64,000 nucleotides of DNA from Aquipluma nitroreducens. Lineage in GTDB: Bacteria; Bacteroidota; Bacteroidia; Bacteroidales; Prolixibacteraceae. The position numbers and the translations under genes were made by a program. Positions 1 to 64,000 of this stretch are shown one piece after another (position 1 is the stretch's first letter; each line of letters begins with the position of its first letter). The stretch is from assembly GCF_009689585.1 (NCBI RefSeq), contig NZ_AP018694.1:3549001-3613000 (forward strand). The letters are read 5' to 3'. A model generated the notes under the pieces. The model ran no database searches, was not told where the DNA came from, and saw only the letters and a program-made list of their open reading frames with translations.

Positions 1-983
1 AGGCTTTCACTTGTTACGACGATTATTTCAATGCCGGACTCGATCAGGAAGCATTTTCTTATTTCATCATGGCTAACCGGTTAATTCACGAGATAAACCC
101 AAATGCACTTTCGATTGCTGAAGAAATGAGTGGATTGCCAGGGTTGGCAACTTCTTATAATGATGGAGGACTGGGTTTCGACTACCGCATGGCAATGGGT
201 GTTCCTGATTTCTGGATCAAGCTGATTAAAGAAGTTTCGGACGAGAAATGGGATGTCGGGAACATTTTTTATGAACTGACATCGAAACGGATGGACGAAA
301 AAGTAGTCAGTTATGCCGAATCGCACGATCAGGCGTTGGTGGGTGATAAAACTATTATTTTCCGACTGATTGATAAAGAAATGTACTTCAGCATGCGCAA
401 AGATCAGCCTAATTTGGCTGTAGAGCGCGGCATTGCTTTGCATAAAATGATTCGCCTAGCAACTTTATCGTGCGCTGGTGGTGCCTATCTCAATTTCATG
501 GGCAATGAATTTGGGCATCCGGAGTGGATCGATTTTCCGAGGGAAGGAAATAACTGGTCGTATGCCCATACCCGGAGATTGTGGAGTCTGGAAGATAATA
601 AAGAGTTGAAATACTGTTGGTTGTCGGATTTTGATCGCGAAATGATTGCCATGGCCAAAAAGGACAAGCTGATCGAAACACCAGAAGTGAATTGGGTGCA
701 CGACCATAAAGAGAATGAGGTACTTGCCTACACACGGGGAAAGTATCTTTTTGTATTCAATTTCCATCCAACACAATCGCTGGTCGATTATGGAATTCCG
801 TTGGAAGCTTCGAAATATAAAATTGTGCTGAATACCGACGAAGATCGTTTTGGCGGTCAAAACCGGATTGATAATCAACTGATTTATGGCACTCATCCAT
901 CCGGCGATGCAAATAGTCAGCATTATTTATTGCTTTATTTGCCTGCCCGAACGGCGCTAGTTTTAAAGAAGCAGGGGAAATAG
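1..983 (+). CDS. glgB: 1,4-alpha-glucan branching enzyme, 3' part only
   Basis: The frame is open from the left edge of the window, so the gene starts upstream and only about the last 327 codons are visible. The family makes alpha-1,6 branches in glycogen in the cytoplasm. The visible part has the end of the GH13 barrel, including a segment SIAEEMSGLPGL with the expected catalytic acid and a segment YAESHDQALVGDK with the third catalytic Asp, then the C-terminal all-beta domain. The sequence resembles the eukaryotic GBE1-like branch that is common in Bacteroidota. The nucleophile Asp lies before the window. Downstream neighbours are a glycosyltransferase and a glucan phosphorylase, which supports a glycogen role. 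Confidence 0.93.
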   Translation, partial: AFTCYDDYFNAGLDQEAFSYFIMANRLIHEINPNALSIAEEMSGLPGLATSYNDGGLGFDYRMAMGVPDFWIKLIKEVSDEKWDVGNIFYELTSKRMDEKVVSYAESHDQALVGDKTIIFRLIDKEMYFSMRKDQPNLAVERGIALHKMIRLATLSCAGGAYLNFMGNEFGHPEWIDFPREGNNWSYAHTRRLWSLEDNKELKYCWLSDFDREMIAMAKKDKLIETPEVNWVHDHKENEVLAYTRGKYLFVFNFHPTQSLVDYGIPLEASKYKIVLNTDEDRFGGQNRIDNQLIYGTHPSGDANSQHYLLLYLPARTALVLKKQGK

Positions 984-1005
984 GGTGTCTTGAATCTCAA
1001 GTACA

Positions 1006-1073
1006 AAGTCATTAGTCATTGGGAAAATGTCGGTTTCTATTTTTCCTATTGACTAATGACCTTTCCCATTTAG
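1006..1073. repeat. Intergenic imperfect palindrome, family A copy 1
   Basis: The left arm reads AGTCATTAGTCATTGGGAAAA and the right arm TTTTCCTATTGACTAATGACC, roughly inverted copies separated by about 13 bases. Each arm is itself built from the word AGTCATT repeated in tandem. Similar structures occur at 14837-14920 and 25300-25378. It fills most of the gap between the branching enzyme and the GSCFA gene. It has no T-tract, so it does not look like a simple terminator. Confidence 0.7.
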
Positions 1074-1123
1074 CCATGAGTTGTTTGCTTCGATTCGTTC
1101 AATTGTTAATTATTAAATCGTAA

Positions 1124-2125
1124 ATGTTTATGCGGTTTTTTACCGAAATACAAATTCCTGAATTTCCCGATCAAATGGATTATTCGAAGAGCATGATGTT
1201 TTTGGGATCGTGCTTTTCGGAGAACATCGGGCAGAAATTAATTGATCTGAAGTTCGATGTGGATATGAATCCGTTTGGAATTTTATACAATCCGGAATCG
1301 ATTGCCAACAGCCTTCGGATATTGCTCGAAAAGCGGGTTTTTACTGAAGATGATCTTTTTCAGGATCAAGGTTTGTGGAATAGTTTTTATCATCACAGCC
1401 GTTTTTCGGATGTAGATCGGGATTCGGCTCTCGAAAAAATAAACAAACGTATTTCAAGCTCCAACGAATTTCTGAAAAGAGCTGATTTTTTGGTCATCAC
1501 TTTCGGAACAGCCTGGGTTTACGAACTCAGGAAGACCGGACAAATTGTTTCAAATTGCCATAAAATTCCTGCCGCGGAGTTTAAGCGATTCCGGCTCGGT
1601 GTATTTGAGGTTACCAATGTTTACCGCGAATTGCTGGAGCAAATCTGGAAGTTTAATCCGGATTTAAAAGTAATTTTTACGGTAAGTCCGATCCGCCACT
1701 GGAAAGATGGCGCGATCGAAAATCAGCTCAGCAAAGCAACGCTTTTACTGGCCATCGATAATTTGATCAAAGGATTTGGCGACAAAAGTTGTTCGTACTT
1801 TCCATCCTATGAAATCGTGATGGACGAGCTGCGCGATTATCGCTTTTATGCTGACGACATGTTGCATATAAGTCCGGTGGCTGTTGATTACATCTTTGAA
1901 CGGTTTAGCAAAGCTGCCATTACCGGTGCGAGCCGCGATATTTCGAAAAGTATGCTGAAGATTAATAAAGCAATGTCTCACCGTCCGGTTAACCCAAACA
2001 CGACCGAATTTAAAAAGTTTCTGGAGCAAACCCTGGCTCTTATCAATCGAATGAGCGAACAGTTTCCAATCGTCAACCTGAATGCAGAACGAAATTATTT
2101 TGAGCAGGAACTGGAAAAACTTTAG
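1124..2125 (+). CDS. GSCFA domain-containing protein
   Basis: The protein has 333 residues and the family signature FLGSCFSENIG near residues 26-36, which gives the GSCFA family its name. The family is thought to be related to SGNH/GDSL-type hydrolases, but its substrate is unknown. A second block, LVITFGTAWVYELRKTG, and a block FTVSPIRHWKDG are also typical. There is no signal peptide, so it is probably cytoplasmic. It lies between two glycogen genes on the same strand, so an associated function in glucan metabolism is possible but is inference only. An alternative start two codons downstream is equally good. Confidence 0.85.
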   Translation: MFMRFFTEIQIPEFPDQMDYSKSMMFLGSCFSENIGQKLIDLKFDVDMNPFGILYNPESIANSLRILLEKRVFTEDDLFQDQGLWNSFYHHSRFSDVDRDSALEKINKRISSSNEFLKRADFLVITFGTAWVYELRKTGQIVSNCHKIPAAEFKRFRLGVFEVTNVYRELLEQIWKFNPDLKVIFTVSPIRHWKDGAIENQLSKATLLLAIDNLIKGFGDKSCSYFPSYEIVMDELRDYRFYADDMLHISPVAVDYIFERFSKAAITGASRDISKSMLKINKAMSHRPVNPNTTEFKKFLEQTLALINRMSEQFPIVNLNAERNYFEQELEKL

Positions 2126-2213
2126 ACCATATTATTATACACCTTTCCCGATTTGATACTTCCGTGGCATTTTTTCCTACTTTTGACAATGCAATGCCTA
2201 TTGACTTAATTTT

Positions 2214-3518
2214 ATGAAGGTTTTAATGTTTGGATGGGAATTTCCGCCTCACATATCGGGTGGGTTGGGAACAGCCTGTTATGGTTTGACCAAAGGCCTG
2301 GCTCAACTCAAAGATGTTGAGGTGACCTTTGTCGTGCCGAAAGCATGGGGCGACGAAGATCGTTCGAATATTAATTTGCTGGGAGCCGATCAAATTCCTG
2401 TTGTTCATCAACAAATCCAGTTTGACAATGCCCGGTCGAAGGTTGAATATTACGAGCTTCAATCTGGTTTAATTCCCTATTTGGGAACTTCCGAATTTGA
2501 TGAGTTGAAATCGGAAATCTCTTCCGGAGAAAAGCAGTTGATCGAATTGACTCCTGAAGGAAAGTTTGTTTTTAGTGGCGATTATGGTCAAAACCTTTTT
2601 CAGGAGATCGCTAATTACACACTTATTGCTGGGAAACTTGCCCGAGAAATTGATTTCGATGTGATTCATGTTCACGACTGGATGTGCTTTCAGGCTGGGA
2701 TGGCCGTTAAACGCGTTTCGGGCAAACCACTTGTTGTGCATGTTCATTCAACCGAATTCGATCGATCAGGAAGTTCGGTCAATCCAGCCATTTGTGCTAT
2801 CGAGAAGGAAGGATTGGATGCCGCTGACAAAATTATCACGGTCAGTAATTTAACCCGGTCTGTCGTCATTGAAAAATATAATATCATTCCGGAGAAGGTA
2901 ATCACAGTTTATAATGCGGTGGAGCCTGTTCGTTCTGGAGACGCAAAAACTTCCAGGGAATATACGAACGATAAAGTTGTGAGTTTCCTGGGGCGGATAA
3001 CCATGCAGAAAGGCCCTGAATATTTTGTCGAAGCTGCCAGTCTGGTACTTCAGAAAATGCGAAACGTTCGTTTTGTGATGGCTGGCAAAGGCGATTTATT
3101 AAACGAAATGAAGCAAAAAGTATCCGCATTGGATATTTCATCTTATTTCCATTTTCCGGGTTTTGTGGGCGAAAGCGAAATTGCTGAACTATTTCAAGCA
3201 AGCGATGTTTTTGTTATGCCTTCGGTATCGGAACCATTCGGAATTGTCACACTTGAGGCGATGCAGGCTGGGGTACCGGTGGTGATTTCAAAACAATCGG
3301 GTGTGTCGGAGGTGGTACAAAATGCGATTAAAGTTGATTATTGGGATATTCAGGCAATGGCTGACGCTATTTACACTTTGCTGATTAATCAGGAATATGG
3401 CATACGCTTAGGCGAGAAGGGGAAAAAGGAAGCCGACAAACTAATCTGGAAAAATGTTGCATCGGAAGTGAATAGAACATATCTCAAGCTCCTTGAGGTT
3501 AAGCCAAAACATAATTAA
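2214..3518 (+). CDS. Glycosyltransferase of the GT4/GT5 type, probable glycogen synthase
   Basis: This is a 434-residue GT-B fold protein. The N-terminus MKVLMFGWEFPPHISGGLG is the typical start of the glycogen synthase-like group in Bacteroidota. The acceptor domain has VIHVHDWMCFQAG, and the donor domain has a conserved E-x7-E motif within EPFGIVTLEAMQAGVPVV. It probably transfers glucosyl units from a nucleotide sugar to alpha-glucan in the cytoplasm. Its position between the branching enzyme and a glucan phosphorylase supports this. A related trehalose or sucrose-type GT4 activity cannot be excluded from sequence alone. Confidence 0.85.
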   Translation: MKVLMFGWEFPPHISGGLGTACYGLTKGLAQLKDVEVTFVVPKAWGDEDRSNINLLGADQIPVVHQQIQFDNARSKVEYYELQSGLIPYLGTSEFDELKSEISSGEKQLIELTPEGKFVFSGDYGQNLFQEIANYTLIAGKLAREIDFDVIHVHDWMCFQAGMAVKRVSGKPLVVHVHSTEFDRSGSSVNPAICAIEKEGLDAADKIITVSNLTRSVVIEKYNIIPEKVITVYNAVEPVRSGDAKTSREYTNDKVVSFLGRITMQKGPEYFVEAASLVLQKMRNVRFVMAGKGDLLNEMKQKVSALDISSYFHFPGFVGESEIAELFQASDVFVMPSVSEPFGIVTLEAMQAGVPVVISKQSGVSEVVQNAIKVDYWDIQAMADAIYTLLINQEYGIRLGEKGKKEADKLIWKNVASEVNRTYLKLLEVKPKHN

Positions 3519-3678
3519 CAATCAAGACCTCAATTCGATACCAAATAATTAACGTCCATTTCACATTAAGGTCATTTAAATGCGTGTTTTTTTACCTTCT
3601 TTTGTTGTTTAATTTACTTGCCTTGAAAGTGAAATAGATAAGTTGAAAAATTCAGTATTATACACATAAATAAAAACC

Positions 3679-6219
3679 ATGGAACAACCAAACTGGAAAA
3701 AACTATTTGTAGAGTCAAATATTCCTGAAAAGCTGACTCCACTCAAAGAAATAAGCCGCAATCTGTGGTGGGTATGGAATACCGAGGCTCGCGAATTGTT
3801 TCAGTACATTGATGCTGAAATATGGGAAGAGTGTGAGCACAATCCAATTGTGTTGCTTGATGAGGTGAATTATCAGCGTTTTTTGGAGCTTGAAAAAGAT
3901 GAAGAGTTTTTGTTTAAAATGAATCACGTCTCTTCTCTGTTACACAAATATCTTGATGATCGTAAAGTTTTGAAAGGGCCTTCAGTGGCTTATTTCAGCA
4001 TGGAATACGGCTTGCACGACAGTCTGAAAATCTTTTCGGGAGGACTTGGAATTCTGGCAGGTGACTACCTGAAAGAAGCAAGCGATTCGAAAGTAGATTT
4101 GGTTGGAGTTGGGCTGCTTTACCGTTATGGTTATTTCCGCCAGAATATTTCGATTACCGGGGAGCAGTTGTCAAATTATGATGCTCAACAGTTCTCTAAA
4201 ATACCAGTACAGCCGGCCTATGATGCAGATGGAAACTGGATACATGTTCAGGTTCAATATCCTGGTCGCGAAATTTCTGCCCAGGTTTGGCAAGTATCTA
4301 TCGGATCGATTAAACTGTTTTTGTTGGATGCTGATTTTGAGGCAAATTCGGATGAGGATCGTTTTGTAACGCACCATTTGTATGGCGGCGATAACGAAAA
4401 TCGCTTGAAACAGGAAATGCTTCTTGGACTTGGTGGTATTCGTGCTCTGAAGAAACTGGGTTATTCAATGGATATTTATCATTGCAACGAAGGTCATGCC
4501 GCAATGATCGGTCTGGAACGTATGGCTGATTTTGTTTCTGAAAAGGGGCTTACCTATCCGGAAGCCAAAGAAGTTGTGAGAGTTTCAACTTTATTTACAA
4601 CGCATACACCGGTTCCTGCCGGCCACGATTCGTTTTATCAGGACATGTTTAAACATTATATGCATGAATATCCCGGAAAAGTTGGCATTAGCTGGGACGA
4701 ATTCTGCAATTTGGGGAAAGCAAATCCATTCGAGGATCACTTCAACATGAGCTATCTGGCCTGCAACTTATCGCAGGGAATAAACGGAGTAAGCATGCTT
4801 CATGGCGAAGTTTCGAAAGAAGTGCTGAGTCCGTTATACGAAGGATTTTTGCCTGAGGAACTCGAAGTTGGATATGTAACCAACGGTGTTCATTATGCGA
4901 CCTGGGCTGCCAAAGAATGGAAAGAAATGCATCTGAAATATTTCGGCAGGAGTTTTCCTGAAAATCAGCTTGATTTCGATTTGTGGGAAAAGATTTACAA
5001 AGTTCCGGATGAGGAAATCTGGAATTTAAAACAGAGCATGCGTTTAAAAACGATCGGATACATCAAACAAAGGTTTACAAACACCTGGATTAAAAGGCAC
5101 GAAAACCCTAAAATGATTTCTGAAGTTTTAGGAAAGCTCAATCCATACGCCTTAACAATTGGTTTCGCCCGCCGTTTTGCAACCTACAAAAGAGCCCATT
5201 TGTTGTTCCGGAATCTGGATCGTTTATCAAAATTGGTTAATGATCCTGCACGTCCGGTTCAGTTTATTTTTGCCGGAAAAGCACATCCTGCCGATAAGGC
5301 TGGTCAGGACCTGATCAAATACATTGTTGAGATTTCGAAACGGCCTGAGTTTATTGGGAAGATCTTGTTTGTTCAGAATTACGATATGAATCTGGCTAAG
5401 ATGATGTTACAGGGCGTTGATATCTGGATGAATACGCCAACACGACCATTGGAAGCATCGGGTACCAGTGGAGAAAAGGGTGTGATGAACGGAACAATTC
5501 ACTTTTCGGTTCTCGATGGCTGGTGGGTTGAAGGGTATAAAAAAGATGCCGGTTGGGCGCTTCCACAGGATAATGCTTACGAAATTAACGACCTTCAGGA
5601 TGAATTGGATGCTGAAACCATTTACAACATATTTGAAGAAGAAATATTGCCGGCTTTCTACGATCGCAATATCAATGGAATTCCTGAAAAATGGGTATCC
5701 TACATCAAAAACACATTTGCACAGGTTTCACCTAATTTCACTACAGCACGTATGATCCGCGATTATCAGGATCGGTTCTATAAGCCACAGGCCGAACGCT
5801 CCGCTAGGTTAATTGACAAAGATTATAACCTGGCGAAGGAAATTGCCAAGTGGAAATCAGGCGTTTCTGCGGTTTGGGATCAGATTGAAGTGAAAAATGT
5901 TCAGATTACCGATGGAATTACCAATGTTCTGAAAATTGGAGAGGTGTATCCTGCACGGGTTGTAGTTGATATTAAAGGCTTAAAACCTGAAGATTTAAGT
6001 GTTGAAATGGTAATTACTGAAAATGGAAAAGATACCAGACCTACTTTGATTGAATGTTTGCCATTTACGGTTGAAAAAGCTGAAGGGCAGCTGATTACCT
6101 ATAAGTTGGATTTAAATCTGATGAATGCTGGAGCATTTGGCTATGCAATTCGTATCCTGCCAAATCATCCTGAATTACCACATCGTCAGGATTTCCATCA
6201 TATGAAATGGGTTCAGTAA
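3679..6219 (+). CDS. glgP: Alpha-glucan phosphorylase, archaeal-type (GT35)
   Basis: The 846-residue protein begins with a DUF3417-type domain (LKEISRNLWWVWN near residue 20), which is typical of the archaeal/bacterial alpha-glucan phosphorylase branch and not of classical GlgP. The catalytic region contains EASGTSGEKGVMNG followed by SVLDGWWVEGY, the pyridoxal phosphate and substrate loop of GT35. It releases glucose-1-phosphate from alpha-glucans in the cytoplasm. It closes a glycogen cluster with synthesis and breakdown genes on one strand. The Met usually found after EASGTSG is Glu here, a small departure. The gene ends at a clear hairpin terminator. Confidence 0.93.
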   Translation: MEQPNWKKLFVESNIPEKLTPLKEISRNLWWVWNTEARELFQYIDAEIWEECEHNPIVLLDEVNYQRFLELEKDEEFLFKMNHVSSLLHKYLDDRKVLKGPSVAYFSMEYGLHDSLKIFSGGLGILAGDYLKEASDSKVDLVGVGLLYRYGYFRQNISITGEQLSNYDAQQFSKIPVQPAYDADGNWIHVQVQYPGREISAQVWQVSIGSIKLFLLDADFEANSDEDRFVTHHLYGGDNENRLKQEMLLGLGGIRALKKLGYSMDIYHCNEGHAAMIGLERMADFVSEKGLTYPEAKEVVRVSTLFTTHTPVPAGHDSFYQDMFKHYMHEYPGKVGISWDEFCNLGKANPFEDHFNMSYLACNLSQGINGVSMLHGEVSKEVLSPLYEGFLPEELEVGYVTNGVHYATWAAKEWKEMHLKYFGRSFPENQLDFDLWEKIYKVPDEEIWNLKQSMRLKTIGYIKQRFTNTWIKRHENPKMISEVLGKLNPYALTIGFARRFATYKRAHLLFRNLDRLSKLVNDPARPVQFIFAGKAHPADKAGQDLIKYIVEISKRPEFIGKILFVQNYDMNLAKMMLQGVDIWMNTPTRPLEASGTSGEKGVMNGTIHFSVLDGWWVEGYKKDAGWALPQDNAYEINDLQDELDAETIYNIFEEEILPAFYDRNINGIPEKWVSYIKNTFAQVSPNFTTARMIRDYQDRFYKPQAERSARLIDKDYNLAKEIAKWKSGVSAVWDQIEVKNVQITDGITNVLKIGEVYPARVVVDIKGLKPEDLSVEMVITENGKDTRPTLIECLPFTVEKAEGQLITYKLDLNLMNAGAFGYAIRILPNHPELPHRQDFHHMKWVQ

Positions 6220-6230
6220 CTCACAACAAT

Positions 6231-6270
6231 AAAAACAGAAGAGGTAGCCAAAAGCTGCCTTTTCTGTTTT
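6231..6270 (+). terminator. Rho-independent terminator after glgP
   Basis: The inverted arms AAAACAGAAGAGGTAGC and GCTGCCTTTTCTGTTTT form a stem of about 15 pairs with a few mismatches and a short AAAA loop, starting 11 bases after the stop codon. It separates the glycogen cluster from the EamA gene. Confidence 0.8.
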
Positions 6271-6347
6271 AGCACTTGTTACTGGCTGTACTTTCTAAAA
6301 CATCAGTTCCTTTAGCTACTTTTATATTCTTGATTCTTCAATTTGTG

Positions 6348-7250
6348 ATGAAAAAATACCTTTTGCAAACAACTTTTTTGGCTATTGTCGCAAGTTTGTT
6401 GTGGTCTTCGGCTTTCGTGGGTATAAAAATTGGATTACGGTATCAAACTCCACTTCAGTTTGCCGGTATCCGATTCATGATTTCCGGCCTGATCCTTCTT
6501 CCTGTAATCGGAAATTTTCGAAAATTCAGTAAAGAAGTAAAAGAAAACTTCGGATATGTTTTTCTGATTTCTTTTTTGCAAGTTGTACTTCAATATACAT
6601 TTTTCTATTTAGGCATAAGCCTGGTTCCTGCTTCAATTTCTGCCATGATTGTTGGTTCAGGACCTTTATTTGTTGCTCTTGTGGCTCACTTTTCTATTGC
6701 TGACGACCGCATGAGTTGGGTTAAATCGATCAGTATTTTACTTGGAATTGCTGGAGTTGCAGTAATTACACTGGGGCGAGAAAGTCTTCCTTCCGGAGCC
6801 GAAATCGCTTTTCTCGGAGTGGTTTATCTGCTGCTGAATAATTTAACTTCAGGAATAACCAACGTGATTATTGCCCGCAAACGGCAAACAATTTCTCCGT
6901 TAATTTTAACCTCATCATCTCTTTTTATTGGCGGACTCGCTATGTTTTTAATTTCTATCCCCATTGAGGGATTTTCTGAGCGGTCGTTTCCACCTGAATA
7001 TTTTGTTTCACTGGCTTGGCTCAGCTTTTTATCGGCAGCAGCCATTTCCATTTGGAATACGTTATTGCGTCGTCCGGGAGTTAAGGTCTCCGAACTTAAT
7101 ATTTGGAAATTTTTGATTCCTGTTGCCGGAGCAGTTCTGAGCTGGATTATTCTTCCAAACGAATCAGCCGACGTGGTCTCCGTTTTGGGTATGATACTGA
7201 TTGCCCTTTCTTTGTTAATTCTGAATTTGCCCATCAGGAGAAGAAATTAA
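6348..7250 (+). CDS. EamA/DMT-superfamily membrane transporter
   Basis: From the ATG at 6348 the protein has 300 residues and about ten hydrophobic segments arranged as two EamA halves. Each half starts with a small-residue-rich helix (LLWSSAFVGIKIGLRY in the first). The reading frame opens earlier at a TTG, but those extra 24 residues do not look like coding sequence, so the MKKYLLQ start was chosen. DMT-family proteins export or import small metabolites across the inner membrane; the substrate cannot be told from sequence. The gene stands alone between a terminator and the pyrophosphatase. Confidence 0.85.
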   Translation: MKKYLLQTTFLAIVASLLWSSAFVGIKIGLRYQTPLQFAGIRFMISGLILLPVIGNFRKFSKEVKENFGYVFLISFLQVVLQYTFFYLGISLVPASISAMIVGSGPLFVALVAHFSIADDRMSWVKSISILLGIAGVAVITLGRESLPSGAEIAFLGVVYLLLNNLTSGITNVIIARKRQTISPLILTSSSLFIGGLAMFLISIPIEGFSERSFPPEYFVSLAWLSFLSAAAISIWNTLLRRPGVKVSELNIWKFLIPVAGAVLSWIILPNESADVVSVLGMILIALSLLILNLPIRRRN

Positions 7251-7562
7251 TTTTTTTGATAACTGAATCAACTCCGGATCTGAATTCTTGCAAAACTCTA
7301 TTGTCAATTGTTTTGTCCTATTGTGCCAAATCGGCATGAATATTAATTGTTTGTCTGCAAATTATCATCGAAGTGGCGATTAATGTTAAAGATTCGTAAT
7401 GTTTTCCAGTTTCGACTTTCAGTAACGACTAAGTGGGCTGCTGTCATATAACATTAGTACTTACTAAATATTCAAATCTTAAATTACTAATTTCGGACTT
7501 TTTAGTTTTCAAAAAAACCAAATAACTAACGGCAACTTCAGGTTGCATAAAATCAAAAAACT
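7251..7562. other. 312-base intergenic region upstream of hppA
   Basis: It is AT-rich and has no convincing ORF, repeat or terminator. It should contain the hppA promoter, but I could not find a well-spaced TTTG and TAnnTTTG pair. Confidence 0.5.
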
Positions 7563-9803
7563 ATGAATTCTATTTTCTGGCTGGTGCCCGTCAGTTCTGT
7601 TCTGGCACTGTTTTTTGCCTGGTTTTTCTTCAAACAAATGATGAAGGAAAGTGAAGGTACCGATTTAATGAAAAAAATCGCCAAACATGTTCGTGATGGT
7701 GCAATGGCTTACCTAAGACAACAATACAAGGTTGTTTTTAAAGTCTTCGTGATTGTAACTATTTTGTTTGCCATTATGGCTTACGTTTTAAAAATTCAAA
7801 ATCCGTGGGTGCCATTTGCATTCTTAACCGGTGGTTTTTTCTCCGGACTGGCAGGTTTCTTTGGTATGCGGACTGCAACTTATGCATCGGCTCGTACAGC
7901 CAATGCTGCACAGCGTTCACTAAATGATGGACTCCGTATTGCATTCCGGTCAGGAGCAGTTATGGGATTGGTTGTAGTGGGACTGGGATTACTTGACATC
8001 TCGATCTGGTTTTACGCGTTGCAATACATCATTGGCGCACTCGATTCGACTACCAGTGGCATTATTGCTTCCGATCCATCGATGAAATTGATCATTATTA
8101 CCACTACAACTCTTACATTCGGAATGGGTGCTTCAACCCAGGCTTTGTTTGCCCGTGTTGGTGGCGGTATTTTCACTAAAGCTGCCGACGTCGGTGCCGA
8201 CCTGGTTGGTAAAGTAGAAGCTGGCATTCCGGAGGATGATCCGCGCAATCCCGCAACTATTGCCGATAATGTTGGGGACAACGTAGGTGATGTAGCTGGT
8301 ATGGGCGCCGACCTATATGAATCTTATTGTGGTGCTATTCTTTCAACCGCAGCTTTGGGTGCAACCGCATTTGCCGGTTTGGGAGTCGAAACTCAGATGA
8401 ATGGGGTTATTGCTCCTATGATCATTGCAGCAGTTGGAATTGTTCTTTCTATATTAGGCATCTTCATGGTTAGTGCAAAAGAAGGTGCTTCACAAAAACA
8501 ATTGTTGGCGGCTCTGAGCCGTGGTGTTAATGTAAGTTCGGTTGGTATTGCCCTTTTCTCCTTCTTAATCCTGAAATATCTGGATATCCCAAATTATTTG
8601 GGAGTTTGGGGTTCGATGATGGCCGGTTTATTGGGTGGTATTGGTATTGGTAAAATTACCGAGTATTATACTTCTTCAGGATTCGCACCAACTCGTAATA
8701 TTGCTGAATCAACTAAAACAGGTCCTGCAACGGTTATTATTTCAGGTATTGGTACAGGTATGATTTCTACTGCAATTCCGGTTTTAATTGTTGGAACTTC
8801 CATTATTTTGGCTTTCCTGTTTGCTTCTAGCTTCAATTTCGAAAACATTAGCATGGGATTGTATGGAATCGCCATTGCAGCTGTAGGTATGCTTTCAACA
8901 TTGGGAATCACTTTGGCTACTGACGCTTACGGTCCAATTGCTGATAATGCCGGTGGAAATGCTGAAATGAGTGGTTTAGGTCACGAAGTTCGCGTGCGCA
9001 CCGATGCTTTGGATACTCTTGGAAATACCACTGCTGCAACCGGAAAGGGTTTTGCAATCGGTTCGGCAGCTTTAACAGCTTTGGCCCTTTTGGCTTCGTA
9101 CATCGAAGAAATTAAAATCGCTATTGCACGTATTCCGGAGAAAGTTGCTGCTTTTACAGAATACGCTTCGAATAATCATTTCACCAACGTGGACATTCAT
9201 AAAGCTTCCATTCCTGAAATGATGCAGTATTTACACTTGGATTTGATGAATCCCCGCGTATTAGTGGGCGCATTTATTGGTTCAATGGCTGCTTTCTTAT
9301 TTTGTGGTTTAACCATGAATGCGGTTGGTCGCGCTGCTCAAAGTATGGTTGAAGAAGTTCGCCGTCAATTCCGGGAAATTAAAGGCATTTTAAGTGGCGA
9401 AGGAGAACCTGATTATGCACGTTGTGTTGAGATTTCGACCAAAGGTGCACAAAAAGAAATGATGCTTCCATCGTTGCTGGCTATATTTATTCCAATTGCA
9501 ACTGGTATCATTTTTGGTGTTTCGGGTGTTGTTGGTTTACTCTTAGGTGGTGTTTCAACCGGATTTATTCTTGCTATTTTCATGGCTAATGCCGGTGGTG
9601 CCTGGGATAATGCAAAAAAATACATCGAAGAAGGAAACTTCGGAGGAAAAGGTTCCGAATGTCACAAGGCCGCAGTAACCGGAGACACTGTTGGTGATCC
9701 ATTTAAAGATACTTCAGGTCCGTCATTAAATATCCTGATTAAACTGATGAGTATGGTTTCGATTGTAATGGCAGGATTAACTGTTGCCTTCAGTTTGATG
9801 TAA
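7563..9803 (+). CDS. hppA: K+-dependent membrane-bound ion-translocating pyrophosphatase
   Basis: The 746-residue polytopic protein hydrolyses cytoplasmic pyrophosphate and pumps H+ and/or Na+ out of the cell. The catalytic loops are clear: [18 protein letters not shown] from Asp209, followed by [20 protein letters not shown], and a late block [18 protein letters not shown]. The motif [10 protein letters not shown] at residues 487-496 has Ala where K+-independent enzymes carry Lys, so this should be a K+-dependent enzyme. Some characterised Bacteroides members of this group transport both Na+ and H+, but ion specificity is not proven by sequence. It would help an anaerobe recover energy from pyrophosphate. 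A terminator follows. Confidence 0.96.
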
Positions 9804-9842
9804 TACTGTATCAACTTTTAAGCATTTTTTTTCAATTACGAT

Positions 9843-9879
9843 AAACCCCGGAGAAAATCTTCGGGGTTTCTTTTTTTTG
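9843..9879 (+). terminator. Rho-independent terminator after hppA
   Basis: The stem AAACCCCGGAG and CTTCGGGGTTT closes on a short AAAAT loop and is followed by a run of T (TTTCTTTTTTTT). This is the classical intrinsic terminator form. Confidence 0.9.
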
Positions 9880-9948
9880 CTAAATTGCTGAACAAAAGAA
9901 CTACATAATGAGTTTAACTTGAAAACGAAAACACTAAAACCACATATT

Positions 9949-10962
9949 ATGGCAGACTTATCAACAACCTACATGGGCATCAAATTAAAAAATCCAATCA
10001 TTCTTGGTGCCAGTAACCTTGTAACAAAACCCGAAGTTGTTAAAGAACTTGAAGAAGCCGGTATAGCTGCAATCGTTTACAAATCACTTTTTGAAGAACA
10101 AATTCAGTTGGAAAGTCTTCAATTAGATGAAGATATAAATGAATATGCCAACCGAAATTCTGAAATGGGTCGTATTTTCCCTGAAATTGTACATGCCGGT
10201 CCAAAAGAACATTTATTCCATTTGAGAAAACTAAAGGAGACCGCATCGGTTCCGGTTTTTGCCAGCTTGAATGCACTGTATGAACCCAGTTGGGTTGAAT
10301 ATGCCAGACTACTTGAAGAAACAGGTGTTGATGGTTTGGAGTTGAATTTATATGCCACTCCAGGTTATTTTGAAGTTGGGGGCACATCAATCGAGGAAAA
10401 ACAATACCAGATTGTTAAAAGTGTTAAAAGAGCTGTTCGGATTCCGGTAAGTGTAAAGTTGAGCCCGTTTTATACCAACACCCTGAATTTTATTAAAAGG
10501 CTCGACGAGGCGGGTATCGATAGTTTTGTCCTGTTTAACCGGTTTTTTCAGCCTGAAATAGATATTGAAAATGAAGTTTTTAACTTCCCATGGGAACTGA
10601 CTCAACCTCGCGACCATCAGTTAGCTTTGCGTTACGCTGGTTTGCTTCACGGTAATGTTGCGGGCAACATATGCGCAAGCCGTGGTATTTATACTTCTGA
10701 AGATGTTATTCGTTTACTCCTTTCGGGAGCCGACGTTGTTCAGGTTGTTTCAACGGTTTATAAAAATCAGCCTTCGTATATTGCAACCATGTTGGCCGAA
10801 TTAAATGATTGGATGGATAAAAAGAGCTACAAAACCCTTGACGATTTCTGCGGAAAACTATCCAGAAAGTCTTTGAAAGATCCTTATACTTATCAACGCG
10901 CTCAGTATGTTGATATTCTCATGAAATCTGAAGAAATTTTCAAGAAATACCCGATGGTGTAA
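9949..10962 (+). CDS. Dihydroorotate dehydrogenase-like flavoprotein
   Basis: The ATG at 9949 gives a 337-residue protein starting MADLSTTYMG, the usual start of class 1 DHODH-like proteins; a longer TTG-initiated reading is unlikely. The TIM-barrel FMN-binding elements are present: NPIILGASNL near residue 15, PVSVKLSPFYTN in the middle, and ASRGIYTSEDVIRLLLSGAD near the C-terminus. In true PyrD enzymes a Cys or Ser acts as catalytic base in a motif like NLSCPH. Here the equivalent segment reads ELNLYATPGYFE (about residues 131-142), without Cys or Ser, so the substrate is probably not dihydroorotate. It may act on a related pyrimidine or another enoate. It stands alone between two terminators. 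Confidence 0.8.
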   Translation: MADLSTTYMGIKLKNPIILGASNLVTKPEVVKELEEAGIAAIVYKSLFEEQIQLESLQLDEDINEYANRNSEMGRIFPEIVHAGPKEHLFHLRKLKETASVPVFASLNALYEPSWVEYARLLEETGVDGLELNLYATPGYFEVGGTSIEEKQYQIVKSVKRAVRIPVSVKLSPFYTNTLNFIKRLDEAGIDSFVLFNRFFQPEIDIENEVFNFPWELTQPRDHQLALRYAGLLHGNVAGNICASRGIYTSEDVIRLLLSGADVVQVVSTVYKNQPSYIATMLAELNDWMDKKSYKTLDDFCGKLSRKSLKDPYTYQRAQYVDILMKSEEIFKKYPMV

Positions 10963-10980
10963 TGTCGGTTAAATGCTTAT

Positions 10981-11024
10981 AAAACAAGAAGACAGGAGCT
11001 CGATGATTCCTGTCTTCTTGTTTT
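10981..11024. terminator. Bidirectional terminator between convergent genes
   Basis: A perfect 17-pair stem (AAAACAAGAAGACAGGA with its complement TCCTGTCTTCTTGTTTT) flanks a 10-base loop. Its A-rich left and T-rich right ends let it work on both strands, serving the DHODH-like gene on plus and the gene ending at 11029 on minus. Confidence 0.92.
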
Positions 11025-11028
11025 AACT

Positions 11029-12915
11029 TTATTTTTCAAGTTGCAATACAACGTATGAATGTGGTTTTAATTCCAGGTTCAATACGGTTCTAACCAGCGA
11101 AGGCTTTCTCCATCCCTGAAAATATTCCTTTTTCTCGCCCGTAATTTCCTTGCCCGAAATCAAGTCTTTGGCTTTGGTAAATCCTTCTCCCAACCGAAGT
11201 TTCACTTGACGTGAATCACTTGTAAACGACTCAACGATGACTGTATTGTTGTCGTACACAAATAAACTGGTGTATCCGGGAGCTTCAAGCAGGGCAGGCA
11301 TGGCAGGTGTCAGTATCTCTTTTATTTTAGAAAGAATATCAACAGGCATATGATAAAGGTCTATCACATTATCCGGAATGGTAAGAACATAAAATTTCCC
11401 CTTGCTGTAATCACCCCGGTGTAAAATTGGCCAGCCATTGGTGCCATTAAATGCCGAAACAATTTCCCATGAGTCGTTGGTAATGTATTTAATTTGCGGA
11501 ATAATCATTTCACGATCTGAAAAAGAATGTGGCCCCCATCCGGCAGCAAATTCTTTGACGGAGGCTTTCGTGTCAGTCATTCTTAGTTCGACAATATCAC
11601 TCAGCCCTTTGTCCTGCATGGCTTTCAGGAATCCAGAAGTAACCATGATGTCTTTTCCTGAAATCAATTGTTTCTTGATTTTCGAAACAATATCTGCATC
11701 GAATTTGGCCTGTTCTGTCAGGAATACAATCGGTTCATTTTCCGGAAATTCCGGAACGATATCCATTGGAACACCAATCATTCCCATGTAATTCGGCAAA
11801 AAATCTTCTCCAACCGAATGGAATGGCTTGTAGGTTTTCACACCCACCGGATTTCCAAGTTGTCCCAGAAATTTGTCAATGGTTTCGAACGTATAACCTG
11901 CAGCTCTGGCAATGGTTGTTGGCAAAACCATCTTCCCGTTTTTATCGGCAATTGGCTTCATCATTTCATCGTAATTGAAACTGGTAGTTTCGTGGTTTTG
12001 CCAGTCTGCACGGTCGGTTTTTTGAATAGGACGCTGCAATTGCCTGTAATCGAAAAGTGTAATTTCCGGAGCTTTGGCAAACAGGGTCAGCCACAACTGT
12101 TCAGCATAGCGGTCCATAAAATACATACCACCGGGATCGACCCAGCCACCGCCGTTTTTCCCCGGCTTGAGGTTATTGAAGTACCTGAAAACTTCGTACC
12201 CCAAATAGGGCTGTAAGTGCTGGTTGCTCGATGGATCGCGGGTTTCGGTACCCGTGTAAATTCCATCAAACATTTTCGGTTCTGTTTCCAGATTGAATCC
12301 ACATCCCTGGAAATGATCGTACCAGTTCGGGTATTTAACAACCACTTTAATGTTGGGATTCACTGCTTTTGCCGGATCGATAATCAGTTCTTTGGCCGCT
12401 TTAGTCATTAGATCAAGCCGAAAGTCAGTCCAGCTTTTTGTTCCTTTCGCCTTCACGCACAGATCGCATTTGCAGTTGGTAAAGAAGAAATCGTCGAGAA
12501 TCAATTCGTTAAAATGGCGGGCAGTAAACTCGACAATTTCCTTGATTTTTTTACGATGTTCGGGATTACTATAGCAGAAGGTTTGGAAGTTATTGCTTTC
12601 GTCAACGGTTAGCGTTATTCCACCAGCAGTTTCGATTCCGCAGCTCTCGAAAAAAGCTTTAGCCTTCATCAGGGTTGCTTCATCAACAACTAGCAAATCA
12701 CGGTGTGTCTCCAGATAAATTTTGTCGACTTTTAATTGTTGCGATATTTCATTCCAGGTGAGCTCCAGTGAGTTGATGTCGCCCATCTTTGCCGTTTCAT
12801 AAGCACGGGAATAGACCGCAACTTTGAAATTTCTATAGTGGTCACCAGCCAATAGTGGACTTAAAGATGACAAAAACACGACGATAATAAGATACAGGTT
12901 TTTTATTGGTTTCAT
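11029..12915 (-). CDS. Secreted protein of unknown function, glycoside hydrolase-like barrel
   Basis: The start at 12915 gives MKPIKNLYLIIVVFLSSL, a normal Sec signal peptide, and a mature protein of about 600 residues. The N-terminal 300 residues have alternating beta/alpha character, with a segment LILDDFFFTNCKCDLC that could carry acidic catalytic residues and a Cys cluster (C-x-C-x2-C). A later segment (EFPENEPIVFLTEQ and SGKDIMVTSGF) resembles a glutamine-amidotransferase-like fold, as found after TIM barrels in several glycoside hydrolase families. I do not recognise the exact family. It lies upstream of no SusCD pair, but the GH9 gene on the same strand suggests polysaccharide use. Confidence 0.6.
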   Translation of the reverse strand: MKPIKNLYLIIVVFLSSLSPLLAGDHYRNFKVAVYSRAYETAKMGDINSLELTWNEISQQLKVDKIYLETHRDLLVVDEATLMKAKAFFESCGIETAGGITLTVDESNNFQTFCYSNPEHRKKIKEIVEFTARHFNELILDDFFFTNCKCDLCVKAKGTKSWTDFRLDLMTKAAKELIIDPAKAVNPNIKVVVKYPNWYDHFQGCGFNLETEPKMFDGIYTGTETRDPSSNQHLQPYLGYEVFRYFNNLKPGKNGGGWVDPGGMYFMDRYAEQLWLTLFAKAPEITLFDYRQLQRPIQKTDRADWQNHETTSFNYDEMMKPIADKNGKMVLPTTIARAAGYTFETIDKFLGQLGNPVGVKTYKPFHSVGEDFLPNYMGMIGVPMDIVPEFPENEPIVFLTEQAKFDADIVSKIKKQLISGKDIMVTSGFLKAMQDKGLSDIVELRMTDTKASVKEFAAGWGPHSFSDREMIIPQIKYITNDSWEIVSAFNGTNGWPILHRGDYSKGKFYVLTIPDNVIDLYHMPVDILSKIKEILTPAMPALLEAPGYTSLFVYDNNTVIVESFTSDSRQVKLRLGEGFTKAKDLISGKEITGEKKEYFQGWRKPSLVRTVLNLELKPHSYVVLQLEK

Positions 12916-13069
12916 AGGTTTTAGGTTTTTGTAACTCCTCATTTCCTCGGTTGAAGAAAATGAGGAAGTAATATTTATTGGTTAATCCATAAGTTTAAAT
13001 TGGTGTAATTGGTTTGATTCTATATGATTATAGTCCTATTCAGTTGAGTCAGTGTTGAGAGTTTAACTG

Positions 13070-14707
13070 CTATTTTCCGACAAAACCGGCCAGTGCATAT
13101 ACCAGCGCACCTTGCCAGTTGATGGCAATTTCATTGGTCGAATAGTCTTCCTGTACATCCTTCCAGCCTTTAGCCGAATGGCCACCTCCAACAATATAAC
13201 CAGGCCAGGGCTGGATTTCATTATCCGAACCAGAGCGCCTGTCGTGTGGGTTCATTGGCGGATTGATCCCGAGCCCGGTTACAAACGAACGATTGTAATA
13301 ATTACGCCCGAAGATGTGCGAAATAGCGTCCTGAGAAGTTTGAGTGTAAATTTTCTTAGGTGAGATTTTATGCGCCACCTGAAGGTTTAAAACCTGACGG
13401 GCAATAGTTCCGTTACATCCCCAGTAATATCGGCTTAATGGCCTTCCGTACACGTCAGATGAAGCATTAAATGCAATTTGATTAGCCACGTCAATGATGT
13501 TTTTTTTGATGATTTTCAGAATCTCCGGATTTTTCCCGGCTTTTGCTGAAAGGGCGTATTCGAACATTCCCAGATTTGACACATCGCCCCAATCCCAATC
13601 TTCATCAATTTTGAAGTTTTCAGATGACGCTCGTCTCTCAAAGTCCTTTAAATATTCAGCATTTCCTGTTGTTTCCCACATTTCGGCAGCAGCCCAAAGC
13701 CGGTCGTCTTTATCCTCAGTTTGGTATCCACCAGTTTGAAACTCACCCTGAACAAATACTTTATCCTCTGGATTTTCTTTCAGAAACTTGTAGCTTAATG
13801 TCGCGGCATCCAAACATTTTTGAGAATAAGCTTTGTCGTAGGGTTCGAAATACCGGGAAGCCTGAGCCATCATGGCCACAAAATCGGCCACTGCGGCTGA
13901 ACTCCAATCGGTAAAATATCTTTTTTCTTTGTCTTCTTCAGGTTTGCAGAACGGTTCGAAATTTTTCCGTGTCAGTTTATGCGATACTTTTCCTGAACCA
14001 TCGGTGTATTGCATGGTCAATAACCAGTCGGTTTCCCATTTCAATTCTTTCAGAAAGTCAGGAAATTCGGGAGCAGTTTCGGGTAGATCAAGTGAAAATT
14101 TCTTTAGGTTATTTTGAAACTGGTCCCAGGCCATAAACATCATGCCAACGGTTATGCCAGCATTTACAACATATTTGCCATAGTCGCCGGCATCGTGCCA
14201 GCCACCAGTTCCATTGCGGCGTTGGTCGGGTTTCCCCTGAAAATCTTCATATCCATCATCCAAATGACAGGGCAAGTGAGAAAAGAGATGTCCATCATGG
14301 TTTCCTTCAACTGCAGTACCACATCGCCACAGATAAAAACCCCGCATACTGGTATAGAATGCCTGATTGTACACGTTGGGAGAGATCTCGAAAACTACTG
14401 ATTTAGTGCCTTCCGGAGTTTCAAGGTAATACTTTCCATTTTTCGAGAATGAAGAAAAGTCAGCAAGTCCAACATTTTGGTTTACATCTTTCTGAAAAAC
14501 AGGAGTTGAAACTTTTCCTTGAAAGACCACAGTCTGGCTATCGGCTTGCTTAATTACAAACGATTTAGTTTCTCCAATTATGGATGCTTTTTTTGATGCT
14601 TGTGGCAAAAATCCTAGTGAATTCAGGCAAATATTCTGGTTTTGAGATAAAACAGAAGTGCTGAAAAGAACCAGAAGTACAAAAATGAACGATGCAATTG
14701 TTCTCAT
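13070..14707 (-). CDS. Secreted GH9 endoglucanase
   Basis: The 545-residue protein has a Sec signal peptide (MRTIASFIFVLLVLFSTSVL), an N-terminal Ig-like CelD_N domain to about residue 105, and a GH9 (alpha/alpha)6 catalytic domain. The catalytic Asp pair is in GGWHDAGDYGKY (Asp172 and Asp175). The substrate His is His488 in MNPHDRRSG, and the acid Glu526 lies in DYSTNEIAINW. All GH9 residues expected for an inverting beta-1,4-glucanase are present. It probably acts on cellulose or mixed-linkage glucans in the periplasm or outside. No dockerin or secretion-system C-terminal domain is visible. The unknown secreted gene follows on the same strand after about 150 bases and may be cotranscribed. 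Confidence 0.93.
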   Translation of the reverse strand: MRTIASFIFVLLVLFSTSVLSQNQNICLNSLGFLPQASKKASIIGETKSFVIKQADSQTVVFQGKVSTPVFQKDVNQNVGLADFSSFSKNGKYYLETPEGTKSVVFEISPNVYNQAFYTSMRGFYLWRCGTAVEGNHDGHLFSHLPCHLDDGYEDFQGKPDQRRNGTGGWHDAGDYGKYVVNAGITVGMMFMAWDQFQNNLKKFSLDLPETAPEFPDFLKELKWETDWLLTMQYTDGSGKVSHKLTRKNFEPFCKPEEDKEKRYFTDWSSAAVADFVAMMAQASRYFEPYDKAYSQKCLDAATLSYKFLKENPEDKVFVQGEFQTGGYQTEDKDDRLWAAAEMWETTGNAEYLKDFERRASSENFKIDEDWDWGDVSNLGMFEYALSAKAGKNPEILKIIKKNIIDVANQIAFNASSDVYGRPLSRYYWGCNGTIARQVLNLQVAHKISPKKIYTQTSQDAISHIFGRNYYNRSFVTGLGINPPMNPHDRRSGSDNEIQPWPGYIVGGGHSAKGWKDVQEDYSTNEIAINWQGALVYALAGFVGK

Positions 14708-14836
14708 TTTTCAGGGTTTTAGTTAGCATTATTGTAGTTAGTACAATATAGGGTAAATCTAATACAAATGATTCAATATGAAACGATAGTAGTCTTAAAA
14801 CATTTAGAAGTTTATTGAAAATGCTCCTAATTAATT

Positions 14837-14920
14837 GGAAATAGTCAATAGTCATTGGGAAATTTTGTAAAACTGACTTTCCGAATGACTGATGACTTTT
14901 TCCATAGTCAATCAGTTAGA
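14837..14920. repeat. Intergenic imperfect palindrome, family A copy 2
   Basis: The left side reads AATAGTCAATAGTCATTGGG and the right side AATGACTGATGACTTTTTCC, followed by a further TAGTCAATCAG. The same words occur in the copies at 1006-1073 and 25300-25378. It sits between the SpoIIE-type gene end and the GH9 promoter region. Confidence 0.68.
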
Positions 14921-14963
14921 TATTTTTTTTAGTTCTACCAATTTTCGCCCGGATGGCGAGTAA

Positions 14964-16148
14964 TTACACCAACTCAACGGTAACCTTTTTAAAAAATCGT
15001 GCCTCAAGCAATCTCACTATTCGTTTTACAACGAATTTACGAATTTCAAGTTCAATGGGTTGATCTGGATCCTGATGTGCCCAGTTGATGCGGGTTCCCA
15101 CAATGATGTGAATGATGTCGTGTTGGGTAAGTAGTTTCACCACTTCTTCCGGAGGGCTGTCGCCCAGACGCATGTCGCTGTTGTAATTCTCCAGAATTTC
15201 TTCAACTCTCCCCAATGTCAAAATTCCTTCAGTCACGATTTCAAAGCCTTCCATCTTAGCCGCCGGGGGTAACGATTTTTCGGAGAAACGATGCTGTATG
15301 TTGATGTCAATATTCAGCTCACGCGCAATGATCTCGGCTGTTGTACCCCCACAAATAATTTTCTTTCCCGGGAAATCTTTGATCCGTTTAACAAAGTCGA
15401 CATCTTTTATTTTGTAGAATGGCGGACCTGTGATGAGCATAAATTCGCGGGGTTGCCTGAAATAAATAACTCCACAACTCGCATCGTCGCGAATTTCAAA
15501 CGAATCGTTCATGGAGGCCTGGTTTAAAATTTTTCGGGAAAGTTTGGTGGCCGAAATTTCGTAGTCCCGGGCAATTTGATTTTCTGCAAATCGGACAATG
15601 TCGTTAAGTCCCCATCCTGTTGGAAATCTGGAGCTTCCCAGTCCTGACTGGGTGATGCCATCAGTCATGAAAATAATCCGGTCTTCAAGCAAAGGAGTAA
15701 ATTCCCTGATCCTCAAAATTTTTCCTGCGTTTTCGTCACCTCTGATCGGAATTTCAATTTCTTTTGGGTTAAACATTTGTCCTTTTCTGAAAAGGATTGA
15801 GCGGGGATTGTCATAATTAATAATGCGAACCATCCCGGTGTCTTCAATTTCAATGATTGTAAAAGTGGCATAGCTCTCCTTGCCGTCGATACTTTTAGGT
15901 AAAGCGCGCATGAAAATATTAGCAGCAACTTCGGGCTTGGTGTGGAACGAAGCGTAATTTAAAGCCATTGATGCTGTTAGCGTTGCCAGTACATTTGCTT
16001 TTACTCCATGACCAATTCCATCGGAAAGTACCAGAATGGAGCGACCTTCAGCCCTGATTTGTTTCGAATGAAAAACATCTCCGCAAACAACCTGTCCGTG
16101 CCTGTTTAGTTGATGCAAATCGACTTCTATATGATAGTCATCACTCAT
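14964..16148 (-). CDS. SpoIIE-family PP2C-type protein phosphatase with extra C-terminal domain
   Basis: Starting at the ATG at 16148 (MSDDYHIEV), the 394-residue protein overlaps the end of the PAS gene by 8 bases, a sign of coupled translation. The SpoIIE/PP2C metal motifs are visible as VLSDGIGHGVKA, IIFMTDGITQSGLG and EIRDDASCGVIYF. The last 160 residues (from about PREFMLITGPP) form a separate domain that I do not recognise. Such phosphatases normally dephosphorylate anti-sigma antagonist-type partners in partner-switching pathways. With the PAS gene it forms a two-gene unit facing a hydrogenase operon that encodes two HATPase proteins, so a phosphorylation switch responding to redox or H2 is plausible. 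Confidence 0.88.
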   Translation of the reverse strand: MSDDYHIEVDLHQLNRHGQVVCGDVFHSKQIRAEGRSILVLSDGIGHGVKANVLATLTASMALNYASFHTKPEVAANIFMRALPKSIDGKESYATFTIIEIEDTGMVRIINYDNPRSILFRKGQMFNPKEIEIPIRGDENAGKILRIREFTPLLEDRIIFMTDGITQSGLGSSRFPTGWGLNDIVRFAENQIARDYEISATKLSRKILNQASMNDSFEIRDDASCGVIYFRQPREFMLITGPPFYKIKDVDFVKRIKDFPGKKIICGGTTAEIIARELNIDINIQHRFSEKSLPPAAKMEGFEIVTEGILTLGRVEEILENYNSDMRLGDSPPEEVVKLLTQHDIIHIIVGTRINWAHQDPDQPIELEIRKFVVKRIVRLLEARFFKKVTVELV

Positions 16149-17067
16149 CCTCGCCGTATTTGTACGATTCAATAATAGAATACAGAAGTTCCTCGGTCAT
16201 TGAGGCATTGTCGCCAAGGAGAAAGGCTATTTTTTGCACAGTTTCGAGGTTGTGCCGGTTTACCCGTTGTGCACGGCTGATAATCTCTTCGCGAACCAAT
16301 GAAGGGGCTGACATGTCGCGCAATAAGGCGCCAACTACCCGGTGTTTGTATATGGTAATCACCGAAATGTGCAACAATTTGTTCTGAATCTTCATGTCCC
16401 GATCGATCGCATTTTCTCCTGAAATCATTGTCGCTGTGAACATTTTGTAAATCACATCAGGAACCAGTTCTTTCAGATCGGCGCCATGAAGACCAGGAAT
16501 CGTTTCGTACAACTCTTCAATTTCAGGCCCGAAAAGCTTCGCAAATGCTTCATTCGAGTCGATGACTTTAAAATCACTGTCGACAATAATGAGACCTGCC
16601 CTGATTTTGTGCATCATAGCCGAGGCAATTACAGTTGCTTCACGTGCTTTTTCGAGTTTTCGTTCTGCTTTTTTTCGTTCGGTGATGTCGAAAACTGAAC
16701 CGACAATACCGATTACTTCTCCCTTATTGTCGCGGATTACCGCTTTATTGAAGACCACATCGCGCAATAATCCGGTTGCATCCCTAAATTTCGCCTCATA
16801 ACTTTGGTCGCCCGGACTGTCGAGTAATTCCTGATCGCGTTTGGCATAGATTTCAGCAATTTCGAAAGGTTGAATGTCGAAAACTGTTTTTCCAATGATC
16901 TGCGATTTTGGCAGGCCAAGCAATTTTTCCTGAGCCACATTACATGCTTTATAAATGCCTTTCAGGTCGCGGTAAAAAATGGGAATGGGCAACGCGTCAA
17001 TAATTTTCTGGTGCAATTCAGGGTCGTCAATGAAATCCTGGTTGAAAGAATTTTGTTCGTAAATCAT
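16141..17067 (-). CDS. Two-PAS-domain sensor protein without an output kinase
   Basis: The 308-residue protein contains one PAS domain with a PAC tail (about residues 20-135, ending DITERKKAERKLEKARE), a short coiled-coil linker, and a second PAS (about 150-260). After that there is only a short helical tail (ISRAQRVNRHNLETVQKIAF); no kinase, cyclase or DNA-binding output is present. It is translationally coupled to the downstream SpoIIE phosphatase. In clostridial and Thermotoga sensory hydrogenases, PAS and phosphatase or kinase domains are fused to, or encoded beside, a HydS-type hydrogenase. Here they are separate genes divergent from the hydrogenase operon. It is probably cytoplasmic. 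Confidence 0.85.
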   Translation of the reverse strand: MIYEQNSFNQDFIDDPELHQKIIDALPIPIFYRDLKGIYKACNVAQEKLLGLPKSQIIGKTVFDIQPFEIAEIYAKRDQELLDSPGDQSYEAKFRDATGLLRDVVFNKAVIRDNKGEVIGIVGSVFDITERKKAERKLEKAREATVIASAMMHKIRAGLIIVDSDFKVIDSNEAFAKLFGPEIEELYETIPGLHGADLKELVPDVIYKMFTATMISGENAIDRDMKIQNKLLHISVITIYKHRVVGALLRDMSAPSLVREEIISRAQRVNRHNLETVQKIAFLLGDNASMTEELLYSIIESYKYGEDE

Positions 17068-17262
17068 GGTGTGTGAATTTCGAACTTAATTTACGAAACA
17101 TTTGGGAATATTTAGGACTAGATTCGATCTCTTTTTTGAATGACGATACCTCAAAAGAAATACTTAACTGTAACCAATCTAAATAAGGATCGAAGGGCAT
17201 TACAATCATCAGACTTAAGTTATTTTTTCTGAAATTTGCCGCAAATCGTAATACAATTTTAA

Positions 17263-17607
17263 ATGAAGCTTAGAGATATCGCTACAGTTTTAAATGCAAA
17301 GGTAACCTGTGGAGTTGATAAACTGGATGAAGAGATTGGCATGGGTTATAGTTCTGATCTGATGAGCGATGTATTGACCTTGGATACTGATAATTTGATA
17401 CTGATAACCGGGCTGGTAAACCTTCAGTGTATCCGTACTGCCGAAATGGCCGACATTCGTGCCATTGTTTTTGTACGCAATAAGAAAGCTTCAGATCAAA
17501 TGCTTGAACTGGCTTGTGAGAATGGAATGTGTATACTTGAATCGCCTTTTTCTCTATTCAAATCGAGTGGGCTTTTATTCCAGGCCGGATTAAACCCGAT
17601 TTATTGA
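17263..17607 (+). CDS. DRTGG-domain protein, first copy
   Basis: This 114-residue protein resembles the small DRTGG-domain proteins found beside sensory [FeFe]-hydrogenases. The segment GMGYSSDLMSDVLTL corresponds to the glycine- and aspartate-rich DRTGG core, and the tail CENGMCILESPFSLFKSSG is shared in layout with a second copy at 19548-19883. DRTGG domains are often coupled to CBS or phosphotransacetylase modules and are thought to bind ligands; no enzymatic function is known. It opens the long plus-strand operon 195 bases from the divergent PAS gene. Its stop codon lies directly against a repeat element. Confidence 0.8.
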   Translation: MKLRDIATVLNAKVTCGVDKLDEEIGMGYSSDLMSDVLTLDTDNLILITGLVNLQCIRTAEMADIRAIVFVRNKKASDQMLELACENGMCILESPFSLFKSSGLLFQAGLNPIY

Positions 17608-17776
17608 GAAGCCTCCCCTAACCCCTCCGAAGGAGGGGAACTTGGCCAGCAGTAGTGCTTTTAGAAATTGACAAATGACTAATATCGAATAAGGAATAAC
17701 CAATAAGAAATGAGAAAACATTCGAGTACCGGTTTTTTTAGCCCCCTCTTGTGGAGGGGGTTTGGGGGAGGCCTTC
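17608..17776. repeat. 169-base element with GC-rich terminal inverted repeats
   Basis: The left end GAAGCCTCCCCTAACCCCTCC and the right end GGAGGGGGTTTGGGGGAGGC are imperfect inverted repeats. Next to each end is a small perfect hairpin: CCCCTCC-GAA-GGAGGGG at 17622-17638 and CCCCCTC-TTGTG-GAGGGGG at 17742-17760. The centre is AT-rich and has no ORF. It looks like a miniature, non-coding dispersed repeat inserted between the first DRTGG gene and the HATPase gene; similar GC-rich intergenic elements are known in Bacteroidota genomes. Confidence 0.75.
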
Positions 17777-17780
17777 TATC

Positions 17781-18194
17781 TTGAAACTTACTTTTAACAT
17801 ACAGGGAGGAGACTTTACTCATGCAGGGAAACCTTCGAGTGAGGTGAAAAAAGTGCTTAAACAACTGAATGTCGACGGCAAAACTGTGAAAAACATTGTA
17901 ATTGCGTTGTATGAAGCAGAAGTAAATGTGGTAGCCCATGCCTGGAAAGGAACTGTTTTGGCTGAAATTGATGAGAATAAGATTACCATATTTGTTGAAG
18001 ACGATGGTCCCGGAATTCCTGATATTGAATTGGCCATGCAGGCCGGATACTCTACTGCGAGCAAACAGGTCAGAGATATGGGGTTTGGGGCCGGAATGGG
18101 TTTGCCGAATATGAAAAAGAATACGGATGAATTGTTGATCGAATCGGAAGTCGGTAAGGGTACAAAAGTTAAAATGGTTAACTATTTTAAATGA
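17781..18194 (+). CDS. Serine kinase/anti-sigma-type HATPase protein
   Basis: The likely start is a TTG at 17781 (reading MKLTFNIQGGDF), directly after the repeat element; the frame extends upstream only into the repeat. The protein then has about 137 residues. The N-box (YEAEVNVVAHA) and the ATP-lid motifs EDDGPGIPD and GFGAGMGLPNMKK identify a stand-alone GHKL ATPase of the RsbW/SpoIIAB type. With the divergent SpoIIE-type phosphatase it could form the kinase half of a partner switch. It overlaps the next gene by 4 bases (ATGA), so translation is coupled to the HydS-like protein. Confidence 0.85.
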   Translation: MKLTFNIQGGDFTHAGKPSSEVKKVLKQLNVDGKTVKNIVIALYEAEVNVVAHAWKGTVLAEIDENKITIFVEDDGPGIPDIELAMQAGYSTASKQVRDMGFGAGMGLPNMKKNTDELLIESEVGKGTKVKMVNYFK

Positions 18195-19561
18195 TTGGAG
18201 ATTCCAAATATCATTCATTAGATCCTTCCAAATGCATTGGATGCACCCATTGCATGAAATCGTGTCCGACAGAAGCAATACGGGTTGTAAACGGGTTGGC
18301 TGTAATCGACCATGAACGATGTGTTTACTGCGGCCAATGCCATCGAGCTTGCCCTACTCATGCGTTTTACGTTGAACAAGACGATCTGGCCATGATCCGT
18401 TCATTCAAATACCGTGTCATTTTGTTTCCATCCATCATGATTGGACAGTTTCCTGGTAAATATAGTGAAGATCAGATCTATGACGGGTTGAAGAAAGTTG
18501 GCTTCACCCACATTTATGAAGTGGAACAACCCATGCAAGTGATGATTGATTCGATTAATGAAGTTCTTGCCGATAAAGAAACTCCAAAGCCTGCCATATC
18601 GATCTATTGCCCAGCGATTGTTCGCCTCATTCAGGGGCGATATCCTTCACTCACTGAAAATCTGATTCTAAGGAAAGCCCCGCACAATCTTGCTGCTCAT
18701 TTTGCCATTGAACAATTGAGGCTCGAAGGTGCCCTGCGTGAAGAAATTGGCCTTTTTTACGCCACACCTTGCATAGCGAAAATTGCGGCTGTAAAAAGTC
18801 CTGTTGGTGAAAGCGAATCGATTGTGGATGGTATTGTTAACATGAATCAGTTGTATAATGAAGTGATGAAAGTTATTTCTGACCATGAGGTTGATGACCA
18901 TTCTGTTCAACGAAAAAATCTTTCTGCTGAAGGGATAAACTGGAGTCTCACGCGCGGTGAATCCTGCCATTTTGGATCACGAAGCATCGCCATAGACGGT
19001 ATTCATAATGCCGTACGTTTTCTGGAAAGACTCGAAAATGATCAGGTTAAGGGCATCGATTTCATTGAAATGCGGGCTTGCGATCAAAGTTGTGCCGGCG
19101 GAATTTTACTGACAGGCAACCGGTTTATGACCGTTGAAAGGCTTGAGCGCCGTGCTAAGCGTTACCCATCGGCAAAAGAAATACATCAGGAAAACAACCT
19201 GGAAAAGGCTCAGGAGCTGAAGCGAAAATTGATATTGGACCCGATTATGCCAAAGCCTCATTTTGCTTTCGGGAAAGATAGGGTAAAGGCCATGGAAAAG
19301 ATGGATAAGGCGCAGCGCATTGTTTGCTTTCTGCCGGGAATCGATTGCGGTGCTTGCGGAGCGCCCAATTGCCACGCGCTGGCCGAAGATATGGTAAACA
19401 ACAAGGCAAAAATGTCTGACTGCATCTTTCTGCAACAAAAGTGGGTGGATGAAGGTCGGATTCATGCCCGAAAAGCGTTCCTCAACATACAGAAGAAATG
19501 GGGAGCAGATAGATTTAAAGCTGATTGTAACAAAAGAGGACGACGAAATGAAGGTTTCTGA
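18191..19561 (+). CDS. HydS-like putative sensory [FeFe]-hydrogenase
   Basis: The 456-residue protein has two N-terminal [4Fe-4S] ferredoxin motifs (CIGCTHCMKSC at 15-25, CVYCGQCHRAC at 44-54). An H-cluster-type domain follows, then a C-terminal four-cysteine cluster with Cys386, 389, 394 and 411. The four H-cluster cysteines can be aligned: Cys140 in IYCPAI, Cys194 in TPCIAK, and Cys297 and Cys301 in EMRACDQSCAGG. The proton-relay Cys before Cys140 is Tyr139, the L2 Met is Thr192, and the L2 Glu is Ala200. This matches the group C (HydS) idea of a low-activity sensor. Unlike clostridial HydS, no PAS domain is fused; PAS and phosphatase are encoded divergently. Confidence 0.88.
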   Translation: MIGDSKYHSLDPSKCIGCTHCMKSCPTEAIRVVNGLAVIDHERCVYCGQCHRACPTHAFYVEQDDLAMIRSFKYRVILFPSIMIGQFPGKYSEDQIYDGLKKVGFTHIYEVEQPMQVMIDSINEVLADKETPKPAISIYCPAIVRLIQGRYPSLTENLILRKAPHNLAAHFAIEQLRLEGALREEIGLFYATPCIAKIAAVKSPVGESESIVDGIVNMNQLYNEVMKVISDHEVDDHSVQRKNLSAEGINWSLTRGESCHFGSRSIAIDGIHNAVRFLERLENDQVKGIDFIEMRACDQSCAGGILLTGNRFMTVERLERRAKRYPSAKEIHQENNLEKAQELKRKLILDPIMPKPHFAFGKDRVKAMEKMDKAQRIVCFLPGIDCGACGAPNCHALAEDMVNNKAKMSDCIFLQQKWVDEGRIHARKAFLNIQKKWGADRFKADCNKRGRRNEGF

Positions 19562-19883
19562 ACTGGTTGAAAAATTAGGTCTGACTGTTTTTTCAGGCCA
19601 TAAAGGATTGGATCGTGAAATTGCCGGTGGCTATGTTTCTGATTTACTTAGTGATGTTATGGGGAACGCTCGCGAAGGCGAAGTCTGGATTACGCTTCAG
19701 GTTCATCAGAATGTAATGGCCATAGCTTCGTTAAAAGATTTGGCAGCGGTTATTCTGGTTAGTAATCTCGAACCTCACGAGAACACGATTCGCCATTCGA
19801 ACGACGAAAACATCCCGGTTCTGGGAACCAGTTTGTCAACATTCGAAATTGCCGGAAAGCTGTACCAACTTTATAACCAGTAA
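19548..19883 (+). CDS. DRTGG-domain protein, second copy
   Basis: The ATG at 19548 gives a 111-residue protein that overlaps the end of the HydS-like gene by 14 bases. The core GGYVSDLLSDVMGNAREGE matches the DRTGG-type core of the first copy (GMGYSSDLMSDVL), and both end in a segment with a PVLGTSLSTFE or CILESPFSLF pattern. The two copies flank the HATPase and HydS-like genes. They may form a heteromer or act as ligand-binding subunits of the sensory hydrogenase. This is inferred from position only. Confidence 0.8.
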   Translation: MKVSELVEKLGLTVFSGHKGLDREIAGGYVSDLLSDVMGNAREGEVWITLQVHQNVMAIASLKDLAAVILVSNLEPHENTIRHSNDENIPVLGTSLSTFEIAGKLYQLYNQ

Positions 19884-19885
19884 CA

Positions 19886-20626
19886 ATGAAAACATTCAGG
19901 ACCGATCTTCATATCCACACACTGTTATCTCCATGTGGCGATCTGGAAATGAGTCCTGCAAACATTGTCTCGCTGGCTTGTCAACGAGGGCTTGATATTA
20001 TTGGAATAACCGACCACAACACCACCAAGCAATGCGAGCTAGTTTGGAAACTGGCGCAGAAAACGAATCTGACCGTATTTCCGGGATGCGAAATGACTTC
20101 GCGCGAAGAAGTCCATTGTCTGGGCTTGTTCGAAGATTTTGATGCATTGCGCATTTTTCAGGATTTTCTTGATCGGCATCTGACAATAATTCCACACAAT
20201 GCCGAGCTTTTTGGTTATCAGGTTCTGGTTGATGAGAATGAAGATATTCTCGAAAAGTTGGATTATTATTTGGGCGCTTCGCTCGATGTGAGTATTGAAG
20301 AAGTAGAGCAGAAAGTGCACGAACTCTCCGGAATTTTTATTCCGGCACACGTTGATCGGCCTCGGAACAGTCTGTATAGTCAGTTGGGATTTTTTCCTCC
20401 AGAATTAAAGGTTGATGCCCTGCAGATTTCAAAACTCGCTGAAGAAGAGAGCATCCGGGACAAATATAAAATCAGTCAGGATATAACCATTGTGAGGTTT
20501 TCGGATGCACATTTCCCTGCTGATTTCGGGAAAATCTATACGAATTTTGAGATGGAGAATGCCACATTTTCTGAAATCAAAAAAACATTGCATCGTGAAA
20601 ACGGACGAATGGTGAAGATTCCATAA
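19886..20626 (+). CDS. PHP-domain metal-dependent phosphoesterase
   Basis: The 246-residue protein starts 2 bases after the preceding stop codon. The PHP metal-binding motifs are present: DLHIHTLLSPCGD (His8, His10), GITDHN near residue 40, GCEMTS, IPAHVDRP, and FSDAHF close to the C-terminus. PHP proteins are metal-dependent phosphoesterases with substrates from histidinol-phosphate to nucleotides. PHP genes recur in gene clusters with DRTGG and HATPase genes around sensory hydrogenases. Its role here could be hydrolysis of a nucleotide or phospho-signal, but no substrate can be named. Confidence 0.88.
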   Translation: MKTFRTDLHIHTLLSPCGDLEMSPANIVSLACQRGLDIIGITDHNTTKQCELVWKLAQKTNLTVFPGCEMTSREEVHCLGLFEDFDALRIFQDFLDRHLTIIPHNAELFGYQVLVDENEDILEKLDYYLGASLDVSIEEVEQKVHELSGIFIPAHVDRPRNSLYSQLGFFPPELKVDALQISKLAEEESIRDKYKISQDITIVRFSDAHFPADFGKIYTNFEMENATFSEIKKTLHRENGRMVKIP

Positions 20627-20680
20627 GGCGCTTCTTCTGTTTTTTCATTCGATAATTCAGTCCATCAGTAATTCAATCAA

Positions 20681-21229
20681 ATGAAAGACCTTTCCTTACA
20701 TATCCTAGATATTGTGCAGAATTCGATTCGGGCAAAAGCTAAGTTGGTTGGGATTGAAATTACCGAACTTCCGAAAGAAGATCATTTGATAATTACCATT
20801 ACTGACGATGGCTGCGGAATGAACCCTGAACAGCTGCAAATCGCCATCGATCCATTTTACACCTCCCGCACTACGCGAAAAGTTGGCCTTGGGCTGTCTC
20901 TTTTTAAGCAAAATGCTGAGATGACTGGCGGATCATTCAACATCGAATCTGAATTGGGTAAAGGAACAAAAGTCACAGCCGTGTTTGGTCTGAGCCACAT
21001 CGATCGTCCTGTAATGGGTGATTTGGTCGGGACACTGCTACTTTTGATTTGTTCTTCAGGCGGAACAGATTATGTCTTTAAACATCAAACACCTTCAGGA
21101 AAATTTGGTGTGGATACTCGTGAATTGAAGCAAACGCTTGAAAATGTGCCGCTTAACAATCCTGAAGTCCGGTCGTTCCTGAAAGAAATGCTTCAGGAGA
21201 ATTTAGAACAAATTCAAATTACAGAATGA
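20681..21229 (+). CDS. HATPase-domain protein, histidine-kinase-like, second copy
   Basis: This 182-residue protein starts with an N-box (LDIVQNSIRAKAKLV), then has TDDGCGMNPEQL and TRKVGLGLSLFKQNAEMTGG, the G1 and G2 boxes of histidine-kinase-type ATPases. No HisKA or receiver domain is present. After residue 110 there is a short tail (MGDLVGTLLLLICSSGGTDYVF) of unknown function. It belongs to the same signalling set as the other HATPase, DRTGG and PHP genes, and lies just before the structural hydrogenase genes. It may signal hydrogenase status to a transcription factor that is not in the window. Confidence 0.85.
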   Translation: MKDLSLHILDIVQNSIRAKAKLVGIEITELPKEDHLIITITDDGCGMNPEQLQIAIDPFYTSRTTRKVGLGLSLFKQNAEMTGGSFNIESELGKGTKVTAVFGLSHIDRPVMGDLVGTLLLLICSSGGTDYVFKHQTPSGKFGVDTRELKQTLENVPLNNPEVRSFLKEMLQENLEQIQITE

Positions 21230-21317
21230 TGATAAATCTTAGATATTTATTACTTTAATGTACTGATATTTAGAGAATAGTGTTTGAAGTTTTGTTGAAC
21301 TCATTAATCCCCCAAGT

Positions 21318-21716
21318 ATGAATAAAATAAAATCTCTTGCCGACTTAAAAAAGCTACAATCTGAAGTTCAATCGAAAATTAAACTAAGAGAAAATGGTGA
21401 TAATCCTGAGAATCTGATCCAAATCAAAGTTTCAATGGCCACCTGCGGCATCGCTTCCGGAGCAAAAGATACGATGAATTATCTGATTGAGGAGCTTGAT
21501 CATCAGGGAATTGATGCCATTATTACTCAAACTGGATGTATGGGCTATTGCTACGCCGAGCCAACCATCATACTTACAATTCCAGGGCAAAATCCCGTTG
21601 TTTATGGTTACGTCAATAAAACCAAGGCACTGGAAATCATAGAAAAACACATCAAGCTCAACGAAATGGTTGACGGAATTATTCCTGTAGCGTATTCAAC
21701 AATCGATAATAAATAA
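21318..21716 (+). CDS. Thioredoxin-like [2Fe-2S] ferredoxin, hydrogenase-associated
   Basis: The 132-residue protein has the four cysteines of a thioredoxin-like [2Fe-2S] domain: Cys in SMATCGIASGAK, and C-x3-C in QTGCMGYCYAEP. The spacing resembles the NuoE C-terminal half and the N-terminal domain of HydB. The first 40 residues are a charged helix. It starts 89 bases after the HATPase gene and ends 10 bases before hydB, so it is probably an electron-transfer subunit of the HydABC complex or an accessory donor. Some HydABCD-type complexes have such a fourth subunit. Confidence 0.85.
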   Translation: MNKIKSLADLKKLQSEVQSKIKLRENGDNPENLIQIKVSMATCGIASGAKDTMNYLIEELDHQGIDAIITQTGCMGYCYAEPTIILTIPGQNPVVYGYVNKTKALEIIEKHIKLNEMVDGIIPVAYSTIDNK

Positions 21717-21726
21717 ACCGACAAAT

Positions 21727-23520
21727 ATGGTCGAATACAACATGCATATCCTTGTGTGCGGGGGTACCGGATGCAAGGCTTCACAAAGCGAACTCATCAA
21801 AGCAAATTTCACCGACAAGCTCAATGAGTACGGATTGGCAGATGAAATTCAAGTGGTATCAACCGGATGTTTTGGGTTTTGCGAAAAAGGACCCATTGTT
21901 AAAATATTGCCCGACAATACGTTCTATACTCAGGTTACTCCTGAAGATGTAGCCGAAATTGTGGACGAACACATCATCAAAGGACGAAAGGTAGAACGGT
22001 TGCTTTTTATAGATCCAGAAACCAAAGAAACAGTTGGCGATTCGAAAGGAATGGAATTTTATAAGAAGCAGATTCGTATTGCACTTCGCAACTGCGGGTT
22101 CATCAATCCTGAAAACATTGAAGAATACATTGGTCGAGATGGTTACGCTGCATTGGGCACCTGCATATCGGAAAAAACTCCGGACGAAGTAATCAAAACT
22201 GTGAAAGATTCCGGGCTTCGGGGACGTGGCGGTGGTGGCTTTCCAACTGGCTTGAAATGGGAATTGACTCGCAAATCGGTTAGTGACCAGAAATACGTAG
22301 TTTGCAATGCCGACGAAGGCGATCCCGGTGCTTTTATGGACCGTTCGATCCTGGAAGGCGACCCGCATTCGGTGCTCGAAGCGATGGCTATTTGCGGATA
22401 TTGCATTGGTGCCGACAAAGGGCTGGTGTACATTCGTGCTGAATACCCATTGGCCATCGAGCGCCTGAAAATTGCCATCGACCAGGCTCGCGAATATGGT
22501 TTACTTGGTGACGATATTTTGGGAACCGGATTTAATTTTGATGTTGAAATCCGCTACGGAGCCGGAGCTTTCGTGTGTGGCGAAGAAACTGCACTGATCC
22601 ATTCGATGGAAGGGAAACGCGGTGAACCAACTGTAAAACCTCCGTTTCCGGCTGAGAAAGGATACAACGGCAAACCTACCAATGTAAACAATGTGGAAAC
22701 TTTTGCCAACATTCCGGTCATTATTAATAAAGGTGCAGAATGGTTCGCTTCCATTGGAACGGAAAAATCGAAGGGAACCAAAGTGTTTGCTTTAGCCGGG
22801 AAAATCAACAATGTAGGTTTAATTGAAGTTCCGATGGGAATTACCCTTCGCGAAATTATATATGATATTGGTGGCGGAATCAAGGATGGACGCGAATTTA
22901 AAGCAGTTCAGACTGGTGGTCCTTCCGGAGGTTGTTTGACTAAATCGTTTTTGGATACGCCAATCGATTACGATAATTTGGTTGCTGCCGGCTCCATGAT
23001 GGGTTCAGGAGGTATGATTGTGCTCGACGATTCGGATTGCATGGTAGCCATTGCCAAGTTTTACCTCGAATTTACACTCGACGAATCGTGCGGGAAGTGT
23101 ACCCCGTGTCGGATTGGGAATAAGCGCTTGCACGAAATTCTGGAAAAGATAACCAATGGAAACGGTGAGCTTGAAGACCTGAATCGATTAAGAATGCTGA
23201 GTAACGTGATCAAAGATACATCGCTTTGCGGCTTGGGACAAACATCTCCAAATCCGGTACTTTCAACACTCGATAATTTCTACGACGAGTATCTGGCACA
23301 CGTAACTACACATAAATGTTTGGCCGGTCAGTGTAAGGCATTGATGCACTATTCGATTGATGCCGAGCGGTGTACCGGATGTACGCTTTGTTTCAGAAAT
23401 TGCCCGGTTGGTGCTATTTCCGGCGAAAAACGTTCGCCACATTACATCGACCAGTCGATTTGCATTAAATGCGGTGTGTGTATCGGGAAATGTAAGTTTG
23501 ATGCTGTATTAATCGCCTAA
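21727..23520 (+). CDS. hydB: NAD(H)-dependent bifurcating [FeFe]-hydrogenase, flavoprotein subunit HydB
   Basis: The 597-residue protein is a NuoF-like subunit. It has an N-terminal [2Fe-2S] thioredoxin-like domain (LVCGGTGCKAS, STGCFGFC), the FMN/NADH-binding core (GLRGRGGGGFPTGLKWE and CGEETALIHSMEGKRGEP), an SLBB region, and the NuoF [4Fe-4S] motif CGKCTPCRIG. At the C-terminus two extra [4Fe-4S] motifs (CTGCTLCFRNC and CIKCGVCIGKC) are fused, the hallmark of electron-bifurcating HydB. It exchanges electrons with NAD(H) and the iron-sulfur chain of HydA in the cytoplasm. It is followed after 11 bases by hydA. Confidence 0.94.
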   Translation: MVEYNMHILVCGGTGCKASQSELIKANFTDKLNEYGLADEIQVVSTGCFGFCEKGPIVKILPDNTFYTQVTPEDVAEIVDEHIIKGRKVERLLFIDPETKETVGDSKGMEFYKKQIRIALRNCGFINPENIEEYIGRDGYAALGTCISEKTPDEVIKTVKDSGLRGRGGGGFPTGLKWELTRKSVSDQKYVVCNADEGDPGAFMDRSILEGDPHSVLEAMAICGYCIGADKGLVYIRAEYPLAIERLKIAIDQAREYGLLGDDILGTGFNFDVEIRYGAGAFVCGEETALIHSMEGKRGEPTVKPPFPAEKGYNGKPTNVNNVETFANIPVIINKGAEWFASIGTEKSKGTKVFALAGKINNVGLIEVPMGITLREIIYDIGGGIKDGREFKAVQTGGPSGGCLTKSFLDTPIDYDNLVAAGSMMGSGGMIVLDDSDCMVAIAKFYLEFTLDESCGKCTPCRIGNKRLHEILEKITNGNGELEDLNRLRMLSNVIKDTSLCGLGQTSPNPVLSTLDNFYDEYLAHVTTHKCLAGQCKALMHYSIDAERCTGCTLCFRNCPVGAISGEKRSPHYIDQSICIKCGVCIGKCKFDAVLIA

Positions 23521-23531
23521 AAGTATTTTCT

Positions 23532-25283
23532 ATGGAAATGATAAACCTCACAATAGATCATAAACCGGTAGTTGTCAGCAAAGGAACTACCATACTGAAA
23601 GCCGCTTCCAGTATCGGAATTGATATTCCGACGTTATGCTACATGAAGCTCGACGATATGAACATTGAAAATAAACCGGGAGGTTGCCGTGTTTGCGTAG
23701 TCGAAGTTAAAGGTCGCCGGAATCTGGCTCCTGCCTGTTGCACCGAAGCCACCGAAGGAATGGAAATAAATACGCATTCGATACGGGCTATCAATGCGCG
23801 TCGAACGATTGTCGAATTAATTTTATCTGATCATCCGGCCGACTGTTTGATTTGTGCCAAATCGGGCAATTGCGATTTGCAAAATATGGCGCACCATCTT
23901 GGAATCCGAAAAATTCATTACCAGGGCGAACAGTCATTGTACCGCGAGGATACTTCGCCGGCGATTATCCGCGAAATTAACAAGTGTATCATGTGCCGCC
24001 GATGCGAAACCATGTGCAACGAGGTGCAGACTGTCGGCGTTCTTTCGGCTGTTAATCGCGGATTTCAGGCTGTCGTGGCTCCGGCATTTGAGATGAATCT
24101 CGACCATTCTACGTGTACTTATTGTGGTCAGTGTGTTGCTGTATGTCCAACTGGCGCGCTTACTGAAGCAGATGAAACCGGCGCTGTAATTCGGGCTTTG
24201 TCCGATCCGACTAAAACGGTAGTGGTTCAGACAGCCCCTGCGGTTCGTGCTGCATTGGGCGAAGAATTCGGAATGCCTGCCGGAACTTTGGTGACTGGCA
24301 AAATGGTTGCGGCCTTGCGCCGTTTGGGGTTCGATTATGTTTTCGATACCGATTTTGCTGCCGACCTTACCATCATGGAAGAAGGAACCGAATTATTGAG
24401 CCGTTTGTCTGCATTCATGGAAGGTGATAAAAATGTGAAACTGCCAATCCTTACCTCGTGTTGTCCTGCATGGGTAAAATTCTTTGAACATCATTTTCCT
24501 GAATTGAAAGATATTCCTTCAACGGCACGCTCACCCCAGCAAATGTTTGGTTCTGTTGCCAAAACCTATTTTGCCGATAAAATTGGAGTGAAACGTGAAA
24601 ATTTGGTGGTAGTTTCCATTATGCCTTGTTTGGCTAAGAAGTATGAAAGCAGTCGCCCCGAGTTTTCGGTTAATGGCAATCCTGATGTTGACTTTGCTTT
24701 AAGTACCCGCGAACTTGGTCATTTGATCAATTTGGGGAACATCGATTTTAACTCGTTACCGAATGAAGAATTTGATCAGCCTTTAGGTGAATCAACCGGC
24801 GCTGCCGTAATCTTTGGAACAACTGGTGGAGTGATAGAAGCTGCGGTGCGCACCGCCTACGAAATATTTACTGGCAACCCTTTGCCGCGAGTTGATTTTG
24901 AAGAGTTGCGCGGAATGGATGGTTTACGTAAAGCAACGATCGACTTCAACGGAACAGAGATCAACATCGGGATCGCTCATGGGTTGGGCAATGCGCGCAA
25001 GTTGCTCGAAGATATTCAGGCCGGAAACAGTGAATTTCATGCTATCGAAATCATGTCGTGCCCGGGTGGTTGCATTGGAGGTGGTGGTCAGCCGTATCAC
25101 CACGGTGATGCCGAAATACTAAAAAAGCGCCAACGCGCAATTTATTCTGAAGACAAAAACAAGAACATCAGAAAGTCGCACGAGAATCCATACATCACCA
25201 AGCTTTACGAGGAATTTTTGGGCGCGCCGATGAGCGAAAAAGCGCATCATCTGTTGCATACCAAATATTTTGATCGCAGCTAG
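23532..25283 (+). CDS. hydA: [FeFe]-hydrogenase catalytic subunit HydA
   Basis: The 583-residue protein has an N-terminal [2Fe-2S] domain, a His-Cys [4Fe-4S] motif (HPADCLICAKSGNCDLQ), two ferredoxin-type clusters (CIMCRRCETMC, CTYCGQCVAVC), then a complete H-domain. L1 is TSCCPAW (Thr308 to Cys311), L2 is MPCLAKKYE (Met364), and L3 is EIMSCPGGCIGGGGQP (Glu506, Cys510, Cys514), followed by the small subunit-like tail. All catalytic residues, including the proton-relay Cys310, are present. With HydB and HydC it should form a bifurcating or NAD-linked hydrogenase that couples ferredoxin and NAD(H) to H2. Confidence 0.96.
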   Translation: MEMINLTIDHKPVVVSKGTTILKAASSIGIDIPTLCYMKLDDMNIENKPGGCRVCVVEVKGRRNLAPACCTEATEGMEINTHSIRAINARRTIVELILSDHPADCLICAKSGNCDLQNMAHHLGIRKIHYQGEQSLYREDTSPAIIREINKCIMCRRCETMCNEVQTVGVLSAVNRGFQAVVAPAFEMNLDHSTCTYCGQCVAVCPTGALTEADETGAVIRALSDPTKTVVVQTAPAVRAALGEEFGMPAGTLVTGKMVAALRRLGFDYVFDTDFAADLTIMEEGTELLSRLSAFMEGDKNVKLPILTSCCPAWVKFFEHHFPELKDIPSTARSPQQMFGSVAKTYFADKIGVKRENLVVVSIMPCLAKKYESSRPEFSVNGNPDVDFALSTRELGHLINLGNIDFNSLPNEEFDQPLGESTGAAVIFGTTGGVIEAAVRTAYEIFTGNPLPRVDFEELRGMDGLRKATIDFNGTEINIGIAHGLGNARKLLEDIQAGNSEFHAIEIMSCPGGCIGGGGQPYHHGDAEILKKRQRAIYSEDKNKNIRKSHENPYITKLYEEFLGAPMSEKAHHLLHTKYFDRS

Positions 25284-25299
25284 AGAAACACACATTAGA

Positions 25300-25378
25300 A
25301 AAGAGTCATTGGTCATTAGGAAACGGCTCTATTTTCAAATGACCAATGACTTTTTCCTGATGACCAATGACTTATTAA
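25300..25378. repeat. Intergenic imperfect palindrome, family A copy 3, inside the hyd operon
   Basis: The left side reads AGTCATTGGTCATTAGGAAA and the right side AATGACCAATGACTTTTTCC, followed by another GATGACCAATGACTTATT. It occupies most of the 117 bases between hydA and hydC. The arms pair to form a long hairpin, so it could affect the hydA/hydC transcript ratio by stalling or protecting RNA. Confidence 0.72.
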
Positions 25379-25400
25379 AAAACAGATAAAACAATACAAT

Positions 25401-25919
25401 ATGCCAGGAATAAAACTTTCAGAAAAAACCATTGGGCTGATCAGGGAGATCTGCTCGGATTTCGGGAATCAGGGAAGTGAATTGATTAATGTATTGCATC
25501 AGGTTCAGGGTAAGTTAGGCTATTTACCAGCTGAAGTACAGGAAGTAATTGCCAAAGAATTAAATATTTCGGTGGCCAAAGTTTACGGAGTGGTTACTTT
25601 CTACTCTTTCTTTACCATGATTCCGATGGGTGAGCACCCGATTTCTATTTGTATGGGGACGGCTTGCTATGTGCGTGGATCAGAGCAAGTTCTTGCAGAA
25701 TTTAAGCGACAATTAAGTATTGAAGTGGGGCAAAGTACAGCCGATAATAAATTTTCGCTCAATTGTTTGCGCTGCGTGGGCGCTTGTGGATTGGCTCCTG
25801 TTGTTATGGTTGGCGAAAAAGTATATGGCCGTGTTTCTCCGCAAATGGTAAAAAGCATCATTTCCGAATATAAGGAAGGCTGTGCTTCAGAAGCAAAATC
25901 AGCGTGCTATACGATTTAA
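25401..25919 (+). CDS. hydC: Bifurcating hydrogenase subunit HydC (NuoE-like)
   Basis: This 172-residue protein is a thioredoxin-like [2Fe-2S] subunit of the NuoE family. Cluster ligands are Cys84 and Cys89 (CMGTAC), and Cys125 and Cys129 (CVGAC), the usual C-x4-C and C-x3-C spacing. The N-terminal helical segment (GNQGSELINVLHQVQGKLGYLP) is typical of NuoE. It passes electrons between the HydB flavin and other clusters. It is separated from hydA by a hairpin repeat and ends just before a perfect palindrome, so it is probably the last gene of the operon. Confidence 0.93.
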   Translation: MPGIKLSEKTIGLIREICSDFGNQGSELINVLHQVQGKLGYLPAEVQEVIAKELNISVAKVYGVVTFYSFFTMIPMGEHPISICMGTACYVRGSEQVLAEFKRQLSIEVGQSTADNKFSLNCLRCVGACGLAPVVMVGEKVYGRVSPQMVKSIISEYKEGCASEAKSACYTI

Positions 25920-25924
25920 CTAAA

Positions 25925-25955
25925 GTGAGCGGGTGACTTCAAGTCACCCGCTCAC
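25925..25955. terminator. Perfect palindrome after hydC, family G
   Basis: GTGAGCGGGTGACTT and AAGTCACCCGCTCAC form a 15-pair perfect inverted repeat around a single C, starting 5 bases after the hydC stop. There is no T-run. Its words AGCGGGTGACT and CCCGCT recur in the hairpin at 54045-54079. It may act as an RNA-stabilising end hairpin or a terminator. Confidence 0.6.
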
Positions 25956-26054
25956 TCACATTTGGTGAAGGGATCCAATCTTTTTAAAAGGTCGGATTCC
26001 TGCTCTTTTTAAAAAAGCTCTATCTTTAACCTGACAATCATAACATACAATCCG

Positions 26055-26852
26055 ATGAACCGCTTCCTTCTTGCCCTTATTCTTGTTTTTACTGCTTTCC
26101 TTGCTTCAGCACAAATTCCTTACAAAACCGAAAACAATATTTCATACCGTTCAGGTGAAAATCTTGATGAATATCAGAAAGAACGGTGTAAACTGGATGT
26201 TTATGTTCCTGAAAATGTGGATAGTTTTACCACGGTGGTTTGGTTTCATGGAGGCGGTTTGACTGCCGGCGAAAAATCAATTCCGGAACGATTGAAGAAT
26301 AAGAAACTTGGTGTTGTTGCAGTAAATTACCGATTGAGTCCAAAAGCGAAAAGTCCGGCATACATTGATGATGCTGCTGCCGCGGTGGCCTGGGTTTTCA
26401 AAAATATCAGTAAATATGGTGGAGATCCAAAGAAAATAGTGGTTTCAGGTCATTCGGCAGGTGGCTACCTGACTTGCATGATCGGACTTGATAAACATTA
26501 TTTGGCTACTTACGGAATTGATGCTAATTCGATTCAGAAACTGGTGCCGTTCAGCGGACAGATGATCACACATTTCACCATTCGAAGTGAGAGAGGAATT
26601 CCGGGAACTCAGCCGGTAATCGACGAAATGGCTCCGCTCTTTCATGTTCGGGCAGATGCTCCGCCCTTGTACCTAATTACCGGAGACCGCGAACTCGAAA
26701 TGCTGGGCCGTTACGAAGAGAACGCTTATATGTGGCGCATGATGAATCTTTCAGGGCACAAACAAACCACTTTATATGAATTGGATGGATTTGACCACGG
26801 TGGAATGGCAGAGCCAGCGTTTGATTTGTTGCTGAAGATTATCAGAAAATAA
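26055..26852 (+). CDS. Secreted alpha/beta hydrolase (esterase/lipase)
   Basis: The 265-residue protein has a Sec signal peptide (MNRFLLALILVFTAFLASAQ). The oxyanion-hole motif WFHGGGLTAGE, the nucleophile elbow GHSAGGYLT, an acid in LITGDRELE and a catalytic His in DGFDHGGM make a complete hormone-sensitive-lipase-type triad. It likely deacylates small esters in the periplasm. It stands alone; the next plus-strand gene, ogt, begins 56 bases later but the two are not obviously related. Confidence 0.88.
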   Translation: MNRFLLALILVFTAFLASAQIPYKTENNISYRSGENLDEYQKERCKLDVYVPENVDSFTTVVWFHGGGLTAGEKSIPERLKNKKLGVVAVNYRLSPKAKSPAYIDDAAAAVAWVFKNISKYGGDPKKIVVSGHSAGGYLTCMIGLDKHYLATYGIDANSIQKLVPFSGQMITHFTIRSERGIPGTQPVIDEMAPLFHVRADAPPLYLITGDRELEMLGRYEENAYMWRMMNLSGHKQTTLYELDGFDHGGMAEPAFDLLLKIIRK

Positions 26853-26908
26853 ATTACATTTTTAGGCGAATAAGTCCGGTTTCCACCTGACTTTAGTATT
26901 TTTGGAGT

Positions 26909-27388
26909 ATGCAATATCAAACGTCATTTAGTAGTCCTTTGGGTTTCCTGATCCTGAAATCGGAAGGCCAGTCAGTTACCGAAATAACCTTTTCTGATAA
27001 TGACATTCAGGACCAAAGTTCATGCGAACTTCTTGAAAACTGTAAGGAACAATTGCAAAACTATTTTTCAGGAAAAACCACCTCTTTCGACTTACCGCTT
27101 TCTCCTGAAGGAACTGAATTTCAGCAAAAAGTATGGGCCGAGTTGCTTCAGATTCCATACGGCGAAAGGATAACTTACATGGAATTGGCCGTCAGGCTAG
27201 GTGATCCGAAATGCATACGGGCAGCCGGCACTGCAAACGGTAAAAATCCAATTGCCATTGTAATTCCATGCCACCGGGTGATTGGCGCCGGGAATAAACT
27301 TACTGGTTATGCCGGAGGAATCTGGCGAAAAAGGCTATTGCTGGAATTAGAAATGAAACACAATCCATCCAAACGAACACTTTTTTAA
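26909..27388 (+). CDS. ogt: Methylated-DNA--protein-cysteine S-methyltransferase
   Basis: The 159-residue protein has the active-site motif IPCHRVIGAGNKLTGYAGG with the alkyl-accepting Cys, and the helix-turn-helix part GERITYMELAVRLGDP. It directly reverses O6-alkylguanine and O4-alkylthymine damage in one turnover per molecule. The N-terminal domain is short, as in the Ogt group. Its stop codon is 2 bases before the CutC start, so the two genes are probably cotranscribed. Confidence 0.94.
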   Translation: MQYQTSFSSPLGFLILKSEGQSVTEITFSDNDIQDQSSCELLENCKEQLQNYFSGKTTSFDLPLSPEGTEFQQKVWAELLQIPYGERITYMELAVRLGDPKCIRAAGTANGKNPIAIVIPCHRVIGAGNKLTGYAGGIWRKRLLLELEMKHNPSKRTLF

Positions 27389-27390
27389 AT

Positions 27391-28014
27391 ATGCACAATT
27401 CCCTGATTTTTGAAGCTTGTGTCGAATCGCTTGATGATGCAATAGCTGCCGAAAAACGTGGAGCGAATCGAATTGAGCTTTGTTCTGCACTCGATCAGGA
27501 CGGATTAACACCTTCGCCTGAATTAACCCTGAAGTGCTTGCAGCATTTAACGATTCCGGTGATGGCAATGGTTCGTCCGCGTGGTGGGAATTTTGTTTAT
27601 GCCGAAGATGAAATTCTGCTGATGGAAGCTGAAATTGAGTACTTCAAAGGATCGGGAGTTGCTGGTGTAGTTTTCGGATTACTTACCAACGACGGTGCGA
27701 TTGATGTCGAAAATACCAGGCGATTGGCCAAGCTAGCGTCTCCGTTGGAAGTTACCTTTCACAAAGCTATCGACTACTCTGATGATATTTTGAAATCATT
27801 CCAGGAATTAAATACCATTGAGGGAATTACCCGGGTATTGACTTCCGGAGGAATGGATACTGCCTGGAATGGCCGCAATATTTTGAAGCAAATGCAGGAT
27901 ATACCGGGCCGGCGAATCGAAATTATTGCCGCAGGAAAGGTGCTTCCGGCGAATCGGTTACAAATTGCTGAATTTACTGGAGTTTCTGAACTTCATGGAC
28001 AACGGATTGTATAA
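27391..28014 (+). CDS. cutC: CutC-family protein
   Basis: The 207-residue protein starts with FEACVESLDDAIAAEKRGAN and RIELCSALDQDGLTPS, the CutC signature, and has AMVRPRGGNFVY and VTFHKAID further on. CutC proteins form TIM barrels. They were named for copper sensitivity in E. coli, but a direct copper function is disputed. It is somewhat shorter than the usual 240 residues, with the C-terminal end trimmed. It is coupled to ogt by close spacing. Confidence 0.9.
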   Translation: MHNSLIFEACVESLDDAIAAEKRGANRIELCSALDQDGLTPSPELTLKCLQHLTIPVMAMVRPRGGNFVYAEDEILLMEAEIEYFKGSGVAGVVFGLLTNDGAIDVENTRRLAKLASPLEVTFHKAIDYSDDILKSFQELNTIEGITRVLTSGGMDTAWNGRNILKQMQDIPGRRIEIIAAGKVLPANRLQIAEFTGVSELHGQRIV

Positions 28015-28245
28015 TATTTCTTCTTTTCTTTTGTAAATTAGTATCGTTTTAATTGTCTGATATCGACAGTATTGTCATCTCTCTTTGATTTTTTAAATGA
28101 GTCTATTACTTCAATGTTAATTTATTGGAACAATATCGTCTATAATTCTAAAATATGACAAAGCATTGCAGTTATATTTCAGAAATTACGTATAATTGCA
28201 GCATCAAATTTCTAGTAAGTCATTCATTAATAGAAAATAATAGGT

Positions 28246-28803
28246 ATGAAAACAATTAAGAGAATTTCAGTTTTACTGCTCGCATGCATGCTAACAAGTT
28301 TATGTTGGGCTCAGGAAAAAACAACCGATAATAAAAGTTTATACAAAGCATTCGAGATGTCGGTTAGCGAAGGTTTGAATCTTCAGGCAACTGCAAAGGT
28401 TGGAATTAAACCGGTTTATGGTATTTTCAGTGTAGGAACACAATTTTTGGCCGAAAACTACAAATGGGCTTTTGGGGCAGGCGTTGGAACTCACCTGATG
28501 AAGACCGAGGATCACTCAATGAACCTCGAATACATGATTTTTCATGTCAACGAAAACGAAATCTGGACAGATAATTACAACAACTTCCAGCAAGTCAGAT
28601 TGCTATATAGCAAACGTTTGGGTGAAAAGATCAGTATTTTTGGTGGACCAAGCTTCAATTTGAACATTGCCGAAAACAAGGAAAGTTTCGGTCATACCTT
28701 TGAAAGCACTTTTGCACCATACGATATGTATTCGCATGTTGGCGATAGCCATACTGCGAAAGGATGGATTGGTTTTACTTTAGGTATTCGCTTCGATAAA
28801 TAA
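28246..28803 (+). CDS. Small outer-membrane beta-barrel-like protein
   Basis: This is a 185-residue protein with a Sec signal (MKTIKRISVLLLACMLTSLCWAQ). The mature part has alternating polar and hydrophobic beta strands (NLQATAKVGIKPVYGIFSVG, YNNFQQVRLLYSKRLG) and ends in WIGFTLGIRFDK, close to the F/Y-rich ends used by barrels of the outer membrane. It resembles porin-family or OmpW-like small barrels, without a known ligand. It is followed by a strong terminator, and 231 bases separate it from cutC, so it is probably transcribed alone. Confidence 0.6.
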   Translation: MKTIKRISVLLLACMLTSLCWAQEKTTDNKSLYKAFEMSVSEGLNLQATAKVGIKPVYGIFSVGTQFLAENYKWAFGAGVGTHLMKTEDHSMNLEYMIFHVNENEIWTDNYNNFQQVRLLYSKRLGEKISIFGGPSFNLNIAENKESFGHTFESTFAPYDMYSHVGDSHTAKGWIGFTLGIRFDK

Positions 28804-28825
28804 AAGAAACCAGAATGTATTATTG

Positions 28826-28861
28826 AAAAGGCCTGTCAGCATTTAAACTGACAGGCCTTTT
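28826..28861. terminator. Strong terminator between convergent genes
   Basis: AAAAGGCCTGTCAG and CTGACAGGCCTTTT form a perfect 14-pair stem with an 8-base loop. Being A- and T-flanked it can stop transcription from both directions, for the barrel gene on plus and the oxidoreductase on minus. Confidence 0.93.
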
Positions 28862-28885
28862 GTTGTATCCTATAGCTGAATCGTA

Positions 28886-30253
28886 TCAAAGGTTCTCTCC
28901 ATATGAAAATCCATCTCTCATCGGTTCCTTAATATAGGCATCCAATTCCGAATGATTGGTCACTTTCATGTTGGCAGCATCATATTCGATGCGGGTATTG
29001 AAGCGTTGAGCCAAAACTCCGGTGAGCGACATCTCTACCAATTTGGTTGCATAATCGAAATTCGATCCACAAACTGTATTGTTCTTAATGGCTTCAACCC
29101 ATTCACGTTGTGGATTTTCTTCAAATGTTCTTGGTATAGTTTGAGCTGGAGGATTCTTCAGAAATTCATTCCATTCGTCATCTTTCATTAAGAGTCGTGG
29201 TTCGTTGGGGCGTCCGCCGGTCATCAGGCATTGTTTGTCTCCAACCATAATCATGCCGCTACCTGGCAATTTTTCCATGTTCCACTCCGGACGGTTCTCT
29301 GGCTTCAGTTTACCTTCGTACCACCGCATGGTTACAGGAGTTTTATTGCCGCGAGCCGGAAAATCCCATCGAATAATGGCCTGATCAGAAACGAATCCAG
29401 TGTCGGGAACCGGCGATTTAAATTCAGCTTCAACTACACTGGGCATTCCCAAATCGAGCGACCAGAAAGGAGCGTCAAGTGTATGACAACACCAATCGCC
29501 GAGTTCGCCATTGCCAAAATCGAACCAGCTACGCCATGTTTTGGGTACGTAAATTTCATTGTATGGTCGGAAGGCAGCTGGGCCCACCCACAAATTCCAG
29601 TCTAAATAATCCGGAACAGGTTGTTCTGCCGGAGGAAAACTTTCAGGTTTATTGAAATATTTATTTGGCCCGAAATCTGGACCATCAAACCAAGCAATCA
29701 CTTCGGTCACATTGCCCAATAATCCCGCATCGTACCATTCTTTAACCAAACGAATTCCGTTGGTTGCATGTCCCTGATTGGCCATTTGGGTAATTACACC
29801 ATACTGCTTAGCTGCTTTCTGAAGTGTACGCAATTGCCAGATGTTGTGAGCCAATGGTTTTTCAACGATCACGTGTTTGCCCAATTGCATAGCCGCCATC
29901 GCTGCCGGAAAATGTGAATGGTCGGGTGTACAAACCATAACTGCATCAATTTCTTTGTGCATTTGGTCGAACATCACGCGGTAATCTTTGAAGCGTTTGG
30001 CGTTTGGCATTACGCGAAAAGCTTCTGCTGCGCGTTTGTCGTCAACATCGCACAAAGCCACAATATTCTCGTTCCATTTGGGATCTTTCTGATTAATCAG
30101 TTTGCTCCAATTGGCCATTCCTTGTCCGCCCACACCAATAACCGCAATGTTCAAACGGTTCGAAGGAGAACAACTCATCAGATTTGGAATGAAAAATGCA
30201 CCGGCAGAAAGTACAGATGCCGATTTAAGAAAATCTCTTCTGGTAGGTTTCAT
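28886..30253 (-). CDS. Tat-exported Gfo/Idh/MocA oxidoreductase
   Basis: The 455-residue protein begins MKPTRRDFLKSASVLSAGAF, a clear twin-arginine signal (RRDFLK) with a hydrophobic stretch and a Cys suggesting a lipobox (LMSCSP). The Rossmann fold has IAVIGVGGQGMAN, and the conserved EKP motif is in VIVEKPLAHN. The C-terminal part resembles the secreted glycosidase- or dehydrogenase-like group of Bacteroidota (GELGDWCCHTLDAPFW). These proteins bind NAD(P) tightly and act on sugars, some as NAD-dependent glycosidases. It stands alone; the substrate is unknown. Confidence 0.9.
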   Translation of the reverse strand: MKPTRRDFLKSASVLSAGAFFIPNLMSCSPSNRLNIAVIGVGGQGMANWSKLINQKDPKWNENIVALCDVDDKRAAEAFRVMPNAKRFKDYRVMFDQMHKEIDAVMVCTPDHSHFPAAMAAMQLGKHVIVEKPLAHNIWQLRTLQKAAKQYGVITQMANQGHATNGIRLVKEWYDAGLLGNVTEVIAWFDGPDFGPNKYFNKPESFPPAEQPVPDYLDWNLWVGPAAFRPYNEIYVPKTWRSWFDFGNGELGDWCCHTLDAPFWSLDLGMPSVVEAEFKSPVPDTGFVSDQAIIRWDFPARGNKTPVTMRWYEGKLKPENRPEWNMEKLPGSGMIMVGDKQCLMTGGRPNEPRLLMKDDEWNEFLKNPPAQTIPRTFEENPQREWVEAIKNNTVCGSNFDYATKLVEMSLTGVLAQRFNTRIEYDAANMKVTNHSELDAYIKEPMRDGFSYGENL

Positions 30254-30349
30254 GATAGGTTTAGTATTTAGGTTTATGTGGATAAAAGTAGAAAATATAT
30301 CCAGACAGAATTCGATTTCAAGTTAAAAAACACCAGAACAGAATGGCAA

Positions 30350-31429
30350 CTATGATTTCTGTATAAAGTGTTTCGAGTCGCCCCACTCGCCATAGCCAAT
30401 TTCGCAACCAGACAATTCAATACGGGCTTCAAGGCAGTTACGACAAAGTTCCGCATCTTCATCAAGGCAAGGTTTGTCTTCGTACAATTGGTATTCTTTG
30501 CGGTATTTTATTGATGTCAGATTTGGCATGATAATATTGGCACCAATAGTCAGCGCTTTTTCGCGACCTGCCGGATCAATTGCTTGTAAAGCTGTCGCTG
30601 CGGCAATATTGATCTCAGGCATCAGTAAACGTAAAGTGGCAACCATTTTCAGCGCAAGGTCAAAGCGCTCCTGTTTGGTTTTCAGGCTGCTCCTGAAATC
30701 GTAAAGCGGAGTGTCTTCGTGTTCAATGTAAGGTCCCATTCCAACCATATCCACATCAATCTGTTTCAGGAACAAAAGGTCATTGGCTAAATCTTCGGTG
30801 GTTTGAAACGGTAGTCCGATCATTACGCCGGTTCCAACCTGATATCCTGCAGTTTTCAAATCTTGTAAGGCCTGAAGGCGGCGATCGAAACTGTGAAAAT
30901 CGTTTTCCGGATGAATCCTTCGGTACAAATCAGGGTTTGAACTTTCAATCCGGAGCAAATACCGGTGGGCGCCGCTTTCTTTCCACTGACGGTAAGTTTC
31001 AATGCTTTGTTCTCCGCACGAAAGTGTAATTCCAAGTTCATTGTTCGATAGCTGTTTGATTTTCTGGAGAAGCAAATCAATCCTATTTACAAATGTTGGC
31101 GAAGACAATTCTCCGGATTGCAGAACCACAGAGCCAAAGCGATTTTCCCAGGCAAACCGACAGGTTTCCAAAATTTCTTCATCGGTGGCTTCGTAGCGGA
31201 TCACTTTTTCGTTGCTTTTCCGGATTCCGCAGTACAGGCAATCTTTCGCGCAAATGTTTGAAAATTCAACCAGTCCCCTGAAATATACTTTGTTGCCAAC
31301 CGCTTGAAGTTTGACCGACTGAGCGCGATGAAAAAGTTGCTGGCGTTCATCACCTTCGGATGACAGCAAAGTCACCAGATCGTCACGCGAAAAATCGGTC
31401 TGAAGTAATATTTTCTGAAAGTTCGTCAT
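30350..31429 (-). CDS. hydE: [FeFe]-hydrogenase H-cluster radical SAM maturase HydE
   Basis: The start at 31429 (MTNFQKILL) gives 359 residues. The radical SAM cluster motif C-x3-C-x2-C is CAKDCLYC, followed by GIRKSNEKVIRY as in HydE. The later block TGVMIGLPFQTTEDLANDLLF and the C-terminal cysteine pair ELCRNCLEA are also typical. HydE takes part in building the dithiolate bridge and 2Fe subcluster of the H-cluster. It is encoded 4.4 kb from hydC and on the opposite strand; hydF and hydG are not in this window. It is divergent from the MarR gene with about 130 bases between the two. Confidence 0.93.
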   Translation of the reverse strand: MTNFQKILLQTDFSRDDLVTLLSSEGDERQQLFHRAQSVKLQAVGNKVYFRGLVEFSNICAKDCLYCGIRKSNEKVIRYEATDEEILETCRFAWENRFGSVVLQSGELSSPTFVNRIDLLLQKIKQLSNNELGITLSCGEQSIETYRQWKESGAHRYLLRIESSNPDLYRRIHPENDFHSFDRRLQALQDLKTAGYQVGTGVMIGLPFQTTEDLANDLLFLKQIDVDMVGMGPYIEHEDTPLYDFRSSLKTKQERFDLALKMVATLRLLMPEINIAAATALQAIDPAGREKALTIGANIIMPNLTSIKYRKEYQLYEDKPCLDEDAELCRNCLEARIELSGCEIGYGEWGDSKHFIQKS

Positions 31430-31530
31430 TAGTGCGAAGATACAAAATATTGGCGGAGGGCGCAGAGCAAAGGACATTGAGAAGTGGAAAGCAAAAAATC
31501 GATGAAAATATTTTACAATCTGATTATTTG

Positions 31531-31544
31531 TTAGAACAATCTAA
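31531..31544. promoter_or_regulatory. Palindromic operator upstream of marR
   Basis: TTAGAACAATCTAA is a 14-base palindrome with arms TTAGA and TCTAA. It lies immediately before TATATTTG at 31546, an exact match to the Bacteroidota minus-7 word TAnnTTTG, and 13 bases before the marR ATG. A repressor bound here would block the promoter. A near-identical site occurs at 31991. Confidence 0.75.
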
Positions 31545-31557
31545 CTATATTTGTCGC

Positions 31558-31974
31558 ATGGATAAACTTGTTGAAATAATCGCAAAACTATCGCTCGAAA
31601 TTGGCCGGATGGAAGAGTCGGCCAAAGAACAGTTTAATTTTAACGAGTTGACACTTACCCAAATGAATTACCTGGAGACCATCAATAACCTTCACAATCC
31701 CAACCTTACTGAGCTGGCAGCAGAGATGAATTTAACTAAGCCAACGGTTAAGGTGGCTATTGATAAGCTGATAGAAAAGGATTTTATTTATCGGGTGAAG
31801 TCAGATGATGATCGCCGTAGCGCTCATTTGCACCTTACAGTCAAAGGGAAAGTAATCAATCATATGCACGATTTTGCGCACAAGCAAATGGCTGAGTTGA
31901 TTGCCGGAAAATTGGATCAGACCGAAGTCAAACTGATGGAAATGTTGTTTGAAAAAGTTTTTCAGAAGTCTTAA
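31558..31974 (+). CDS. MarR-family transcriptional regulator
   Basis: The ATG at 31558 gives 138 residues; the longer frame reads back into the hydE gene and is not used. The winged helix-turn-helix core is visible as ELTLTQMNYLETINNLH, NLTELAAEMNLTKPTVKVAI and the wing VKSDDDRRSAHLHLTVKG. MarR proteins bind palindromes as dimers and are released by small ligands or oxidants. The palindrome TTAGA-N4-TCTAA occurs before this gene and again before the P-type ATPase gene, so autoregulation and control of the transporter are likely. Confidence 0.9.
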   Translation: MDKLVEIIAKLSLEIGRMEESAKEQFNFNELTLTQMNYLETINNLHNPNLTELAAEMNLTKPTVKVAIDKLIEKDFIYRVKSDDDRRSAHLHLTVKGKVINHMHDFAHKQMAELIAGKLDQTEVKLMEMLFEKVFQKS

Positions 31975-31990
31975 AAATTTGCCTATATAG

Positions 31991-32004
31991 TTAGAATCAT
32001 CTAA
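31991..32004. promoter_or_regulatory. Second copy of the MarR-type operator, upstream of the P-type ATPase
   Basis: TTAGAATCATCTAA differs from the first operator only in two central bases. It is preceded by CTATATAG, and its reverse complement shares TCTAACTATAT with the first site, so the similarity extends beyond the palindrome. It lies 17 bases before the ATPase start. Confidence 0.72.
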
Positions 32005-32021
32005 TCAAATTCCCCAAGAAT

Positions 32022-34568
32022 ATGTCAATTGATTTAAAATCGGAGAAGTTCCGCGGATTAAACGAAGAAACAGTAAAAGAGAAAATAAAGAATGAAGGTT
32101 TTAATGAACTGCCTTCGTCGAAACCTAAAAATTTTCTGGCATTGGCCTGGGGAGTAGTTCAGGAACCTATGTTTTTACTTTTGGTAGCCTGTGGAACCTT
32201 GTACCTGATTTTGGGCGATGTTCAGGAAGGACTGATGTTGCTTGGTTTCGTTTTTGTGATCATGGGCATCGAGTTTTATCAGGAGAAAAAAACTGAAAAA
32301 GCGCTGGATGCCCTGAAAGATTTGGCAAGTCCGCGTGCCTTGGTGATTCGCGAGGGTGTTGAAAAGCGAATAGCTGGCCGCGATGTGGTGACTGATGACT
32401 TGGTCATTTTGCAGGAAGGCGACCGTGTTCCGGCTGATGCCACGGTTTTGTATTCGGTGAACCTGATGGCCGACGAATCTTTGCTGACTGGCGAATCTGT
32501 TTCGGTACGTAAATCAGAATGGAACGGAACTGACCAGAATGTGCAACCCGGTGGCGACGATCTGCCTTTTGTGTATTCAGGATCGATGATTGTTCAGGGA
32601 AACGGTATCGTTAAAGTAACAGCCACGGCTTCGAATACCGAAATCGGGAAAATCGGGAAAGCGCTTGATTCGGTGGTTGAAGAACCCACCAAGTTAAAAC
32701 GCGAAATGGCTGTGCTGGTCAAACGACTGGCTATTATCGGAATTTTGCTTTGTGTAGTGGTAATCCTGGTGTACACTTTAACCCGCAGCAATTTGCTGAA
32801 TGGGTTTTTGGCCGGAATTACTTTGGCAATGGCCATGTTGCCTGAAGAATTCCCGGTGGTATTGACAGTTTTTATGGCTTTGGGCGCCTGGCGGATATCG
32901 AAGAAAAACGTACTGACGCGAAAACCGTCAGCCGTTGAAACACTGGGTTCAGCAACAGTTCTTTGCACCGACAAAACGGGCACGCTGACTCAGAATAAAA
33001 TGACGGTTGCCCAATTATACAATGGGTCCGATTTCTTTAGAGTAAATAAGTGCACCAAATTTCCGGAAGAGTTTCACGAAATTATCGAATACGGCATTTT
33101 ATCGAGCCAAACCAATCCGTTCGACCCCATGGAACGCGCCATTACCAACATGGGCGATGTGTACCTGAAAAATACAGACCACATTCATATTGACTGGCAA
33201 ATGGTGAAAGAATATCCGTTGTCGAAAGATTTACTCGCCATGTCGCGTGTTTTTTCCAACCACGATAAATTCAAGAAAACCATTGCTACCAAGGGCGCTC
33301 CGGAAGCTATTTTTGATTTATGCCACCTTTCGGATAACAAAAAAGCGAAATATGGTGAAGCGGTTGCTGAACTGGCTTCGCAGGGATTGCGGGTACTTGG
33401 AGTTGCCCGGGCGATTGTCGAAAATGGCAGTCTTCCCCCAATTCAGCACGATTTTGATTTTGAATTTATTGGTTTGATTGCCTTGTCTGATCCAATTCGG
33501 GAGACGGTTCCCGAAGCCGTACGCGAATGTTACCAGGCTGGCATTCGGGTGATCATGATCACGGGCGACTATCCGGTAACTGCGATGAATATTGCACGCG
33601 AAATCGGATTGAAGAATCCAGATGTGTCAATCAGCGGACCTGAACTTCAGGAGATGAGTGAAGAGGAATTGGCTGAGCGAATAAAAGATGTGAATGTGTT
33701 TGCACGTGTAATTCCGGAGCAGAAACTAAAGATTGTGAATGCACTGAAACGAAACGGTGAAATAGTGGCCATGACAGGCGATGGGGTGAATGATGCTCCG
33801 GCGCTAAAAGCCTCTAATATTGGGATTGCCATGGGTGAAAAGGGAACTGATGTGGCCCGCGAGGCTTCGTCGCTGGTGCTGATGGACGATAATTTTGCTT
33901 CGATTGTTGGAGCAGTGAAAATGGGCCGACGTATTTTCGACAACCTGCAAAAAGCACTGGGTTACATTTTCGCCATCCACGTTCCTATTGCCGGATTGTC
34001 GCTTATTCCGGTCTTTTTTGCCGACTGGCCGTTGTTGCTTTGGCCGGTGCACATTGTATTTCTTGAGTTGATTATTGACCCTGCCTGCTCCATTATTTTT
34101 GAAGCCGAACAGGAAGAAAAAAATGTGATGAACCGACCTCCGAAAGACATCAATGAGCCATTTTTTGGTGCTAAAAAGATCTGGCTGAGCTGTTCTCAGG
34201 GTATCGGAATTCTGGTCATGGTTTTTGCGGTGTATTTCTTCGGCCTGCGAATGAATTATTCTGAACAGGAAGTTCGTGCATTGGCTTTTACCACGTTGAT
34301 TGCAGCGAACATTGCCGTTATTCTGTCGAACCGCTCATGGACAAGAAATATTTTCCAGATTCTAACGACATCCAATAAAACGGTCAAATATGTTGTTGGT
34401 GGGGCGGCCTTCTTTCTGGTTTTGGTGCTGAATGTGCCTTTCCTGCTGAACCTGTTTCAGTTCGAAAAAATCAGCCTGGCAGAATCTCTGATTTGTGTAG
34501 TTCTTGGTTTTACGAGTATTGTTTGGTTCGAGATGTATAAGGTGCTGACGAATAGGGAAAGGAATTAA
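32022..34568 (+). CDS. P2-like cation-translocating P-type ATPase
   Basis: The 848-residue protein has the N-terminal cation-ATPase domain, the actuator motif LLTGES, the phosphorylation motif CTDKTGTLT (Asp317) and the hinge motif MTGDGVNDAPALK, plus about eight to ten membrane helices. Calcium-type P2 pumps usually carry PEGLP in helix M4, but here it is PEEFP (residues 274-278), so the transported ion could differ. A Ca2+, Mn2+ or Mg2+-type cation is plausible. It is cotranscribed with or controlled together with marR through matching operators. No metallochaperone or metal-binding N-terminal domain is present. Confidence 0.9.
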   Translation: MSIDLKSEKFRGLNEETVKEKIKNEGFNELPSSKPKNFLALAWGVVQEPMFLLLVACGTLYLILGDVQEGLMLLGFVFVIMGIEFYQEKKTEKALDALKDLASPRALVIREGVEKRIAGRDVVTDDLVILQEGDRVPADATVLYSVNLMADESLLTGESVSVRKSEWNGTDQNVQPGGDDLPFVYSGSMIVQGNGIVKVTATASNTEIGKIGKALDSVVEEPTKLKREMAVLVKRLAIIGILLCVVVILVYTLTRSNLLNGFLAGITLAMAMLPEEFPVVLTVFMALGAWRISKKNVLTRKPSAVETLGSATVLCTDKTGTLTQNKMTVAQLYNGSDFFRVNKCTKFPEEFHEIIEYGILSSQTNPFDPMERAITNMGDVYLKNTDHIHIDWQMVKEYPLSKDLLAMSRVFSNHDKFKKTIATKGAPEAIFDLCHLSDNKKAKYGEAVAELASQGLRVLGVARAIVENGSLPPIQHDFDFEFIGLIALSDPIRETVPEAVRECYQAGIRVIMITGDYPVTAMNIAREIGLKNPDVSISGPELQEMSEEELAERIKDVNVFARVIPEQKLKIVNALKRNGEIVAMTGDGVNDAPALKASNIGIAMGEKGTDVAREASSLVLMDDNFASIVGAVKMGRRIFDNLQKALGYIFAIHVPIAGLSLIPVFFADWPLLLWPVHIVFLELIIDPACSIIFEAEQEEKNVMNRPPKDINEPFFGAKKIWLSCSQGIGILVMVFAVYFFGLRMNYSEQEVRALAFTTLIAANIAVILSNRSWTRNIFQILTTSNKTVKYVVGGAAFFLVLVLNVPFLLNLFQFEKISLAESLICVVLGFTSIVWFEMYKVLTNRERN

Positions 34569-34623
34569 AGGATTTTCATATATTTGCTTGACAATAAGCC
34601 ATTCGTGTTGAGTTTAATTACAT

Positions 34624-34920
34624 ATGATCACAAAAGATTACATATTAACTGCTATTAGAAAACACAGATCCGATCTTTCAAAGTTTGGTGTTCAGTCGGT
34701 TGGTCTTTTTGGTTCGTATGTTCGCAACGAGCAAACATCTAAAAGTGATATTGACCTGTTGATAGACTTTGATCCTGAAAAAGAAAATTTTGATAATTAC
34801 ATGGCTCTGTGCGATTATCTGGATTTGCTTTTTCAAAACGAAAAGGTTGAAATCGTTACCAAAAACGGTTTGAGTCCTCACATCGGGCCAGCAATTTTGA
34901 AGGAGGTTCAGTATGTCTAA
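34624..34920 (+). CDS. mntA: MntA-type nucleotidyltransferase antitoxin
   Basis: The 98-residue protein has the minimal nucleotidyltransferase core: GLFGSYVRNE (Gly30-Ser31) followed by SKSDIDLLIDF with the metal-binding Asp42 and Asp44. This is the MNT domain that, in HEPN/MNT (type VII) toxin-antitoxin systems, AMPylates the toxin. Its end overlaps the next gene by 8 bases, the usual arrangement of this pair. It follows the P-type ATPase after 55 bases. Confidence 0.88.
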   Translation: MITKDYILTAIRKHRSDLSKFGVQSVGLFGSYVRNEQTSKSDIDLLIDFDPEKENFDNYMALCDYLDLLFQNEKVEIVTKNGLSPHIGPAILKEVQYV

Positions 34921-35266
34921 GGAACCGCTGGAATATCTTCGGCATATTCAGGATGAATGCCTTTTTGTTTTATCTGTAATTGGTGCTGAGACGAAAAAGG
35001 AAGATTTGATTTCAAATGAGACCCTAAAGAGGGCAGTTGTCAGAAGTCTTGAAATTATTGGTGAAGCGACAAAGAAAATTCCTGTGGATTTTAAATTGAA
35101 ATGGAATTCCATTAATTGGAAGAACATGGCTGGAATGAGAGATAGACTCATACACGATTACATGGGAGTAAACTATTCTATCGTTTGGGATGTGGTAAAA
35201 AATAAAATTCCGGAGTTGTCACTTCAAATTCAAAATGTGATTGATTCGGAAGAATCGAACCAATAG
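34913..35266 (+). CDS. hepT: HepT-like HEPN ribonuclease toxin
   Basis: The 117-residue all-helical protein has the HEPN catalytic motif R-x4-H-x-Y as RDRLIHDY (Arg76, His81, Tyr83). HEPN toxins of this family cut RNA and are neutralised when MntA adds AMP to the Tyr of that motif. The overlap with mntA and the size are typical of the pair, and both genes look intact. The pair lies just upstream of the convergent ychJ, away from other mobile features. Confidence 0.88.
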   Translation: MSKEPLEYLRHIQDECLFVLSVIGAETKKEDLISNETLKRAVVRSLEIIGEATKKIPVDFKLKWNSINWKNMAGMRDRLIHDYMGVNYSIVWDVVKNKIPELSLQIQNVIDSEESNQ

Positions 35267-35300
35267 ACTTCTGTTTTTAGTTGATTGCATTACCTGTTTT

Positions 35301-35696
35301 TCAGAAATGAACTCCGGAAACATAAACCCATTTCCCATTTTCGCGCTGGAAGAGTGATTTTTCGTGAATTTGCTGTGGCTTTCCATTTTCGAGGTAAAGT
35401 GCTTTGAATTCAACATAGCCAATCTCATCGTTGGCCTCTCCAGCTTGGACTTGTAGAATGGATAACCCCATCCATACAACCGACTTAGCCCATTTTTCAA
35501 TGCTTTTGCGTTCTTTTATTGGCCGTGTTTTTATAGAATGACTGCGCATCAAATAATCGATGTTGGCTTGGGTAAACGCAGTGTAGCGCGAACGCATTAA
35601 CTCCTGAGCGGTTAAAGCATCTTTCTTTCCAGAGATGATGGCTTCACAACAATTAGCGAATACCTGACCTGATCCACAAGGACAAAGATTTTGCAT
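35301..35696 (-). CDS. YchJ-family protein with SEC-C zinc motif
   Basis: The 131-residue protein starts with the SEC-C zinc-binding motif CPCGSG followed by FANCC, then the YchJ core (MRSRYTAFTQANIDYLMRSH and GYVEFKALY). The function of YchJ is unknown; SEC-C motifs are also found in SecA. It ends with HEKSLFQRENGKWVYVSG as in other family members. Its start is 7 bases after the stop codon of the DUF2293 gene on the same strand. Confidence 0.88.
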   Translation of the reverse strand: MQNLCPCGSGQVFANCCEAIISGKKDALTAQELMRSRYTAFTQANIDYLMRSHSIKTRPIKERKSIEKWAKSVVWMGLSILQVQAGEANDEIGYVEFKALYLENGKPQQIHEKSLFQRENGKWVYVSGVHF

Positions 35697-35703
35697 GGTT
35701 GGA

Positions 35704-36381
35704 TTATTGAAGTTTATTCAATGCTTTTTGAAGCGGACAATTTTCGGATGCTGGCCGACCTTCGCGGTAGCTGGCAAGCAATTCAACCGATTGTTGTGCC
35801 AGCGATTGGCGCACAGCACGGCGTTCTCCTTTAACGCGGGCAATCTTCAGGTTGTCGTAGGCGGTGGTTTGGTGCCGCATCCAGGCAATAACGGCATGGG
35901 CGGCACGCTCTTCAATCGGGATCAGTTGCGTGCGGGCAACGGTGCCACTTCCCACCGGAATGGCATGAGTGGTAACAGCCTTTGCCAGTAGTTTTTCCAG
36001 TTCTTTGTGGCTTTTGTGAAAATTGAGAAAACATTCGACTGAAGAACAAAAATCAGCCTCATATTCGGTTTGTTTCTTTTCCCGACGTTCAACTGCATAG
36101 GTTTGTTTCTTCTTATATTCGTCGGTTAACCGGCTCTGTTGAACCTCTTGTTGGGCCTCCAAAATAGTTGTTTCAGGCGCCCAAATTCCCAACGAAATAG
36201 TTCGCCGTCCCTTTTTTATCTCAACGCGCCAGTACAATCCTTTCGAAGTCACTTTCCGGGTTATTCCGGCATCACCGGCAGGTAAAAAAGCCCAATCTGT
36301 TGGCAGCTTTAGAGTTTCGCCATTTGGTCCGGTTAATTCGGTACGTGCGCCGGGTTTTACAATGAGAATATTTGGATTCAT
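35704..36381 (-). CDS. DUF2293-domain protein
   Basis: The 225-residue protein has a C-terminal DUF2293-type segment, with AVIAWMRHQTTAYDNLKIAR followed by KGERRAVRQ, and a central Lys/Glu-rich coiled-coil stretch (DEYKKKQTYAVERREKKQ). The N-terminal 70 residues are beta-rich and unlike typical DNA-binding domains. The function of DUF2293 is not known. It is followed by ychJ on the same strand and preceded by a GH106-like gene, giving a short co-directional run. Confidence 0.7.
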   Translation of the reverse strand: MNPNILIVKPGARTELTGPNGETLKLPTDWAFLPAGDAGITRKVTSKGLYWRVEIKKGRRTISLGIWAPETTILEAQQEVQQSRLTDEYKKKQTYAVERREKKQTEYEADFCSSVECFLNFHKSHKELEKLLAKAVTTHAIPVGSGTVARTQLIPIEERAAHAVIAWMRHQTTAYDNLKIARVKGERRAVRQSLAQQSVELLASYREGRPASENCPLQKALNKLQ

Positions 36382-36399
36382 AGATTTGTATAAAACCTC

Positions 36400-38364
36400 T
36401 TACTTAACAAGCCATGGTGCAACATAGTCGGCAGGTCTGGTTTTCACGACCGGTGTTTTCGGAACAAAACCAATATCGATTTTTTCGATTTTACCTTTTT
36501 CGATTTTGTATAGCAAAGACTGATATGGCTCAAATGTGAGATCCAGCATGTAGCTTTTCGCACCGAAATTCAAATTCACCTGGGCTCGTTTGGTTTCTGT
36601 TTCAAGCGACTGACCATAACCCATCGGAAACTTTATCCGGTCAGCTTTCGGATTCGGGAAGAAAACATACAGCGTTTCACCGTCCATCCGGCACCAATGA
36701 CGAATTATCTTATTTCCGGAGATAAAAGGAGTAAGGTTTTGGGGAATTACTGAAGTTACATTCTTCAATTTTTTTAGTTTTTCAACCAACAATGAATAAT
36801 CGGCATGTAATACTGCGCCGGGTTCTTTCGGCTCATTTTTCAGAATGATATTTAATCCTGATTCAGCAAGGCTGGTGAGTTGTTTCAATGCTTTGTAATC
36901 GAGATATTTAACATTGAGGTATAGTGCCTTATATTGTGCGTTGCCTACTTTTAAGAGTCCTTTATTAAATGTCGCCTTTTCCAGAAATTCGCCGTTAATC
37001 CATGTTGGGCTATATCCATTCAACTCATCTGGAAAATACACGTACCGCATTTCGTAGTATCCCCAGGCCCAGATAAACTGCTTTTCTTTCGGCATCACAC
37101 CGGCAGTCCACATGTCCTCAGTTGGTAAATAAACGGCTATATCGGAGTAGGTATTTCCTTTCTTCATATATCCTGAAACGGTCTCTAAATATTTATTGAA
37201 AGGATTAATTTCAGGAGCCAAGTTTCCTTTATCGCCAATGTGAGTTGTTGCATAAAAATTGACTGTATCCTGATCTTTTGGGTTATGCGCTTTGCCGTGC
37301 CAGATTATTCGATTTATTCCGTTTGCAAAAAGAGCATCAGCCACTAGTTTTAAGTCTGCTGTCTGCTCCTGACGAATGTAATCGCGGGGCCAGCCATAAA
37401 GACAGGTAAATGTTTCTGCTGACACGATCTTTTTGCCGGATAATAATGCCGCTGATGCCGGAATTGAGTTAAATTCAGGTTCGAAAAGCATGGATTCTCC
37501 TTCAGGAATGTCGAGCGACGAATACCCTGAAATTAGGTCGCAGGGAGCACCAGAAACCTGACCTCGGGATAAAATCCCAACCGAGTTTAGTGTTGAATCG
37601 TAATCGCAATAGAATTTCAAAACCTTGTCGGAAATTAAACTCATGTAATCGTACAGATATTTGCCGTTGCGCGGAGCATATATCGAATCCATATAGGGTC
37701 TGATATCATATCCGAATTTTTTGCTGAAGTCCTTGTCAAACCCGTCACACCAAAGTTTTTCAGTTTCAACTTCCCAGCTGTCGACAAAATAGGCGGTTGG
37801 ATGTTTAATTTTTGGTCGCGGGAATGCCTTCAAAAGTCGGTCGAAATAAGGCTGATAATTTTTCTGAGACAAATGATCGATTACATAGCCTGTTTTAGGA
37901 TATTGCCACGATTTCGTAATTTCCTGTCGCCATGCTGCATCGCCATATCGTTGGGTTGCCTGTTCGAAGGTCACTGAAGTATCGCCAAAAGGCCACAATG
38001 TGCCATAGGTCAAATCGCATCCTAATCCGATTGAGTCAGCATATTGCTTTGTAAAATCAACGATTCTGGTCCACTCCGGACTAAGCCATTCCTGACGTGG
38101 AGTGTAGGTTGTATCGTTTTTATTAAATCTATTCAGCGGATAAACCCATGCCACTTCCACTCCTCCAAACCCGTGTGCTTTTAACCAATCAAGATTAAAT
38201 CTGACGTCATCTTCTTTTATTTTTGAGGCAAACCACCAATACCTGGCGTAGGGCTTCGAACTAAATTCAGGAAATTGACTTTGCCTTTCAGCTTTTTCTT
38301 GAGCCGATAGATTACTGGCAGAAATTAGGATCAGCAGGACAATGAGCAGTTTGGTTAGGTTCAT
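36400..38364 (-). CDS. Secreted GH106-like glycoside hydrolase
   Basis: The 654-residue protein has a Sec signal (MNLTKLLIVLLILISASNLS). The segment KPYARYWWFASKIKEDDVRF and LDWLKAHGFGGVEVAWVYPL resembles the start of alpha-L-rhamnosidases of family GH106, and the following region has SAETFTCLYGWPRDYIRQEQ. GH106 proteins are normally around 1100 residues; this one lacks the long C-terminal beta domains. The substrate is probably a rhamnose-containing glycan but this is not proven. It may be cotranscribed with the rlmF gene upstream on the same strand. Confidence 0.72.
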   Translation of the reverse strand: MNLTKLLIVLLILISASNLSAQEKAERQSQFPEFSSKPYARYWWFASKIKEDDVRFNLDWLKAHGFGGVEVAWVYPLNRFNKNDTTYTPRQEWLSPEWTRIVDFTKQYADSIGLGCDLTYGTLWPFGDTSVTFEQATQRYGDAAWRQEITKSWQYPKTGYVIDHLSQKNYQPYFDRLLKAFPRPKIKHPTAYFVDSWEVETEKLWCDGFDKDFSKKFGYDIRPYMDSIYAPRNGKYLYDYMSLISDKVLKFYCDYDSTLNSVGILSRGQVSGAPCDLISGYSSLDIPEGESMLFEPEFNSIPASAALLSGKKIVSAETFTCLYGWPRDYIRQEQTADLKLVADALFANGINRIIWHGKAHNPKDQDTVNFYATTHIGDKGNLAPEINPFNKYLETVSGYMKKGNTYSDIAVYLPTEDMWTAGVMPKEKQFIWAWGYYEMRYVYFPDELNGYSPTWINGEFLEKATFNKGLLKVGNAQYKALYLNVKYLDYKALKQLTSLAESGLNIILKNEPKEPGAVLHADYSLLVEKLKKLKNVTSVIPQNLTPFISGNKIIRHWCRMDGETLYVFFPNPKADRIKFPMGYGQSLETETKRAQVNLNFGAKSYMLDLTFEPYQSLLYKIEKGKIEKIDIGFVPKTPVVKTRPADYVAPWLVK

Positions 38365-38409
38365 AATTTGTTTTTTTACATTTCTTTTGGCCTGAATGCT
38401 AATTATCGT

Positions 38410-39384
38410 TTATTTTCCGGTTTTCCATCGGGTATTTTTCCATTGATTTTGCTCTTCGGTATTTAGAAAAGTCCATGCTACAATCCGGCTGATTTTATTT
38501 CCTTGTCCCATCGGAATGGTTTCTGAACCAAAAACTTCGGCCTTTTCAAGTGCTTTGTACACGCTTCGAAGGTTCGATTCTTTCGAAATCATGGTGGAAA
38601 AGCAAAAACAGTTTCCGGCGAATTTTTTACTTTGCTGAATCAGGCTGTGCACAAATTTTTCTTCACCTCCATCGCACCACAGTTCATGGTTCTGTCCACC
38701 AAAATTCAGGATTGGCTGAGCTTTTTTGTCCAAATGCAAATTGTGGATTTTTCGGAGTGAGCCTGCCAGCGCTTCTTTTTCCGAAGCATGGAATGGTGGA
38801 TTACAGATGGATAAATCGATATGTTCGTCTTTCCGGATTATTCCGTAGAAAAAGTCTTTCTGATTGGTTTGAAGTTTACACTCTACTTTTCCTTGCAGCA
38901 CGGGATTGGATGCAATAATATGGTTTGCCGATTCAATGGCCGTCGGGTCGATGTCTGATCCAATAAACGACCAGCCGTATTCCTGAACTCCAATGATGGG
39001 ATAAATGCAACTGGCGCCGATCCCAACATCCATACATCTGATTTTTGTGCCAGTCGGAATTTTTCCGTAGTTATTTCGACACAAGAAATCGGCAATGTGA
39101 TGGATGTAATCTGCTCTCCCCGGAATGGGCGGACACAAATAACCTTCCGGAATATCCCAGTGGCTTATGCCGTAGTGATGCAACAACAAGGCCTTATTTA
39201 GCGCTTTCACCGCGTCGGGATTGGCAAAATCAATCGATTCATCACCGTAAGGGTTGGGCTTAACAAAAGGAGCCAGTTCCGGATAACTCTCAATCAATTT
39301 TTTGAAATCGTAACGTTCGCGGTTTTTGTTACGTGGATGTAATTTAGATTTTTCTTTGGGATGTTCTCTTTTGTTCTGAAGCAT
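38410..39384 (-). CDS. rlmF: 23S rRNA (adenine-1618-N6)-methyltransferase RlmF
   Basis: The ATG at 39384 (MLQNKREHPKEKSKLHPRN) matches the start of E. coli RlmF (…LHPRNRH…) better than the more upstream ATG, which would add 13 residues. The 324-residue protein has the SAM-binding block CMDVGIGASCIYPIIG and the catalytic motif ICNPPFHASEKEA, which is specific for this family. It methylates A1618 of 23S rRNA in the assembling large subunit. It stands at the 5' end of a four-gene minus-strand run. Confidence 0.93.
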   Translation of the reverse strand: MLQNKREHPKEKSKLHPRNKNRERYDFKKLIESYPELAPFVKPNPYGDESIDFANPDAVKALNKALLLHHYGISHWDIPEGYLCPPIPGRADYIHHIADFLCRNNYGKIPTGTKIRCMDVGIGASCIYPIIGVQEYGWSFIGSDIDPTAIESANHIIASNPVLQGKVECKLQTNQKDFFYGIIRKDEHIDLSICNPPFHASEKEALAGSLRKIHNLHLDKKAQPILNFGGQNHELWCDGGEEKFVHSLIQQSKKFAGNCFCFSTMISKESNLRSVYKALEKAEVFGSETIPMGQGNKISRIVAWTFLNTEEQNQWKNTRWKTGK

Positions 39385-39591
39385 GGAATGTTGTCTCTGA
39401 TTTGCGGTGGTAAATTTAGGCATTAAAAGCTGAAAGCAACTACCAAAATAACAGTGCTTTTAGCCTGTTGCGGTTTTTATGGCCAATAAATTGAAGCAGA
39501 TGTATTTTGTGAAACAATTCACTTCATATCGAATTCGTTTTTTGAAATTTTCAATGGAATAATGCTTGATCTACAAATAGTTTAAGGTTTT

Positions 39592-39625
39592 GTGATCTTT
39601 CTGTGATATCTGCTGTTTACTTTTG
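39592..39625 (+). promoter_or_regulatory. 11-bp direct repeats and minus-7 element of the response regulator gene
   Basis: GTGATCTTTCT and GTGATATCTGC are consecutive 11-base repeats (39592-39613), followed 4 bases later by TACTTTTG at 39618, matching TAnnTTTG. The same layout with closely related repeats is found at 41865-41909, before the lipoprotein gene. The 11-base spacing is the classical arrangement for PhoB/OmpR-type dimers, so autoregulation is likely. Confidence 0.75.
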
Positions 39626-39645
39626 AGAGTTAAGAAATCATAACT

Positions 39646-40344
39646 ATGGACAGAGCGTTAATCATTGAAGATGATCAGGATATATCCAACCTAATTTCGA
39701 TTCATCTGACCGACATGGAGTTTGAAGTTGACAAAGCTTACGACGGAAAGGAAGGATTGTTAAAAGCATTAAACAACCCATACAAGATTATCATTTTAGA
39801 CATTCGGTTACCGGGTATGGATGGATTTGAAGTTTGTAAAAAGTTGCGTCTGGAGAAAATTCAAACGCCAATACTGATCGTGACGTCCAAATCGGAAGAG
39901 ATTGACAAAATAATTGGGCTGGAGTTTGGCGCCGACGATTACATTACAAAACCATTCAGCATTCGCGAATTAATGGCACGGGTAAAAGCAATTCTTCGCC
40001 GCTCCGAAATTGCAAGACAGGCCGTTCAATCCGATGAGAATCGCGAAATCCGTTCCGATGGGTTGTATATCAATGTAACACTTCGCATGGTTGAGGTGTA
40101 TGGAAAACGAATCGAATTATCGCCAAAAGAGTTTGACTTGCTGGTTTTATTCGCTTCAAATCCGGGGCGAACCTACACACGGGTTCACCTGCTCGAACAG
40201 GTCTGGGGCTATCAGTTCGAAGGTTACGAGCATACTGTGAATTCGCACATTAACCGGTTGCGTTCAAAGATTGAATCTAGCCTGAATGCTCCTGAATTTA
40301 TTCTCACAACCTGGGGCGTTGGATACAAATTCAGGGAAAAATAA
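39646..40344 (+). CDS. PhoB/OmpR-family response regulator
   Basis: The 232-residue protein has an N-terminal receiver domain with phospho-acceptor Asp52 in ILDIRLPGMDG and the switch Lys in YITKPFS, and a C-terminal winged helix (LSPKEFDLLVLFASNPGRTYTR and VWGYQFEGYEHTVNSHINRL) of the OmpR/PhoB type. It is followed by its sensor kinase after 26 bases. Eleven-base direct repeats before this gene and before the lipoprotein gene are good candidates for its own binding sites. The sensed signal is not known. Confidence 0.93.
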   Translation: MDRALIIEDDQDISNLISIHLTDMEFEVDKAYDGKEGLLKALNNPYKIIILDIRLPGMDGFEVCKKLRLEKIQTPILIVTSKSEEIDKIIGLEFGADDYITKPFSIRELMARVKAILRRSEIARQAVQSDENREIRSDGLYINVTLRMVEVYGKRIELSPKEFDLLVLFASNPGRTYTRVHLLEQVWGYQFEGYEHTVNSHINRLRSKIESSLNAPEFILTTWGVGYKFREK

Positions 40345-40370
40345 TTGCTAATAGATATAATAAAAGTGCC

Positions 40371-41849
40371 ATGAATCAGAACCCAACATTGTTTTTTAGC
40401 CGTCTTTACTGGAAGATATCTGCCTTATTTATAATGATTCTGGTGCTTTTTGCAGGAATCACCTTGTATATTTCGGTACATTCTGCAAACAATTATTCGA
40501 TTGAGGTAAACCAGAAATTGAACTGGAACCTGGCTGCAACTACAGTTAGTGAAATTAAGCCGGAGTTCCAGAACGGCACTGTTAACAAGGCTGCGATTGC
40601 CGATATCATGCATTCGATGATGGTTATTAACCCCAGCCTGGAAGTTTACCTGCTCGATCCGGAAGGGAAAATATTAAGTTACGTGGCGCCGGCAAAAGTG
40701 GTGAAACTCGAAAATGTGTCGTTGGCACCCATCGAAAGCTTCCTGAACGATACCAAGCACAACCTTATTTTTGGTGACGACCCGCGAAATTTGGGTGAGA
40801 AAAAAACATTTTCGGCAGCCAAAGTCATCGATCAGGGCAGGTTAACCGGCTACATTTATATTGTACTGGCTAGTCAGGAATACATTTCGGCAGCCCAAAT
40901 GGTAATTGGAAGTTACATTCTCGGACTATCGATCCGTTCAATCATCATTATCCTGATCATTTCTGCCTTTGTGGGCTTATTCTTTATTTGGTTCATTACC
41001 AAAAAGCTAAATACAATTGTGCTGGGAATCCGCGAGTTTCAATCTGGAAATCTCAATGTCCGTATTCCGGTGAAAAACAAAGATGAATTGGATAACATTG
41101 GATTGGTATTCAACGAAATGGCCGGAGCGATTTCGAAAAGTATCAGGGAATTGAAAGAAACCGACGAATTCAGGAAAGAACTGATCAGCAATGTTTCGCA
41201 CGATTTGCGAACCCCTGTGGCTTCCATTCAGGGTTATGCCGAAACGCTTTTGCTGAAAAAGGATCGGATTGCTCCGGAAGAGCAAACCAAATACCTCGAA
41301 ATCATATACGCGAGTTGTGAGCGGCTGAAAACGCTGGTGAGCGAACTGTTCGAACTTTCCAAACTGCAAACCAATCAGGTGAAACTTAATCCTGAACCGT
41401 TTTCGATTGCAGAACTGGTATCGGATATCGCCAATAAATACCGCATTATTTCGCAAAAGAAAGGGATTAGCATCAACGCGTTTATTCCGAAAGAAAATAC
41501 CATGGTGGAAGCCGATATACTGCTGATCGACCGGGTTTTGCAGAACCTGATCGACAATGCCATCCGTTTTTGCCGCGAAGGCGATTACATCAACATTGAA
41601 ATCATTTCGGTAGAGGAGGGGAAAATTGAAATAAAGATTGCCGATTCAGGAGAAGGAATTAATGCGGATGAACTTCCCTTTATTTTCGAGCGCTATTACA
41701 AAGGCAAAAAGTACAGCGAAAGTACCGGATTAGGTTTGGCTATTGTCAAAAAGATTATCGATCTGCATCATTCCGATATTCAGGTTTTCAGCCAGCCGGG
41801 CAAAGGCACTACTTTTACTTTTCAGCTTCCTGCGATAAACGTTGCCTAA
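40371..41849 (+). CDS. Membrane histidine kinase, partner of the response regulator
   Basis: The 492-residue protein has a first membrane helix at about 15-35, an extracytoplasmic sensor domain to about 185, a second helix (IIIILIISAFVGLFFIWFIT), a HAMP region, a HisKA H-box (NVSHDLRTPVASIQGYAETL), and HATPase boxes (NLIDNAIRFCREG, ADSGEGIN, STGLGLAIVKKI). The extracytoplasmic part resembles double-Cache-like or PhoR-like sensor domains but is not specific. It is cotranscribed with the response regulator. PhoR-like signalling is suggested by the PhoB-box-like repeats, but no pst genes are in the window. Confidence 0.9.
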   Translation: MNQNPTLFFSRLYWKISALFIMILVLFAGITLYISVHSANNYSIEVNQKLNWNLAATTVSEIKPEFQNGTVNKAAIADIMHSMMVINPSLEVYLLDPEGKILSYVAPAKVVKLENVSLAPIESFLNDTKHNLIFGDDPRNLGEKKTFSAAKVIDQGRLTGYIYIVLASQEYISAAQMVIGSYILGLSIRSIIIILIISAFVGLFFIWFITKKLNTIVLGIREFQSGNLNVRIPVKNKDELDNIGLVFNEMAGAISKSIRELKETDEFRKELISNVSHDLRTPVASIQGYAETLLLKKDRIAPEEQTKYLEIIYASCERLKTLVSELFELSKLQTNQVKLNPEPFSIAELVSDIANKYRIISQKKGISINAFIPKENTMVEADILLIDRVLQNLIDNAIRFCREGDYINIEIISVEEGKIEIKIADSGEGINADELPFIFERYYKGKKYSESTGLGLAIVKKIIDLHHSDIQVFSQPGKGTTFTFQLPAINVA

Positions 41850-41864
41850 AAAGATGATACAAAC

Positions 41865-41909
41865 GTGAATTTCTTGTGATACTTCTGTGATACTGTTGCC
41901 CGTACTTTG
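41865..41909 (+). promoter_or_regulatory. Three tandem 11-bp repeats upstream of the lipoprotein gene
   Basis: GTGAATTTCTT, GTGATACTTCT and GTGATACTGTT follow each other with exact 11-base period (41865-41897), and TACTTTG comes 5 bases later at 41903. The second and third units match the two repeats found before the response regulator gene. The pattern CTGTGATA resembles the E. coli Pho box word CTGTCATA with one change. Confidence 0.78.
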
Positions 41910-41936
41910 TCAGTATAAATTTTAAAACAGTATACC

Positions 41937-42875
41937 ATGAAGACAAAATTAATTGCTCTTGTTTTAGTAATTGCGGGATTTACCAGCGGCTGTATGAAGG
42001 ACGATGTTATGAGCCCGATGCCATTAAATCCCGACACCGCAGGTGATGTTTCGGTTGACCGTTTTGGCAGTGCATTTGCTCATTTGTTCCTTCGGGATGA
42101 CACGAATGGTTTCCCAGCCGCCAATCAGCCTGTCGATTTTGATGCGATTCCGGCTTTCAACACTCACGGACTTGGACCAAACGGCGAAAAAACAATTTAC
42201 TACAATTTCGATGTATTAAGCACCACGCCTGCCCCAATTTATGTTTTGTTTCAGGATGGCCAAACGACACCGGTTTCGGGGCAGTTGAATATTATTAATG
42301 TGGTGCCTGGCGATGCCGGATACAACGATTTCTGGCTGGTTCAGAAAGTAACCGTTCCGGCTAATTATGTGGCAAATACAGTGACCAGCTATGATGAAAT
42401 TTTGCAAAAGGGGTATTCCATTACTTCCACAACAACAATCGTGAATTGCCCGGTTGTGCCCAAAGGTTCGGTTGCACGAAAACGCTATTTAGCTTCCGAA
42501 AGTGCAGCACTAACTCGCGGTTGGTATAAAGATAAGGTGGTTTATTATTTCAATTTTCTTGAAAAAGAACTGATGACAGTGAACGGAAAAGTACCAACCT
42601 CTGACATCTATGTTGCCTTCAATGTCAATCCCGATATGACAGGTGGAGGTCCTGCTTCAGGATTTAAAACTGAAGATGGCACTACAACCGGTCAAACCCA
42701 CAATGTTCCTGAAACTTTACCTGCAAATGCAGCTTACTCACCATTATGGGATGTTCAGATTTACAACAACAACAGCTTTGGAACCGTTAGTAATCTACAA
42801 ACTGCAAGTTCAGCGCCCATTATGGCCATGGATGCAGCAGTCGTAAATTGCCCGATTGTTTGGGTACAGCCCTAA
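41937..42875 (+). CDS. Lipoprotein of unknown function, probable target of the adjacent two-component system
   Basis: The 312-residue protein starts MKTKLIALVLVIAGFTSGC, a lipoprotein signal with Cys19 as the lipidation site. The mature part is beta-rich with no Pfam-like motif I recognise; it has paired segments ending in NCPVVPKG and NCPIVWVQP, suggesting two similar subdomains. It begins 87 bases after the kinase gene, behind its own 11-base-repeat operator. It may be an extracellular binding or sensing protein. No homologue can be named from the sequence. Confidence 0.7.
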   Translation: MKTKLIALVLVIAGFTSGCMKDDVMSPMPLNPDTAGDVSVDRFGSAFAHLFLRDDTNGFPAANQPVDFDAIPAFNTHGLGPNGEKTIYYNFDVLSTTPAPIYVLFQDGQTTPVSGQLNIINVVPGDAGYNDFWLVQKVTVPANYVANTVTSYDEILQKGYSITSTTTIVNCPVVPKGSVARKRYLASESAALTRGWYKDKVVYYFNFLEKELMTVNGKVPTSDIYVAFNVNPDMTGGGPASGFKTEDGTTTGQTHNVPETLPANAAYSPLWDVQIYNNNSFGTVSNLQTASSAPIMAMDAAVVNCPIVWVQP

Positions 42876-42955
42876 AAATTCACGCTTTTCAGAAAAAAAA
42901 GAGAAATCAACTTGTTGGATTTTGATTTGTTTATTTACTCACAACAAAGAGAACC

Positions 42956-43016
42956 ATGAAATAGCCATGTGTACCAAAGTTCATACAAACTGAAAATAAA
43001 GAAATGGCTATTCCAT
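42956..43016. repeat. Inverted repeat in the leader upstream of msrBA
   Basis: ATGAAATAGCCAT and ATGGCTATTCCAT are imperfect inverted copies separated by about 36 bases, in the 213-base gap before the msrBA gene. They could form a stem-loop in the transcript leader. The rest of the gap shows nothing clear. Confidence 0.4.
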
Positions 43017-43088
43017 TCGTCGAGGTTTTAATTGAAAAATTGAAGTTGATACGAAGATTGTAGAAACCTAAATTGAAAACATTTTTAA

Positions 43089-44045
43089 ATGAAAACATTT
43101 TTTTTAATCATCGCAATTGCCTTTTTCGGAGTTCAGGGTTGCACACAAAACGTACCTAAAAGTTCTAAATTGGAACGTAAAACAACGAATACCAACTACA
43201 ATCCGCTCACTCCGGAAGAAGCTGCTGTAATTCTGAATAAAGGAACAGAGCGGGCTTTTACCGGGAAGTACACCGATTTTTCAGGAAAGGGAACATACGT
43301 TTGCAAGCAGTGTGATGCGCCTTTATACCGGTCGTCCGATAAATTTAAATCGGATTGTGGTTGGCCCAGTTTCGACGATGAAATTCCGGGAGCTGTTAAG
43401 CGCATTCCCGATGCTGATGGTATGCGAACCGAAATTGTTTGTGCCAATTGTGGTGCGCATTTGGGTCATGTATTTTTAGGCGAAGGACTTACTGCAAAAG
43501 ATACACGGCATTGTGTGAATTCCATTTCACTGAATTTCATCCCGGCTGGTTCACCAAAGACTGCTGCCGATACCGCCATTTTTGCCGGTGGCTGCTTTTG
43601 GGGAGTTGAATATTACATGCACAAGGCGCCTGGTGTAATTTCGACCGAAGTGGGTTATATTGGCGGACGTGGCGAAAAACCTACCTACCAGCAGGTTTGT
43701 AGTCACAAAAGCGGCTATGCCGAAGCGGTCAGAATCATTTTTGATCCGAAGAAAACCAGTTATGAAAATGTAGCTAAACTGTTTTTTGAAATTCATGATC
43801 CGACCCAGATAAACCGGCAAGGACCCGATATCGGCGATCAATACCGTTCGGCTGTTTTTTACCTGAATATGGAGCAGAAAAGCACCGCGGAAAAGTTGGT
43901 AGGAATTTTAAGGACAAAAGGGTACGATGTGGCTACTGTAATTGTACCCGCTACAAAATTCTGGAAAGCTGAAGAATATCATCAGCAATACTATGAAAAA
44001 GAGAACGGAACGCCTTATTGCCACCGTTACGAGAAAAAGTTTTAA
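43089..44045 (+). CDS. msrBA: Lipoprotein MsrB-MsrA fusion, methionine sulfoxide reductase
   Basis: The 318-residue protein has a lipobox (FGVQGC, Cys18), then an MsrB domain with zinc ligands Cys72/Cys75 and Cys118/Cys121 and catalytic Cys142 (RHCVNSISLNF), then an MsrA domain with catalytic Cys169 in GGCFWG. It reduces both diastereomers of methionine sulfoxide in exported proteins. The order MsrB then MsrA is opposite to the neisserial PilB order. The next gene encodes a methionine-rich metal-binding protein, suggesting shared protection against metal or oxidative stress. Confidence 0.93.
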   Translation: MKTFFLIIAIAFFGVQGCTQNVPKSSKLERKTTNTNYNPLTPEEAAVILNKGTERAFTGKYTDFSGKGTYVCKQCDAPLYRSSDKFKSDCGWPSFDDEIPGAVKRIPDADGMRTEIVCANCGAHLGHVFLGEGLTAKDTRHCVNSISLNFIPAGSPKTAADTAIFAGGCFWGVEYYMHKAPGVISTEVGYIGGRGEKPTYQQVCSHKSGYAEAVRIIFDPKKTSYENVAKLFFEIHDPTQINRQGPDIGDQYRSAVFYLNMEQKSTAEKLVGILRTKGYDVATVIVPATKFWKAEEYHQQYYEKENGTPYCHRYEKKF

Positions 44046-44130
44046 TTAATCGGTCGGTTAACGAGACGAGAAGTAGAAATGCGTAAGCAGTTATTTAAAA
44101 CAAAGATTCACAATTTTAAAAATTACAGAC

Positions 44131-44526
44131 ATGAAAAATAAAATTTTAGTTTCAATAATGATGTTAGCAGGTTTGCTGATCGGTACCTCGCTGCAAGCCA
44201 ATTTAAGAGCTCAGGTTGCAAAAGTGAAAACAGAAATGGCAACGGGCAAGAAATATGCATGTCCTCACCACCCTGATCAGGTGAGTGATAAACCTGGCAA
44301 ATGCGGTGTTTGTGGAATGGATTTGGTTGAAGTAAAAGATATGGGGAAACAATCCATGAAGAAAAAAATGGATGCCATGCCTGAAAAAATGAAGATGGAT
44401 GGCGAAGGTAAAAAAAAGGATATGGATAAAATGAAAAAGGACGCCGGCGATATGAAAATGGAGATGAAAAAAGACATGAAGGATATGAAGATGGATTCGT
44501 CGAAAATGATGAAGAAACAGATGTAG
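44131..44526 (+). CDS. Exported heavy-metal-binding-domain protein with Met/Lys-rich tail
   Basis: The 131-residue protein has a signal or anchor segment (MKNKILVSIMMLAGLLIG), then the heavy-metal-binding domain YACPHHPDQVSDKPGKCGVC with Cys44, Cys58 and Cys61, as found at the start of CopA-like and CusB-like proteins. The tail from about residue 70 is a low-complexity run of Met, Lys, Asp and Gly (DMKMEMKKDMKDMKMD) that could bind copper or other soft metals and may be partly disordered. It follows the methionine sulfoxide reductase, a sensible partner for a Met-rich periplasmic protein. Confidence 0.8.
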   Translation: MKNKILVSIMMLAGLLIGTSLQANLRAQVAKVKTEMATGKKYACPHHPDQVSDKPGKCGVCGMDLVEVKDMGKQSMKKKMDAMPEKMKMDGEGKKKDMDKMKKDAGDMKMEMKKDMKDMKMDSSKMMKKQM

Positions 44527-44652
44527 CCGGATTATTTCATTCGTTTGTATTTCAGTAACTTAATTTAGATGTGGAAGTTGTGAAGTAGGAATTTAATGTT
44601 CTGGACTTTGCAGCTTCTTCGATTTTTAGTGGTGTCCTTTTGATCTTAAATT

Positions 44653-45861
44653 CTAAAAACTCCACTTCAACCGCCCGAAGGCAATCTGGCCAATGTCGCC
44701 AAATTCAGTTCCGGCATCGCCAAAAAAGAGTTGTCCGGTAAGCATCAATTCCAGGTTATTCAGGAGTGAATAAGTAAGCGCCGGCCCAAAATAAAACGAA
44801 CCGTCCGAAGGATTGACTATACCGGAGAAACTGCCGGTAAACAGCGGTGTGATGGGTTTCGAAATCTGTCCGAACAGCGAATAACGTGCAAACGACAACT
44901 GCTTGGCCGACATATCCGGATTAAAAAGCACATTCATTCCACCCGCCGGACCTGTTTTTCCGTTGCTTGAGTATAAGAAACTTGTGTGAATGTACAGGCT
45001 GTTTTTAAACGTATAATCAGCAGAAACCGAAGCGACTGTTGCCCGCACCGAACTATTGACCCGAGGTTCGAAATGTGTAACCTCTCCCCGAAAACCTGCA
45101 CCATAAATATCGCCCGACCAGCCTCCGCCCAAAACCCAGTCGTTACCAGCCTGTCCTCCCAAAAACTGAAAATCGTAATCCCACCGGGTGAATTTATACA
45201 TTCCGGCAATAGCCGAACGTGCCGAATTGCGGTTGGGTTTGTAAACCAGTTCAGCCGACGAAGTGACTCCAGTATAATACTGAACCCGAACAGCATCGGT
45301 TCCCGGACGTTCTTCGTAGTCGAAGTCGAAATAAGAAAAGGTGTTGAAAATGTCGTTCGGGTTCCAGACGAAATTAATTCCCCAGTTCACCCGCTGCCGC
45401 CCTGTGCGAATCTGCCATTTCCCGGAAGTGTAATCCACATAAGCGCGGTCGAACATCGAATGCACAAACCATCCTGTTCCGCTCGCAGTGATCCACGATA
45501 GATTGACCAAACCATTATCTACATTCACAGTCGACTGATAAGCTGGGTAATCTTTTACCAGGTTTCCAAACATCAGGCGGTTGCGCATTTCAACAACCGT
45601 AGTAAATTTGGAGCTGGTATACCATTTAAAGTTAATCCGGTTGTGCACAATGTCCATCCCTAAATTATTCACATCAAATCCCGGAATAGGAGTTTCAGGC
45701 GAATAAAACATATACAATTCTTTCACATAGCCATTCAGGCTAACTTTGCTTTCCTGACTGTATGACTGAACCGGAAGGGCAGTGTAAATGACTCCAAGAA
45801 AAGAAACAAACAGCCATTTCTGAATTACTATCTTCAAATTTTCAAATTGGCTCATTTTCAA
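44653..45861 (-). CDS. Outer-membrane beta-barrel protein of the LolA/ABC cassette
   Basis: The protein has about 400 residues with a signal-like stretch (QKWLFVSFLGVIYTALPVQS), many alternating beta strands, and a C-terminal Phe (GRLKWSF), as in outer-membrane barrels. Its start is uncertain: the ATG-rich first codons MKMSQFENLKI lie inside a dispersed repeat, and a TTG at 45837 would give a normal signal peptide. It is the last gene of a cassette with a TetR, LolA-like protein and FtsX-type ABC transporter. It may be the outer-membrane end of that transport or sorting pathway. Confidence 0.65.
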   Translation of the reverse strand: MKMSQFENLKIVIQKWLFVSFLGVIYTALPVQSYSQESKVSLNGYVKELYMFYSPETPIPGFDVNNLGMDIVHNRINFKWYTSSKFTTVVEMRNRLMFGNLVKDYPAYQSTVNVDNGLVNLSWITASGTGWFVHSMFDRAYVDYTSGKWQIRTGRQRVNWGINFVWNPNDIFNTFSYFDFDYEERPGTDAVRVQYYTGVTSSAELVYKPNRNSARSAIAGMYKFTRWDYDFQFLGGQAGNDWVLGGGWSGDIYGAGFRGEVTHFEPRVNSSVRATVASVSADYTFKNSLYIHTSFLYSSNGKTGPAGGMNVLFNPDMSAKQLSFARYSLFGQISKPITPLFTGSFSGIVNPSDGSFYFGPALTYSLLNNLELMLTGQLFFGDAGTEFGDIGQIAFGRLKWSF

Positions 45862-45866
45862 ATTGG
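45832..45866. repeat. Short TTCAAATT-type repeat overlapping the barrel gene start
   Basis: The word TTCAAATTtTCAAATTGG is repeated, with TTTTCAAATTGG occurring again 17 bases further. On the minus strand this reads CCAATTTGAAAATGAGCC and similar, a word common in Bacteroidota intergenic repeats. The annotated ATG codons of the barrel gene lie inside the repeat. Confidence 0.6.
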
Positions 45867-46003
45867 TTATTTCGTTTTGTAATCTCCCGCCTAATCAATC
45901 ACGCACATCGATAGGTAATAGGCTGCATTGGTTAATATCAATAGGGTGAATAAAACTCTCATAGATCAATTCTGATTACTGAATACTGCGACTGTCAACT
46001 TGA

Positions 46004-46687
46004 CTATTTCCGTAAATCGCTGATAATCTTTCCGTCTTCCAGCGTAATTACCCGCCGGGCTTTGTTTACCACGCGCTGATCGTGTGTGCTGAAAATAAAA
46101 GTAACGTTTTCCTTCCGGTTGAGTTCTTCCATAATGTCCAGCAGATTCTCGGTCGATTTACTGTCAAGGTTGGCGGTTGGTTCATCTGCCAAAACAAATT
46201 TGGGTTTCGATGCCAGTGCCCGAGCCACTGCAACGCGCTGTTGTTGTCCACCCGAAAGCTTTGAGGGGCGACTATTCACGCGCTCTCCCAAGCCAACCTG
46301 GTTCAGCAAATCTTTGGCACGCTGCAGCCGTTCTTTTTTGTCGATACCCTGCATTTGCATGATAAATTCCACATTTTCGACGGCCGTGAGAACCGGTATC
46401 AGGTTATAGGCCTGAAAGACAAATCCAATATTCCGGAGCCGGAAGTCGATCAGTTCCGACGAAGACAAATGCTGAATGTCGGTTCCGCCAATGGCAATTT
46501 CGCCTTCGGTTGGCGAATCGAGCCCGCCAAGCATATTTAAAAACGTGGTTTTTCCTGAACCTGATGGCCCGACAATAGCAGTAAATTCACCTTGCTCAAT
46601 CGTTAGATCGATGCCATTCAGTGCATTGACTTTCACTTCCGAACTGTTGTAAATCTTTTTCAGGTTTTTAACTTCAATGACGTTCAT
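46004..46687 (-). CDS. ABC transporter ATPase of the LolD/MacB type
   Basis: The 227-residue protein has a Walker A GPSGSGKTT near residue 40, the signature LSGGQQQRVAVARAL, and Walker B KFVLADEPTANLD, followed by an H-loop FSTHDQRV. The LolD/MacB-group insert (FRLRNIGFVFQAYNLIPVLTA) is present. It pairs with the two FtsX-type permeases upstream. The gene order permease, permease, ATPase, barrel suggests an exporter or lipid/lipoprotein extraction system rather than a nutrient importer. Confidence 0.92.
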   Translation of the reverse strand: MNVIEVKNLKKIYNSSEVKVNALNGIDLTIEQGEFTAIVGPSGSGKTTFLNMLGGLDSPTEGEIAIGGTDIQHLSSSELIDFRLRNIGFVFQAYNLIPVLTAVENVEFIMQMQGIDKKERLQRAKDLLNQVGLGERVNSRPSKLSGGQQQRVAVARALASKPKFVLADEPTANLDSKSTENLLDIMEELNRKENVTFIFSTHDQRVVNKARRVITLEDGKIISDLRK

Positions 46688-46723
46688 ATCTAAATAAGTT
46701 TCAAATTTCTTCTTTAAATTGTT

Positions 46724-46782
46724 TCGTGTTGCGGGTTTCGTGTTTCAGGTAAACAACTCGTAACCCGTAACTCACAACCCGG
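46724..46782. repeat. Intergenic imperfect palindrome, family B
   Basis: The left arm CGTGTTGCGGGTTTC and the right arm CGTAACCCGTAACTCACAAC pair in their cores (GTTGCGGGTT against AACCCGTAAC). The right arm repeats the word CGTAACC in tandem, resembling the structure of family A but with different sequence. It lies between the ATPase and permease genes of one operon. Confidence 0.6.
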
Positions 46783-46783
46783 A

Positions 46784-48004
46784 TCACATATCCACCCTCA
46801 CTGCTTCCGCCGGCTTTAGTTTCAGCGCTTTCATGGCCGGATAAATGGCGGCAATAATTCCGGTGACAACAACCATCACTGCAATTTCAAACGAAATACT
46901 CCAGGAAAGCTTGGTATATACCAGCGTGTCGAACCCCATCGATTTGTAGGCTGTTGACCAGGCGCCCAGATCAATTCCTTTCACGCCGAAATAGAGATTC
47001 AACATCCACCCGAGCACGATTCCGCAAACTCCGCCAACCAGCGAAAGCATCACGGTTTCGAGCAAAATCATCATAAACACCCGAAATTTATTCATCCCGA
47101 TGGCCATCAGCATACCCAATTCCTTGGTCCGCTCAAGCACAGCCATCAGCATGGTATTGATGATTCCGAAAAGCAAGGCCAGCAAAATAACTCCCATAAA
47201 AATGATCATGGTCAGGCCAAAACTGCTTTCCACCAGGCTGACATCAGGCATAATTTCGCGCCATGTTTTTACGTCGAGCCCCCGTAGTTTGCTCTGAATG
47301 GTTTGATCGGCCAACGCAAGTTCTTCGTTGTTATCGAGCAAAACCGCTATTTCGTGGCAGGAATTTGGATCCATCACCATAATCCGGCTAATGTCGTCGT
47401 TCCTGACAAACACACAACTTTCATCGAATGCCGTATTTGAGGTTTCGAAAATACCTTCCACTTTGAACGCGGCCCCGGTCATATTTCCCTGCATGTCCTG
47501 AAGGGTGATCACCACTTTCGATTTTAGTTTCACTTTCAGCTTTTCAGCCAGTTTTTTACCAATAACGATTGGATTTCGTTTGCCTTCTTCAAAATAAGTT
47601 CCTTCAATCAGGCGTGTGTACAGGTTGGTCACCTGTTTTTCGTCTTCAGGAATAACTCCGGTTACTTTAACTCCTGAACTGGTTGTTGGCGACTGTATCA
47701 TCGTATTCATAATAATGCGGCTGGTAGTAGCTTTCACTCCCGAAACCGACCGGATGACTTTTGTGACCGAATCGGCATCAGCAATCACAAATTTTTTGTC
47801 CGGGTTATTCAGGTATTCCCTGTGATGAATCTGGATGTGCGATGCTTCGGTTTTTATAGCTGTGTTGATGCGCTGATCGACCATTCCCTGATAAAATCCC
47901 ATGTAAAAAACTCCGGAAGCAAGCCCCAGACAAATGGCAACCAAAATCACCAGACTTCGGGTTTTACTTCTCCAGATATTTCTCCAGGCAACTGCTAAAA
48001 TCAT
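46784..48004 (-). CDS. FtsX/MacB-type ABC permease, first
   Basis: The 406-residue protein has an N-terminal membrane helix after MILAVAWRNIWRSKTRSL, a large periplasmic MacB-PCD-like domain, and three C-terminal helices in the FtsX domain (FMGVILLALLFGIINTML and GVCGIVLGWMLNLYFG). The RNIWR start is typical of lipoprotein/LolCE-like permeases in Bacteroidota. It pairs with the similar protein encoded next to it, and the ATPase follows. The likely function is mechanotransmission-type export or extraction across the envelope. Confidence 0.9.
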   Translation of the reverse strand: MILAVAWRNIWRSKTRSLVILVAICLGLASGVFYMGFYQGMVDQRINTAIKTEASHIQIHHREYLNNPDKKFVIADADSVTKVIRSVSGVKATTSRIIMNTMIQSPTTSSGVKVTGVIPEDEKQVTNLYTRLIEGTYFEEGKRNPIVIGKKLAEKLKVKLKSKVVITLQDMQGNMTGAAFKVEGIFETSNTAFDESCVFVRNDDISRIMVMDPNSCHEIAVLLDNNEELALADQTIQSKLRGLDVKTWREIMPDVSLVESSFGLTMIIFMGVILLALLFGIINTMLMAVLERTKELGMLMAIGMNKFRVFMMILLETVMLSLVGGVCGIVLGWMLNLYFGVKGIDLGAWSTAYKSMGFDTLVYTKLSWSISFEIAVMVVVTGIIAAIYPAMKALKLKPAEAVRVDM

Positions 48005-48021
48005 GGTTTTAATTATTTAAA

Positions 48022-49242
48022 TTATGAATGAAGCGCTTTTGTTAGTTTCAAATTGAAGGTTTTAACCAGCGGATAGAGGTAAACAATTAGTGTAATGATG
48101 AAAATGATCAGCAGTTGTCGGGCGAAAACAAACCATTTCCCGGAGAAATACATGGCCGCCTCAAAACCAAACTGTTCGTAGGCTTTGGCAGCTTCGCCGG
48201 TAATTGGAATGGGGTGATAAACCAGGTAGAGAATTAGTGGTAAGCTCACTGCAAAACCTGCCAAAACACCCACAAAACCAAGTAAAGTTGTTTCGTAAAA
48301 CAAGATTTTGCTGAGGCGGCTCTTTTGCATGCCTATGGCAACCATGATTCCCATTTCCTTGCGGCGTTCGGCCATCATCATGATAACGGTCCCGAATATT
48401 CCGAAACCAACTAGTGCGTAAAGAATTCCTTTGGTAATGTATGCTCCTGAGCGATCGGCATCGATCATGTTTTTGGTCACCGGGTCCATTTCGTCCCAGG
48501 TCATTATTTCGAACTGCTTGCCCAACTCGGCTTTCAGCCTGTGTTTTATTTGGTTCACTTTACCGTAGTCATTCACCATCAGCACCAATGACGTGTATTT
48601 TCCCGGAACAGAGAAAAAGTTTTGTGCATGCTGAATGTCGATATAGCCGCCCAGACTGTTCATGGTTGGTGCCGGAAATTTCAGATTGCCACGAACCGGG
48701 AAAAGTGCAGCAGCAGTTGCTCCGTGATAGCCCTGACTGATCAACACGAGCGTGTCTCCAACATCCACCCCGAGGTTTTTGGCCAGATTTACCGCCAGAA
48801 TAATGCCGTCGTCGCCCGGTTTCAGGTACGAGCCTTTTTCAATCCAGTGCGATAGGTTGCTCATTTGATTCTCTTTCTCCGGATCGATACCAATCAGTGC
48901 TGCTCCCTTGGTACTCGTTTTGTACGACATCAGCGTAAAAGATTCAAGTCGCGGCACATACGAGGTAATTGCCGGGTTGTGGCTAATTGCTTCTGCAAGT
49001 GAATCGTTTGGCGCGAAAGTATAATCGATGGTTTTGTTTTCCCAGTATTCAGGATGGTGAACCTGAATGTAGCCGGAATAAAAGCCAACCACATTGTCGA
49101 TCATTTTCGAGTAGGTTCCTTCCTGCATCGAAGTCATGAAGGTGCTGAGCAATACCCCGAAAAAGATGGACGCCACCGTAATCAGCGTCCGGCGTTTGTT
49201 TCGCCAGATGTTTCGCCATGCAAGTCTTATGTTTGTAGTCAT
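48022..49242 (-). CDS. FtsX/MacB-type ABC permease, second
   Basis: The 406-residue protein starts MTTNIRLAWRNIWRNKRRTL and has the same domain order as the next permease: one N-terminal helix, a large periplasmic part, and three C-terminal helices (VGFGIFGTVIMMMAERRKEM and GFVGVLAGFAVSLPLILY). The two are probably paralogous and form a heterodimer. They are separated by 17 bases and lie between the LolA-like gene and the ATPase. Confidence 0.9.
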   Translation of the reverse strand: MTTNIRLAWRNIWRNKRRTLITVASIFFGVLLSTFMTSMQEGTYSKMIDNVVGFYSGYIQVHHPEYWENKTIDYTFAPNDSLAEAISHNPAITSYVPRLESFTLMSYKTSTKGAALIGIDPEKENQMSNLSHWIEKGSYLKPGDDGIILAVNLAKNLGVDVGDTLVLISQGYHGATAAALFPVRGNLKFPAPTMNSLGGYIDIQHAQNFFSVPGKYTSLVLMVNDYGKVNQIKHRLKAELGKQFEIMTWDEMDPVTKNMIDADRSGAYITKGILYALVGFGIFGTVIMMMAERRKEMGIMVAIGMQKSRLSKILFYETTLLGFVGVLAGFAVSLPLILYLVYHPIPITGEAAKAYEQFGFEAAMYFSGKWFVFARQLLIIFIITLIVYLYPLVKTFNLKLTKALHS

Positions 49243-49260
49243 AGTTTCAACTTAAGGTAA

Positions 49261-49361
49261 CTTAACCACGAAGAACACAAAGTGGACACGAAGCTTTATT
49301 ATCTGTTAAGGTATTTCTTAGTGTAACTTTGTGATTTACTTGGTGATCTTTGTGGTTTTAA
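49261..49361. repeat. Intergenic imperfect palindrome, family D
   Basis: CTTAACCACGAAGAACACAA at the left and TGATCTTTGTGGTTTTAATG at the right are inverted copies; the interior also has CACAAAGTGGACACG and AACTTTGTGATTTACTTGG. Comparable CCACAAAGACACAAAG-type palindromes are known in several bacterial groups. It lies between the LolA-like and permease genes inside one operon. Confidence 0.65.
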
Positions 49362-49367
49362 TGCGTT

Positions 49368-50117
49368 TTACTTTATTTTTTTCATATTCTGAATCGAGAA
49401 AAAATCTTCTTTCAGTGGAACGTCAAATTTGGTGTCTTCGAAAATCATGATGGTTTTCTGTCCTTTTTTGTCAGCCGGAATCATTTCCATCCGGGTCGGA
49501 ATCACGCGGTCGTCCATCTTTTTCACATCGCTCAGAATTTCGGTATTGACCAATACGCCATCCTCATCGTAGAACTCGGCTTTCAGCCACAGAAAATCCT
49601 GTTTGCTCACCCACATCAGTACTTTACCCCAAACTACCGGCGCATTTTCAAGCGGTATTAATTCCACTTTATAGCACAGATAATTGTCGATCTTTTCCTC
49701 GCCCAGCAGTTTGTGCGTGTAATCTTTTACAATCGACGATTCGCGCACCAGATCGTCGTTGGTAAAATCGGAACCCATCCACGACTGCATCATCATCGAT
49801 GGCGGAACTTTTACCATTCGTTCAATGGTTGGCACCCAATTCCACATTTCATTACCACGTTTCAGGAAAACCTGCCCTTTTTCTTTTGCCGGAGCAGTCA
49901 CATAAATCAGCGAATATTCAGTGCCCAGCGCCCAGCTTTTCATTGAGATGGTGCGCGACCAGGTTGGGCGTTGTATGGTCATCGAGAAGCTTCCGGTGCT
50001 CGATGTTCCCCGAAATTTCTCGTCCGATTTCCGGACAATCTCTTTGATGTCGATGTTCTGAGCGAATGCCGAAATGGCAAACAGGCTTAAAAGGAATGTT
50101 GCTAATTTTGTCTTCAT
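49368..50117 (-). CDS. LolA-like outer membrane lipoprotein-sorting protein
   Basis: The 249-residue protein has a Sec signal (MKTKLATFLLSLFAISAFAQ) and the LolA-like fold typical of outer-membrane lipoprotein-sorting proteins (SFSMTIQRPTWSRTISMKSW, LKRGNEMWNWVPTIERMVKV). It overlaps the TetR gene end by 4 bases, so it is the first structural gene of the cassette. In this type of cluster it probably carries a hydrophobic cargo between the FtsX-type transporter and an outer-membrane partner. Confidence 0.88.
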   Translation of the reverse strand: MKTKLATFLLSLFAISAFAQNIDIKEIVRKSDEKFRGTSSTGSFSMTIQRPTWSRTISMKSWALGTEYSLIYVTAPAKEKGQVFLKRGNEMWNWVPTIERMVKVPPSMMMQSWMGSDFTNDDLVRESSIVKDYTHKLLGEEKIDNYLCYKVELIPLENAPVVWGKVLMWVSKQDFLWLKAEFYDEDGVLVNTEILSDVKKMDDRVIPTRMEMIPADKKGQKTIMIFEDTKFDVPLKEDFFSIQNMKKIK

Positions 50118-50725
50118 ACTGCTTTGTTTTTGTTTCCCGATTGAATAATCCGGAAAATTCCATCAATTACTTTTTCTTTCATTCGATCGATTGGGAAAAT
50201 ATCCGGCGCGACAATGGCATAAAGGAATGTTCCCTCGAGCATAGCGCTGATGATCATTAAATCTCCTTCCGGATCAGAACTTCCCTTGCTGGCAATAAAT
50301 TCATGCATCATTCGGAACAACGGTTCGCCAGCCTTGGCGTATTTCTCGGAGAGATTTTCGGATACCACCGGCTGAATCATCAACGCGAAATATAGTTTCC
50401 AATAGCGATGGTTGTTCTTGACCATAGCAAACGTTTTTTCGAGAAACGAAATAAATTCTTCTTCGGAAAGAACGCCATCTTTATCAGGGTCGAGCAAATC
50501 GTGAACCTGATGAAACCCTTCATCAACAATTTCCTCCAGAATGTCATTTTTGCTTTCGAAATAGTTGTAGGCAAGTCCTTTCGAAATTCCTCCTTTTTTG
50601 GCAATCGTACTCATGGACGTGGCATGAAATCCATTCTCGGCAAAGAGCTCGAGTGCCGCTTCTAAAATTACCTTTCGCTTTTCCTGACGAATGGTTTCAA
50701 ATTGTGTGGAAGTACGTGGCGACAT
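50114..50725 (-). CDS. TetR-family transcriptional regulator
   Basis: Starting at the ATG at 50725 (MSPRTSTQFETIRQEKR), the protein has 203 residues. The N-terminal helix-turn-helix is KVILEAALELFAENGFHATS plus IAKKGGISKGLAYNYFESKN, and the C-terminal part is the helical ligand-binding domain. A palindrome TTTGAC-N10-GTCAAA lies 18 bases upstream and is a good operator candidate. It likely represses the LolA/ABC/barrel operon to which it is translationally coupled, and itself. The ligand is unknown. Confidence 0.9.
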   Translation of the reverse strand: MSPRTSTQFETIRQEKRKVILEAALELFAENGFHATSMSTIAKKGGISKGLAYNYFESKNDILEEIVDEGFHQVHDLLDPDKDGVLSEEEFISFLEKTFAMVKNNHRYWKLYFALMIQPVVSENLSEKYAKAGEPLFRMMHEFIASKGSSDPEGDLMIISAMLEGTFLYAIVAPDIFPIDRMKEKVIDGIFRIIQSGNKNKAV

Positions 50726-50742
50726 TTTTATAAAATTATTTT

Positions 50743-50764
50743 TTTGACTGAACGGTTGGTCAAA
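50743..50764. promoter_or_regulatory. Candidate TetR operator and promoter
   Basis: TTTGACTGAACGGTTGGTCAAA is an imperfect 22-base palindrome with perfect six-base ends. On the minus strand it supplies a TTTG word, and TAATTTTA follows 22 bases downstream (50738-50731), close to the Bacteroidota minus-33/minus-7 spacing. A TetR dimer bound here would block the operon's start. Confidence 0.65.
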
Positions 50765-50813
50765 GTTAAAATATCTGAAAATTAAATGCAAGAGAGTAGA
50801 TGATTTTTTTTAG

Positions 50814-50971
50814 GCTGGTATTGTGTTAGCTTGTCTTTGTCAAGCACAAGTCTCCCTGAACTTCCTGTCCGTTCGCTTGTCAAGCGGGGTTTCAGGGTCT
50901 AATGCGATTAAGAGATGCCGAAACAAGTTTGGCATGACGATCCGTCATAGGCTCGTTAACACAACACTAGC
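50814..50971. repeat. 158-base repeat element with terminal inverted repeats
   Basis: The ends GCTGGTATTGTGTTAGC and GTTAACACAACACTAGC are inverted copies with 14 of 17 positions matching. The inside is a row of smaller palindromes (CTTGTCTTTGTCAAGCACAAG region, CCCTGAAC with TTTCAGGG, and GATGCCGAAAC with GTTTGGCATGACG). Comparable CTGAAACAAGTTCAGCATGACG-like repeats are known in environmental bacterial genomes. It lies between the TetR promoter and a pseudogene remnant and codes for nothing. Confidence 0.7.
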
Positions 50972-51032
50972 TTTATTTAAGATTTGTATAGAACTTTAGC
51001 CGTCCTCTAATTTCCTTTTTTTTCCTCGATCT

Positions 51033-51191
51033 CTAACAAATTTTAACGACTTCGATTTTTAAAATCTGCCCTAATCTTTGAATTTTATCTGAGATATGAC
51101 CTATACCAATGGCACAGTGGTGAGCTGGTCCTTGCTTCGACCATTCGTTCATAAAACGTTTGGCTCCAACCGAAAAGCGATTACTGGCAAC
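51033..51191 (-). pseudogene. C-terminal remnant of an L-fucose/L-arabinose isomerase-type gene
   Basis: About 50 codons before the stop at 51033 read RFSVGAKRFMNEWSKQGPAH, then HCAIGIGHISDKIQRLGQIL and KIEVVKIC. This is the typical end of L-fucose/L-arabinose isomerase-like proteins (GPAHHCAxGxGH). Upstream the same frame merges into the dehydrogenase gene on the same strand and no longer resembles an isomerase. The rest of the isomerase is missing, so this is a remnant left by a deletion or recombination with its neighbour. Confidence 0.72.
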
Positions 51192-52089
51192 AAGCCCGAA
51201 AATCCTGCATATTGGCCAGCACCTTTTCCGACAACCGTGATTGCGCTTCGAGCGTAAATCCTGACGAGCGGTCCGAAATAATGATGTTCGGATATTTCGA
51301 AAATTCTTCGGAAAATTCCCCAACTCCCGGACCGTCGAAAATGGCAAATGAAGTTGGGTCTCCGGAAAGCCAGGTAATAAAGGCTTTTTTATCGAAAGTG
51401 AGACCAATGGAAGTATTCACCAAAATCGAATTTGGCTTTTTATGCCGGAATTCAGCTTCGCCCATTACATTCGAATTCTTTGGCAAATGTGTGCTGATCA
51501 CATCACAGGTTTCCAGCAATTCATTCAATGATAGAAAGCTAAAACCTTCGGCTTCCAATTCCAGCTTGCGGCTTCGGTTGAAATAAAATACATTCATCCC
51601 AAAATGCTTTGCCGTTCGGGCAACCATTGTTCCCAAAGTTCCCATTCCGATGATGCCCATCGTTTTGCCACGCAGCTCCCGATTTTCGGTCTGCCACTGA
51701 TGGTTGCCAAGTCCTTTCATCAGATAGATCAGTTCGGCAAAAATGAATTCGAGCGTTCCATCATCTCCATAATCGCGCACTCCTTTCACCACGATTCCCT
51801 GTTTTTGAGCTTGGGCAATATCTACATTGGCAGCCTTTTCGTCGTACAAGCTGCAACACATACCAATGTATTTCAGGTTAGGAGCAGCTTTAATAACATC
51901 GGCATTTACCTTGGTATGCCAACTTACCAGCACACAATCCGAATCGGCAATCCGATTCAGGATTTCGGCATCGCTGTTCGGAAAATCATTGTAAATGATG
52001 ATTGATTCTTTGGAGAGCTGAGTAATTTGCTCCAATACAGATGGGGTCAATCCACACGAGTCGATGATGGTTATTTTTTGAAATGTCAT
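51181..52089 (-). CDS. D-2-hydroxyacid dehydrogenase-like NAD-binding protein
   Basis: The 302-residue protein has the nucleotide-binding motif GIIGMGTLGTM (Gly148, Gly150, Gly153) and the overall two-domain layout of D-isomer-specific dehydrogenases. The catalytic Arg, normally in NTARG, is Ile228 in NTSIG, and the catalytic His, normally in PHxA, is replaced in SDRSSGFT around residue 274. So it is probably not a normal dehydrogenase and may bind NAD and a ligand only. Its end abuts the isomerase remnant. The next upstream gene is a GH127-type enzyme, suggesting a carbohydrate context. Confidence 0.8.
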   Translation of the reverse strand: MTFQKITIIDSCGLTPSVLEQITQLSKESIIIYNDFPNSDAEILNRIADSDCVLVSWHTKVNADVIKAAPNLKYIGMCCSLYDEKAANVDIAQAQKQGIVVKGVRDYGDDGTLEFIFAELIYLMKGLGNHQWQTENRELRGKTMGIIGMGTLGTMVARTAKHFGMNVFYFNRSRKLELEAEGFSFLSLNELLETCDVISTHLPKNSNVMGEAEFRHKKPNSILVNTSIGLTFDKKAFITWLSGDPTSFAIFDGPGVGEFSEEFSKYPNIIISDRSSGFTLEAQSRLSEKVLANMQDFRACCQ

Positions 52090-52107
52090 TTTGCGATTTA
52101 ATCAATT

Positions 52108-54003
52108 TTAGTATGCTTTATATACGGCATTCATCACATTCAGGGTTTGTTTGATCCAAACGCGGTAGCGCGATTCGTAAGTCCATGTATTTCCAGCTGA
52201 CGCAAAATCACAGAAATGAATTTGTTTGGGATTGCGGCCTTCGCCTTCTAAATCTGTACCCAAAACCAGCGGAGCTGTGAACGACATCCAGATGTGATCA
52301 GGTTTTTTGCTTGCAGCAGCCAGTTCCACCCGATTCCCCTTATTTTGAATGACGGCCGCTTCATCCACAAAGCCATCGCCAAAACGCGAATCGCGGGCCA
52401 GCAAAACCGGACCACGCATGATCGCCTGAAAGCCGTTGAGCAAAATCAATCGACCTGTCAAATCCAGTTTCAGAACCACTTTATCGTCTTTCTTCCATTC
52501 GTGGTTAATCCTGAAATAGCTTCCGGATTGAACTCCTTCGGCCGGAATTCCATTTACCGTAACTGAAGATTGATTGCTCCATGCCGGAATTCGCAAGGCA
52601 AGTGTAAAACTTTCAGGTTTTTCAGGCTGAAGTGAAATTTCAATTTGATCGGTTTCAGGATAAGTTGTCGTTTGTGAAACGGTCACTTTATTTTTTGGAC
52701 TGAGTTGAATGGTTGCAGAAGATTGGCTGTACAGATTAATCAAAATTTCGTTCTGTCCGGTCATCAAAGCCATTTTGGGTAGCAAAGCAAAAGCCCTTGG
52801 TCCGTTGGCATTGCAGCAGTTAATGTGCATTCCGCACTGTTCTTCGCCTTCGTGGCGCATTCCTTCGAGCGGACTGTATTTGGCAATTTGCGAACCGTCA
52901 AATTTCATGGAAGCTAACAGCGCATTGTAAACCGTCTTTTCGATCTGATCGGCATACATCGGATTGGCAGTCAACCGCAGCAAGTTGTTGCACAGTTTAA
53001 TCCACGTAAAGGTTACACAAGTTTCCATGGTGTGATATGTTGGTTCGGTTTGGCGCTGCCCGCCATGGTAAAAACATTCGAAAGCCGTGCCCGACCCGGC
53101 CACGTTAATTTCGGTATCGATGATGTTTTGAACCGCCATTTCTGCTGATTTAAGGTAAGTTGGTTCGCCGGTAATGCGGTAAAGTTCGAGCAAACCTTCG
53201 TAGCACGACATCATTTCATAGGCTTTTTGTCCATTGTCCCACGACCACCAGCTCTTTGGGAATGGGAAGCGGTCGGCCACATTCACTCCATCCTGCGCTT
53301 TGCTAATTAGTTTCGGACCATCGGTAGTTTCCCATTGAGCCACGATGTATTTGGCAAAATCGAGGTAACGACTTTCTCCGGTATGCCGGTACAACAAAAC
53401 CATGGGTTCCAGAATGGAACTGCTTGGCATTCCTCGGTAATTACCCGTCTTTACAATGTCGGCTTTGCCCGGGCCGACCTGAGTTAAGAGGTGATCGGCT
53501 AGTTTTTTCGCCGCATCCAGTGCTTTGGTGTCGGCTGAAATGTCGTAATAGGCCAACAAACCGAGTAGTGTATATTTCCGACCCCAAATGTCCCAATGTT
53601 GCAATTGCGCGTCTTTCGAGTAGTTGCTGATGTAGCCATCTGGAGTTTGAGTTTCCAATAAACCTGAAACTGCATTCCGAATAATTGTCAGCATTTCCGG
53701 ATCGTGATTGTATTCGTAGGAAGCAATGGCCGAGAGAATCCATTTACCCCAGAATTCGGTTTGCCACAAGCGGGTTTCGTTGCGGGTTTTAAATGGTTCA
53801 ATCAGGTGTTGAACGTCTTGTTTTTTGATGCGCTGGCTGATGCACAAATCGATCTTTTCGCCCAAATAGCCGTGGATTTGAATATCGGAAGGCTTCCAGG
53901 CTTCAATTAAATCAGTTTTCGCAGGTTGTACCTGAGCTGGTTTTGACTTCGAAAAGGAGAAAAAAGGAATCAGGAAAAGGATTAAAAAGGAAAAGCGTTT
54001 CAT
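52108..54003 (-). CDS. GH127-family secreted beta-L-arabinofuranosidase-like hydrolase
   Basis: The 631-residue protein has a Sec signal (MKRFSFLILFLIPFFSFS), a long alpha/alpha barrel, and beta domains at the end. The Zn/active-site motifs of the DUF1680/GH127 family are METCVTFTW, with Glu and Cys, and INCCNANGPRAFALLPKM with the Cys pair. It likely releases beta-L-arabinofuranose-type sugars from plant or algal glycans. It lies between the dehydrogenase-like gene and a Tat-exported oxidoreductase gene, on the same strand. Confidence 0.85.
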   Translation of the reverse strand: MKRFSFLILFLIPFFSFSKSKPAQVQPAKTDLIEAWKPSDIQIHGYLGEKIDLCISQRIKKQDVQHLIEPFKTRNETRLWQTEFWGKWILSAIASYEYNHDPEMLTIIRNAVSGLLETQTPDGYISNYSKDAQLQHWDIWGRKYTLLGLLAYYDISADTKALDAAKKLADHLLTQVGPGKADIVKTGNYRGMPSSSILEPMVLLYRHTGESRYLDFAKYIVAQWETTDGPKLISKAQDGVNVADRFPFPKSWWSWDNGQKAYEMMSCYEGLLELYRITGEPTYLKSAEMAVQNIIDTEINVAGSGTAFECFYHGGQRQTEPTYHTMETCVTFTWIKLCNNLLRLTANPMYADQIEKTVYNALLASMKFDGSQIAKYSPLEGMRHEGEEQCGMHINCCNANGPRAFALLPKMALMTGQNEILINLYSQSSATIQLSPKNKVTVSQTTTYPETDQIEISLQPEKPESFTLALRIPAWSNQSSVTVNGIPAEGVQSGSYFRINHEWKKDDKVVLKLDLTGRLILLNGFQAIMRGPVLLARDSRFGDGFVDEAAVIQNKGNRVELAAASKKPDHIWMSFTAPLVLGTDLEGEGRNPKQIHFCDFASAGNTWTYESRYRVWIKQTLNVMNAVYKAY

Positions 54004-54044
54004 TAGGTTTGGTTTTGTAGGTTTAGAGGAAAGACGGAAACTAA

Positions 54045-54079
54045 TATTCAGCGGGTGACTCGAATTCTCCCGCTGAATA
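54045..54079. terminator. Hairpin between two carbohydrate genes, family G
   Basis: TATTCAGCGGG and CCCGCTGAATA form a perfect 11-pair stem with a 13-base loop, placed between the end of the Gfo/Idh/MocA gene and the start of the GH127 gene on the same strand. It shares AGCGGGTGACT with the palindrome after hydC. It could end or stabilise the first transcript. Confidence 0.65.
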
Positions 54080-54088
54080 AGGAACTAA

Positions 54089-55408
54089 TTATATTTTAGG
54101 CAACGACCATGGAGCACGGTAATTTGCTTTAGTCAATGCGTTGGCTTCTGGATCGTTCATGAATTCTTGTTTGTCAGCGTCCCAGGTCAGTTTCCGACCC
54201 AGACGATAAGAGATATTTCCCATTTGTGAGAAACGGGCAATGTGTGCCCCAATTTCGATGTCGCAGTTTGGTTTATTGCGGGTTTTGATGCAATCGATAA
54301 AATTGGCCGTGTGTAAATCGAGACCATTTCCAGTTCCTTTTTGAATGGGCACATCGGCAAAACCTTCTTTGGCGCTGGTACTTTTGTTTTCGGCCATCAC
54401 TTCCCATCCGGCTCGGTCAACAATCAGTGTTCCGTATTCGCCCACAAAAGCCACGCCATGCCCGCGACGTTTATACTGAGCTCCGTAAATACCAATCGTG
54501 TGATCCCACAAAACACCGAAATCGCCAAAATCGTACATCGCCATCATGGTATCGGGTGTTTCCATGGCGTCAGTCGGGAAAGCATATTTTCCTCCGGAAG
54601 AGCTTATTGCTTTGGGAACGTATTGGTTCATTCCGAATAAAGCATAATCGAGCAAGTGAACGCCCCAGTCGGTCATTACGCCACCGGCATAATCCCAATA
54701 CCAACGCCAGCTTGCGTGAAAACGATTGCTGTTAAATTCGCGTTCCGGACGTGGCCCCAGCCACATGTTGTAGTCAACACCGGCAGGAGCAGCCCCATCG
54801 GCAATAACCGGAATGGATTTCTTCCAACCCACGTACGACCAGGCCCGAACCGAACGCACACGTCCAAGGTTTCCGGCCTGGATGTATTTCACAGCATCGA
54901 GCCAATGCGGGTCGCTGCGTTGCCACTGACCAACCTGAACCACTTTGTTGTATCTTTTAGTCGCTTTCACCATCAGGTTACATTCTTCAATGGTGTATCC
55001 AACCGGTTTTTCACAATACACATCTTTGCCGGCTTCCATGGCGTAAATCATCGGAATGCAATGCCAGTGATCGGGTGTTCCAATAATTACGGCGTCAATA
55101 TCTTTTTGCTCCAGTACTTTCCTGAAATCGCTGTAAAGCGTTGGTTTTTTACCAGTCATTTTTTCAAGCTCGGCTGCCCGTTTGTTCAACACATTCTGGT
55201 CAACATCGCACATAGCGGCACATTCCACATGTGGTAATTTCAGAAGTGAAACTAAATCGACCCATCCCTGGTTATTGCATCCAATTAGTGCCACCACCAC
55301 TTTTTCGCTGGCACCTACGCAACTGGCGTTCATAATGGTTGGGAAAATACTTACGGCAGCAGCCACTGTAGCCGATTGTTTAATAAAAGTTCTGCGATCA
55401 TTCGTCAT
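54089..55408 (-). CDS. Tat-exported Gfo/Idh/MocA oxidoreductase, second copy
   Basis: From the ATG at 55408 the 439-residue protein starts MTNDRRTFIKQSATVAAAVS, a twin-arginine signal (RRTFIK). The Rossmann part has VVVALIGCNNQGWVDLVSLL, and the EKP motif is in VYCEKPVGYT. The C-terminal end resembles the secreted group (WRWYWDYAGGVMTDWGVHLL). Compared with the gene at 28886 it shares the architecture but differs in the loops. The gene is the first of a short minus-strand run with GH127 and the dehydrogenase-like gene. Confidence 0.9.
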   Translation of the reverse strand: MTNDRRTFIKQSATVAAAVSIFPTIMNASCVGASEKVVVALIGCNNQGWVDLVSLLKLPHVECAAMCDVDQNVLNKRAAELEKMTGKKPTLYSDFRKVLEQKDIDAVIIGTPDHWHCIPMIYAMEAGKDVYCEKPVGYTIEECNLMVKATKRYNKVVQVGQWQRSDPHWLDAVKYIQAGNLGRVRSVRAWSYVGWKKSIPVIADGAAPAGVDYNMWLGPRPEREFNSNRFHASWRWYWDYAGGVMTDWGVHLLDYALFGMNQYVPKAISSSGGKYAFPTDAMETPDTMMAMYDFGDFGVLWDHTIGIYGAQYKRRGHGVAFVGEYGTLIVDRAGWEVMAENKSTSAKEGFADVPIQKGTGNGLDLHTANFIDCIKTRNKPNCDIEIGAHIARFSQMGNISYRLGRKLTWDADKQEFMNDPEANALTKANYRAPWSLPKI

Positions 55409-55612
55409 TATCATTAGTTTTAGTTGGTTTATTTCTAATTTTAGGCTTTGAAATCTGGCTATAAAGGTATCAAACCAAGGCAAAAGTAAAAAGGCAAAAG
55501 GCTATAATTTCAGATTTATGCATTCGATTGCACTACTGCGTACGTTCATCAAAAAAATATATTACCTTTTCAAAACATAGATAAGACAAGTATAAACCTA
55601 ATAAACCTGAAT

Positions 55613-56374
55613 ATGAGACCGTATATTTTAGCTGAGACCAATTGGAAAACTGTAAAAGATGAGCATTATCAACTCGTTGTGTTGCCATGGGGAGCAACCG
55701 AAGCCCACAACTATCACCTGCCGTATGCAACAGACAACATAGAAGCCGAAGCTATTGCAGCCGAATCTGCCCGTATTGCATGGGAACAGGGAGCCAAAGT
55801 TATCGTGTTGCCAGTAATTCCTTTTGGAGTGAATACCGGTCAGTTTGATGTCACACTCGACATGAACCTGAATCCATCAACCCAGTTTGCCATTCTGAAC
55901 GATGTAATTGAAACCCTCAACCGGCAGGGAATTTACAAACTTGTGATCCTGAATAGCCACGGAGGAAACGACTTCAGGCAAATGCTTCGGGAACTGGGAT
56001 TGAAATACCCCAACATGTTTCTTTCGGAAGTGAATTGGTACAAAATGAAAAGTGCCAAACCTATTTTTGAAGATCAGGGCGAACATGCGGGTGAAACGGA
56101 AACCAGCCTGATGATGTACCTCAGACCCGAATTGGTTTTGCCACTCTCGGAAGCCGGAGATGGAGCTGCCAAAAAATATAAGTTCAGCGCGATGAATGAA
56201 GGCTGGGGATGGGCCGAACGCCGTTGGACAAGTGTTACAAAGGATACAGGTATTGGCAATCCGGCTAAAGCCACAACCGATAAAGGAGAACGTTTTTTTA
56301 AACACCTGACTGAAAAAATTGGTGAGTTGTTTTATGAGGTGGCTACTACAGATAGAAATGATTTTTACGTATAA
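55613..56374 (+). CDS. Creatininase-family amidohydrolase
   Basis: The 253-residue protein has the metal-binding motifs GATEAHNYHLPYATD, NSHGGND and GEHAGETETS of the creatininase/creatinine amidohydrolase family. Family members hydrolyse lactams or amides such as creatinine, or act in coenzyme biosynthesis. It is cytoplasmic and lies divergent from the Gfo/Idh/MocA gene with about 200 bases between them. In Bacteroidota such genes often sit among carbohydrate loci; the substrate here is unknown. Confidence 0.9.
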   Translation: MRPYILAETNWKTVKDEHYQLVVLPWGATEAHNYHLPYATDNIEAEAIAAESARIAWEQGAKVIVLPVIPFGVNTGQFDVTLDMNLNPSTQFAILNDVIETLNRQGIYKLVILNSHGGNDFRQMLRELGLKYPNMFLSEVNWYKMKSAKPIFEDQGEHAGETETSLMMYLRPELVLPLSEAGDGAAKKYKFSAMNEGWGWAERRWTSVTKDTGIGNPAKATTDKGERFFKHLTEKIGELFYEVATTDRNDFYV

Positions 56375-56474
56375 CCTTCGGGTGTATTCGAGCAGTGAAA
56401 ACTTTTAAGATTCAATAGAAGAGCTACATTCTGCTTCAAAACTTATATAAGCTGCCTGTTTAGTGGAGATTCTG

Positions 56475-57668
56475 CTATTCAGGCTGCTTTTTAATTCGAA
56501 GAGCAATTAGGTACAACAGGAACATCATAATCAGGATAATGCCAATCATAAAAATAGCAAAGCTCGAAATTTGATACTTCTCGAAAATATATCCACCAAG
56601 GGCATTTAGCATGGCGTTCCCGCTAAGGGCTATGAACAATACCAAACTAAAAGCGGCGCCCGAAATTTCAGGATACATGGAGCCCACATATCCCAACATA
56701 ACCGGGAAAGCTGCCGCTGCGCCAAATCCAAGCAGGCTAATACCAATCATTCCTGCCAAATACGAAGTTCCAAGTCGCATGACGAGCAAACCGAAAATGG
56801 TGATGAGCAAGCCCGCCAGTAATACTTTCCAGTTTTCAAATTTTTTCAGGAGATAGCCTAGCAGAAGGCGCGAAACAGTCAAACTTATACTCATCGCGGT
56901 CAAAGACAATAGCGCTGTTTGAGTGTCGGACATGTACTTCTCAAGAAAATATTTGGGAGTCCATGTGGTCGTCAGTGTTTCGAATCCGCTCTGGAAAAAC
57001 AGGAAAAATCCGATAAGAAGAATAGTCGGGTTCTTAATCATGTTCAGGTATTTTCGATATGGAACGCCTCCTGAATTTTTAGGTGGTGGGCATCTCAAAA
57101 CCAAAAACATCGCTATCGGAATCAGTGTAAGTAATCCGATTAAGGTCAAAATGGATGTATAATTCATTTCTTTGTTCAGCAAAACTGAAGTAACCAGTGG
57201 AAAACTTAAAGCGCCTACTCCCCAAAAGACACCCAGGATGCTCAGATATGCACCTTTTTTCTCAGGATAAAGATCGGATACCAAGGCGCTAGTTCCCCCA
57301 TTGATGATTCCGCCTCCAAGTCCAAAGAGAAAAATCATTGCCCGAATCACATTCAACTGGCTGGTTCGTCCAATTACTTCGAATCCTGAAAAAAGAAAAA
57401 TTAAGCTAAAAATCAGGATGAATTTATACCCAAAGCGATCGACAATTGGGCCAAAGGAGACCGAGCCGATCAACGCTCCGGCCGCGAACAATGAAGCCAG
57501 TAGCCCGATAAAAATTTTGTCAACCGCAAACGAGGCAGTCAGGTATTGGCTGATTGTGCCTATGGCAACACAGGTTATTCCGAACATGACAATGGACAGG
57601 CATGCTGCAACCAACAAAAGATTTCGGCTATAAGTTGGGGTTGTGTTTACGGAGTTAAATTCTTTCAT
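56475..57668 (-). CDS. MFS transporter
   Basis: The start at 57668 (MKEFNSVNTTPTYSRNLLLV) gives 397 residues with twelve hydrophobic segments. The MFS motif A-like loop is GPIVDRFGYKFILIF, and GYVGSMYPEISGAAFSLVLF lies in the second half. It resembles sugar or organic acid carriers of the major facilitator superfamily; the substrate is not clear. It lies downstream of the convergent creatininase-type gene and may import the product of the neighbouring hydrolases. Confidence 0.88.
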   Translation of the reverse strand: MKEFNSVNTTPTYSRNLLLVAACLSIVMFGITCVAIGTISQYLTASFAVDKIFIGLLASLFAAGALIGSVSFGPIVDRFGYKFILIFSLIFLFSGFEVIGRTSQLNVIRAMIFLFGLGGGIINGGTSALVSDLYPEKKGAYLSILGVFWGVGALSFPLVTSVLLNKEMNYTSILTLIGLLTLIPIAMFLVLRCPPPKNSGGVPYRKYLNMIKNPTILLIGFFLFFQSGFETLTTTWTPKYFLEKYMSDTQTALLSLTAMSISLTVSRLLLGYLLKKFENWKVLLAGLLITIFGLLVMRLGTSYLAGMIGISLLGFGAAAAFPVMLGYVGSMYPEISGAAFSLVLFIALSGNAMLNALGGYIFEKYQISSFAIFMIGIILIMMFLLYLIALRIKKQPE

Positions 57669-57948
57669 CTGATTTCTGAAATGATAACCGGGGCAAACAT
57701 ACAAAAAGCATTTTTCGGATCAATCAATAACCCATCAAATCCTCAACATTCCTGAAATAGATTCTGGAGAATATTCGTTATGAATATGTTTGTGAATTTG
57801 CTTGTCGTGCAATACCTGACGTTAGTATAGACTGGCAAAGTCAATTTGTAAAACATTAAGGTTGCTAACCTTAGTGAAATTGGATTAAATTTACAGCAAT
57901 TCGAAGTTATTGTCAGGAATCAAATATTCACCATAAACAAAGCAAACG

Positions 57949-58623
57949 ATGCAGAATATCATCATTCTACTCCTGTCAAGTCTTATCTGGTTTGGTTCTC
58001 CGGTAACTCAAGCCGAAGAGGATGGCTGGCCTCCGGAACTAAATACGGGCAAAGATGTCTACTATCTGGATGATATTGAAAGGCAGGTTTTGCTTGAGCT
58101 AAATAAGGTGCGTCATAATCCAAGGCGTTTTGCTGAAGAATACATGGAAGAACTCAGGGCATCTTTCGAAGGTAAGGTCTATACTTATCCGGGGCGAACA
58201 CCTGTCAATACGAAAGAGGGAGTGGGTCCGTTGAATGAATGCATACAAATACTAAAGGAAATAGATCCAATTCCGATTATTTATCCAGCTGAGGGATTAG
58301 CACAAGCCGCATTCTTGCTTGCTGATGATCAACAAAAACACGGTGGAATCGGGCATATTTCCAAAAATGGATCTACCCCTCAAAATCGCATTAAAAGATA
58401 TGGCAATTGGGACATCTGTTCGGGTGAAGACATTACATACGGTAGCTTTGAAGCCAGAGAGATTGTGATTGCATTATTGATAGATGATGGCGTGCCTGAT
58501 CGGGGACATCGGAAAAATGTTTTAAGTTCGTGTTTTCACTTTGCTGGAGTAGCTTATGGTGGTCATCCAACTTATCAGTCGATGTGCGTTATTGATTATG
58601 CAGGCGATTACAAAACAAAATAG
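57949..58623 (+). CDS. Secreted CAP (SCP/PR1)-domain protein
   Basis: The 224-residue protein has a Sec signal (MQNIIILLLSSLIWFGSPVT). The CAP domain has ERQVLLELNKVRHNPRRFAE, the His-rich SGEDITYG region, and the conserved RGHRKNVLSSCFHFAGVAYG. CAP proteins are often secreted and bind lipids or cell-wall components; the function in bacteria is mostly unknown. It is the first of a plus-strand run of small envelope proteins. Confidence 0.88.
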   Translation: MQNIIILLLSSLIWFGSPVTQAEEDGWPPELNTGKDVYYLDDIERQVLLELNKVRHNPRRFAEEYMEELRASFEGKVYTYPGRTPVNTKEGVGPLNECIQILKEIDPIPIIYPAEGLAQAAFLLADDQQKHGGIGHISKNGSTPQNRIKRYGNWDICSGEDITYGSFEAREIVIALLIDDGVPDRGHRKNVLSSCFHFAGVAYGGHPTYQSMCVIDYAGDYKTK

Positions 58624-58653
58624 CGGTAACAAATAAAACCTAAAACAAAAACT

Positions 58654-59034
58654 ATGGGACTCTTTTCAGCATTAATGGGCAACGCAGGGGTTGTCAGTCA
58701 GGAAGAATTAATACGCGACTACGGTAAATTGCTTACTGAAGGTGAAGCAATCGATTTGGGATTCAAGCTAATTCGTGATACTTTTATTTTTACAAACAAA
58801 CGACTTATTCTGGTTGATAAACAAGGATTGACAGGAAGCAAGACTGAATACCTATCGATTAATTACAAACAAGTTTCAAGGTTCAGTGTCGAGACTGCCG
58901 GTCATTTCGATTTGGAAGCGGAGCTTAAAATCTGGATTTCGAGTGAAACGGTGCCGAGTATCACCAAAAAATTCAACAAATCGGTTGATGTTTACGATGT
59001 GCAAAAGGTATTGGCCCATCATGTATTGAAATAA
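58654..59034 (+). CDS. Bacterial PH-domain protein
   Basis: The 126-residue protein lacks a signal peptide and has a bacterial pleckstrin-homology-like fold: a helix, then DTFIFTNKRLILVDKQGLTG, and KTEYLSINYKQVSRFSVETA. This family (YvbH or PH domain) has no known function. It follows the CAP gene after 30 bases. It is likely cytosolic; no membrane segment is present. Confidence 0.8.
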   Translation: MGLFSALMGNAGVVSQEELIRDYGKLLTEGEAIDLGFKLIRDTFIFTNKRLILVDKQGLTGSKTEYLSINYKQVSRFSVETAGHFDLEAELKIWISSETVPSITKKFNKSVDVYDVQKVLAHHVLK

Positions 59035-59137
59035 ATTTAGTCTCAAAAAATCAGTCACCTTATGTTCTCCATTTTTTTAACAAGTGGCAGTTTCTGATTA
59101 GATTTGTTCTGCTAAAAAATCAGAATAACAACTCGGT

Positions 59138-59608
59138 ATGATTAAAACTCAAAATATAAAAATTTCAGCTAACGAATTCTTTCGGTTGATTTTCTCGATT
59201 TATCTGAAAAGGCGATGGTGGTTGGTCGCGTGGATTTGGATTTTGATCATCGTTATTTTATTCAGAGGGCACATCGGTTTGGTCGAAATGATTCTCCTCG
59301 CTCTTATTCTGCTGTTTCAGGTAATTATTGTTGCCCAATATTGGATTTATGCACATTCGAAAGATAACAGGCTGTATCTTTTATCGAGATATTATGAAAT
59401 AGATGCTGATCAGATTGTTGAACAGATGGAAGATGGGACAACTTCGACAATTAGGAACGAGCGTTTCATAAAAATGATGAAAACCAGCAAATATTATCTG
59501 TTGTATGTGGCCCGAAACGAATATATTTATTTGCCTGTTGTCGCTTTTGCAAGTTTGGCTGATCAGGAATGGTTTGAAGAAGAATTTGTAAAGAAGATTG
59601 GGATATGA
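59138..59608 (+). CDS. YcxB-like membrane protein
   Basis: The 156-residue protein has two membrane helices (WWLVAWIWILIIVILF and MILLALILLFQVIIVAQYW), then a beta-rich C-terminal domain (DADQIVEQMEDGTTSTIR and FIKMMKTSKYYLLYVARNEY) typical of YcxB-like proteins. No function is known for the family. It belongs to the same run of small envelope proteins. Confidence 0.65.
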   Translation: MIKTQNIKISANEFFRLIFSIYLKRRWWLVAWIWILIIVILFRGHIGLVEMILLALILLFQVIIVAQYWIYAHSKDNRLYLLSRYYEIDADQIVEQMEDGTTSTIRNERFIKMMKTSKYYLLYVARNEYIYLPVVAFASLADQEWFEEEFVKKIGI

Positions 59609-59677
59609 TGTTGAAGCTGTTTTTTTTGTAGGCCGCGTAATTAAGACTATTGGATTAAGTCTAGTCAATAAATATCG

Positions 59678-60268
59678 ATGAAAGTATTCGCTTTTCTTAT
59701 TTTATTCTTCGGAATACTTTTTATTCCAAAGAATTTACTGGCACGGAAAGGAATTGTACTCGAGAAGAAAATTCACTTTTTTTCAAGTGTTACAGAAGTG
59801 GATACGTTTAAGTTATCCTATAATTCAGATGATTTGCAGGATACAATCGTTTTTGAAATTATTTCGTCGAAGGGTTATTTAATTTATCAGGTGAAGTTTC
59901 CAGGCTCGGCTCTGTTTGATTACGGAAAGCCGAGCTATATGTTTATCAGTGATAAAGGTTGGAAGCCTAAGGACTATTTTAAAAATGCGGAAGACAGTAT
60001 TATCAAAACCGACAGCTTGAAAATTGAGGATGATCGCTATTTACGATCAAGAGTTAATGGTTTTTTTGATGAAAAGAGATTTTCCAGGAATCCGATTCCT
60101 AAACTATTGAAAGAGTATAAAGATAATCTCATTGTTGGGAGTTACGAAACCTTGTTAAATGATCCGGAAGTGATTGGATTTTCCTATCATTTGTATGAAG
60201 AGGATGGACGAATGATCGCCTTTTCGAGGAAGAAGAATAAAGTGGTTTACTTCTGGAGATGTTGCTAG
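59678..60268 (+). CDS. Exported protein of unknown function
   Basis: The 196-residue protein has a Sec signal-like N-terminus (MKVFAFLILFFGILFIPKNL). The mature part is beta-rich with many charged residues and two Cys at the very end (FWRCC). I recognise no domain. It is flanked by the YcxB-like gene and a large membrane protein gene on the same strand, all with gaps of 70-130 bases. Confidence 0.6.
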   Translation: MKVFAFLILFFGILFIPKNLLARKGIVLEKKIHFFSSVTEVDTFKLSYNSDDLQDTIVFEIISSKGYLIYQVKFPGSALFDYGKPSYMFISDKGWKPKDYFKNAEDSIIKTDSLKIEDDRYLRSRVNGFFDEKRFSRNPIPKLLKEYKDNLIVGSYETLLNDPEVIGFSYHLYEEDGRMIAFSRKKNKVVYFWRCC

Positions 60269-60395
60269 ACAGTAATTGTCAGTATGGTGGAGGAGGATTA
60301 TCCAAAATTTGTGAATGATTATGATGTCTTAAATTAGTCTATATTTACTGTTTAAAGCTTCAGTTATAAAAGCGAGGCAACCCAAAAACCCAATT

Positions 60396-62030
60396 ATGAA
60401 GACAATCAACAATCTGCTGATCCTGATCGCCGCGGCATTTTTAATCGTTTATTTCTCGTTACCAGTTGTTAATTATGGTTTCACCGATCTGGCGTTGCTA
60501 TTGATTGTGCTGACAGGTTTGTGGATTTTGCTAAACCGGCCAATACATCCAAACTCAACACCTCAGGAAATTGTATTTCAATTGAAATCGAACAAGGTTA
60601 AAGGTCCGGTTAGCTTCATGGTGGTATTGGGTCTGTATATGACCGTACTGCCGATGCTGACATCTTTGGCGGTTTTCAGGAGCAACGATTACCGTGATTT
60701 AATTGGAAAAGTGGAGGTGGGTGAAAGCTTGTCGGATCACATGGCTCCAATTTCCATTGAAAAAATCCGGGTAGTCGATCAGGCGCTGGCTAATTTATTA
60801 GGCGACAAAGTACTTGGAGCACAGGCTGCTTTGGGAAGTCAGGTTCGATTAGGGACATTTAATATTCAGAAAGTAGGAACTGAATTGTATTGGGTAGCGC
60901 CGCTTTTACATTCCGGATTTTTTATGTGGCAGAAAAATAGCCAGGGGACTCCTGGTTACGTCATGGTAAATGCCACCAACGAACGGGATGTCAAATTGGT
61001 TCAGGAGGTAAAAGGCAAGAAAGTACTGATCAAATACCAGCCTGAAGCTTTCTTCTTCAGCAATCTGGAACGCCATACCTATTTTGAAGGATATTTTACC
61101 TGCGGATTAACTGATTACTCGTTCGAGATTGACGATGATGGCAATCCATTTTGGGTGATTACTAAGTTTAAAAAGAAAATAGGTTTTAATGGTAGCGATG
61201 CTGTTGGTGTGGTAATCGTTGATCCGCAGACTGGTGAAACTAAAGATTATTCCATCGAAAACACTCCTGCTTGGGTAGATCGCATTCAGCCCGACAAGTT
61301 TATTGAAACCCAGTTGAACGATTGGGGTCAATATGTAAAAGGCTACTGGAATTTCTCAAACCAGGATAAGCTACAGATTACTGAAAGCGTGTCGCTGGTT
61401 TATGGCGAAGATAACCGGGCGTATTGGTACACCGGGTTGACTTCGGTGGGCGCCGACGAAGCAACCGTTGGTTTTGTATTGGTTGATACACGCACCAAAA
61501 AGGCTGTTTGGTATCGGCAAAGCGGAGCTACTGAATTTGCTGCGAAGAATTCGGCTATTGGTAAAATTCAGGAAAAGCGTTACTCGGCATCAGCGCCAAT
61601 TCCATACAACATCAATGGAATTCCAACCTATGTAATGACTTTGAAAGATGATGGCGGGCTGGTTAAAATGTTTGCCATGGTGGCCATTGAAGATTATACC
61701 ATAGTAGGCGTTGGCAATACTTTACGCGAAACGCTGATGGCCTACAAAAACGCCTTCAACATGACGAGCAATAAGTTGAATACAAAGAACACCGCTCAGA
61801 AAACAACTCTCAAATCGATTGTTACCCGTATCAATAACGATGTTAAAAACGGCAATAGCTTTTATTATTTCACAGTGAAAGATTACAGCAATATTTTCAT
61901 AGGCTCTTCTCAAATATCAAATGCACTGCCGGTTTCGAGCGTTGGCGACAGCATCGAAATTAGTTTCGACAGCGACACTCAAGGAATTATCGACATCTCT
62001 ACCTTCAAGAATATGACTATCAAGAAATAG
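60396..62030 (+). CDS. Membrane-anchored protein with PepSY-like repeats
   Basis: The 544-residue protein has three N-terminal membrane segments (LLILIAAAFLIVYFSLPVV, LALLLIVLTGLWILL and FMVVLGLYMTVLPMLTSL), then a long soluble part. Two segments resemble PepSY-type repeats: NPFWVITKFKKKIG with VVIVDPQTGETKDYSIENTP, and AYWYTGLTSVGADEATVGFV with VLVDTRTKKAVWYRQSGATE. The segment PIPYNINGIPTYVMTLKDDG follows. Its function is unknown; PepSY domains are sometimes protease inhibitors or assembly factors. A terminator follows. Confidence 0.65.
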   Translation: MKTINNLLILIAAAFLIVYFSLPVVNYGFTDLALLLIVLTGLWILLNRPIHPNSTPQEIVFQLKSNKVKGPVSFMVVLGLYMTVLPMLTSLAVFRSNDYRDLIGKVEVGESLSDHMAPISIEKIRVVDQALANLLGDKVLGAQAALGSQVRLGTFNIQKVGTELYWVAPLLHSGFFMWQKNSQGTPGYVMVNATNERDVKLVQEVKGKKVLIKYQPEAFFFSNLERHTYFEGYFTCGLTDYSFEIDDDGNPFWVITKFKKKIGFNGSDAVGVVIVDPQTGETKDYSIENTPAWVDRIQPDKFIETQLNDWGQYVKGYWNFSNQDKLQITESVSLVYGEDNRAYWYTGLTSVGADEATVGFVLVDTRTKKAVWYRQSGATEFAAKNSAIGKIQEKRYSASAPIPYNINGIPTYVMTLKDDGGLVKMFAMVAIEDYTIVGVGNTLRETLMAYKNAFNMTSNKLNTKNTAQKTTLKSIVTRINNDVKNGNSFYYFTVKDYSNIFIGSSQISNALPVSSVGDSIEISFDSDTQGIIDISTFKNMTIKK

Positions 62031-62054
62031 GGGATTACTCTTTCCTTAAATTTT

Positions 62055-62100
62055 AAAATACCTCCAAAGTTTTTGTAACTCTGGAGGTATTTTATTTTTT
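62055..62100 (+). terminator. Terminator after the PepSY-like gene
   Basis: AAAATACCTCCA and TGGAGGTATTTTA form a 12-pair stem with a 15-base loop, followed by TTTTATTTTTT. It separates the envelope protein run from the kdp promoter. Confidence 0.9.
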
Positions 62101-62182
62101 ACCTAATCAGGAAAATATTAAACGATTTTCTTTTTGTGGCTCTATCCATAGGATACAGATATGCCATATCAACCCACCTTTC

Positions 62183-62231
62183 TTTATAAAATCTTTATAC
62201 CTGCTCCTCTATTCCTTATAAAACCTTTATA
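62183..62231 (+). promoter_or_regulatory. Two tandem KdpE-like boxes upstream of kdpF
   Basis: TTTATAAAATCTTTATA (62183-62199) and CTTATAAAACCTTTATA (62215-62231) are near-identical 17-base units with starts 32 bases apart, close to three helical turns. Each is TTTATA-N5-TTTATA in form. The E. coli KdpE site is TTTATA-N5-TTTACA, so these are good candidates for a KdpE-like regulator. The first kdp reading frame starts 42 bases after the second box. Confidence 0.72.
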
Positions 62232-62272
62232 GAATCCGGCGCAAATTTGTATCGTTCAAAATATGAAACGAT

Positions 62273-62437
62273 ATGAAGACAATGAATTTTATAACTGGAA
62301 TTGTGCTGGCTAATCTGAACGGTGGCACAAAAGTATTGGAAATGAACAGCATCGCATGGTACATCGCAGGTGCTTTAATTGCTCTTCTTTTACTTGGGTA
62401 CCTGTTGTATTCACTTATTAAACCCGAAAAATTTTAA
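62273..62437 (+). CDS. kdpF: Small KdpF-like membrane peptide
   Basis: A 54-codon reading frame runs directly up to kdpA. The last 31 codons (MNSIAWYIAGALIALLLLGY, then LLYSLIKPEKF) have the size and pattern of KdpF, a single-helix stabiliser of the KdpABC complex. The first 23 residues are an additional hydrophobic lead that is not usual for KdpF, so translation may instead begin at the ATG at 62342. It ends 3 bases before the kdpA start. Confidence 0.75.
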   Translation: MKTMNFITGIVLANLNGGTKVLEMNSIAWYIAGALIALLLLGYLLYSLIKPEKF

Positions 62438-62440
62438 GCG

Positions 62441-64000
62441 ATGACAACTCTCGACTTTATACAGATTATCATGTATTTCGCCTTGTTGATAGGGCTTACA
62501 CCTGTCTTGGGCAAATACATGAGCCGGGTTTTTAGCGGACAGAAACATTTGATGTTGCCTGTTTTCGGTTGGCTCGAAAAGTTGATCTATAAAATTTCAG
62601 GTATTAATCCTGACGAAGAAACCAACTGGAAAACATACACTTTTAGTCTTTTGGCTTTTAATGCGATTGGGTTACTCTTCGTTTTTCTGTTGCAGGTTAC
62701 TCAATCCTATCTGCCACTGAACCCGGCACAGCTACCAAATGTTAGCTGGCATTCGGCCATAAATACAGCCATTAGTTTTGCCACCAATACCAACTGGCAG
62801 GGCTATTCAGGAGAAACCACCATGAGCTATTTGGCTCAGATGATGGGGCTGACCGTTCAGAACTTTGTAAGTGCAGCAACCGGAATCGCGGTTCTATTGG
62901 CATTGATCAAAGGTCTTTCGCGCAGATCGTCAGCTACAATCGGGAATTTTTGGACAGATCTTACGCGATCAACAATTTACGTGCTTTTGCCACTGGCAAT
63001 TTTATTTTCAATTGTTTTGGTTGGTCAGGGGGTGATCCAGAATTTTCATTCGTACCAAACGGTTCATACATTGCAGGGAGCCGAACAGGTACTTCCAATG
63101 GGGCCGGCGGCTTCGCAAATTGCGATTAAACAACTTGGGACCAATGGCGGAGGTTATTTCAATGCCAATAGCGCTCATCCATTCGAAAACCCAACACCAT
63201 TCAGTAATTTTTTAGAGATGCTGGCCATTTTGCTGATTCCGGCAGCGCTTACTTATACCTACGGAAAGATGGTCGGTTCAGTCCGGCAGGGATGGACAAT
63301 TTTTTCGGTGATGCTCATACTTTTGCTGGTCGGATTGGCTATTTCGCTTTACGGCGAATATTCAGGAAATCCCGTTTTTGGTCGGTTGCACCTGATGGAA
63401 GGCAAAGAAACACGATTTGGAATTACCAATAGTGTTCTTTGGTCAACAACAACCACGGCAGCATCCAATGGCTCCGTAATCTCAATGCACGATAGTTTGT
63501 CGCCTCTTGCCGGCATGGTTGCAATGATCAATATCATGTTGGGCGAGGTTATTTTCGGAGGTGTTGGCGCGGGTCTTTATGGTATGATCATCTTCGTTAT
63601 TCTCACCGTTTTCATTGCCGGACTTATGGTTGGCCGTTCTCCGGAATATCTCGGTAAAAAGGTGGAAGCCATTGAAGTTCAAATGTCAATTATTGCAGTT
63701 TTGGCACCCAGCCTGGTGATTCTCTTGTTTACTGCATGGGCTGCTGTGAGCCAGCAAGGACTTTCAAGTCTGAATAACCAGGGGCCTCACGGATTTTCTG
63801 AGATTTTGTATGCCTATAGTTCTGCCGCTGGCAATAATGGGAGTGCATTTGCGGGTTTAAATGCCAATACAGTTTTCTACAATCTGACACTCGGAATAGG
63901 AATGCTCATTGGCCGGTTTGGAATCATAATTCCTGTTTTGGCAATTGCCGGAAATATGGCGCGAAAGAATATAACACCTTCATCTGCGGGTACATTTCGT
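62441..64000 (+). CDS. kdpA: K+-transporting ATPase subunit KdpA, 5' part (runs off the window)
   Basis: The reading frame is open for 520 codons to the right edge; KdpA is normally about 560-590 residues, so only the last part is missing. The protein is highly hydrophobic with four pore-like selectivity segments: TNTNWQGYSGE, TNGGGYFNANSAHPFENPT, ASNGSVISMHDSLSPLAG and AGNNGSAFAGLNANT. It is the K+-binding channel-like subunit of the high-affinity Kdp pump. The gene begins a kdp operon controlled by the KdpE-like boxes upstream; kdpB and kdpC should lie beyond the window. Confidence 0.95.
   Translation, partial: MTTLDFIQIIMYFALLIGLTPVLGKYMSRVFSGQKHLMLPVFGWLEKLIYKISGINPDEETNWKTYTFSLLAFNAIGLLFVFLLQVTQSYLPLNPAQLPNVSWHSAINTAISFATNTNWQGYSGETTMSYLAQMMGLTVQNFVSAATGIAVLLALIKGLSRRSSATIGNFWTDLTRSTIYVLLPLAILFSIVLVGQGVIQNFHSYQTVHTLQGAEQVLPMGPAASQIAIKQLGTNGGGYFNANSAHPFENPTPFSNFLEMLAILLIPAALTYTYGKMVGSVRQGWTIFSVMLILLLVGLAISLYGEYSGNPVFGRLHLMEGKETRFGITNSVLWSTTTTAASNGSVISMHDSLSPLAGMVAMINIMLGEVIFGGVGAGLYGMIIFVILTVFIAGLMVGRSPEYLGKKVEAIEVQMSIIAVLAPSLVILLFTAWAAVSQQGLSSLNNQGPHGFSEILYAYSSAAGNNGSAFAGLNANTVFYNLTLGIGMLIGRFGIIIPVLAIAGNMARKNITPSSAGTFR

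Follow-up and report, generated by a model that had tools for sequence, protein, structure and literature searches.

The window, by which we mean the whole 64,000-nucleotide stretch of the Aquipluma nitroreducens contig NZ_AP018694.1 that was analysed, carries a phosphatase gene and a PAS-domain gene on the minus strand, back to back with a block of six signalling-type genes on the plus strand that leads into the genes for a bifurcating-type [FeFe] hydrogenase, HydABC. The features are as follows, with positions counted from the first letter of the window and the basis of each call in brackets:

14964–16172, minus strand: SpoIIE/PP2C-type phosphatase, 402 aa, start probably near 16148 (Pfam, conserved residues, predicted fold)
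16141–17067, minus strand: two-PAS protein, PAS2 (Pfam, alignment with group C HydS, partner-phosphatase tree)
17078–17097, no strand assigned: conserved block preceding the PAS gene, inverted-repeat-like, TTTCG...CGAA (near-relative alignment)
17223–17245, no strand assigned: conserved block preceding DRTGG1, containing TTTGCCGCAAA (near-relative alignment)
17263–17607, plus strand: DRTGG1, 114 aa, with motifs SDLMSDVL and TGLxNxQxxRT (loci, conservation, predicted model)
17751–18194, plus strand: HATa, a SpoIIAB-like HATPase, start approximate (Pfam HATPase_c_2, PDB match, motifs)
18191–19561, plus strand: group D-type (M2e) HydS, by motif (Pfam, alignment of cysteines)
19545–19883, plus strand: DRTGG2, about 112 aa, with motif SDLLSDV (Pfam DRTGG, loci)
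19886–20626, plus strand: PHP-domain protein with conserved putative metal ligands (Pfam, conserved residues)
20681–21229, plus strand: HATb, a histidine-kinase-like ATPase (Pfam HATPase_c, loci)
21318–21716, plus strand: thioredoxin-like [2Fe-2S]-type protein, 132 aa, preceding HydB (sub-cut-off Pfam match, loci)
21727–23520, plus strand: HydB (NuoF family, 487.9 bits against a family cut-off of 558.65)
23532–25283, plus strand: HydA, NADH-dependent [FeFe] hydrogenase of group A6 (NF040763, 901 bits, cut-off 765)
25401–25919, plus strand: HydC (Pfam 2Fe-2S_thioredx, 167.9 bits)

Neighbouring genes that lack a Pfam call are named from our own reading of the sequence. The first-pass annotation had placed a single signalling module at 16141–21229, and all the genes that it named are present in the order and on the strands it gave. 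The phosphatase gene, however, lies almost entirely beyond that interval; the most likely start of the second DRTGG gene is near 19545 rather than at 19449, because conservation sets in at residue 33; and HydB, HydA and HydC do follow the last HATPase gene, but only after the thioredoxin-like gene, which had been missed. The two intergenic blocks come from an alignment of 12 rows from near relatives, in which two pairs of rows represent the same genome. The first matches once in the window against 0.39 expected (at least one match arose in 28 of 100 shuffles) and the second once against 0.04 expected; neither the alignment nor the motif counts in the window gave a lead to a regulator.

The order DRTGG1–HATa–HydS recurs in 80 of the 80 loci compared, and thus the gene set is not a chance assemblage; since these loci are the best 80 of at least 584 confirmed relatives, they lean to close kin. 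In the same best 80, DRTGG2 is found in 74 loci, HATb in 67 and the thioredoxin-like gene before HydB in 56, all of them lower bounds because contigs are often short; at some loci, the figures for HydA, HydB and HydC also count a paralogous cluster. In two genomes (loci L154 and L155) DRTGG1 and HATa are fused in one gene, the only such fusions among 130 loci screened. Against the Pfam DRTGG family (PF07085, cut-off 25.2 bits), DRTGG2 scores 27.5 bits and DRTGG1 18.1 bits; the predicted model of DRTGG1 (pLDDT 97) has as its best PDB match the DRTGG protein AF1212 (2ioj; E 6e-06, TM 0.86/0.82), and a profile search of PDB sequences returned two weak matches only (0.037 and 0.039).

HATa displays a HATPase fold with the Glu, Asn and ATP-lid motifs of the SpoIIAB/RsbW kinases and matches anti-sigma F factor in the PDB (2.7e-08), with a score of 69.8 bits against NCBIfam TIGR01925, below the cut-off of 135. 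E55 and N59, which we take to be the catalytic residues, are kept along with DxGPGI and GFGAGMGLxN in at least 95% of 81 rows, and HATa is probably a Ser/Thr protein kinase. HATb matches Pfam HATPase_c with 69.7 bits and has no further Pfam domain. The PHP protein retains H9, H11, D43, H44, E69, H77, H155, D207 and H209 in at least 95% of 73 rows; it is probably a phosphoesterase, for which the substrate lead is just a partial match to Endonuclease Q.

HydS has two N-terminal [4Fe-4S] motifs (Fer4 x2), the H-domain, PF04060 and a C-terminal Cx2Cx4Cx16C motif, with no PAS domain in a Pfam search of the protein. In an alignment of 99 distinct sequences, the four H-cluster cysteines and the cysteines of the C-terminal FeS motif (C386, C389, C394 and C411) are kept in all 99. 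The position of the proton-shuttle cysteine C299 is instead occupied by F (86), Y (12) or R (1), that of M353 by T (92) or S (7), and that of M497 by Arg or Lys in 96. CpI residue numbers were transferred by alignment to HydA, starting from what we take to be the CpI motifs. As controls, five of 58 HydA aligned, all five with C299, M353 and M497, and the four H-cluster cysteines are kept in 14–15 of 16 group C ORFs. Set against published descriptions, HydS agrees with group D (M2e) in the motif and domain features compared here. The genome codes for four Fe_hyd_lg_C proteins, namely HydS, the HydA of the window and frames of 592 and 496 aa elsewhere; no phosphatase adjoins either of the latter two.

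The phosphatase on the other side of the divergent junction matches Pfam SpoIIE with 50.5 bits (cut-off 25), keeps the metal-binding Asp residues D32, D51, D171, D229 and D230 in at least 95% of 22 rows, and has a predicted fold that matches PP2C phosphatases including RsbX. It scores 25.6 bits against the sporulation equivalog TIGR02865 (cut-off 490.8), and its C-terminal domain (about residues 243–402) received no name from the libraries searched or the top 50 Foldseek matches viewed. Its partner PAS2 can be aligned to the C-terminal portion of 14 of the 16 group C HydS ORFs, and not to the two that are PAS-less: residues of about 130–306 match the PAS region at the C-terminus of group C HydS, while residues 1–129 form a PAS domain standing where group C HydS has its hydrogenase domain, of which Pfam finds none in PAS2. 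In the tree of partner phosphatases, the 22 rows of the hydrogenase-less form group in a single clade (100/100), whose nesting is read from midpoint rooting, where L049, a long row, branches outermost. The alignments and the tree thus point to descent of PAS2 and the phosphatase from a group C3 HydS–phosphatase pair, in which the hydrogenase domain was apparently lost once, with a PAS domain in its stead. The first-pass annotation was right in recognizing a putative sensory hydrogenase, its link to HydABC, and neighbours of the kinase, DRTGG, PHP, PAS and phosphatase kinds. Its proposal that a fused sensor is kept here as separate genes finds no support: we reject the view of HydS as one piece of a PAS hydrogenase that came apart, given its group D features and the match of PAS2 to group C C-termini, and the PAS protein and phosphatase form a separate, C3-derived module.

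It had further proposed a partner-switching cascade, which in full would have HydS act through the HATPase and the SpoIIE-type phosphatase on a shared antagonist, freeing a sigma factor to switch on hydABC. The kinase and phosphatase do belong to partner-switching families, and the two gene sets are divergent neighbours here as well as in 15 of the best 80 loci of at least 584. Across 198 genomes, mostly in many contigs (E-value thresholds of 1e-50 for HydS, 1e-80 for the phosphatase and 1e-250 for HydA, set at gaps in the match lists), the two also co-occur strongly, with 46 genomes having both; the Fisher values take no account of relatedness. HydABC, identified by its A6 HydA, is present in 59 of the 63 group D HydS carriers and in 66 of the 69 PAS-phosphatase carriers, and the joint occurrence, tried as proof of one cascade, vanishes within the 84 HydABC genomes: 45 have both modules, 14 only HydS, 21 only the phosphatase and four neither (p 0.57; 48/11/21/4 on adding five weak phosphatases). 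Moreover, three relatives (G006, G027 and G032) keep the PAS-phosphatase pair and HydABC at loci from which all six block genes are absent, with no HydS anywhere in their genomes at E 1e-20. As expected from the first reading, the window holds no anti-sigma antagonist. No STAS protein lies at the locus, and a dedicated one elsewhere could be discounted, as the genome has three STAS matches, one of them below cut-off, and none is linked to it: they lie next to rpsA/rnz, within a chemotaxis-like cluster and in a frame of 573 aa. The locus is thus two modules rather than one, made of real genes in conserved order and independent of each other among HydABC genomes. This, with the three relatives that lack the block, argues against an obligate kinase/phosphatase cascade, and we regard a single cascade as unlikely.

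The block itself is not always found beside HydABC. Scattering of these genes away from hydrogenases, which had been named as evidence against a linked module, is seen in part: the triad stands alone, with no HydABC nearby, in several loci, and in one genome (G037, 99% complete), which does have HydG, HydS is the sole Fe_hyd_lg_C match and the contig runs unbroken, with no HydABC, through the site where a sister species has it. In nine of the 63 group D genomes no HydG was found. The fused triad of L154 and L155 precedes a HydC–HydB–molybdopterin–Nfn-like gene set, and at L160 HATa, both DRTGG genes, PHP and HATb lie beside a formate-dehydrogenase-type replacement of HydA, HydS being gone. These last contexts, along with the lack of a Pfam DNA-binding domain in the block, would suit a role on the bifurcating complex rather than in transcription, with the block helping to assemble, activate or phosphorylate HydB/HydC-type diaphorases and HydS as the hydrogenase-specific gauge. 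We consider this doubtful in view of the standalone triads and G037, and because HydABC persists in G010 and in the three relatives above at loci that lack the block.

Starting from the observed gene content, motif integrity, fusions, domain history and co-occurrence, we think it somewhat probable that two separately evolving signalling modules, a group D kit and a sensor-swapped phosphatase module, bear on one bifurcating-type HydABC. In the first, HydS would report H2 or redox state rather than turn over fast, since it keeps the H-cluster ligands and has lost the proton-shuttle cysteine. Counting against this, published work on the TamHydS model (PMC13104023) finds that H2 does not reduce the C-terminal cluster. 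HydS would act on its invariable companions, the SpoIIAB-like kinase HATa and, in complex with it, a DRTGG protein; as the set has no STAS antagonist, DRTGG1 and DRTGG2 would be the likeliest adaptors or substrates of that kinase, which is our best guess for the DRTGG role, with PHP and HATb as extensions of the kit. In the second module, the PP2C-type phosphatase would be under the control of the PAS protein and would now read another signal, redox or ligand, because a PAS domain apparently replaced the hydrogenase domain of the C3 ancestor. The output may be control of HydABC amount or activity; HydABC need not be the target of the triad, which also occurs without it nearby, and H2 may not be the sole signal, given the L154/L155 and L160 contexts. 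More tentatively, the first module might be a STAS-free partner switch, in which DRTGG domains stand in for the STAS antagonists of other systems and are bound and phosphorylated by a SpoIIAB-like kinase gated by the impaired hydrogenase, and the exchange of hydrogenase for PAS might have rewired the phosphatase output from H2 to another signal.

Some of these parts are already known, and the results on their history go further; the triad core, the sensor swap and the natural deletion lines are new. The gene list for Halanaerobium hydrogeniformans Halsa_1862–1871 in PMC4237134 resembles the present locus in having an iron hydrogenase, NADH dehydrogenase, ferredoxin-like protein, histidine kinase, NuoE, PHP protein, iron-sulfur hydrogenase and anti-sigma factor/Ser-Thr kinase; it differs in an additional iron-sulfur cluster domain protein and an unidentified ORF, and the entries for these genes name no DRTGG, PAS or phosphatase and do not discuss function. 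Group D proteins near kinases and bifurcating hydrogenases were also noted in 2012 (PMC3561251). That the locus is an ordinary known operon with nothing mechanistically new is nonetheless very improbable, as the relevant parts of the two papers neither identify a DRTGG protein nor describe the triad core, the exchange of domains or the lineages with deletions. A 2026 paper on TamHydS calls the identification of interaction partners critical in the portion bearing on this (PMC13104023). For the signal relay of group C and D sensory hydrogenases, DRTGG1 and HATa are the first partners to test, with natural resources in the DRTGG1–HATa fusion, the deletion lines within the genus and family of the window, and the genome with HydS as the sole hydrogenase-domain protein found and a maturase kept.

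The closest described counterpart of HydS is the group D (M2e) TamHydS of Thermoanaerobacter mathranii, which in the account drawn on here (PMC8163306) shares its cluster layout, Cx2Cx4Cx16C motif, lack of C299 and of PAS, Ser/Thr for M353, and a gene position upstream of a trimeric bifurcating hydrogenase. It has Leu at the M497 position, described there as poorly conserved, in place of the Arg/Lys seen here, and its named neighbours are an AraC regulator and an HK-like ATPase, whereas HydS here adjoins a DRTGG protein; we suspect "AraC" to be a DRTGG misannotation. With the SpoIIAB/RsbW and SpoIIE/RsbX partner-switching systems, HATa and the phosphatase have folds and catalytic motifs in common, but no cognate STAS protein or sigma factor was found at the locus and the two modules are not obligate partners. 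Finally, the group C3 phosphatase-linked [FeFe] hydrogenase, as outlined in the HydDB description (PMC5037454), shares with PAS2 its C-terminal PAS part, and with this locus a neighbouring PP2C-type phosphatase that can be aligned from end to end; unlike PAS2, it has a hydrogenase domain fused to the PAS part where a second PAS domain now stands, an indication that the hydrogenase of a hydrogen sensor can be lost while the output enzyme stays.

Searches against Pfam and NCBIfam bore out the signalling and hydrogenase genes that the first-pass annotation had claimed for the window, which comes from a genome of 5.7 Mb. The arrangement of these genes, with neighbouring features, is as follows:

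Minus strand, overlapping frames: SpoIIE-type phosphatase and two-PAS protein (PAS2)
Plus strand, in order: DRTGG1, HATa (SpoIIAB-like HATPase), HydS-like protein, DRTGG2, PHP, HATb (second HATPase), thioredoxin-like protein, HydB, HydA (group A6), HydC
11029-12942: 637-aa protein without a Pfam match at E 0.001, adjoining the cellulase gene
13070-14707: GH9 cellulase gene
17608-17750: ~140 bases between DRTGG1 and HATa with G+C-rich inverted repeats of the CCCCTCC...GGAGGGG type (by eye); this spacing is smaller in many relatives

The locus is real and conserved. The first-pass annotation had read it as one split module; instead, we found two, the six-gene block from DRTGG1 to HATb and the PAS2-phosphatase pair, whose mechanism we infer. 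Across 198 Bacteroidales genomes with a completeness of at least 90%, 63 carry a group D HydS, 69 the phosphatase (with five further weak cases) and 84 a HydA of group A6, the last accompanying HydS in 59 of 63 carriers and the phosphatase in 66 of 69. Among the 84 HydA A6 genomes, both modules are found in 45, only group D HydS in 14, only the phosphatase in 21 and neither in four; the 45 observed compare with 46.4 expected under independence (p 0.57). Further, loci from G006, of the window's genus, and from G027 and G032, of its family, have PAS2, the phosphatase and HydABC with none of the six block genes, while G010 has HydABC with neither module within 16 kb at the locus. Because of this table and these block-less loci, we conclude that the block is gained and lost as a unit and that the phosphatase can do without it. 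As HydS is present in 18 of the 22 other genomes of the window's genus, G006 most likely lost the block. Separately, in four loci lacking the block (L143, L144, L145 and L147, from G027, G032, G043 and G117), the HydB match is without its first ~112 residues; the match is full-length in the block-less L141, L142 and L149. In G085 (L157), a HydC-HydB operon has no HydA between the two genes, and both sensor modules are present.

The core of the six-gene module is the triad DRTGG1-HATa-HydS. When the gene order was sought in other genomes, the triad was consecutive and on the same strand in 80 of 80 loci, these being the best 80 of 584 confirmed relatives. Of these 80 loci, 74 also have DRTGG2 and PHP, 67 have HATb, 57 have HydB, and 21 carry PAS with the phosphatase. 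Five loci (L100, L105, L127, L156 and L166) show, within the locus stretch, the triad free of the other block genes and HydABC. DRTGG1 and HATa form a single polypeptide in L154 and L155, the sole such fusions in 130 loci screened, some of which share one genome. HATa retains its Glu/Asn pair and lid motifs in at least 95% of 81 rows, and DRTGG1 conserves the motifs SDLMSDVL and TGL...Q. The predicted DRTGG1 model (pLDDT 97) matches AF1212 (2ioj) and the CBS-DRTGG region of a pyrophosphatase, with a weaker structural match to HPr kinase.

By its sequence marks, HydS is of the group D (M2e) type. These marks, in the excerpted text of Land et al. (PMC8163306), are a pair of cluster motifs at the N terminus, Cx2Cx4Cx16C at the C terminus, absence of PAS, loss of C299 and replacement of M353 by Ser/Thr (CpI numbering); the window HydS, whose best named match is a Prolixibacteraceae MAG at 97% identity, has all of them. 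All 99 distinct sequences, from 108 collected, have their four H-cluster cysteines and four C-terminal cysteines intact. In place of C299, 86 have F, 12 have Y and one has R, and M353 is replaced by T or S throughout; 96 sequences show R or K for M497, and 96 retain K358. Five of 58 group A rows, used as controls in the same alignment, all retain C299, M353 and M497. HydG was found in 54 of the 63 genomes with group D HydS and in 75 of the 84 with HydA A6, and eight of the nine HydG-less group D genomes are also among the nine HydG-less A6 genomes. In G037 (99% complete, in 140 contigs), no protein but HydS matches Fe_hyd_lg_C, and HydG is present; where its congener G230 carries HydABC, G037 has, on one contig, the same three upstream genes followed by other genes. 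This one genome therefore supports an H-cluster loaded in HydS and a role for HydS without HydABC.

Related genes also occur in non-hydrogenase settings. In L160 (G120), a 900-aa protein (5761-8463) joining the N-terminal part of HydA to molybdopterin oxidoreductase domains takes HydA's place in a HydABC-type operon; by sequence reading it is formate-dehydrogenase-like, and perhaps a bifurcating formate dehydrogenase. There, group D HydS is gone from between HATa and DRTGG2, with the other five block genes kept. L154 and L155 contain a divergent triad whose HydS shares 27-29% identity with that of the window; nearby are genes for HydC, HydB and a molybdopterin protein, and Nfn-like genes (Nfn by sequence reading). 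Thus, the kit may serve NADH-ferredoxin complexes more widely, and HydS would be its hydrogenase-specific gauge.

On the output side, the intergenic stretch between the divergent genes contains two conserved blocks. A search for STAS gave three matches in the window's genome: one in a 573-aa frame, which we take to be transporter-like, one by rpsA/rnz, and one below the cut-off in a chemotaxis-like cluster (neighbours named by reading). None goes with the locus, so the earlier remark that the window holds no obvious anti-sigma antagonist stands. The genome also encodes two SpoIIE proteins. Of its eleven HATPase_c_2 matches, three exceed the cut-off, and two of these three are small frames of the RsbW-like kind, one in the window and one by ybeY and mnmG (again by reading).

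Among the 21 loci with PAS-phosphatase within the best 80 of 584 relatives, 15 share the window's arrangement, with the short PAS protein and DRTGG1 divergent. In the other six (L080, L086, L090, L096, L104 and L126), the phosphatase lies directly 3' of a group C HydS that ends in a PAS part, that of L096 being cut by the contig end. In 14 of 16 ORFs for group C HydS, the C-terminal part could be aligned to PAS2 residues ~130-306, but not to the PAS domain that makes up residues 1-129 of PAS2. In a 36-row phosphatase tree, the 22 partners of the hydrogenase-less PAS protein (20 Prolixibacteraceae, two without a family name) form one clade (support 100/100), adjoining four rows (95/80) that go with a complete group C HydS, three of them Marinilabiliaceae; L049 is outermost under midpoint rooting. 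The simplest reading would be that the hydrogenase domain was lost once on the PAS2 line. L049 (G056:C146) itself is a divergent group C HydS-PAS-phosphatase pair, the second of its genome, where the group D block and a different phosphatase are present too. The phosphatase C-terminal domain (~243-402; window 14964-15446) is highly conserved (GGTTAEIIAREL, TEGILTL, GTRINWAHQDP) and had no match in Pfam or PDB sequence searches.

The openly licensed literature on DRTGG and hydrogenase offered a Desulfovibrio mutant study and no title on the module mechanism; likewise, among the matches listed, no title dealt with a hydrogenase-less C3 protein or that mechanism. In the excerpted parts of published work, a gene list already published for Halanaerobium (PMC4237134) matches this set, and group D genes were noted near kinases and bifurcating hydrogenases in 2012 (PMC3561251). 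For specialists, the triad and its fusion, together with the apparent exchange of a sensor domain and the natural deletions, would be direct handles on signalling by sensory [FeFe] hydrogenases. In Hydrogenedentota, group C3 genes are nearly all beside group A3 hydrogenases (PMC11406978, in excerpt), consistent with the PAS2-phosphatase module tracking HydABC. The ancestral type of this module bears the HydDB label C3, phosphatase-linked (PMC5037454, in excerpt): both share the C-terminal PAS part and the phosphatase, whereas PAS2 is devoid of the hydrogenase domain.
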